This document shows, piece after piece, positions 1 to 33,239 of a stretch of DNA of 33,239 nucleotides; within the stretch, counting starts at the first letter, position 1; every line of letters begins with the position of its first letter. Under the pieces are notes generated by a model. The model was not told where the DNA came from. It did no database searches and saw only the letters and a program-made list of their open reading frames with translations. The translations under genes were made by a program, and so were the position numbers. Origin of the DNA: Lachnospiraceae bacterium (lineage in GTDB: Bacteria > Bacillota > Clostridia > Lachnospirales > Lachnospiraceae); NCBI GenBank assembly GCA_024699355.1, contig JAILPR010000208.1, positions 1-33,239 of the forward strand, in the 5' to 3' direction.

Positions 1-206
1 TCAATGCCTTTGATATAAGCCTTGCCGTCCGTCGGCTCCGTCAGCCCCTGCAACATCAACGTCGTTGTCGTCTTGCCGGCACCGTTTGGTCCGAGCAATC
101 CGAAAACTTCGCCTCGATGGATTTCCAGATTCAGATGGCTGACGGCGATTTTATCTCCGTACACCTTTGACAGATCGCATGTTTGAATAATGATTTCTTC
201 ATTCAT
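1..206 (-). CDS. ABC transporter ATP-binding protein, N-terminal part (gene continues off the left edge)
   Basis: Minus-strand translation from ATG at 206: [68 protein letters not shown], with Walker [10 protein letters not shown]. Confidence 0.92.
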
Positions 207-225
207 ACGCTCACCTCAGATCCGA

Positions 226-1425
226 TCATCTTCTGCCGTATTTTTTAAATACATATCCGATGCCGCCCAAAAGTGCAGCGATCACAATGATTGCAACAAA
301 GCCCCACACGGTACTGGTCTTTACGGATACTCTGAAGTCCGCGCTGCTGCTTGCCTCCGCACAGGTTGCAGTAATCGACGTTATATAATCCCCTGTGATT
401 GCAGAATCACTCGGTGTCACATGTGCAGTCACTTCCACAGACGCACCTGCCTCAAGGCTTTCAATCGTGGACTGTTCAAACGTTACGGTCCAACCGCTCG
501 GTGCGGAACTGGTCAGATTGATATTTTCCAGTGCCACATTACTGTTGTTGGTCAGCTGCAGTGTCACATCACTTGCCGCATTGGCATGTGCATCAAAGCT
601 TAATACGCCGCTCGGTGTGGAGAGGCTTAAGGCATAAGTCCCCGTCACCGTTACCTTCAGTGTCTCGGAAAGATTCTCACTGGCCGAGATCGCACTGATC
701 GGGATCTCATATTCGCCGGCCTCCACTGTTGCGGGCGGGGTAATGGTTACCGTCAGCCCCTGACTGGTCACCGGATCCACATCGATGCTTGCCACCTGTG
801 TGGAGTCCGCAGCAAAGCTTACCTGCCAGCCATCCGGTGCATTCGCGGAGAGCGCATAAGACTGTGCGGAAGCACTGTTGTTGATCAGCGTCGTACTAAA
901 AGAAAAGCTCGTTCCGGAAGCACCTTCCTGCTCCGGGTATTCTGACGTAAAGCTGCCTTTGCCATACTGGATCTCATCGATGTCAAAGGTCAGCGTCGCA
1001 GTATCTTTGAGACCGTTTGACGTCGTTGCGCCAAGGACCACGGTATATGTTCCTTCTGCCGCATTGTCCGGGATCTCCAGGTTAAAGGTCACGCTTGCTT
1101 CTTCTCCGCTCTGTACATGTGCCCTCGTAACAGTCACACCGTTGGCGGAAAAATACCCGTCCCAGCCTTCCGGCATCTCTTCAATGCTTAACGTTGCATC
1201 ATAGTTTGCGGAGGTAGAGTTCTCGATCTTGAGCGAGATCGTCTCCGAAGTTCCGGCCGTCACGGAAATGCCCGGGTAATCCGTATAGAATTCAATCCCG
1301 GCAGAGGAATACGATACTGCGGTATTCTCCGCCTCTTCCTCTGCAAACACCGTCATACAACTCATACTGATGAGCAGTGCAGATAAACATGCAGCGCCCA
1401 CGTTTTTCCATCGTTTCATCATCAT
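226..1425 (-). CDS. NEW3-domain (COG1470-like) secreted/membrane-anchored protein, likely partner of the adjacent ABC transporter
   Basis: ORF 226..1461. The start at 1425 (MMMKRWKNVGAAC...) follows a GGGGAGGAAAGG SD. Signal peptide, repeated Ig-like segments (TLSIEEMPEGWDGYF, ALSANAPDGWQVSF, NLTSSAPSGWTVTF) and a C-terminal TM helix followed by KKYGRR. Confidence 0.8.
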   Translation of the reverse strand: MMMKRWKNVGAACLSALLISMSCMTVFAEEEAENTAVSYSSAGIEFYTDYPGISVTAGTSETISLKIENSTSANYDATLSIEEMPEGWDGYFSANGVTVTRAHVQSGEEASVTFNLEIPDNAAEGTYTVVLGATTSNGLKDTATLTFDIDEIQYGKGSFTSEYPEQEGASGTSFSFSTTLINNSASAQSYALSANAPDGWQVSFAADSTQVASIDVDPVTSQGLTVTITPPATVEAGEYEIPISAISASENLSETLKVTVTGTYALSLSTPSGVLSFDAHANAASDVTLQLTNNSNVALENINLTSSAPSGWTVTFEQSTIESLEAGASVEVTAHVTPSDSAITGDYITSITATCAEASSSADFRVSVKTSTVWGFVAIIVIAALLGGIGYVFKKYGRR

Positions 1426-1466
1426 TTTCCTTTCCTCCCCGGCTCTTTTATATAACACCAAAGGAC

Positions 1467-1490
1467 CTTCTCAGATTATTCTGAGAAGGC
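1467..1490 (-). terminator. Strong hairpin between the EAL gene and the NEW3 gene (terminator or leader structure)
   Basis: CCTTCTCAGA-ttat-TCTGAGAAGG, perfect 10-bp stem. The U-tract on the minus strand is weak (TCCTTTGG). Confidence 0.45.
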
Positions 1491-1562
1491 CCTGTGAAGA
1501 AACCGTGATGCAATTATGTCAAATTTGTGACACAAATCTGATGAATCTGTGATCGATTGAGA

Positions 1563-3503
1563 TCAATCTTTTTCTGCGTTAAACGCCTTGACATACTCCA
1601 GGAATTTATCGCAATCTACCGGCTTGGAGAAGTAATAGCCCTGGCAGAAATCGACGCCGGACATCTTCAGATACTCCCACTGTTTCTTTGTCTCGACACC
1701 CTCCACGACGATCTCCATACCGATCTCCTGGATCATGCGGATGATGTGATCGAGGATGATGTGCGCCGCCGGACTCTTTTCCGAATTCCACAACAGATCC
1801 TTGTCGATCTTGATGATGTGATATTCCGACTCCGCACTTAAATTGGTGACATTCGAATAGCCCTTGCCAAAGTCATCGAGAGAAAAGGTAAAGCCCATGG
1901 CCTGCAGCTGCGTCATCGCCTTGGAGAACATCTCCGGACTGTTGGCCGCTGCCGACTCCGTGATCTCAAGATTGATGGTCTTTGGCAGCACATGATAGTG
2001 CCGCATGATCCCTTCAAAGACGTCCGCCATATCACTCTTCATGCACTGTACCGGGGAGAGATTGACCTCGATATAGTCGATGCCGTAAGTCTGCATATTC
2101 CGTTCGGAATAGTCCCGACAGACAGTTTCAAAGACAAAGGTCCCGATCTCTCCGATCGTGCCGTTTCGCTCGGCGATCGTGATAAATTCCTCCGGAGAGA
2201 TAAATCCGATCTTGTCATCCGTCAGGCGGATCAGCGCCTCTGCCGAATGGATCTTTCCATCCATTCTCGACCAGATCGGCTGATAATATACCCGGAAACT
2301 TCTGGCTTCCAGCGCACGCTCGATCGCCTGTGCGACCTCCACTTCCCGCTGCAGGATCTTCAGCGAAGTGCCGGTATAAACCGAAACTTCATTGTTATCG
2401 GTGACATGATCCATATTCATGATCGCCAGGATCTCATCCACACTCTGCAACTCCTGCGGCACATGGATCGCATAGATCTGTGTATTAAAGGCTACCGTAT
2501 AATCCCCGTATGTCCAGGGTTCACTGAATTTTTCCTGCACCAGGTGCAGTTTTTCCTTATACTGATCAAACTCATTCCGAAACATCATCAGTGCAAAGGT
2601 TCCGTTCCCGCAGAAAAAGACTTTGCCTTTTCCTTTGATCCCCAACAGCCAGTGCGCGATGATCTTAAAGATCTCATTGACATGAAACTCACCGATGGCA
2701 GAAGTAAAATGCCGGAAGTTGACCAGTTTCATGATGATCAGGAAATACTCACTGTCACTGTAGATATTGGTCCGGTTCTCCTGGATGAACGACTGTCTGT
2801 TGTACAGATTTGTCATCGGATCATAGACCTCATCTTTGTTCTCGATCGACAGGATCCCGATCAGCGTACCGAGGGATTCGATGAACAGTTCGATGATGAG
2901 ATTCGGATACAACATCTGCACAATGATACCGCCGATCGCACTGCCAAAGAGCATCAGAAGGGACACCAGATTGCCCCGTGAGATGGCCTTTTGAAAACGC
3001 AGAAGCAGATACGTGATGATGACAAAATAAATGGCCGCAGCCACATACTCAATGAGGATCACCGGTCCTCTGACATAAATGCCCTGCTCATCATAGGTAA
3101 AGGCCCAATGATAGATCGGATTTAAAAACAGGAAAAAATAAAAGATCAGCGTCGGCGAAAGCAACAACAGATTCGTTGTTTTCTTCAGCCGATGATAACG
3201 TCCCGTGATCGTCAACATATACAGACAGACCACGTAGATCGTCATACAATGTGCAAAATGATAGACCAGATTTAAGATATCACGCGTCCACAGCGGCGTC
3301 TGACCGTAAAAATAGGTCAGCACATAGCCGGCCAGATCGGACGCGCATGCAACCATGCTCAGTGCGATGAACAGCACAAAGCTCTTGTTCTGAATGTTAC
3401 GGATTCCCTTTTTCGCAACAAGACAATAAACGCAAATCGCATAAATGAGAAATGCGCTCACCAAAAAGTCGATATTGTGATATAACACGTTCTGTCCCCC
3501 CAA
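1563..3503 (-). CDS. Multi-TM N-terminal sensor + degenerate GGDEF + EAL c-di-GMP phosphodiesterase
   Basis: Hydrophobic N-terminal half; YDPMTNLYNRQSF GGDEF-like start with CGNGTF at the signature site; EAL motifs EALIRL, VNLSP, EITES, DDFGKGYSN, IKID, EGVE, CQGYYFSKP. Start is TTG at 3503 or GTG at 3488 after a GGGGGG stretch. Confidence 0.9.
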   Translation of the reverse strand: MGGQNVLYHNIDFLVSAFLIYAICVYCLVAKKGIRNIQNKSFVLFIALSMVACASDLAGYVLTYFYGQTPLWTRDILNLVYHFAHCMTIYVVCLYMLTITGRYHRLKKTTNLLLLSPTLIFYFFLFLNPIYHWAFTYDEQGIYVRGPVILIEYVAAAIYFVIITYLLLRFQKAISRGNLVSLLMLFGSAIGGIIVQMLYPNLIIELFIESLGTLIGILSIENKDEVYDPMTNLYNRQSFIQENRTNIYSDSEYFLIIMKLVNFRHFTSAIGEFHVNEIFKIIAHWLLGIKGKGKVFFCGNGTFALMMFRNEFDQYKEKLHLVQEKFSEPWTYGDYTVAFNTQIYAIHVPQELQSVDEILAIMNMDHVTDNNEVSVYTGTSLKILQREVEVAQAIERALEARSFRVYYQPIWSRMDGKIHSAEALIRLTDDKIGFISPEEFITIAERNGTIGEIGTFVFETVCRDYSERNMQTYGIDYIEVNLSPVQCMKSDMADVFEGIMRHYHVLPKTINLEITESAAANSPEMFSKAMTQLQAMGFTFSLDDFGKGYSNVTNLSAESEYHIIKIDKDLLWNSEKSPAAHIILDHIIRMIQEIGMEIVVEGVETKKQWEYLKMSGVDFCQGYYFSKPVDCDKFLEYVKAFNAEKD

Positions 3504-3524
3504 GTATGAAATCGCTTTTTGTAC

Positions 3525-3824
3525 TTACTTCTCGCCCTGATTGCCGCTGCGCATGAAGTGAATTGCCTCAACCGCAACCTGGAAATAGGTCGCCAGTTTC
3601 TTTGCCCCTTCATCGTTCAAGCCCATGTACTGAAGCTTCTGCTGATTGAAATATGCTTCCGCCTGATCGATCATCAGTTTCGAAACCGCTCTGCCGTCAC
3701 AATATAAGGTACCGGTGGACAGATCGAATCTGCTTGCCGCTGTTCTGGAGGTCGGAAGATCCGTCATTCCTACGGAACGTGCCAACTCGCCGATCAATGC
3801 TTTCTTATCAGTATAAGATGCCAT
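3525..3824 (-). CDS. Small protein of unknown function (about 99 aa)
   Basis: ATG at 3824 (MASYTDKKALIGELARSVGMTDLPTSRTAASRFDLS...) preceded by an AAGAGAGGAAA SD. Ends 22 nt upstream of the EAL gene, same strand. Confidence 0.75.
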   Translation of the reverse strand: MASYTDKKALIGELARSVGMTDLPTSRTAASRFDLSTGTLYCDGRAVSKLMIDQAEAYFNQQKLQYMGLNDEGAKKLATYFQVAVEAIHFMRSGNQGEK

Positions 3825-3929
3825 AAAAATTTCCTCTCTTTTCCTTTTACAACGAATCTGAATCATTGCTGACAACAAAAGTTATCATACGTTTGTGATC
3901 TTTTTGTGAAGCTCCTTATTTTTATGAGT

Positions 3930-4532
3930 TTATAAGGTTAATTCATCCAGCGTATTACCATACGGCGGAAGAAATTCTTCCATAAAATCCCGGATCTCCG
4001 GCAGTTCGCGGCTCATCTGCAACAGTGCCTTTTGCGTCGATGCCTTGGCTGTCGAAAATTCCGAATTGCCTGCACGCTCTTCTTCGATACACTTGATCAG
4101 TGCCGAGAGCTTATCCGCAGCTTTCACGAGACGTCGCATATACTGCTCCTTCTCATCCTCTCCCTTGAAAAAGATCTCGGTATAGACCGGCACCAGATCC
4201 TCCGGAAGCTTGGATAAGAGCCGCTTTGCCGCGACACTCTCCACTTCTTTATATGCTGATTTGATCTCCGCATTGTAGTATTTGACAGGCGTCGGCATAT
4301 CTCCGGTGATGATCTCCGTCGCATCATGATAGATCCCGATCAGGGCAGCCTTGTCCGCATCCAGGGTTCTGCCGTAGCGGACATTGCCGATCGTGCATAA
4401 GAGATGCGCGATCATCGCGACCTCCAACGAATGCTCACTTAAATTCTCCGGTCTGGAATTCCGCATCAGCGCCCAGCGCTCGATGTATTTCATTCTGGAG
4501 ATGGTTGCAAAGAAATTATAGGTCTGGCTCAC
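3930..4532 (-). CDS. yfbR: YfbR-like HD-domain 5'-deoxynucleotidase
   Basis: MSQTYNFFATISRMKYIERWALMRNSRPENLSEHSLEVAMIAHLL...GIYHDATEIITGDMPTPVKYYN is the typical YfbR pattern. GTG start overlaps the upstream TGA (GTGA). Confidence 0.88.
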   Translation of the reverse strand: MSQTYNFFATISRMKYIERWALMRNSRPENLSEHSLEVAMIAHLLCTIGNVRYGRTLDADKAALIGIYHDATEIITGDMPTPVKYYNAEIKSAYKEVESVAAKRLLSKLPEDLVPVYTEIFFKGEDEKEQYMRRLVKAADKLSALIKCIEEERAGNSEFSTAKASTQKALLQMSRELPEIRDFMEEFLPPYGNTLDELTL

Positions 4533-7021
4533 TTTACCTGCCTGCCTTCCATAAATTGTTCAAATTCCGCTCTCGGCAGCGGTTTGGAATAGTAAAAGCC
4601 CTGGATCGAAGAGACATTCAGGTCTCTGAGAACTTCCACCTGTGCTTTGGACTCGATGCCCTCTGCGACAACTTCGGTCTGCAGATCCTGCAGGAGCTTT
4701 ACCGTATCTCTGACCATGCGCATCTGCCGCTCATTTCCCGGGAATCCGTAGGAGAAGAAACTCATATCCATCTTCACCACATCAAACGGGAGATCGCCGA
4801 GCGCATTCAGGTTCGAGTAGGACTTGCCGAAATCATCCATTGCGCAGCGTGCACCGATGGCGTGGATCGCATCCATCAGCTCGTGGATCTGCTCCATATC
4901 ATCATAGGCAAGAGACTCGGTAAACTCAAATTCCAGATACTTTGCCGGTACGCCGACCTTATCGATGATCCGCTGATACCGGTAAAACTGATTCTTCATC
5001 AGAATATAGGCTTTCGAATAATTGACCGAAACCACCGGCGGTTTCTTGCCGTTGTGGATCCAGGTCATGATCTGCTCGCAGACCTGTTCGAAAATGGACA
5101 AGTCGATCTCCGCGATCGAGCCGTTCTGCTCAAAGATCGGGATAAACTCATTCGGACTGATCAATCCATAACGTTCGTTATCCCACCTTGCCAGCGCTTC
5201 CGCGCCGACGATCGCACCCGTTCTGGGATCGATCTTTGGCTGATAGTACGGTTTGATCTCTTTGCGCAGGATCGCTCCGGCCAGCATGTTTTGCAACTCT
5301 TCTTCGCGAAGGAGCTTCTGCCTGCACTGCTCGTTATATAAATAGCCGTTGAGGATCGCGATATACTCGGCATTGGGATTCTCCGATGCCATCAGACAAT
5401 AATCCGTTGCCGTCCTAAGATCGATGCGCTCGCCCACCCGGATGTGATAAATACAGGTCTCCGCCTGAATGTGCAGACTGCTTAAAAATTCATCCAGTAT
5501 ACGCAGCATCTGATACCGTGTTCCCATCAGACGCCCTTTGAGTGCCACTTCATCATCCGCCAGTGCGATGATGCCGAAATTAGCGTTGCCAAGGTAAGCG
5601 ATCCGCTCGCCGATATCCTTGTTCAGTTTGGACTCCAGCCCGTGATAGAGTGTGCGTAAAAAACTGTCGGCCCGGTCCTTACCGATGGTGCCGTTAATGA
5701 TCTTAAACCGCTTGATGTTCAGATAAATGAACCAATGCTCTTTTTGCAGATCGAGTTTGGAGAACTCTTCTTCCATATAAGCCGCAGAATTTCCGCCGGT
5801 CACAGGATCCCGGTAGGCCAGCGTGCGGAAATGCCGCTCTGCCCGAAGGTCATCGAACTGCTTCCATGCCGTCTCCACCAGAACAAAGAGCATGTTGGTC
5901 ATACCAACCAGGAAGAAGATCCGATAGATCCGGATCGTATCGCTCTGCGGCCACCAGAACATCTGCGTGATCGTCAATGCTCCGCCGATCAGGAAGATCA
6001 CATTGGAAATAATGGTATCCTGCACGATCTCCTGACGCTCTTTACGATAATCGATCAGCCCCATGATGAGGGCCACAATACAGCACCCTCCGAGCATCAC
6101 ATGCGAAATGGTCAGCATCGTCCACGTGGAAATGTTGGAATCCAGCGTCAGTGCGATCAGAACGATCGTCGTAATGCTCGTGACCAGTATCAGCAGATGC
6201 GTCAACGCTTTTCGCCAGTTTGGCAACAGTTCCCGATACACCAGCAGTGCCAGGGGACTGATGAAATAATACGAACCAAACAGGATGACAATGTTTGCCC
6301 GCGGATGCTCACTCATCATGCCGGCGATCGGTGTCATCATAAAAAACCAGACTGCCGCCGAAACCAGTACCAGCGCGGTATACGTGATCGCACTGCGGAA
6401 TTTGTCATACTCTTCTGCCAGCAGGATCGAAGTAAAGATCAGCATGCCCGCTGCCACGCAGACCATCAGTACCGAGAGGACCATCACCAGTGCGCTGTCT
6501 TTCCATGCTTTGGAGATCAGCTGACCTTCGGTTCCAAAGTAGAATTCCTTCATATTGACCCGTACCGGGGCAATCGAATAGTTACTGAAGGTGATCAGGA
6601 TCTGTGCGCCTTCAAATGCAGTGCCGATGGGGAAGAAAATATTGAGCACCCGGTCTCCGCCACGGTGTACTTCACACGTCTCTCCAACCGCATCATTGCT
6701 TGGGATCAGGCGGATATTGGTCATCAGATTGCTTCCGTAGAAGCTCAGCATACTCTGTGCGTCTATCTGATCCGGTAACGTCTTCAGGATCGTCTTGCTC
6801 TCTTTGGGCGGTATCGTAATATACTGCCCGGTAATCTCATACCCGTTCGAAAGATCAGTCCAGCCTTCCTGATATCTTTGCGGATAACTGCCGCTGATCA
6901 TCGAATACTCATTGGACGTCACGATCGAAAAGATCACGGAGATCAGGCAGGCCGCGATCAGGATCCCGAATAAGACCCGTAATATTCTTTTTTCGGTGTG
7001 AAACTCCATACGTTTGGTCAT
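4529..7021 (-). CDS. 7TM-DISM-like sensor + degenerate GGDEF + EAL c-di-GMP phosphodiesterase
   Basis: N-terminal extracytoplasmic domain and several TM segments; YRDPVTGGNSA GGDEF-like start with GNANF at the signature site; EAL motifs EALARW, EFTES, DDFGKSYSN, VKMD, AEGIES, QGFYYSKP. Confidence 0.9.
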   Translation of the reverse strand: MTKRMEFHTEKRILRVLFGILIAACLISVIFSIVTSNEYSMISGSYPQRYQEGWTDLSNGYEITGQYITIPPKESKTILKTLPDQIDAQSMLSFYGSNLMTNIRLIPSNDAVGETCEVHRGGDRVLNIFFPIGTAFEGAQILITFSNYSIAPVRVNMKEFYFGTEGQLISKAWKDSALVMVLSVLMVCVAAGMLIFTSILLAEEYDKFRSAITYTALVLVSAAVWFFMMTPIAGMMSEHPRANIVILFGSYYFISPLALLVYRELLPNWRKALTHLLILVTSITTIVLIALTLDSNISTWTMLTISHVMLGGCCIVALIMGLIDYRKERQEIVQDTIISNVIFLIGGALTITQMFWWPQSDTIRIYRIFFLVGMTNMLFVLVETAWKQFDDLRAERHFRTLAYRDPVTGGNSAAYMEEEFSKLDLQKEHWFIYLNIKRFKIINGTIGKDRADSFLRTLYHGLESKLNKDIGERIAYLGNANFGIIALADDEVALKGRLMGTRYQMLRILDEFLSSLHIQAETCIYHIRVGERIDLRTATDYCLMASENPNAEYIAILNGYLYNEQCRQKLLREEELQNMLAGAILRKEIKPYYQPKIDPRTGAIVGAEALARWDNERYGLISPNEFIPIFEQNGSIAEIDLSIFEQVCEQIMTWIHNGKKPPVVSVNYSKAYILMKNQFYRYQRIIDKVGVPAKYLEFEFTESLAYDDMEQIHELMDAIHAIGARCAMDDFGKSYSNLNALGDLPFDVVKMDMSFFSYGFPGNERQMRMVRDTVKLLQDLQTEVVAEGIESKAQVEVLRDLNVSSIQGFYYSKPLPRAEFEQFMEGRQVK

Positions 7022-7256
7022 CGAAAAAATCCTTTGCTACAGAAGTCGTCAGTATTTATTTTACTACCAAAAAATCACGAAAAGAGCGAAATTTTGCGTT
7101 TTTTATCATTTTTTTATAATCATCACCAATAATCTATAGAAATCGTCAGAATTTTACTCCATATTGCACGATAACCGGTGCGGCGGATGCCTGCGGCCGC
7201 CCCGGGAGGCCGCGCCGGGCGCGGGTGCCTCAGATGCGGCGCACCTGCGCGCAAAA

Positions 7257-7283
7257 AAGAGGCTGTGCACAGCACAGCCTCTT
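7257..7283 (-). terminator. Intrinsic terminator of the aldo/keto reductase gene
   Basis: Minus strand AAGAGGCTGTG-ctgtg-CACAGCCTCTT followed by TTTT. Confidence 0.85.
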
Positions 7284-7297
7284 GATGTATTACGATC

Positions 7298-8305
7298 TTA
7301 TTTGACGATCACGCCGTCTTCATCCCAAAGATCATGCCAGTCATTGGCACCCGGCCATAGGAATACCTGGCCTTTTACCAGACGGTTGCCGCACTCTAAG
7401 GTCTTGATCTTCTCAAGTTCTTCTGCGGTCAACGGGTCTTCGGTCATTGCCTTTAAGTTGGAGGTATATTCCATCTCGTGTACAGAGAACGGGATCGGGA
7501 TCTGACCTCTCTGCTGCGCCCACTTCAGGGCGATCAGTGCAGGATGGCAATTGTGTGCGGCAGCGATCTCTTTCATGATCGGTGTCTGCAGATCCGCAAC
7601 ATCCTCCGGCATCATATCACGCTCCGGTCTCTGCGGAGAGCCAAGCGGCATAAAGCCGACCGGCTGGATATCGTGCGCTACCAGATAATCAAACAGTTCC
7701 TGCTGCTGGAAGCATACATGGAACTCTGATTCACAGGCAACCGGTTTGATCTTCATCAGCGGAAGGCAAGCCTCCAGCTTCGGGATCGTCATATTGGAAA
7801 TACCGATATAACGGATCAGCCCCTTCTCAACCAGTGCTTCGCACTGACGATAGGTATCCATAAATTCATCGACACTAAACGGCTTGGAATCCGGATTACG
7901 GGAATCCACATCGCACCCGGGTGCATGATAGTTCGGGAACGGCCAGTGGATGAAATACAGATCCACATAATCACACTGCAGATCGGCAATGCTCTTCCTG
8001 CAAGCCTCCTCCACACGTCTGTGCATGTCGTTCCATACCTTGGTCATGATAAAGAGATCTTTTCTCTCTACCACGCCTTCTTTAAACGCAGCCTGAAACA
8101 CTTCACCGATCTGGTCTTCGTTTCCGTAGCATGCCGCACAGTCAAACATCCGATAGCCGGCACGGATAGCACCCGCAACCGCATTCGATACCTGATCTGG
8201 GGTAAAACGATCGGATCCGAAGGTACCCATACCAACGCAAGGGATCTCCTCGCCGGTGTAGAGTTTCTTCTTCGGCACAATTGCCGGATCAATAACTATA
8301 CCCAT
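7298..8305 (-). CDS. Aldo/keto reductase
   Basis: MGIVIDPAIVPKKKLYTGEEIPCVGMGTFGSDRFTPDQVSNAVAGAIRAGYRMFDCAACYGNEDQIGEVF... with AKR motifs GYRMFDCAACYGNE, DYVDLYFIHWP, IRYIGISN. Start 8305 follows an AAGGAGAGAAG SD. Confidence 0.92.
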   Translation of the reverse strand: MGIVIDPAIVPKKKLYTGEEIPCVGMGTFGSDRFTPDQVSNAVAGAIRAGYRMFDCAACYGNEDQIGEVFQAAFKEGVVERKDLFIMTKVWNDMHRRVEEACRKSIADLQCDYVDLYFIHWPFPNYHAPGCDVDSRNPDSKPFSVDEFMDTYRQCEALVEKGLIRYIGISNMTIPKLEACLPLMKIKPVACESEFHVCFQQQELFDYLVAHDIQPVGFMPLGSPQRPERDMMPEDVADLQTPIMKEIAAAHNCHPALIALKWAQQRGQIPIPFSVHEMEYTSNLKAMTEDPLTAEELEKIKTLECGNRLVKGQVFLWPGANDWHDLWDEDGVIVK

Positions 8306-8396
8306 CTTCTCTCCTTTCAACCTTCTCTGCGAATGTACTGCCCCGGTTTCGCCGAGTAACCCTTATAGAGCGTACCGGTTCGCTCTCATTGAATTC

Positions 8397-8425
8397 ATTA
8401 TAGCAAAGGATCGTTTTTTTCGCAA
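8397..8425 (-). promoter_or_regulatory. SigA-type promoter for the aldo/keto reductase gene
   Basis: Minus strand TTGCGA-N17-TATAAT. A 6-bp hairpin (8367-8386, AGAGCG/CGCTCT) lies at the predicted 5' end of the transcript. Confidence 0.65.
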
Positions 8426-8437
8426 GACGGAAACAAA

Positions 8438-8481
8438 AAATAGCCAAAAAAGAGAACTTAGTCTCATTTTTTGGCTATTTG
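8438..8481 (-). terminator. Intrinsic terminator of the CDF transporter gene (near-palindromic)
   Basis: AAATAGCCAAAAAATGAGACTAAGTTCTCTTTTTTGGCTATTTTTTG on the minus strand. Confidence 0.8.
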
Positions 8482-8496
8482 CATCCCTTGTTTCCC

Positions 8497-9624
8497 TTAC
8501 TCGGAAACATCATCATCCATCTTGATCACGAAGTTCAATTCCGGATATTGTGCCTGAACCGCTTCATAAATGCTCTCTTGCACCCCGTTCCGATCCGGTG
8601 CATCAAAATCAACGACCGCATCAAAGCTGACGAAGTGATCTTCTTCATTATAGTAGAAACCGTGCATCTGAATGACATATTCAAAGCTCATGACAAGCTT
8701 GGTCAGTTCACTCTTTAGCTTCAATGCTTTGTCGTTGCTGGTATTGGCGGAATAGATCCCGATCGCGGTCATGACGACATTTAACTCTTCATAGACTTTG
8801 TCGGCGATGCGACGCTCCAGTTCATCGATCTGGGCGGCGTTCATCGTATCATCCACTTCCACGTGAATGGACGCAAGCAGCATATCCGGTCCGTAACTGT
8901 GCGTCACCAGGTCATAGGCGCCGTGCACTTCCGGAAACGCACTGACCATCCGCTTGATCTTGATCGCCAGTGCCGAGTCCACACGTTCTCCAAGGATCTG
9001 GCTGATGGTATTGCTGAGCATCTCGATACCGGATTTGATGATGACGATCGAGATGATCGCACCGAGAACGGCCTCTAATTTGATCCCGAAGCCAAGGTAG
9101 ATCCCGGCTGCCACCAGGGTGGATGCACTGATCACGGCATCCATCGTCGCGTCCGTTCCGGAGTCGATCAGGGACTCTGAGTTGATCTTTTCGCCAACGC
9201 CTTTGACGTAGCGTCCAAGGACGATCTTGACCAGTACCGCAACCGCCACGATCACGAGCGACACCGTCGTATAATCCGGTGTCTCCGGGTGCAAGATCTT
9301 TTTGATGGATTCGATCAGCGATGTTGCACCGGCATAGAGCACGATCAGCGAGATGATCGCTGCCGTCAGATACTCGACTCTGCCGTGTCCCATCGGATGT
9401 TTCTTATCCGGCCGCTTTCCCGCAAGCTTCGTTCCTACGATCGTGATGACACTCGAGAGCGCATCACTTAAGTTGTTTACCGCATCGAGGGTGATCGCGA
9501 TGGAATTGGACAATGCGCCGATCATCGCTTTGAACACCGCCAGAAAAATATTTGCAATAATACCGATCGTGCTCGTACGGACCACGATCTTTTCGCGTTC
9601 ACTTACCTGTTTTGTCTTGGCCAT
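8497..9624 (-). CDS. Cation diffusion facilitator (CDF) family transporter
   Basis: MAKTKQVSEREKIVVRTSTIGIIANIFLAVFKAMIGALSNSIAITLDAVNNLSDALSSVITIVGTKLAGKRPDKKHPMGHGRVEYL is the CDF signature. Start 9624 follows a GGAGGAAGGG SD. Confidence 0.92.
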   Translation of the reverse strand: MAKTKQVSEREKIVVRTSTIGIIANIFLAVFKAMIGALSNSIAITLDAVNNLSDALSSVITIVGTKLAGKRPDKKHPMGHGRVEYLTAAIISLIVLYAGATSLIESIKKILHPETPDYTTVSLVIVAVAVLVKIVLGRYVKGVGEKINSESLIDSGTDATMDAVISASTLVAAGIYLGFGIKLEAVLGAIISIVIIKSGIEMLSNTISQILGERVDSALAIKIKRMVSAFPEVHGAYDLVTHSYGPDMLLASIHVEVDDTMNAAQIDELERRIADKVYEELNVVMTAIGIYSANTSNDKALKLKSELTKLVMSFEYVIQMHGFYYNEEDHFVSFDAVVDFDAPDRNGVQESIYEAVQAQYPELNFVIKMDDDVSE

Positions 9625-9649
9625 AAGTTTCCCTTCCTCCTCAATGTCT

Positions 9650-9678
9650 ATTATCGGATGACTTTGCAATTCCGTCAA
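9650..9678 (-). promoter_or_regulatory. SigA-type promoter for the CDF transporter gene
   Basis: Minus strand TTGACG-N17-GATAAT just upstream of the SD. Confidence 0.55.
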
Positions 9679-9691
9679 ACAGAAAGGAAAG

Positions 9692-9721
9692 GAGCCGTCT
9701 CAAAGGGGGGAGAGACGGCTC
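9692..9721 (-). terminator. Terminator-like hairpin downstream of the glutathione peroxidase gene
   Basis: GAGCCGTCTC ... GAGACGGCTC, 10-bp perfect stem. U-tract on the minus strand is interrupted (CTTTCCTTTC). Confidence 0.7.
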
Positions 9722-9756
9722 TATGGTGAAATATGAAACTATAGAAACTGGCAATG

Positions 9757-10302
9757 TTACAGAAGCTGCTTAACGCAAGCTTCCACTTCTTTCATGTCAG
9801 TGGTCGGCTCGAAACGGGCTACGACATTTCCCTGACGATCTACGATAAATTTGGTGAAATTCCATTTAATATTCGGATTGTTCTTGTAATCCTTATCGAT
9901 CTTCTTGAGCATCACGCCCATGGCAAGCGCCATCGGACCTTTGCCAAGGCCTTCAAACCCTTTCTGGCTCTTTAAATAGGTATATAACGGAAGCTCATTC
10001 TCGCCGTTGACATCAGACTTTTTCATCTGCTCAAACTGTGTGTTGTATTTTAACTGGCAGAACTCATGGATCTCTTCATCCGTTCCCGGCGTCTGTCCTG
10101 CGAACTGATTACAGGGAACATCTACGATCTCAAGTCCCTGTGCATGATACGCTTCATACATCTTCTCAAGCGGCTCATAGTGCGGTGTAAATCCACAACC
10201 GGTAGCCGTGTTGACGATGATCATTACTTTGCCTTCATAATCTTTTAATGCCAACTGTGAACCATCTGTCTTCGGTACAGTGTAATCATAAATGCTTGCC
10301 AT
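9757..10302 (-). CDS. Glutathione peroxidase family protein (Cys-type)
   Basis: MASIYDYTVPKTDGSQLALKDYEGKVMIIVNTATGCGFTPHYEPLEKMYEAYHAQGLEIVDVPCNQFAGQTPGTDEEI. Motifs NTATGCGFT and CNQF. Start 10302 follows a GGAGGGAAC SD. Confidence 0.93.
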   Translation of the reverse strand: MASIYDYTVPKTDGSQLALKDYEGKVMIIVNTATGCGFTPHYEPLEKMYEAYHAQGLEIVDVPCNQFAGQTPGTDEEIHEFCQLKYNTQFEQMKKSDVNGENELPLYTYLKSQKGFEGLGKGPMALAMGVMLKKIDKDYKNNPNIKWNFTKFIVDRQGNVVARFEPTTDMKEVEACVKQLL

Positions 10303-10386
10303 GTTTGTTCCCTCCTGCATATTGTTGTATGCGCTTTGCGCGATCTTTTGTTCCGACAGGTGATTGCCTGTCCTTCATTTGTCCTA

Positions 10387-10415
10387 ATTATATTGCGTGC
10401 AATTTAATTTGTCAA
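10387..10415 (-). promoter_or_regulatory. Consensus SigA promoter for the glutathione peroxidase gene
   Basis: Minus strand TTGACA-N17-TATAAT, exact match to both hexamers, with an AT-rich dyad in the spacer. Confidence 0.85.
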
Positions 10416-10444
10416 CATCTATTTTGGATTTTTTTTTCAATTTC

Positions 10445-10473
10445 TTGTAAGTGCCTGAAAATCGCGCTATGAT
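10445..10473 (+). promoter_or_regulatory. SigA-type promoter for the DUF1275-like gene
   Basis: TTGTAA-N17-TATGAT upstream of the 10559 start. Confidence 0.5.
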
Positions 10474-10558
10474 GGTACCTTGAACAGCGCACGGGATGCA
10501 TGCTTTGCAATCCTCCGCCGCTGAAATCCGAAGTTTCATGATCTTAAGGAGAGCCTTC

Positions 10559-11305
10559 ATGTATCAACCATCCGCAGAAGATGATATTTATTCTCAAAAC
10601 ACCCATACCCACGGATTCCATCACGGAAATGAATTCGTAAAGCCACTGACGGCCTCGGAACACCGTGACCTGATCCTGCAGCGCCTCGCATGCCTGCTTG
10701 GCGGCTTTGGCGGCGCTTATGTCCTGATAAATGCCGGACAGTTTGCTTCCGCACAAACCTTAAATATGATCGAACTGGTCCTGGGCTTTTGCGCACTTGA
10801 TTTTCCGAATGTCCTGCTGATCCTGGGTGCGTTCCTTATTTATGCGGCATCGATCCTGATCAGTGCCCTGCTAAGCGGCCATGGCAAAAATCTGCGTAAG
10901 ATCGCGCTGATCGTCAGTGCCCTCTGCATGCTCCTCTACAGTGCGATGCCGGAAGGCATGCCGCTGCAGCTGATGCTCTATCCGTCGTTTCTGATGATGC
11001 CAATGCTATGGATCGCGTTCAGCGTGCCGATCAGAGGCTACAACAGTGCCTGTATCTTTTCGACCAACAACCTGCGCCAGACGATTTACTCCCTGGGATC
11101 CTACCTGTGCGATCGTGACAGACGCCACCTGGAGAAAGCCTATTTCTTTGCCGGATCCCTGTTCTGCTTCCATCTGGGTGTGATCCTTGCCTTTGTTGCG
11201 GATCTCTTTTGGGGGCAAAAAGCAGCGCTTCTCTCGCTCCTCTTGATTATTTATACATATATTTTGGTTCAAAAGCCGATCCCTTCCGATAAGTCTTCTG
11301 AATAA
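10559..11305 (+). CDS. DUF1275/YoaK-like multi-TM membrane protein (divergent)
   Basis: Start 10559 follows AAGGAG. LLGGFGGAYVLINAGQFASAQTLNM and PIRGYNSACIFSTNNLRQT resemble the YoaK GGF.DAY..FA.AQTGN and TGNLR segments; several TM helices. Confidence 0.6.
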   Translation: MYQPSAEDDIYSQNTHTHGFHHGNEFVKPLTASEHRDLILQRLACLLGGFGGAYVLINAGQFASAQTLNMIELVLGFCALDFPNVLLILGAFLIYAASILISALLSGHGKNLRKIALIVSALCMLLYSAMPEGMPLQLMLYPSFLMMPMLWIAFSVPIRGYNSACIFSTNNLRQTIYSLGSYLCDRDRRHLEKAYFFAGSLFCFHLGVILAFVADLFWGQKAALLSLLLIIYTYILVQKPIPSDKSSE

Positions 11306-11350
11306 TATGCTTTTTTCGGGCGAATCATCTGAATAAATATTCAATTGTGC

Positions 11351-11379
11351 TTGACCTGCCCTTCCTTGAATGCTACGAT
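11351..11379 (+). promoter_or_regulatory. SigA-type promoter of the nhaC-family gene
   Basis: TTGACC-N17-TACGAT. Confidence 0.6.
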
Positions 11380-11381
11380 AA

Positions 11382-11409
11382 ATGCAGTCGCGGACACAAG
11401 CGGCTGCAT
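11382..11409 (+). terminator. Hairpin 1 downstream of the DUF1275-like gene / at the 5' end of the nhaC leader
   Basis: ATGCAGTCGC-ggacacaa-GCGGCTGCAT (one G-T pair) followed by GATTTTTAC. Confidence 0.5.
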
Positions 11410-11422
11410 GATTTTTACAGTA

Positions 11423-11465
11423 ACCATGTACCCATACAATGATGTATGATGCATGGTATTTTTTG
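11423..11465 (+). promoter_or_regulatory. Hairpin 2 with U-tract directly upstream of the nhaC SD (candidate attenuator)
   Basis: ACCATG ... CATGGT with inner CATAC/GTATG pairing, followed by ATTTTTTG and then the AGGAGGG SD. Confidence 0.45.
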
Positions 11466-11483
11466 ATTACAGGAGGGAAAGAT

Positions 11484-12992
11484 ATGTATGCAACATTTTG
11501 GGCGCTGGTACCGCCCATCGTCGCCATCATCCTGGCGCTGCTAACCAAGGAAGTTTACAGTTCCCTGTTTATCGGTATCCTGGTCGGTGGTCTGTTCTAT
11601 GCGAACTTCAGTTTTGAAGGAACGCTGACTCACATCTTTAATGAAGGAATGATCCCGCAGCTGGCCGACAGTTATAACGCCGGCATCCTGGTATTTCTGG
11701 TATTCCTCGGCATCATGGTCGCATTGATGAACAAAGCCGGCGGCTCTGCGGCATTTGGTCGCTGGGCGTCCGAGCATGCAAAGAGCAGAGTCAGCGCACA
11801 GCTGGCAACGATCCTTTTAGGCGTCCTGATCTTTGTCGATGATTATTTTAACTGCTTAACCGTCGGCTCCGTCATGAGACCGGTGACTGACCGTCACAAG
11901 ATCAGCCGTGCAAAGCTGGCTTATCTGATCGATGCCACAGCCGCACCGGTCTGTATCATCGCTCCGATCTCATCCTGGGCTGCTGCCGTCAGCGGCTTTG
12001 CTCCGGAAGGGACCAACGGGCTGGTGCTCTTTATCCGGGCGATCCCGTATAACTACTATGCACTCTTAACCCTGTTCATGATGATCCTGTTAACGCTCTT
12101 TAAATTAGACTACGGCCCGATGGCAAAGCATGAAGCCAACGCGGCAAACGGCGATCTGTTCACCGTTCGCACCAAAAACTACAGCGATGATGATGCGGTA
12201 GAAGGAAACGGCAAAGTCATCGATCTGGTCCTTCCGATCCTCGTGCTGATCATCTCCTGCGTCATCGGAATGGTCTATACCGGCGGCTTCTTTGCAGGTG
12301 AGAGTTTCGTCAATGCCTTCGCGGCAAGCGATGCTTCCGTCGGTCTGGTACTCGGCTCCTTTATCGCGCTGTTTCTGACCATTGTCTTTTATATGGTACG
12401 CAAGGTACTGCCGTTTCGGGCATGCATGGATTGCATCACCGATGGATTCAAAGCGATGGTTCCGGCCATCACCATCCTGGTCCTTGCCTGGACGTTAAAG
12501 AGTATGACCGATTCCCTGGGTGCTGCGGATTATGTGGCAGGACTCGTGGAAGGCAGCGCAGACAGCTTCTTAAGCTTCCTGCCGGCGATCGTATTTGTCA
12601 TCGCCCTGTTCCTTGCTTTCTCGACCGGTACTTCCTGGGGCACCTTCGGTATCCTGATCCCGATCACCTTAAAGGTCTTCCCGCTTGAGAGCGGCAATCC
12701 TTTGGCGATCATCTGCGTTTCGGCTTGTATGGCCGGTGCGGTATGCGGCGATCATTGCTCCCCGATTTCCGATACGACGATCATGTCCTCGGCCGGTGCA
12801 CAGTGTGACCACATCTCTCACGTATCGACCCAGCTGCCGTATGCACTGACTGCTGCCGCAGTCTCCTTTATCACCTATATCTTTGCGGGCTTTGTGCACA
12901 ACACCGTGATCAGCCTGATCTTCGGTTTTGTCCTGATGTTCGCAACGGTCCTGGTACTTCGCAGGATCTATCCATCGAAAAAAGAAGCGTAA
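11484..12992 (+). CDS. nhaC: NhaC-family Na+/H+ antiporter
   Basis: MYATFWALVPPIVAIILALLTKEVYSSLFIGILVGGLFY... FVDDYFNCLTVGSVMRPVTD, GDHCSPISDTTIMSSAGAQCDHISHVSTQLPYAL. ATG at 11484 follows AGGAGGG. Confidence 0.88.
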   Translation: MYATFWALVPPIVAIILALLTKEVYSSLFIGILVGGLFYANFSFEGTLTHIFNEGMIPQLADSYNAGILVFLVFLGIMVALMNKAGGSAAFGRWASEHAKSRVSAQLATILLGVLIFVDDYFNCLTVGSVMRPVTDRHKISRAKLAYLIDATAAPVCIIAPISSWAAAVSGFAPEGTNGLVLFIRAIPYNYYALLTLFMMILLTLFKLDYGPMAKHEANAANGDLFTVRTKNYSDDDAVEGNGKVIDLVLPILVLIISCVIGMVYTGGFFAGESFVNAFAASDASVGLVLGSFIALFLTIVFYMVRKVLPFRACMDCITDGFKAMVPAITILVLAWTLKSMTDSLGAADYVAGLVEGSADSFLSFLPAIVFVIALFLAFSTGTSWGTFGILIPITLKVFPLESGNPLAIICVSACMAGAVCGDHCSPISDTTIMSSAGAQCDHISHVSTQLPYALTAAAVSFITYIFAGFVHNTVISLIFGFVLMFATVLVLRRIYPSKKEA

Positions 12993-13047
12993 CGTTCGCT
13001 TCTGATCACAGTAAACACGATGTTACCGCCTGATGCGGCACATATAA

Positions 13048-13083
13048 AAACGGCTCTGAAGCGAATGCACTTCAGAGCCGTTT
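13048..13083. terminator. Convergent intrinsic terminator between nhaC and the HD gene
   Basis: AAACGGCTCTGAAG-cgaatgca-CTTCAGAGCCGTTT, 14-bp perfect stem; T-tract on the minus strand (TTTTTATATG). Confidence 0.85.
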
Positions 13084-13086
13084 ACG

Positions 13087-13575
13087 TTAGGCATATACTT
13101 TTTTTCTGCGCAGCTTTCCTGCGACGATACATACAAAATCTTTGATCGAACAATATTTATCCGCATAGGTGATGACATATCCTTCCACCGTCTTTGGCGG
13201 GTGGATGGTCAGCGGAAACATATGATGCGATATGATGTCCACTTCCACTTCATTGATGTCCGGCAGGATCTCTTTGGCCACATCCACGGAATCTACCGGA
13301 TGCTGGAAGCAGCACTGCTTTCCGCTCTGATAGGTGTGACGGAATCTGGCAAGTCCCAGATCATGGCAAAGGGCGCCACGGATCATGGCACGATTGTCTG
13401 TCCTGACATGAAGCTTATTTAAAACCTTGCAGACTTTTAAACTGGTCATGGCCACCGAGTAACTGTGGTCTGCCACATTGCTGTTATAATGATGTTCGCG
13501 CGCCATCGCGCTTTGGTATGCTTCGGAAGTTAAAATCTCTCTTCCGACCCCACGGATCTCATCTCTGATCGACAT
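13087..13575 (-). CDS. HD-domain protein
   Basis: SNVADHSYSVAMTSLKV ... RGALCHDLGLARFRHTY ... DIISHHMFPLTIHPPKTVEGYVITYADKYCSIKD matches the H...HD...D arrangement. Confidence 0.8.
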   Translation of the reverse strand: MSIRDEIRGVGREILTSEAYQSAMAREHHYNSNVADHSYSVAMTSLKVCKVLNKLHVRTDNRAMIRGALCHDLGLARFRHTYQSGKQCCFQHPVDSVDVAKEILPDINEVEVDIISHHMFPLTIHPPKTVEGYVITYADKYCSIKDFVCIVAGKLRRKKVYA

Positions 13576-13718
13576 GCTTTGTATCCCTCATATCCTGCAC
13601 TGCAGTTCCGCTTCAGAATATCGCTTTTGGCATCAAAAAACAAGTTTTTTTTCAAAAAGATTTCTAAAGAATTCATGCAACCTCAGCCATCATAACGCAG
13701 AAATGTGAACAAAGAATG

Positions 13719-15587
13719 TCAAATTCCTGAACTTTCTTTCACAAACACCGGAATTTCATCATAGGGCACATCCACCGTCAGGGATCTGCCGCCCTCATAG
13801 AAGCGCTTATCAAAGAAGCCGTAAAAGCGCCCCTTCGGGAGATACACTTCCTTTCTCGTCCCCTCTTCGTAGGTGAGCGGACAAACGATCATCTCATCCC
13901 CGAAGAGATACTCATCCCCGATATCGGCGACATTCGGATCTTCCGGATAATCCATCACCAGCGCCCGGATCGGCGGCTTGCCGCTGTTTTGATACTCCTC
14001 AAAAGCCTTCTTTAAATATGGTATCAGAGAGATCCGCACCTCCAGCAGTTTCCTGCAGGCCGCAGTATAGTAAGGTGCATCTTCCATCTGAATTTTCGCA
14101 AGGCTTAAGTCAATATCCGTCTGCTTCCAGGGCGGCATCGGGATCCGCCAGGCATTGATCAGTGCCTGATGCGAAAAGATCACCGTCTCGAGACGTCGCA
14201 GCAGATCATCTCCGTTTACGCAGTCGCGCACTTCCGGACACCACAACAGTCCCGAGAACCCGGAATTGACGAGCGCCGTGATAAACTTTCGATGATCATA
14301 CAGGTCCGAATACAGGACAAAGGGCTGCGGCGATGCCAGTGCGCCGGAGGAGCGCACTTCGCTGTAGGTCTCTTTGCCCCGCTCAGCATAGGCTTGCCGG
14401 ATCGTATCCTGATACAGGATGCCGAGTGCCTGATGCATCTGCTCTCCATCCATGCCGGACGGGAACTGCGAACACTCCGGAAACGACCAGTCCGAGGGGT
14501 TATAGTCGGAGTTGTCACACTCATCGAGTTTCAATCCCGAAATTCCCCGGTCAATGAAGTGCTTCTGATGATAGGCTTTGAAGATCTCCCGCGCCTCTTT
14601 CCCCGCAAAGTCCGGCACCAGCCCGTTCCAGACCTCATAGTCGCCGGCATAGGGCAGCAACTCTTCATAAAATTCCGCTGCCGGATAGACAAAGGCATGC
14701 TCCCAGAGATTGAGCGCATAGCCCATCTCCTGCATCTGATCGATCATCTCCTGCGGTGCAGGAAACAGGTCCGACCACCGGTATGTGCAGGAATAACTGT
14801 GGGAATGCCACCCCGGCTCGATACCGATCACTTTGATCGGCATCCCGTCTGCCCGAAACTCCTTTGCCATCCGCAGCGCCTCTTTCTGATCGCATCCGCC
14901 GTAAAGCCGGTACCAGGGATACAGTCCCCACTCCGGAGGGCAAACACCGCCGCCGGAAAAAAGGTTATAACGCTGCACACACTCTAAGATGCTGCCCTCG
15001 ATCGCGATGCAGCGCACCCCGTTACAGCGCGGGATCTCGATCAGGATCTCCCGCTCCTGTGCCGACTTTTTGAGCGCATAGAGCGCGGATTCCGAAAACT
15101 CGGTGTGCGCTTCATTTTCGATGCGCATGCTGCGGGATGCCCCTTTCTTTGCCACCGTCCCCATCTGAAACGTCGCGGTCCGATAGGTGTCGACAAACAG
15201 CGCATAACCGGAGGAGGAAATATAAAACGGCACCGGTGCGTGGCTCTCACCCGTATCCGCGACCGGGTCGGAATTGACCTTGATCAGCCTCCGCTTTCCC
15301 GCACTGTTGATCCCGAAAAACTGTAAACCAAAGCCATAGATATTCTCCGACGGATCCATCGGCAGCCTCAAAAGGACCCCGCGCTGGCTGATCCGGAACG
15401 AAAGTGCGCGCAGGATCTCGACTGCCCTGCCGGGTCTTGCATCGGGAAGCGCCATCAGCGCCTCCTTTCGCATCTGCACACTGCGGTGTGCGGTCGGTGT
15501 ATGAACTTCCGGGATCCCGATCACGACCTCATAGATCCCGTTTGCAATCTGATGTAGTTCCTGTTTTTTCATCTCTGTACTCACCAT
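13719..15587 (-). CDS. Glycoside hydrolase family 31
   Basis: NIYGFGLQFFGINSAGKRRLIKVNSDP, ISGLKLDECDNSDYNPSDWSFPECSQFPSGMDGEQMHQALG, GFSGLLWCPEVRDC. GH31 barrel with nucleophile-type segment KLDECD. Start may be MKKQELHQ, 5 codons in. Overlaps the GH88 stop by 7 nt. Confidence 0.85.
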   Translation of the reverse strand: MVSTEMKKQELHQIANGIYEVVIGIPEVHTPTAHRSVQMRKEALMALPDARPGRAVEILRALSFRISQRGVLLRLPMDPSENIYGFGLQFFGINSAGKRRLIKVNSDPVADTGESHAPVPFYISSSGYALFVDTYRTATFQMGTVAKKGASRSMRIENEAHTEFSESALYALKKSAQEREILIEIPRCNGVRCIAIEGSILECVQRYNLFSGGGVCPPEWGLYPWYRLYGGCDQKEALRMAKEFRADGMPIKVIGIEPGWHSHSYSCTYRWSDLFPAPQEMIDQMQEMGYALNLWEHAFVYPAAEFYEELLPYAGDYEVWNGLVPDFAGKEAREIFKAYHQKHFIDRGISGLKLDECDNSDYNPSDWSFPECSQFPSGMDGEQMHQALGILYQDTIRQAYAERGKETYSEVRSSGALASPQPFVLYSDLYDHRKFITALVNSGFSGLLWCPEVRDCVNGDDLLRRLETVIFSHQALINAWRIPMPPWKQTDIDLSLAKIQMEDAPYYTAACRKLLEVRISLIPYLKKAFEEYQNSGKPPIRALVMDYPEDPNVADIGDEYLFGDEMIVCPLTYEEGTRKEVYLPKGRFYGFFDKRFYEGGRSLTVDVPYDEIPVFVKESSGI

Positions 15588-16738
15588 ATCCCAAAGTCTG
15601 ATCCTGACAGCAGATCCAGCGCTTCGAGATAGTAATAATCCGCATAGACCATCGTTACGTGATGTTCCTTATTATGGAAGGAGGCTGAGCAGTTTTGCAC
15701 GATGGCATCGCAGTGATCCGAGTAATCCGCGCGATGCTCTGCGATCTGCCGGATGATCCGGTAGCCGGTCTCCGCATAGCATGTCGCTTTGTGCTGATCT
15801 TTCGTCAGTTTTGCCAGTGTCAGAAATCCGCAGGCTAAGACGCAGGCACCGCAGGAATCCTCAAAGGTGCAGTCGGATGGCTGATCAAAGTCGATCGGGA
15901 TCACATAGGAAGCATCGATTTTTGTCAGACAGTACTCCGCGATCTTCTGCGCCGTCTCCAGATAGCTTTTCTTTCCGCTGTTCCGGTAGGCATTGGCAAA
16001 GCCGTATACGCCCCAGCCCTGCCCTCTCGTCCAGGCAGAGCCGTGGGCAAAGCCCTGTCCGCCATGACTTTTGAGCCGCTTACCGCTCTCCGGGTCAAAC
16101 TCCACGATGTGACAGCAGGATCCGTCCGCGCGTACAAAGGCTTGCATAACAGTGTCGGCATGTGCCATCGCGATCTGCGCAAATCTTGGATCCTTCGTCT
16201 CTCTGCTTGCCCAGAACAGGAGCGAGATATTTAACATACAGTCAATGATCGCCCATCCTCTCGTATCCTGCGTGCTCCCCGGAAGATCATTCCAGGCACG
16301 GATAAAAGATCCCGCCGGGTTGAATCTCCCTGCCAGGAGACTTGCCGCATGGAGCCCCGTCACCTTCGCATGATGGTCGCCCGTCAAGAGGTAATCCGCG
16401 ACCGCGCTTGGCAGAAACATAAAGCCCACATCATGATGCAGTCCTTCATACTGCGTAAAGCAGGGTGCAAGCATCTGCTCCTGCTTTCTGGCATAGTCAA
16501 GGTACTGCGGATCCTTCGTTCTCGCATAGAGCCTCCATAAAATCCCGGCCCAGAATCCGTTGGTCCACCAGTTGATCCCATTGTCGATTTCGTAATGAAC
16601 CGTTTGATCCGCGCGGTTATCATAATTTCCCTGTGCATCTGTCGTATAGGGAAGTTTCCATTCGTTTTTCACTGCCACCCTGCGCAGCTTTATTGTTGTT
16701 TTTTCCAGTTCGGCGATTGCCCAAGTTGTTTGATCCAT
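15581..16738 (-). CDS. GH88 unsaturated glucuronyl hydrolase
   Basis: NWWTNGFWAGILWRLYARTKD, HHDVGFMFLPSAVADY, GWAIIDCMLNISLLFWASRETKDPRFAQIAMAHADT, GSAWTRGQGWGVYGFA closely follow Bacillus UGL. Confidence 0.92.
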   Translation of the reverse strand: MDQTTWAIAELEKTTIKLRRVAVKNEWKLPYTTDAQGNYDNRADQTVHYEIDNGINWWTNGFWAGILWRLYARTKDPQYLDYARKQEQMLAPCFTQYEGLHHDVGFMFLPSAVADYLLTGDHHAKVTGLHAASLLAGRFNPAGSFIRAWNDLPGSTQDTRGWAIIDCMLNISLLFWASRETKDPRFAQIAMAHADTVMQAFVRADGSCCHIVEFDPESGKRLKSHGGQGFAHGSAWTRGQGWGVYGFANAYRNSGKKSYLETAQKIAEYCLTKIDASYVIPIDFDQPSDCTFEDSCGACVLACGFLTLAKLTKDQHKATCYAETGYRIIRQIAEHRADYSDHCDAIVQNCSASFHNKEHHVTMVYADYYYLEALDLLSGSDFGIW

Positions 16739-16741
16739 CTC

Positions 16742-18406
16742 TCACACATCCTTTACTTCAAAATAATCAAAATCCGCATAGATTCCGGCACCGGTCAGAT
16801 CCTGCGCACACAGCCCGATCATCGCTCCGCTGAACCACCCCTGAAGACAGGCTTCATCCGAAAGAAACGACGCATCGATCCGTGGGCCGATCAGGGTCAG
16901 CGGTAACTCACCGCCCTGCGGCGCAGCGCACACGCGATACGAAAACTGCGCATCGCCATCCCGCATGGCCACATGCAGCACCACATCTCCTTCCGGCAGG
17001 GTCAGCGGCTCTGTCAGGTATGTAACCACTTTGTTTTCATATTTCAGAAGCTGCAGGCATCTCCCCAGGTCTTCATCGAAGCTCACATGCAGATACAGGT
17101 AATTTTCCGTATCGTACAGCAGGATCAATCCTGCCATCTGCTTAAAGGATGTTGGGGCAAAGGACAGCAATGTCTCTGCTTCCATCCGGTAGGACGTCAT
17201 GCGTCGTGCGATCAGGCTCTGGGAAAAAAGCGAAGATAAGCCGCTTCGCCCGTACATGCGAAGCCATCCGGGGCGCGCGCGCAGCGAGCAGTAGGTATCT
17301 CCCATCGGGATACGCAGCGACTGATAGTCCAGATCGAGCGCGGCGCTGTCAAAGTCATCCCGTTGCAGCGCAGCACCCGGCGCAGTGCCCTGCGTAGCGG
17401 CCACCGGTGCGGCGACATATGTCTGCGGCACGCTGGTCACCTCTTTGGTCGCAGCCGCATACAGATACGGCCAGCCATCGTCTTTCCAGATCACCTGCTG
17501 GATCGCGGTCTCTCTGCCGAGCATATAGCGGTCTGCGCCTGCAAAGCGCGGCGCATCCGGCGGATTTTTGCGTCCGCTTTTTCGTCCGCACAAATGCACC
17601 ATATACCACTCGCCATCCGGACTCTCCACCAGGTCGGCATGCCCGGATTTTTGCAACAGAATCTCCGGAAAGTGGCGGGACGTCATGATGGAGTAGGCTT
17701 CTCCCCTCTCCCGGCGCGCCGGCGGATCCTGCTTCATCTCATACGGTCCCCAAAGATTTTTAGAGCGAAGGATCGATTGCCCGTGCGCTTCTCCCGTTCC
17801 GGTGTCCGCACAGAAGAGATAGTACAGACCGTCTTTTTTGAAGATGTGCGGCCCTTCCAGGAAAATGTCGGAGGCGGTATAAATGTCTTTGGCTTCCCCG
17901 ATCATGCGCTGTGCCACCGGGTCATATTCCTGAAGGATGATGCGGCCGGCATATTTTTTCGGCACCCGGTGATCGGTGACCATGGAAACCATATATTTCC
18001 TGCCATCCGTATCGTGAAAGAGCGAAGGATCAAAGCCGAAGTTCGATAATGCGACCGGCTCGCTCCAGGGACCATGGATGTCGGTCGCGGTCACCAGGAA
18101 GTTTTCGGTATCGTACATATTGCAGTAAAAGGAGCGCACGATGGTATAGACCAGATAAAAGGTCCCGTGATCATAGGTCAGGCAGGGCGCCCAAATGCCC
18201 TGTGAAGGACCAACGCCACGAAGGTCCAGTTGGCTGATGCGATCCAGCGGATACTCGATCAGCTCCCAGTGCTCCAGGTCTTTGGAATGATGCAGCCGCA
18301 CTCCCGGCCACCATTCAAAGGTCGATGTCGCGATATAATAGTCCTCTCCCACCCGGATGATCGATGGATCCGGATGAAAGCCCCGCAGGATCGGATTTGC
18401 TATCAT
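16742..18406 (-). CDS. GH43 beta-xylosidase/alpha-L-arabinofuranosidase-like enzyme
   Basis: NPILRGFHPDPSIIRVGEDYYIATSTFEWWPGVRLHHSKDLEHWELI ... GIWAPCLTYDHGTFYLVYT ... FDPSLFHDTDGRKYMV ... EGPHIFKKDGLYYLF. Confidence 0.93.
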   Translation of the reverse strand: MIANPILRGFHPDPSIIRVGEDYYIATSTFEWWPGVRLHHSKDLEHWELIEYPLDRISQLDLRGVGPSQGIWAPCLTYDHGTFYLVYTIVRSFYCNMYDTENFLVTATDIHGPWSEPVALSNFGFDPSLFHDTDGRKYMVSMVTDHRVPKKYAGRIILQEYDPVAQRMIGEAKDIYTASDIFLEGPHIFKKDGLYYLFCADTGTGEAHGQSILRSKNLWGPYEMKQDPPARRERGEAYSIMTSRHFPEILLQKSGHADLVESPDGEWYMVHLCGRKSGRKNPPDAPRFAGADRYMLGRETAIQQVIWKDDGWPYLYAAATKEVTSVPQTYVAAPVAATQGTAPGAALQRDDFDSAALDLDYQSLRIPMGDTYCSLRARPGWLRMYGRSGLSSLFSQSLIARRMTSYRMEAETLLSFAPTSFKQMAGLILLYDTENYLYLHVSFDEDLGRCLQLLKYENKVVTYLTEPLTLPEGDVVLHVAMRDGDAQFSYRVCAAPQGGELPLTLIGPRIDASFLSDEACLQGWFSGAMIGLCAQDLTGAGIYADFDYFEVKDV

Positions 18407-18478
18407 TTTCTGCCTCCGTATCAGATCGTGCGGCGCTTTTTGCGGCCGCAGGATTCGCTGTTATTCTGTTTTTACTCT

Positions 18479-18521
18479 AAAAAAACCGGCAGTGATATGA
18501 AATATCATCATCTGCCGGTTT
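18479..18521 (-). terminator. Intrinsic terminator between GH42-1 and GH43
   Basis: Minus strand AAACCGGCAG ... CTGCCGGTTTTTTTAG, 10-bp stem plus U-tract. Confidence 0.85.
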
Positions 18522-18554
18522 ACTGAACTATTCTGTTATTTAGGCTGCGATATG

Positions 18555-20579
18555 CTACTTACAAAGAACGCCTGCCTCAAAAGGCGCAAGACGCATCGTT
18601 CCGTAAATGGAAGAGCCGTTGATCAGATTCTCTCCTTCGATATGCGGGATAAATACCTCCTGATCGGAAACATTTAAATAAAATGCATAGCAGGTATCTC
18701 CCAGATATCGCTCATGATATTCCACGCCGTCCGGAAGCTCCTGCATCGGGATCTGACACGCTGCAAGGAGTTTTTTCAAATAGATCGTCTGCTGCGCCCT
18801 GCTGCCTCTGGCGGCAACATAATAGGCTTTGCCCTTGCCATAGTCTTTGACGGTCAGCGCAGGCTGATCCTTGTAAAAGTCCCCGGTATAGCTTGCCAGA
18901 ACCTTGGCATCCTGCAGGCGCAGGATCTCTGCATAGTCCTGCACTTCCCAGACGGAGCCGTCCGCAAAACGCATGCCGTTTCGATCCTTCGGATAGAGCG
19001 TATCGATCTCCTCACTGATCACGCCGAAAAGTTCCGATAAGCCATCTCCCGGAAAGCCGCCGAGATAGCAAAGCGTCTGCTCATCCACATAGCCGGTCAG
19101 ATAGGTCGCTACCAGTCTTCCGCCCTGTGAGACATAAGCTTTGAGACGATCTGCCATGCCCGGTTTTAAGAGATAGAGCATCGGTGCAAAGACCAGATCA
19201 TAGACGCCAAGGTCCTCGGTCACCGGGATCACATCCGCATCCACGCCAAGGGATAATAAATCTTTGTAGAGATTGACGCAGGTCGTTTCATAATTTTTGG
19301 TGTGCTTCGATAAGCCCATCATATCGTTGATCGCCCAGCGGTTGTCCCAGTCAAAAAGGATCGCCACACGGTTCTTTGGCAGAGAACCAAGCGCGCCTTT
19401 GATCTTTTCCAGGTCATCCGAAACCTCCCTGACCTCTCGAAATACTCTGGTATCATCCGTGCCGAGGTGATCGATGACCGCACCGTGGTACTGCTCGAAG
19501 GCACCTCTGCCTTTCCGCCACTGGAAATACTGCACGGTATCCGAACCGCAGGCCACCGCCTGCAGGCAGGAAATGCGATGCATCCCCGGACGCTTTAATT
19601 TGTTATAGTCGTGCCAGTTGACCAGACTCGGAGTGCTTTCCATCAGCATGAACGGACGATCTTTTTTCATCGACCGCATCAGTGAATGTTCAAAGGCCGT
19701 ATCGCCCATGGTTTCCGCAAAGGACTCACTGTCGTTGCCGAATCTCGGATACGAATCCCAGGAGATCACATCCAGTTCTTTGGCCATCTCATGATAGTCC
19801 AGCCCGCCAAAGAGCCACATGAAATTCGTCGTCACCATGGCCTCCGGTGTCGCTTCCCGCACAGCGTTGATCTCCGCTTTCATAAAGTCGATCGTATTGG
19901 CGGACGTAAACCGCCTCCATGCCAGATTTAACCCCATGACACTGCGCTCACCGTTGGCATAGGGCGGCTCTACCTGGTCAAAGGACTGATAACAGTGACT
20001 CCAGAAGGTCGTCCACCAGGCGTGATTGAGCGCCCGCACATCTCCGTGGAACATCTCTTTGACAAAGCCGCGGAACTTCTCCGCACAGGCATCACAGTAG
20101 CACTCGCCGCCGAATTCATTGGAGATGTGGAACATCAAAAAGCCCGGATGATGCCCGAACTTCTCCGAGAGCTTCCGATCCAGGATCGCCACTTTCTCCC
20201 GATAGATCGGAGAGGTCATACAATGATTGTGTCTGACCCCGTGGTGATTGCGAACACCTCTGTCGCTGACACGCATCGCCTCCGGATATTTCTCATCCAG
20301 CCATGCCGGTCTGGCTCCGGACGGTGTCGCCAGGATAAAGTAGATGCCGTTTTCGTACAGGCGATCTACGATCTCTTCCAGCCAGTCAAAGGTAAACTGT
20401 CCTTCCTCCGGTTCATAGACGGCCCAGGAGAAAACGCCGAGCGTCACACAATTGACGCCTGCCTTCTTCATCATGCGCACATCTTCTTCTAAAATATCCG
20501 GTCGATCCAGCCATTGTTCCGGGTTATAGTCCCCTCCGTGAACAAAGCCATCCACCTGTGGAAACAGCTTCTTTACCAC
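18555..20579 (-). CDS. GH42 beta-galactosidase-type enzyme (copy 1)
   Basis: GGDYNPEQWLDRPDILEEDVRMMKKAGVNCVTLGVFSWAVYEPEEGQFTFDWL; acid/base segment HISNEFGGECYCDAC; nucleophile segment LMESTPSLVNW. GTG start. Confidence 0.94.
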   Translation of the reverse strand: MVKKLFPQVDGFVHGGDYNPEQWLDRPDILEEDVRMMKKAGVNCVTLGVFSWAVYEPEEGQFTFDWLEEIVDRLYENGIYFILATPSGARPAWLDEKYPEAMRVSDRGVRNHHGVRHNHCMTSPIYREKVAILDRKLSEKFGHHPGFLMFHISNEFGGECYCDACAEKFRGFVKEMFHGDVRALNHAWWTTFWSHCYQSFDQVEPPYANGERSVMGLNLAWRRFTSANTIDFMKAEINAVREATPEAMVTTNFMWLFGGLDYHEMAKELDVISWDSYPRFGNDSESFAETMGDTAFEHSLMRSMKKDRPFMLMESTPSLVNWHDYNKLKRPGMHRISCLQAVACGSDTVQYFQWRKGRGAFEQYHGAVIDHLGTDDTRVFREVREVSDDLEKIKGALGSLPKNRVAILFDWDNRWAINDMMGLSKHTKNYETTCVNLYKDLLSLGVDADVIPVTEDLGVYDLVFAPMLYLLKPGMADRLKAYVSQGGRLVATYLTGYVDEQTLCYLGGFPGDGLSELFGVISEEIDTLYPKDRNGMRFADGSVWEVQDYAEILRLQDAKVLASYTGDFYKDQPALTVKDYGKGKAYYVAARGSRAQQTIYLKKLLAACQIPMQELPDGVEYHERYLGDTCYAFYLNVSDQEVFIPHIEGENLINGSSIYGTMRLAPFEAGVLCK

Positions 20580-20583
20580 GCTT

Positions 20584-22668
20584 TTACCCTCTTATCTTTC
20601 CTGCAACATATACATCGTTTGCATTGATCATGATCCTGCCGGTCAGCTCTTCTCCCGTCGTCAGGAGGCGGTAGCGGTCTTTTCCCAGATCCACCCACCG
20701 TTTGTCGCCGGCATGATTCATTATAAACAACACCGGCCCTTCTTTACCATCCCGAATCGTCATCTCAATGCCTTCTTCAAACCGGTAAGGGGCACAAAGC
20801 CCTGCCGATGCGCAGATGTTCTCCATCAGTGCATCCAGAAATTCCTGTTCGGGCGCTGTCCCGATGTAGTAGGCTTCTCCATTGCCATAAGAATTGACAC
20901 AGATCGCCGGCATTCCGGCATAGAAGTCCTCTCCGTATCCGGCAAGTACCTTCGCCCCAAGGTCAGCATGGATCAGGTCGCACAAAAAGCCGCACGGGGC
21001 CTGGTCCGGAAGCGGCGGCGCCGCATGGTCGCGCTCACCTGCTGTCGAAGCACCCGCTGCCGAAGCGCCGGCAAAGTGTTTCTTCCCCTCCGCGGTCAGC
21101 ACCAGTGTATTGTGTTCATAAGGGCGCAGCGCATCGGTCTCTTCCACGCGCAGTCCCAGAACGTCTTTGAATTTCCCCGGATATTCACCATAAACACAAC
21201 GGTCATTCTCATCTGCGATGCCGCAAAGTTCGGTCGTCACAAAGATCCCGCCGCCGCGCACATAGTCCGTGATGCGCTCTGCGATATCTCCCCTGCACAT
21301 ATAGAGCATCGGTGCCACCACAAGCTGATATGACGAAAGATCGGCATCAAAGGGTACAAAGTCGACCGCGATATTTTGACGAAACAGCGTCTCATAATAG
21401 GTCGATACGGTCTTTAGATAATCCAGGTCTTTGGACGGGCCGCTGGCCAGTTCCAGCGCCCACCAGTTATTCCAGTCAAAGAGGATTGCAGCCTTTGCCC
21501 TGCTGCGTGCGGTCAGGAACGCATCCCCGATTCTCTCCAGCTCTTCTCCGAGCGCCGTGCACTCCCGAAAGACGCGGGTATCATCCCGTCCCGCATGGCT
21601 GATCAGTGCGCCGTGGAATTTTTCCTGCCCGCCGATCGACTGACGCATCTGGAAAAACAGACAGGTATCGGCGCCGTGCGCCATCGCCTGATACGAAAGC
21701 ATGCGCACCTCTCCGGGGCGCTTTAAGCGATTATACGGCTGCCAGTTCTGCTGATTGGGTGACTGCTCGGTTAAGACAAAGGACTGCCCGCCCTTTAAAC
21801 CGCGCATGATGTCATGCTTCATCGCCACAAAGTACGGCGGATCATCCGGCCACGGATAATTATCCCAGCCGATCATATCCAGGTGCTTTGCCATCGTAAA
21901 CTGATCCAGCTTCTTGATGAAGCCGGACATGTTGGTCAGGATCGGGATCTCCGGATTGTAGGACTTTAAGACATCATATTCATTCTGAAAGCACGATGCG
22001 GTAGAGTCTGTCACAAAGCGCATATAATCCAGCTGGATCGTCGGATTGAAACGATAATCATCGTTTAACTCTGTCGGCAGCGTCACCTCTTCCACGTCCG
22101 TTAAGGTCCTGCCCCAAAAGCTTGTATGCCAGCGCGTATTCAGTTCTTCCAAGGTCCCGTAGCGCGCCATGAGCCACTCCCGGAACTTTTTCTGACAGGT
22201 CGGGCAGTAACAGTAGGTGCCGTATTCGTTGGATACATGCCACATCGCCAGTGCCGGATGATGCGCATATCGCTTTGCCATCTCTCCGGCGATCGCCGCT
22301 GCCCTCTCCCGATACTTTGCGCTGTTGACGCAGAAAAAGACTCTCATGCCGTGGGTCCGCTTTCTTCCCTGGATATCCACCGGCAATACCTCCGGATACT
22401 TCGTGGAGAGCCAGGCCGGCTGCGCCGTGGTCGGTGTCGCAAGGCACACCCGGATCCCGTTGGCCCAGATCTCATCGATGATCTCATCAAGCCAGCCAAA
22501 GTCATAGACCCCCTCTTTCGGTTCCAGCTTTGCCCAGGAAAAAACAGGGAGTGTCAGGAGATTGACATGTGCCTTTTTGAACAGTTTCATATCTTCGTGG
22601 ATCGTCTCTTTGTCCCACTGATCCGGATTATAGTCTCCGCCGTAATAGATTTTGGTCGCTTGTTTCAC
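20584..22668 (-). CDS. GH42 beta-galactosidase-type enzyme (copy 2)
   Basis: GGDYNPDQWDKETIHEDMKLFKKAHVNLLTLPVFSWAKLEP; HVSNEYGTYCYCPTC; VLTEQSPNQQNWQPY. The ORF-track start (22794) overlaps the neighbouring gene; GTG at 22668 after AAAGGAAC is a better start. Confidence 0.93.
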   Translation of the reverse strand: MKQATKIYYGGDYNPDQWDKETIHEDMKLFKKAHVNLLTLPVFSWAKLEPKEGVYDFGWLDEIIDEIWANGIRVCLATPTTAQPAWLSTKYPEVLPVDIQGRKRTHGMRVFFCVNSAKYRERAAAIAGEMAKRYAHHPALAMWHVSNEYGTYCYCPTCQKKFREWLMARYGTLEELNTRWHTSFWGRTLTDVEEVTLPTELNDDYRFNPTIQLDYMRFVTDSTASCFQNEYDVLKSYNPEIPILTNMSGFIKKLDQFTMAKHLDMIGWDNYPWPDDPPYFVAMKHDIMRGLKGGQSFVLTEQSPNQQNWQPYNRLKRPGEVRMLSYQAMAHGADTCLFFQMRQSIGGQEKFHGALISHAGRDDTRVFRECTALGEELERIGDAFLTARSRAKAAILFDWNNWWALELASGPSKDLDYLKTVSTYYETLFRQNIAVDFVPFDADLSSYQLVVAPMLYMCRGDIAERITDYVRGGGIFVTTELCGIADENDRCVYGEYPGKFKDVLGLRVEETDALRPYEHNTLVLTAEGKKHFAGASAAGASTAGERDHAAPPLPDQAPCGFLCDLIHADLGAKVLAGYGEDFYAGMPAICVNSYGNGEAYYIGTAPEQEFLDALMENICASAGLCAPYRFEEGIEMTIRDGKEGPVLFIMNHAGDKRWVDLGKDRYRLLTTGEELTGRIMINANDVYVAGKIRG

Positions 22669-22687
22669 TGTAGTTCCTTTCCACCGG

Positions 22688-25600
22688 TCAATTGTCGTAT
22701 ACCGGCACCATGGTTTCGATATAAGGTTCTTTGGTGATGCCTGTTGCAGGTACCTGTAAATGCGTGGAGGCGCCATCCTTGCGCTCCCAGACAAGCGTTG
22801 TCACCGCTTCAAGCAGGAGCGTATTTTTGCCGCTTTGCAAATGCTTCGTCAGATCGATACACCCCGGGAAGCCGCAGATCCAGCCCAGCTCCCGCTGATT
22901 CAAGGTCACCTTCACCGCATCGGATGCTTCCGGCAGGTGCAGTACATACGCCCGTTGTTCCCCGGCTTTCTCGATCTCGACCTCTCCCTCATAGCGATAC
23001 GTCCCGACAAAGGACGGATCATACGCCGGCGTATTGAGCGGCGGGTAGTCTCCCGGTGCTAAGATCTGCAGTTGCCGTTCCAAAGAGTCTCCCATCGCTT
23101 TGGCAGACAGGGTCCAGGGGATGTGCAGATTTTTTCGATTGATGCACTGTTTCGCCACCGGAAGGCCGTCGGCGCTCTCTTTCCGGAACCGTAGAAAAAG
23201 TGCCTGCCCGGGCAGGAGTTTCAGCGATACGCCGCCTTTTGGCACCGCAAAGGACTCCATCCGATCGCTCCAGGGATCATACTGCTCCCACAGACGATAG
23301 GCAGGATCCTTTGGCATCACGCGGACCCGGACTGTCTCATCGATACTTTCATTAAACCACATCGTGGTCAGCGTTTCACCCGCCTTCATACAAAAGGAAC
23401 GCAATGCCCTGTGCATCCCGGAGATGTCAAATGCGTCTCTCTGCAGTCTCGCACACAGTGCATCCGCATCCGCAACGATCTGCACGGCATCCGCAAACGC
23501 CGCAGGGACCATCTCGTGCGATAGCATCTGCTTGGGGAGCTGCCGCATCAGATAGATCGGCAGGCCTTCTTTTCCGGCCCGGATCACAAACTCCGCTGTC
23601 TGCGCATCGAGATATTCCCGGTATGGCAAAATCAGTGCCCCAAAGCAGACGCCGTTGATCCAAAGTTTCCCTTCGCGGAAATGGCATCCCGGCGCATCCG
23701 CCATACAGGCACTCAGGTCATCTTCCGTGACGAGGTCAAAATCCATCTGGTGCTCCATCAGCGCCCTTGCCGTAGTCTGAAACAGCTCGCACTCACCGCC
23801 GGACCACTCGGCCTCGGCATGATACAGGATCGCGGCCTCCGCGACATGGATGCCGCCGGATAAAAAGCGCGCCGCATGATTCATATAGCGCATCAGCTGC
23901 GTAAAGCAGGCAAACCCCGGATGTTTGCCCTGTACATAAAAGTGCGGCGGGCAGTCCCGGTCCGGATAGACCATGGAAAACGCATGCGGTGTAAACTCAT
24001 TGATCCCGCGCACCAGCATATGATCGGTCAGCCACTTCATCAGACTGTTGCCTTCCGCCCAGCCGTAATTTCCAAAGATCTCACACAAGGCTCTTCCCCG
24101 TTTATTTTCCTGCAGGTGTGCTGCCGATGCCGCGAGCTTTGCCAGACCGAAATGGAAAAATTCTCCGTCCCGGTCTCCTGCGATCCACTGGTGGACAGGC
24201 TCCGTAAAGCCCGGCACGATCTGATGATGTACCACATCGATGCCGGCCATGTGCTGGCCCTGCATTTCTCTGAAATAATGCCCGATGCTGCATCCCATGC
24301 GCGTATGGGCATTGTCATCCTCAATGATATGACCGATGTATGCTACGCCGTGCTCCCTGCACCAGGCACCGATCTGTCCGGAAAAACACTCCTTGACCAG
24401 CATCGTCATCCGGTCCATATAGGTGCTGCGTACAAGCGGTGTCTGTGCGCCTGCGTCATACCAGAGCGCGATGAGATTCTGTAAAAACTCCGTGCCCCAA
24501 AGACCACGCAACCGCTCTTCCAAAGCACTGCTCCAGGGCAGCTTTTGATCCCGGATGCCAAGCGTATCATCAAAGGGATAGCCTTTGACGTTGCCAAGCT
24601 CCGGCTCATCGGAGAAAAAGCCTGCAAAAGTCGTCCCAAAGTCATCTTTGAAATGCGCATAATGCGTTTCGTACACTTCATCGATCAATACCCGCACGGA
24701 GGAAGCATCGATCAGGTTCATATAGTCTTCTCTGCCGCCACCGTTCTGCGTCGTATAAAGGACAAAGAGACGGTATGGCCCTTTGGGCAGATCAAAGTAG
24801 ACAAAGCCGTTTGCGATCTTCTCCGTCAGATCGATCGCACCGTCCATGGACACTGCCAGGGTTTGCCCATCCGGCTTTGGCAGTGCCAGAACGCCCAACA
24901 GTTCTCCCCCCTGATAAAACGGCTCGATCAGCACCGCGCCCTGCCTGCAGGGTCCATAGATGTCCATATGGCGCTCCGCCAGATACCATTTTTTCTTTTC
25001 CGGACACCTCTCAAATGCCCCATTGGCATGACCGGTCGGGAACTTGTCATCATCCAGGATCCAGACGCGCATGCCTTCTTCTTTGGCGCGCTTTAGGACA
25101 AACGCTACCCGCTCCCACCAGGGCTCTTTGCAAAAGCCCGGAAACGGCCTCGACTCTAAACAGAGTTCTTTGATCCCGCATTCCCTGATCGCGCGGATCT
25201 CCCGATCGATCTCTTCGATCCCTTCGCCCTTCATCCACAGAAACGGGCGGATATGGCTATCCTCTTCAAACGGCTGATCCGAAGCGACGCAGATCGTACG
25301 GAATTCTCCGTAGGCATCCGTCGGATCGCCCGCCTTCCAGGGACGCGTTCCGCAATAGAAATGATACAGCCGCTTTCCGTCGTACACGATCGATGCTTTA
25401 TGGGCATGTCCGCAGTCATTCTCTCCCGGCATGCCAAACGGGATAACCGGATCTGTTGCTTTTTCCCAATGGATCAGATCTTTGGAAAGGGCAAGGCCCT
25501 CCTGCGCATGTGCATGCCCATCCGGATACACTTTCCCGTAGCCGAAATAAAAATCCACAAAGTGATCGTGATCTTTGACGATATACGGATCCGAAACAAA

Positions 25601-26296
25601 CCGCTCATCCCAGCTTTCCGGATTCACGCGCAGTACCGGATTTTGCGGGCATCTCTCCCAGTGTTTCAGATCATCGGAATAGGCCATGCCGGTCTGCTCG
25701 ATCCAGCGCTCCTGCTGGTCTTTGGCATTGTAAAACATATACCAGCGGCCATTGTGCTCGATGATGCATGCTTTATACAGGCCGCCCCGCTCCCAGTCCG
25801 CACCGTCTTTCCAGGAAAAGACCGGCTCATCCGGATAATGCCAGGTAAGCAGTTCTTCATCATCGCACCATGCCAGGCCGATCTGCGCGGGACCGTTCTC
25901 ATAGCCGGTCGATGGATAAGAATGATAGACCATCCAGTATTTGCCATCGATCTTACGCAGCTTCGGGATCGACCAAAGATCATCACTCTCCTTGATGATC
26001 CAGGTGGCGGCACCGCCCACATGATCCCAGCGGGTATGATCATCGCTCCGCTTTAGGATCACCGCTTTGTGCTCCCAGTGCAGCAGGTCAGTGCTTGTGG
26101 CAAGGGCAGACTGATAGCCGATGCCATCATACCCGGTATAGAGCATGTAATAGCGATCCCTGTGCCAAAAGACAAACGGGATATCCACTGCTTTTTCGTC
26201 AAAGGCGCCTTTCTTTCCGGACCCCGTAAGGACAGGTGAGGAATACCTGTACGGTGTCTGATATGCCTGCAGGATCGGATCTGTGTTAGATATCAT
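22688..26296 (-). CDS. 1202-aa bimodular glycosidase: N-terminal five-bladed-propeller glycosidase module + GH106-like alpha-L-rhamnosidase barrel with C-terminal jelly-roll
   Basis: N-terminal blades (ALATSTDLLHWEHKAVIL, GLAWCDDEELLTWHYPDEPV, GMAYSDDLKHWERCPQNPVL, GLALSKDLIHWEKATDPVI). From about residue 348 there is SHIRPFLWMKGEGIEEIDREIRAIRECGIKELCLESRPFPGF ... MRVWILDDDKFPTGHANGAFE, then a C-terminal YRYEGEVEIEKAGEQRAYVLHLPEASDAVKVTLNQRELGWICGFPGCIDLTKHLQSGKNTLLLE sugar-binding fold. SD AAGGAG. Confidence 0.75.
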   Translation of the reverse strand: MISNTDPILQAYQTPYRYSSPVLTGSGKKGAFDEKAVDIPFVFWHRDRYYMLYTGYDGIGYQSALATSTDLLHWEHKAVILKRSDDHTRWDHVGGAATWIIKESDDLWSIPKLRKIDGKYWMVYHSYPSTGYENGPAQIGLAWCDDEELLTWHYPDEPVFSWKDGADWERGGLYKACIIEHNGRWYMFYNAKDQQERWIEQTGMAYSDDLKHWERCPQNPVLRVNPESWDERFVSDPYIVKDHDHFVDFYFGYGKVYPDGHAHAQEGLALSKDLIHWEKATDPVIPFGMPGENDCGHAHKASIVYDGKRLYHFYCGTRPWKAGDPTDAYGEFRTICVASDQPFEEDSHIRPFLWMKGEGIEEIDREIRAIRECGIKELCLESRPFPGFCKEPWWERVAFVLKRAKEEGMRVWILDDDKFPTGHANGAFERCPEKKKWYLAERHMDIYGPCRQGAVLIEPFYQGGELLGVLALPKPDGQTLAVSMDGAIDLTEKIANGFVYFDLPKGPYRLFVLYTTQNGGGREDYMNLIDASSVRVLIDEVYETHYAHFKDDFGTTFAGFFSDEPELGNVKGYPFDDTLGIRDQKLPWSSALEERLRGLWGTEFLQNLIALWYDAGAQTPLVRSTYMDRMTMLVKECFSGQIGAWCREHGVAYIGHIIEDDNAHTRMGCSIGHYFREMQGQHMAGIDVVHHQIVPGFTEPVHQWIAGDRDGEFFHFGLAKLAASAAHLQENKRGRALCEIFGNYGWAEGNSLMKWLTDHMLVRGINEFTPHAFSMVYPDRDCPPHFYVQGKHPGFACFTQLMRYMNHAARFLSGGIHVAEAAILYHAEAEWSGGECELFQTTARALMEHQMDFDLVTEDDLSACMADAPGCHFREGKLWINGVCFGALILPYREYLDAQTAEFVIRAGKEGLPIYLMRQLPKQMLSHEMVPAAFADAVQIVADADALCARLQRDAFDISGMHRALRSFCMKAGETLTTMWFNESIDETVRVRVMPKDPAYRLWEQYDPWSDRMESFAVPKGGVSLKLLPGQALFLRFRKESADGLPVAKQCINRKNLHIPWTLSAKAMGDSLERQLQILAPGDYPPLNTPAYDPSFVGTYRYEGEVEIEKAGEQRAYVLHLPEASDAVKVTLNQRELGWICGFPGCIDLTKHLQSGKNTLLLEAVTTLVWERKDGASTHLQVPATGITKEPYIETMVPVYDN

Positions 26297-26301
26297 GGTT
26301 G

Positions 26302-28893
26302 TTACTCCTTTGTAAACGAATACTCATGTCGACCACACCCTACCGTTGCGATCCGGTGACCGTTGCTGTCACACAACGTTGCGCGGATACCAAACGGGAT
26401 CTGCACCTGTACGCGTATCAGGCTCCCCTCCCTGTCCCAACGAACAGACAGCGTTCCGCCCGGATGATTGGTCACCGCCTCCGCAAAGTCCATCTGTGCC
26501 GGGACATAGGGTTTGATCCGCAGATGTGCAACATTGCCTTCCCCCTTAATCCACTCCATGCCGCCGATGCCGCCAAAGAACCATTCCTCAATGCTTCCGA
26601 GCATCAGATGATTTTGCGAGCCGTGCGGATGCGCCGGATCCGGGCCGTCCCACTCTTCGGTCAGCGTCGTTGCGCCATGCACGACCTGATAGCCGTAGCC
26701 CGGCTTGTCGGTGATCCGGATCATCTGATCTAACAGATCATCCATCCCGTACTTCATCAGGGCCGCGACCACAAAGGGATGTCCGACATCTCCTGCCGTC
26801 GTCGCATAGCCGCGCTTTTCGATGTCCTCCCGCAGCACCTTTAAGACGCGCGCTTCCTGCGACTCCTCCACCAGGCCGCACATCAGGCTCATCGCCTGCG
26901 CTGCCTGACTGCCGGTCGCATAACGCCCCGTCTGATCATCGTAAAACTGCAATTGATATTCCCGGTAGATCTCCTCCGCCAGATCCGCATAGGTCACCAC
27001 ATCCTCCATCTTTCCGAGGAGCGTCGCGATATCCCGCAGGATACAGACATCTTTGTAATAAATGCAGGTTCCCACCAGAGAGATCGGCGTATTTTGCGAA
27101 TGCGGCGTATTCGGGCCGATGTCCAGCCAGTCCCCCAGTCCATGATGCAGGACATGATGATGGGTTTTTCCGGTCAGGTAGTTGACATAACGCCGCATGG
27201 TGTCATAGTGTGTACCAAGCACGGTCGCATCTCCGCTTCGCAGATACAGATACCAGGCATCCAGAATGCAGGCACTTCCCCATTCCGGCGAATCCACAAA
27301 GCCGGTATGCCACTTGTCAAACCCCGTGACATATTCCGGGCAGATATCCGGGATGAGGCCGTCCTCATGCTGTGCATCCGCCATATCCTGCAGGATCTTG
27401 GTATAGAGGCTTTGTGCATCAAACTGATACATGATCGAAGGTCCGATCAGATGGGTCTGCTCAAGCCACCCCAAACGCTCTCTGTGCGGACAGTCCGTAA
27501 AGTAACTTTTGGTATTGCTCAGGATCGCCTGACGGATGATCCGGTGGATCTGATTGAAGAGCTCCTCCGAACAGCGAAACGATCCCATCTGCCGCACCTC
27601 GGGATAAATGAACTCTCCGACCACCTGAAGGAGTTTGGGTAGATCGTTTCTCTCCGCCACCTCGGGGAGTGCGCCCTCCACTTCCAGATATCGAAAGCCG
27701 GTATAGGTAAAGTCCGGCGCATATTCCTGAATAGGTGAATCATCCGGTTGATAGATCCAGTGATAGTTTCTTCCGGTGACACTTTGGTCGACATGAACGC
27801 CGTCTTCACAGTCTTTGAGCAGTTCTCCCGGTGTCAGTACGATGGGGTCCGCAGAAGCTCCCGCGCCGGCGACTTTGATCCTTACCCGGCCCGTAAAGTT
27901 GGTGCCGAAATCATAGAGATAGGAATGATCCGTATTCTTAATGATCCGCACGGGTGAAAGTTCCTCCATGACCTTCAAGTGCTCTGCCGGATAAGCCACC
28001 AGCTTCCCTTCCGGTGCCGGCACAAGCGGTGCACGCTCCCAGGTCTCATCACACGGAATGTCCGGATCCGCATAGGCAGCCTTCATCCTGCGGGCATCAT
28101 AATAAGATCCGCCATACATCTCCTGATAGAGATCCGGTCCGATCCGCTGCATCCAGTGCTCATCCGTGGTCACCAGCTCCTTTGTCCCGTCTGCGTAAGT
28201 GATCCGCAATCGCGCCCACAGTTTCGGAAAGCCGTAACTGCGCGGATAGTAGACATAGCGCCCCTCATGCTCCGGAACATGGAACATGCCCCCGCCGAGG
28301 CGAAAAAGCAGCGCATTGTCTCCCTCTTTCAACAGATCGGTGACATTACTTGCCACATAAAAGCAACGCTTGCGATAGTCGCTCCAGCCGGGCTCTAAGA
28401 CATAGTCGCTCTCCCGTTGCCCGTTGATCAGCGCGCGATAATGTCCCAGACCGCAGACATACAGCTTCGCATCTGCGATCTCTTTGTCGCATCGAAAGTC
28501 CCGGCGGAACAGATGTGACCGATCTCCATCTGTTTCCCCGATCCAACCCCCTTCTTTCTCGCTCTCCGTACACAGTCCGGTTTCAAAATAGCTTTGTCCT
28601 TCTGCGGTCAGCACCTCGTTTTCCGTGCAGACTTTGACCCGGATCGTGATCAGATACCGGCAGTCGGATGCAAGCACAGCGCCCTGACAGATCACCTCCG
28701 TCTTTTGGATGCCATGCTCTGCCCCGCTCTCGTAAATGATCTGCCCATCCGCTTCTCTTGTCAGGATCACCCGGACTTCCTTTGCCACGCTTTCCTTCGG
28801 CGGATCCTCGATGATCCAGGAAATGACCGGTGCCTCACTTTCCACCGTGTTATGATGTTCGATATGATCTACCCGTATGGATGCTATTTTCAT
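26302..28893 (-). CDS. GH78 alpha-L-rhamnosidase-like enzyme
   Basis: VESEAPVISWIIEDPP N-terminal domain; RRDFRCDKEIADAKLYVCGLGHYRALINGQRESDYVLEPGWSDYRKRCFY; KSYFTDCPHRERLGWLEQTHLIGPS; C-terminal GGIGGMEWIKGEGNVAHLRIKPYVP. Confidence 0.93.
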   Translation of the reverse strand: MKIASIRVDHIEHHNTVESEAPVISWIIEDPPKESVAKEVRVILTREADGQIIYESGAEHGIQKTEVICQGAVLASDCRYLITIRVKVCTENEVLTAEGQSYFETGLCTESEKEGGWIGETDGDRSHLFRRDFRCDKEIADAKLYVCGLGHYRALINGQRESDYVLEPGWSDYRKRCFYVASNVTDLLKEGDNALLFRLGGGMFHVPEHEGRYVYYPRSYGFPKLWARLRITYADGTKELVTTDEHWMQRIGPDLYQEMYGGSYYDARRMKAAYADPDIPCDETWERAPLVPAPEGKLVAYPAEHLKVMEELSPVRIIKNTDHSYLYDFGTNFTGRVRIKVAGAGASADPIVLTPGELLKDCEDGVHVDQSVTGRNYHWIYQPDDSPIQEYAPDFTYTGFRYLEVEGALPEVAERNDLPKLLQVVGEFIYPEVRQMGSFRCSEELFNQIHRIIRQAILSNTKSYFTDCPHRERLGWLEQTHLIGPSIMYQFDAQSLYTKILQDMADAQHEDGLIPDICPEYVTGFDKWHTGFVDSPEWGSACILDAWYLYLRSGDATVLGTHYDTMRRYVNYLTGKTHHHVLHHGLGDWLDIGPNTPHSQNTPISLVGTCIYYKDVCILRDIATLLGKMEDVVTYADLAEEIYREYQLQFYDDQTGRYATGSQAAQAMSLMCGLVEESQEARVLKVLREDIEKRGYATTAGDVGHPFVVAALMKYGMDDLLDQMIRITDKPGYGYQVVHGATTLTEEWDGPDPAHPHGSQNHLMLGSIEEWFFGGIGGMEWIKGEGNVAHLRIKPYVPAQMDFAEAVTNHPGGTLSVRWDREGSLIRVQVQIPFGIRATLCDSNGHRIATVGCGRHEYSFTKE

Positions 28894-28912
28894 GTTACCT
28901 GATCACCTGTAG

Positions 28913-28949
28913 AAAAAGCGGTGTAACAATTTCTGCCACACCGCTTTTT
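28913..28949 (-). terminator. Intrinsic terminator between the solute-binding protein gene and GH78
   Basis: AAAAAGCGGTGT ... ACACCGCTTTTT, 12-bp perfect stem ending in a T-tract, 20 nt upstream of the GH78 start. Confidence 0.85.
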
Positions 28950-28983
28950 GATTCTATCCTTCCGTTACAAGTTTTCTACTGCC

Positions 28984-30792
28984 TTACTTTACAGTTTTTT
29001 CGTTTAAGGTTGCCAGAATGGTATCGAAATCATTGTCTGTCTGACTCTTGATATCTTCGATATAAGACTCCCATGCTGCATCATCATCGATATCCAGTTC
29101 GCCGACGATAAATTTATGTGCCAGCTCTTTGGTTCTGGTCTCGCATGCACCGCCATAGCTGAGCTGTGACTTATCGGTCTGCTCTTCTGCGGTCAGATAG
29201 GTTACCGGTGCACGATCATACGGAGATACGGAGTCTTCGCCGCCGTTGACACTGGACTCTACCCAGTACTTACCTTCGTAATAGCCATTGGACTCATTCC
29301 ACCAGGGCTCCGGCAAAGAAGCCAGCTCCAGCATCGCATTAAAGTCGATCGGAACGAACGGAATACCGGTACGGCAAACGCTCGATGCCATCAGACCATA
29401 GTCACTACCGGATGTATTTGCCGGGTTTTCAGCATTCATGATCTCATCGATGTAAACTTTCTCGCCGTCTACCACATTGTAGGTCACACCTTCGATACCC
29501 CAGTTGAGCAGTTCCACGATCTGATCGGAGTACTGATAATCGATCATGGCAACACAGTATTCCGGATACTCGGTCTCGCCGCTGATGTAGATACCGGATG
29601 CATTGGCATTTAAGGACTTACCGCCCTGCTTGGAACCCCATTTCCATGCGGTACCGTAATCACCGCTCGGCAGATATGCAAGACCCCATTCCATGGTATC
29701 TTCTGTCTTTGCGGTATTCCAGGATGCGACAGAACCTGCCCACAGCGTCGGGCAGATCGCACCGACGTTGGTCGTTGCCTTTACGGTACCCTGGTTAAAG
29801 TCTGCGGTTGCAAATTCCGGATCGATATAGCCTGCTTCATATAAACCATTGATGTATCTGAGCATGTCTCTGAAGTTGTCTTCGATCGGTCCGTATACCC
29901 ATTCCGTACCGTTGTTGTACAGGCAGTCCCAGGTATGGAAAATGCCGACAAAGCCACGATAGATGGAGTAATCTTTGGTGTTGTTGATGATGACATAGTC
30001 AAGGTCTAACGTGCCGTCATCGATCGCCGCCTGCATGTCTGCACAAAGCTGTGTAAACTCATCCAGTGTTGTCGCCGGAGTCCAGCCCATTTTCTGCAGG
30101 ATATCAAAACGATATGCAAATGCGGTAAAGGACTGTGCACCCAGGATATCATCCGGGTTATAAGAACCGTCGATGAAATAGTACATGGAACCGTCTTCGT
30201 TCTTTGCATAGTTCGGTCCGCCGTTGGTCTCTTCCAGATAATCGGTGTAGTATACCATGTAATCTTCATAATCGGAGATGTTTAACAGGGTACCGTCTTC
30301 ACCGTATTCCACGATAGCAGAGCCTTTGGTCGTTGTCGCGATATCCGGGATGTTGCTGCCGGCCTGCAGTACGAGGAGCTCGTTTTCACGATAGTCCGCA
30401 TACGGTGTTCTGGTCCAGGTGATATCCAGATCTACGCCCAGATAAGCTTCCATGCGCTTCTCCCACTCTTCCTGGATCATGGTACCGTCGGATGTAAAGT
30501 TAAATTCCGGAATGCTGACTTCCAGAGAAAGCACACCGCCCTCTACTTCCGGCAGGTTGATGCCGTTGGTCGCTGCGGTTGCCGCCGGATCATTCTTATC
30601 CAGGGTCGGCTCTGTTTTGGTGCTCTCCGCAGCATCCGCGCTCTCTGCGCTATCCGCTGCTGCCGCATCGTCCGCTTTGGTCTCTGCTGTCTTAGCCGTG
30701 TCGGATGCCGATGATCCGCATCCCAGTGCACTGACCGATACAGCACCGATCAGGCCCAGTACTGCAAGTTTCTTTAGTACGTTCTTTTTCAT
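28984..30792 (-). CDS. Sugar ABC transporter extracellular solute-binding lipoprotein (LplA-like)
   Basis: Lipobox MKKNVLKKLAVLGLIGAVSVSALGCGSS, Ala/Glu/Asp-rich linker, then an SBP fold (LDITWTRTPYADYRENELLVLQAGSNIPDI). SD AAGGAGGG. Confidence 0.93.
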   Translation of the reverse strand: MKKNVLKKLAVLGLIGAVSVSALGCGSSASDTAKTAETKADDAAAADSAESADAAESTKTEPTLDKNDPAATAATNGINLPEVEGGVLSLEVSIPEFNFTSDGTMIQEEWEKRMEAYLGVDLDITWTRTPYADYRENELLVLQAGSNIPDIATTTKGSAIVEYGEDGTLLNISDYEDYMVYYTDYLEETNGGPNYAKNEDGSMYYFIDGSYNPDDILGAQSFTAFAYRFDILQKMGWTPATTLDEFTQLCADMQAAIDDGTLDLDYVIINNTKDYSIYRGFVGIFHTWDCLYNNGTEWVYGPIEDNFRDMLRYINGLYEAGYIDPEFATADFNQGTVKATTNVGAICPTLWAGSVASWNTAKTEDTMEWGLAYLPSGDYGTAWKWGSKQGGKSLNANASGIYISGETEYPEYCVAMIDYQYSDQIVELLNWGIEGVTYNVVDGEKVYIDEIMNAENPANTSGSDYGLMASSVCRTGIPFVPIDFNAMLELASLPEPWWNESNGYYEGKYWVESSVNGGEDSVSPYDRAPVTYLTAEEQTDKSQLSYGGACETRTKELAHKFIVGELDIDDDAAWESYIEDIKSQTDNDFDTILATLNEKTVK

Positions 30793-30871
30793 GTTCCCTC
30801 CTTCTTAGAAATACCTTGTGTATTTGGTTCAGGCACCGCGGATTTCGCACTGCCAAAAACGCTGATATATT

Positions 30872-30899
30872 CGGATCCGCAAGGCGATCTGCCGATCCG
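30872..30899 (-). repeat. Structured hairpin between the LplC-type permease and the solute-binding protein gene
   Basis: CGGATC cgcaa GGC gatct GCC GATCCG, two stacked stems right after the permease stop codon; no U-tract. Confidence 0.5.
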
Positions 30900-30900
30900 T

Positions 30901-31809
30901 TTATCCTTTCACCGCACCGATCTGCATACCCTGTACGAAATACTTCTGCACGAACGGATAGACCAGAAGGATCGGTCCGATCGTCGCTACCACGCAGGCA
31001 TACTGCACGTTGAGCGGATTTAAGGTACCGTTGCTGAGCATCAGATTGGTATCGTTCATGCTGTCGGTTCCGGATGCAAAGACGATCTTACGCAGCAGCA
31101 TCTGGATCGGCTGACGATCCGGCTCTTTGATATAAAGTAACGCCTCGTAGTAACTGTTCCAGACACCGACCACGGACATCAGTCCGAAGGTTGCATAAAG
31201 TGCCTTGGAAAGCGGTACATAGATCGTCGTCAGAATGCGAAACTCTCCGGCACCGTCGATCCTGGCCGCCTCTCTGATCTCTGTGGAGATGCCTTTGTAA
31301 AACGCCCTGTAGATAAAGACGTTGTACGCAGAGAGCGCACCGGGCAGGATCAGTGCCCACCAGGTGTCATAGAGCCCCAGCTTCTGGATCAGGATATAGG
31401 TCGGTACCGTACCGCCGCTAAAGAACATCGTGATCAGCAAAAAGATCGCCAGTCCCTTTTTCAGGACAAAATCCGGTACCATCAGGACGTAGGCCAAAAG
31501 GGAGGTTAACGACAAGGATAAGATCATTGTCGCGACCGCGATCACAATGGTGTTTCCGTAAGCCCGAAAAATATTCTGTTCTTTAAACAGCAGCCGATAG
31601 CCTTCGAGAAAAATCTCCTTGGGATAAAATGTCACCTGCCCGGTCGAGATCATGCGATTGCTCGACAGGGAAATGGCAATGACATTCAGAAACGGATAGA
31701 TAAACACGATCGATAACAGTGCCATAAAAATGATCAGGCAAACATCGAACGTCCTGCTGCCGATATAAACTTTATTACGTACTTTCTGTTCTTTTTTCAC
31801 GTTTGCCAT
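30901..31809 (-). CDS. Carbohydrate ABC transporter permease (LplC/YtcP type)
   Basis: FINAL Pro-rich end (VQKYFVQGMQIGAVKG) typical of LplC; EAARIDGAGEFRILTTIYVPLSKAL EAA loop. Start may be GTG at 31800, better spaced from AGGAG. Confidence 0.92.
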   Translation of the reverse strand: MANVKKEQKVRNKVYIGSRTFDVCLIIFMALLSIVFIYPFLNVIAISLSSNRMISTGQVTFYPKEIFLEGYRLLFKEQNIFRAYGNTIVIAVATMILSLSLTSLLAYVLMVPDFVLKKGLAIFLLITMFFSGGTVPTYILIQKLGLYDTWWALILPGALSAYNVFIYRAFYKGISTEIREAARIDGAGEFRILTTIYVPLSKALYATFGLMSVVGVWNSYYEALLYIKEPDRQPIQMLLRKIVFASGTDSMNDTNLMLSNGTLNPLNVQYACVVATIGPILLVYPFVQKYFVQGMQIGAVKG

Positions 31810-31812
31810 CTC

Positions 31813-32733
31813 CTACCACATACTGTTTTCCGGATCGATCCGCCTGGTGATCATATTGGCACCGAATACCAGTGCAAAGCAGATGATCGAAACAAACAGG
31901 TTCACCGCCGTCGAATATGAGAACTTTCCTTCCACGATACCCTGTCTGTAGACGAAGGTCGCAATGGTCTCAAGGTCACTCATATTGGTACTGTTCTGCA
32001 TCAACAGGATCTTGGTGTAATCACTGTTTAAGACGTTGCCGACATTCATGATCAGCATGATCGTCGTGGTCGGCAGGATGGATGGGAAGACGATGTGTTT
32101 GACCTTTTGCCAGCGGTTGGCACCGTCAATGTTGGCCACATCGTAAAGTGAGGTATCCACATTCGAAAGTGCGGACAGATAAATGATGGATCCCCAGCCG
32201 ACGCCCTGCCAGATCGCGGAGCCGATATACAAGGGCAGGAAGTAGGTGCTGCCGTTGTTCATATCCACTCTCGCTGCACCGAAGAAGGCGCGGATATCAT
32301 TAAAGAAGCCCGTCGTGGACCCGAAGCCGTTTAACATCGAGCAGACAACCACGATCGAGATGAAGTGCGGAATATAGGAAATGGTCTGAACCACCCGCTT
32401 GTAATACTTTCCGCGAAGCTCATTGAGGAGCAGTGCGAAAATGATCGGCATCGGGAAGGTAAACAGGAGCGTCAGCACACCGATCTTTAAGGTGTTCCAA
32501 ATGATGTGTACGCAGTTGACGTTTTTAAAAAACGTCGCGTAGTTTTTGTAGACCGGATCGAGCCATGCGCTACCCCAAACGCCTTTGGCCGCCTTATAGT
32601 TTTTAAATGCGATCAGGATACCGTACATCGGAACGTACTTAAAAATGATGATCACAATGACCGGCAGCAGCGCCATCAGACAAAGGGTCCGCTGCTTTAC
32701 CAGCTGTTTCCAAAAACTCTTCTTCTGGTTCAT
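31813..32733 (-). CDS. Carbohydrate ABC transporter permease (LplB/YteP type)
   Basis: LMALLPVIVIIIFKYVPMYGILIAFKNYKAAKGVWGSAW; DVANIDGANRWQKVKHIVFPSILPT EAA loop; C-terminal NMITRRIDPENSMW. Start 32733 follows GGTGGAGGT. Confidence 0.93.
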   Translation of the reverse strand: MNQKKSFWKQLVKQRTLCLMALLPVIVIIIFKYVPMYGILIAFKNYKAAKGVWGSAWLDPVYKNYATFFKNVNCVHIIWNTLKIGVLTLLFTFPMPIIFALLLNELRGKYYKRVVQTISYIPHFISIVVVCSMLNGFGSTTGFFNDIRAFFGAARVDMNNGSTYFLPLYIGSAIWQGVGWGSIIYLSALSNVDTSLYDVANIDGANRWQKVKHIVFPSILPTTTIMLIMNVGNVLNSDYTKILLMQNSTNMSDLETIATFVYRQGIVEGKFSYSTAVNLFVSIICFALVFGANMITRRIDPENSMW

Positions 32734-32760
32734 ATCTCTTACCTCCACCTCTTACTCCCA

Positions 32761-32789
32761 ATTATAGAAATCACGAAAATCACTTAGAA
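32761..32789 (-). promoter_or_regulatory. Promoter of the transporter/PUL operon: consensus -10, poor -35
   Basis: Minus strand TTCTAA-N17-TATAAT; the -35 lies inside half-site ATTCTAAG of an inverted repeat (32783-32790 / 32837-32844). Confidence 0.55.
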
Positions 32790-32872
32790 TGTATTTTTCC
32801 CATTACTTCTATGCACAATTTCAAGCAGTTGATGTAATTCTAAGATTGGATATGTAAAATTCTCAGATTCCT

Positions 32873-32888
32873 TATGGAATATTCCATA
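32873..32888. promoter_or_regulatory. Perfect 16-bp palindrome in the divergent intergenic region (candidate operator)
   Basis: TATGGAAT|ATTCCATA, extendable to CCTTATGGAATATTCCATAGGG with one T/G mismatch pair. Confidence 0.45.
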
Positions 32889-32954
32889 GGGGGTTTGCTA
32901 TCATAAGGTGTAAGGTAAAGATAGCTGTTATCGCACATATATTAGGAAATCATC

Positions 32955-33239
32955 ATGAGACATTTGCCGCAAAAAAAGATCATTATTCCGCTGAAAAAGC
33001 AGTTTATCTGGATTCTCGTACTGTTCCTTGGCGGTGCCTTTTTATTAACCGTTCTGATCACCTACCGAACGACCACCGCACAGTTATCCCTGTTAAACAA
33101 CAGTTTGACCACCTACTCTGCGCAGCTTGCCCGGACGACCCGCAATGCCTATGACAGTTACGAAAATGTCTGCTACAGCTTAGCTTACGGAACTCCCGTC
33201 CAGAACTATCTGCAAAACGATACGCCGGAAGAGGATTAC
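32955..33239 (+). CDS. Membrane sensor protein, probably YesM-like histidine kinase or AraC-type regulator N-terminus (truncated by the right edge)
   Basis: Frame open from ATG 32955 to the end: MRHLPQKKIIIPLKKQFIWILVLFLGGAFLLTVLITYRTTTAQLSLLNNSLTTYSAQLARTTRNAYDSYENVCYSLAYGTPVQNYLQNDTPEEDY. Single TM and extracytoplasmic coiled segment typical of sensors beside lpl-type transporters. Absent from the ORF track because it is unclosed. Confidence 0.7.
   Translation, partial: MRHLPQKKIIIPLKKQFIWILVLFLGGAFLLTVLITYRTTTAQLSLLNNSLTTYSAQLARTTRNAYDSYENVCYSLAYGTPVQNYLQNDTPEEDY

Follow-up and report, generated by a model that had tools for sequence, protein, structure and literature searches.

A fused GH137–GH106 protein in a Lachnospiraceae operon is a candidate two-step exo-glycosidase for RG-II side chain B

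A 33,239-nucleotide contig of a Lachnospiraceae bacterium (the whole stretch is hereafter called the window) encodes a 1202-aa protein that joins two glycoside hydrolase modules. Judged by sequence profiles and modeled structure, the N-terminal half is a member of GH137, the β-L-arabinofuranosidase family, with the corresponding activity predicted, and the C-terminal half represents a divergent branch of GH106, a predicted α-L-rhamnosidase. Both families are known; their modular combination is what is new here. On balance, we favor the view that it is a cytoplasmic, bifunctional exo-glycosidase that acts on side chain B of rhamnogalacturonan-II (RG-II), the plant pectin of greatest complexity, in two steps, β-L-Araf first and α-L-Rha second.

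The fusion gene, an uninterrupted ORF of 1202 codons, occupies positions 22688–26296 and is read from the minus strand (26296→22688), with a GGAG-type ribosome site 5' of its ATG. An initial annotation, made from the letters alone, had described a 1202-aa fusion at these positions, and the continuous ORF bears this out; the strand had been missing from that description. The split had been placed near nt 25255, close to the module boundary that we locate at about residue 344 (nt ~25267). The repeated S.DL.HWE blades reported for the first ~345 residues were recovered as S.DL.HW at residues 68, 207, and 271, and the barrel-strand sequence reported for the rest of the protein, RVWILDDDKFPTGHANG, is at residue 410. 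By eye, there is no obvious signal peptide at the N-terminus (MISNTDPILQAYQTPYRY), which fits the earlier suggestion of an intracellular protein; the enzyme is probably cytoplasmic.

The GH137 module, a five-bladed β-propeller, spans residues 1–345 (25262–26296, minus strand), as assigned by profile search, Foldseek, and NCBIfam. A profile built from 15 relatives of the N module (A2) matched the solved GH137 domain of BT0996 (5mt2/5muj/5mui) with an E value of 2.4e-70, while the next family, GH130, reached 3.4e-22. The AlphaFold model of this half (pLDDT 95.0) has 5mt2 (BT_0996) as its best PDB match in Foldseek (E 9.6e-23, TM 0.80; next 4e-13), and the NCBIfam model of BT0996 type ("beta-D-glucuronidase/beta-L-arabinofuranosidase") matched residues 8–317 at 5.6e-39. 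The sole Pfam calls for the N-terminus, from the single sequence, were weak ones to GH43, GH130, and GH32. We rejected a generic GH43, GH32, or GH130 propeller: GH137 leads the profile search by a factor of some 48 orders of magnitude, its similarity extends over the full length, and GH43, GH130, GH32, and GH117 all score worse. The propeller glycosidase of the initial annotation is thereby identified as GH137 rather than a generic GH43-like module, at ~26% identity to the GH137 domain of BT0996.

By alignment, E133 (25898–25900, minus strand) corresponds to BT0996 E159 and E200 (25697–25699, minus strand) to BT0996 E240, and both are invariant in all 15 relatives, as are D38, K175, H299, and K300. 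The two BT0996 glutamates form its catalytic pair. PDB chain 5mui differs from 5mt2 by a change of E to Q exactly at E240, which marks this residue out as functionally important.

The GH106 module (Ram106B-like) occupies residues 344–1202 (22691–25267, minus strand), with a TIM-barrel-type core and a C-terminal jelly roll. Pfam returned no match for this half when the fusion protein was searched alone, although PF17132 was matched in 34 of the 37 C-module relatives, the window protein excepted. By itself, the missing match would have suggested a C half unrelated to GH106, a reading that family profiles overturned. A profile built from the 37 relatives (A1) aligned with 14 GH106 proteins over 795 columns, through both the barrel and the C-terminal jelly roll (hhalign E 6.4e-90), which upholds the GH106-like label first given to the module. 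Against the PDB, the same profile retrieved the RHA-P and BT0986 structures (6q2f, 1.1e-24; 5mwk/5mqm, ~4e-23). Foldseek with the AlphaFold model of the C half (pLDDT 91.5) returned 6q2f (6.0e-42) and 5mqm (3.2e-36), with the next fold at 7e-14; the best PDB folds of the two modeled halves are GH137 and GH106, respectively, by a wide margin. NCBIfam also calls GH106-type rhamnosidases at the C-terminus of the fusion. Identity to the GH106 structures is ~11–14%.

The C module resembles BT0986, the GH106 α-L-rhamnosidase of B. thetaiotaomicron for chain B, in its fold and in two aligned residues: E739 (24080–24082, minus strand; invariant in 37/37 relatives) corresponds to the general base E593, and D563 (24608–24610, minus strand) to D458. 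Unlike BT0986, a free-standing enzyme of 1105 aa with which it shares ~11–12% identity over the structure, the C module has E564 directly after D563 in place of S459 (the Ram106B pattern), H656 in place of E538, and D687 in place of E561. For E461, the proposed general acid, the relatives show no conserved counterpart: only 17 of the 37 have E at position 566. The C module thus departs from the arrangement of general acid E461 and Ca ligands that BT0986 shares with typical GH106 members. Asp-Glu, His, and Asp substitutions at the metal/acid positions are also found in active Ram106B rhamnosidases (PMC6828813). Because these active enzymes show the same departures, we place the C module in the Ram106B branch, still inside GH106, the family to which CAZy assigns them. 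The likeness, drawn from the published description of this group (GH106_dist; Tm, Tn, Cb, and Ts_Ram106B), extends to the lack of a signal peptide and to Firmicutes and Thermotogae hosts. Unlike the fusion, the Ram106B enzymes were characterized as stand-alone rhamnosidases, and their natural substrates are unknown.

A locus search, together with the window, gave 13 genomes with a close GH137 relative. A single fused ORF is present in three of them (the window, L007 from Butyrivibrio, and L006 from Acetatifactor), so the architecture recurs in two more genomes. Seven have adjacent but separate GH137 and GH106 genes (L008, from the cultured Murimonas intestini DSM 26524, L009, L010, L011, L015, L018, and L020), in keeping with the initial remark that such modules are normally separate, and in the remaining three (L012/L077, L013/L080, and L025) the two genes lie apart. 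The other two fusions are 57–68% identical to that of the window and share its junction position. In the C-module tree, the three fused proteins group together as one clade (support 96/94), whereas the N-module tree is too shallow to place the fused N modules. The separate genes of L011 and L020 overlap in an ATGA stop/start, and the fused junction, compared with L011, is without the last GH137 residues and without ~13 residues at the GH106 start. This shortfall suggests a small deletion across the gene overlap, and we propose that the fusion arose from the joining of two adjacent genes.

The fusion sits in an operon on the minus strand. Two ABC sugar permeases (31813–32748, PF00528 1.8e-15; 30901–31809, PF00528 5.4e-14) are followed by a 602-aa protein (28984–30792) that is probably the solute-binding lipoprotein of the importer; it has a lipobox-like N-terminus and adjoins permeases in at least 10 related loci, and domain searches gave no family match for it. 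Next come a GH78 α-L-rhamnosidase (26302–28893; PF17389 4.4e-92), the fusion, and two GH42 paralogues, a (20584–22794; PF02449 7.3e-144) and b (18555–20579; PF02449 3.5e-142). The listed ORF of GH42a begins at a TTG within the 3' end of the fusion gene, and its true start is probably downstream of 22688, since homologues are shorter. The order permease, permease, binding protein, GH78, GH137, GH106, GH42a, GH42b is common to the window, L008, L009, L015, and L018. Variants of the operon occur in L007, L010, L011, L077, L006 (GH78 missing from its slot), and L014 and L016 (GH106 without an adjacent close GH137). GH43, GH88/105-type, and GH31 genes at 13719–18406 (minus, the direction of the fusion) fall outside the conserved core and were absent from the syntenic loci by BLAST. 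The GC content of the operon (13719–32748) is 0.535 versus 0.496 in the first 13 kb of the window, and none of the sampled genomes of the source's own family carries the GH137 gene; together, these observations point to a possible horizontal gain.

Aceric acid occurs specifically in RG-II. Of the 13 carriers of a close GH137, 10 have a homologue of aceric acid hydrolase that scores >700 bits, as against 3 of 389 others in the class (Fisher 3e-15, an overstated significance, the genomes not being independent). A strong apiosidase (GH140) is likewise present in 10/13 carriers versus 30/389 (Fisher 7e-9, again overstated because kinship is not corrected for). Across the class, 5 of 391 genomes have a hydrolase homologue above 700 bits, with no scores between ~710 and ~530 bits; all matches are under the model's 950-bit cut-off. 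The carriers that lack a strong apiosidase are L009, L013/L080, and L025, and those that lack a strong hydrolase homologue are L020, L013/L080, and L025; some carriers are incomplete MAGs. These RG-II marker enzymes are in part physically linked to the GH137/GH106 pair. On the fusion contig of L006, whose identity was verified, the region 14–25 kb upstream holds a GH140, a GH78, a further gene of GH106 type, and a sialidase-like BNR protein, as well as an aceric acid hydrolase homologue, the last a full-length match (1.2e-216, 721 bits) ~14 kb from the fusion. In L010, the homologue lies ~12 kb downstream of GH106 on the same contig. The window's genome has its own homologue on contig C71 (751 bits), and a separate locus on C63 (L128; G000:C63:8000-23108) encodes at 1999–15107 a GH4, an ABC importer, a GH65-like protein, a GH140 apiosidase, a GH95, and a GH31, and resembles an RG-II side chain A locus.

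In many plants, the Arap of chain B is substituted with Rha at O-3 and with either Rha or Araf-Rha at O-2 (PMC8218411). On this chain, the GH137 of BT0996 acts before any other enzyme and strips off the terminal arabinose (PMC9843283), a chain B heptasaccharide has been suggested as the substrate of BT0986, a GH106 enzyme (PMC6828813), and GH42 includes β-galactosidase/α-L-arabinopyranosidases (PMC10673005), for example PDB 5xb7. When the outer sugars of chain B (Araf–Rha–[Rha]–Arap–Gal) are matched to the operon, its GH137, GH106, GH78, and GH42 pair supply one plausible enzyme per sugar. We suggest that the adjacent ABC transporter would import an oligosaccharide with the chain B terminus, from which the GH137 module would take off the terminal β-L-arabinofuranose. 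This would bare the α-L-rhamnose on O-2 of arabinopyranose, which the GH106 module would then cleave. The second rhamnose, at O-3, would probably fall to the GH78 enzyme, and α-L-Arap and β-D-Gal probably to the two GH42s. The evidence is consistent with the initial proposal that the fusion cleaves two successive linkages; we infer this succession, as we do the substrate, the order of cleavage, and the roles of GH78 and GH42. Specificity could have shifted, because identity to the characterized GH137 and GH106 enzymes is low.

Like the role proposed here, BT0996 of B. thetaiotaomicron (GH137 + GH2 + CBMs) is a bifunctional RG-II exo-enzyme in one polypeptide, and like the fusion it begins with a GH137 propeller that has the same catalytic pair. 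Unlike the fusion, in which the partner is GH106, BT0996 serves two different chains, B through its GH137 and A through its GH2 glucuronidase; it also has a signal peptide and CBMs, whereas the fusion has no CBM, and it belongs to a Bacteroidetes PUL rather than standing beside an ABC importer. In a broader scheme, the fusion would belong to a Gram-positive, importer-based cytoplasmic pathway for chain B, unlike the PUL strategy of Bacteroidetes, and the covalent link would deliver the rhamnoside freshly bared at the GH137 site directly to that of GH106. We regard this scheme as rather doubtful, and the hand-off between modules is speculation.

Degradation of RG-II by PULs of Bacteroidetes has been described, and complete RG-II PULs are known from rumen isolates of this phylum in the Hungate1000 survey (PMC6118326). 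The literature that we searched, with most subscription papers outside its reach, held no report of an RG-II system in Clostridia or of a GH137–GH106 fusion, and no characterized architecture of this kind, in line with the initial annotation's view of it as undescribed. The candidate Gram-positive RG-II operon is apparently undescribed as well. The conserved Clostridia operon, together with the aceric acid hydrolase homologues and apiosidase of its carriers, opens the use of RG-II by Gram-positive gut bacteria to direct testing. The fusion could serve as a compact reagent for chain B trimming, and it offers a case in which the order of two cuts is predicted from a gene fusion.

We considered four other readings. 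First, the GH106 half might cut a different linkage, such as the O-3 rhamnose of chain B or a rhamnose of chain A, with the fusion coupling expression rather than consecutive cuts. B. thetaiotaomicron has several α-rhamnosidases for RG-II, one of which, BT1001, acts on an oligosaccharide of chain A (PMC7939467), the GH78 of the operon could take the O-2 rhamnose, and the L014 and L016 operons keep GH106 without a close GH137 beside it. However, it is GH106, not GH78, that directly follows GH137 in intact clusters and is fused to it, and the chain B enzyme BT0986 is itself a GH106 (PMC6828813); we consider this reading unlikely. Second, both modules might act successively on another plant glycan with β-L-Araf-capped α-L-rhamnose, for example an arabinogalactan or an RG-I decoration. 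The low identity to characterized enzymes would allow this, and the GH43, GH105-type, and GH31 genes would suit other pectin or arabinogalactan fragments. Yet these genes are not part of the conserved core, the RG-II markers co-occur with the pair (in L006 and L010, the hydrolase homologue even shares a contig with it), and Araf on Rha on Arap is documented in RG-II chain B (PMC8218411), so that we rate it slightly lower still. Third, GH106 alone might be catalytic, with the propeller binding or positioning the substrate, an alternative already raised in the initial annotation. Propeller folds can be recruited for binding, and identity to BT0996 is just ~26%, but the two invariant glutamates and the four other invariant residues weaken this idea, as does the occurrence of the same protein as a free-standing operon gene in seven loci, and it appears very improbable. 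Finally, an assembly or frame artefact deserves practically no weight, even with a source assembly of 294 contigs and 76% completeness, because two independent genomes contain the same continuous ORF, 57–68% identical and with the same junction.

Beyond the two-step chain B enzyme that we favor, related loci showed further variation. In L010, two GH2 genes (13720–20258) stand in for the GH42 pair, an apparent non-orthologous replacement of the galactosidase/arabinopyranosidase pair. In L015, the GH42 pair is followed by a gene of URO-D/MtaA type (18105–19175; corrinoid methyltransferase-like), with an ORF of the same size at the equivalent position in L018; this gene could encode an O-demethylase for methylated RG-II sugars. 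Two Blautia contigs (L016, 16610–17671; L017, 9881–10882) carry a distant propeller (~30%) beside GH106 instead of a close GH137, possibly for a different cap sugar. A different GH137 architecture, probably extracellular, is found in L120 (7252–10962) and L121 (8338–12051), where a 1237-aa GH137-like protein has a FIVAR domain and other surface-protein features. Lastly, the window's genome encodes a second GH106 of the C-module family (L002; G000:C95:8232-10715; 39%), which falls in a clade without GH137 partners and lies near a two-component system and what is probably an ABC importer.
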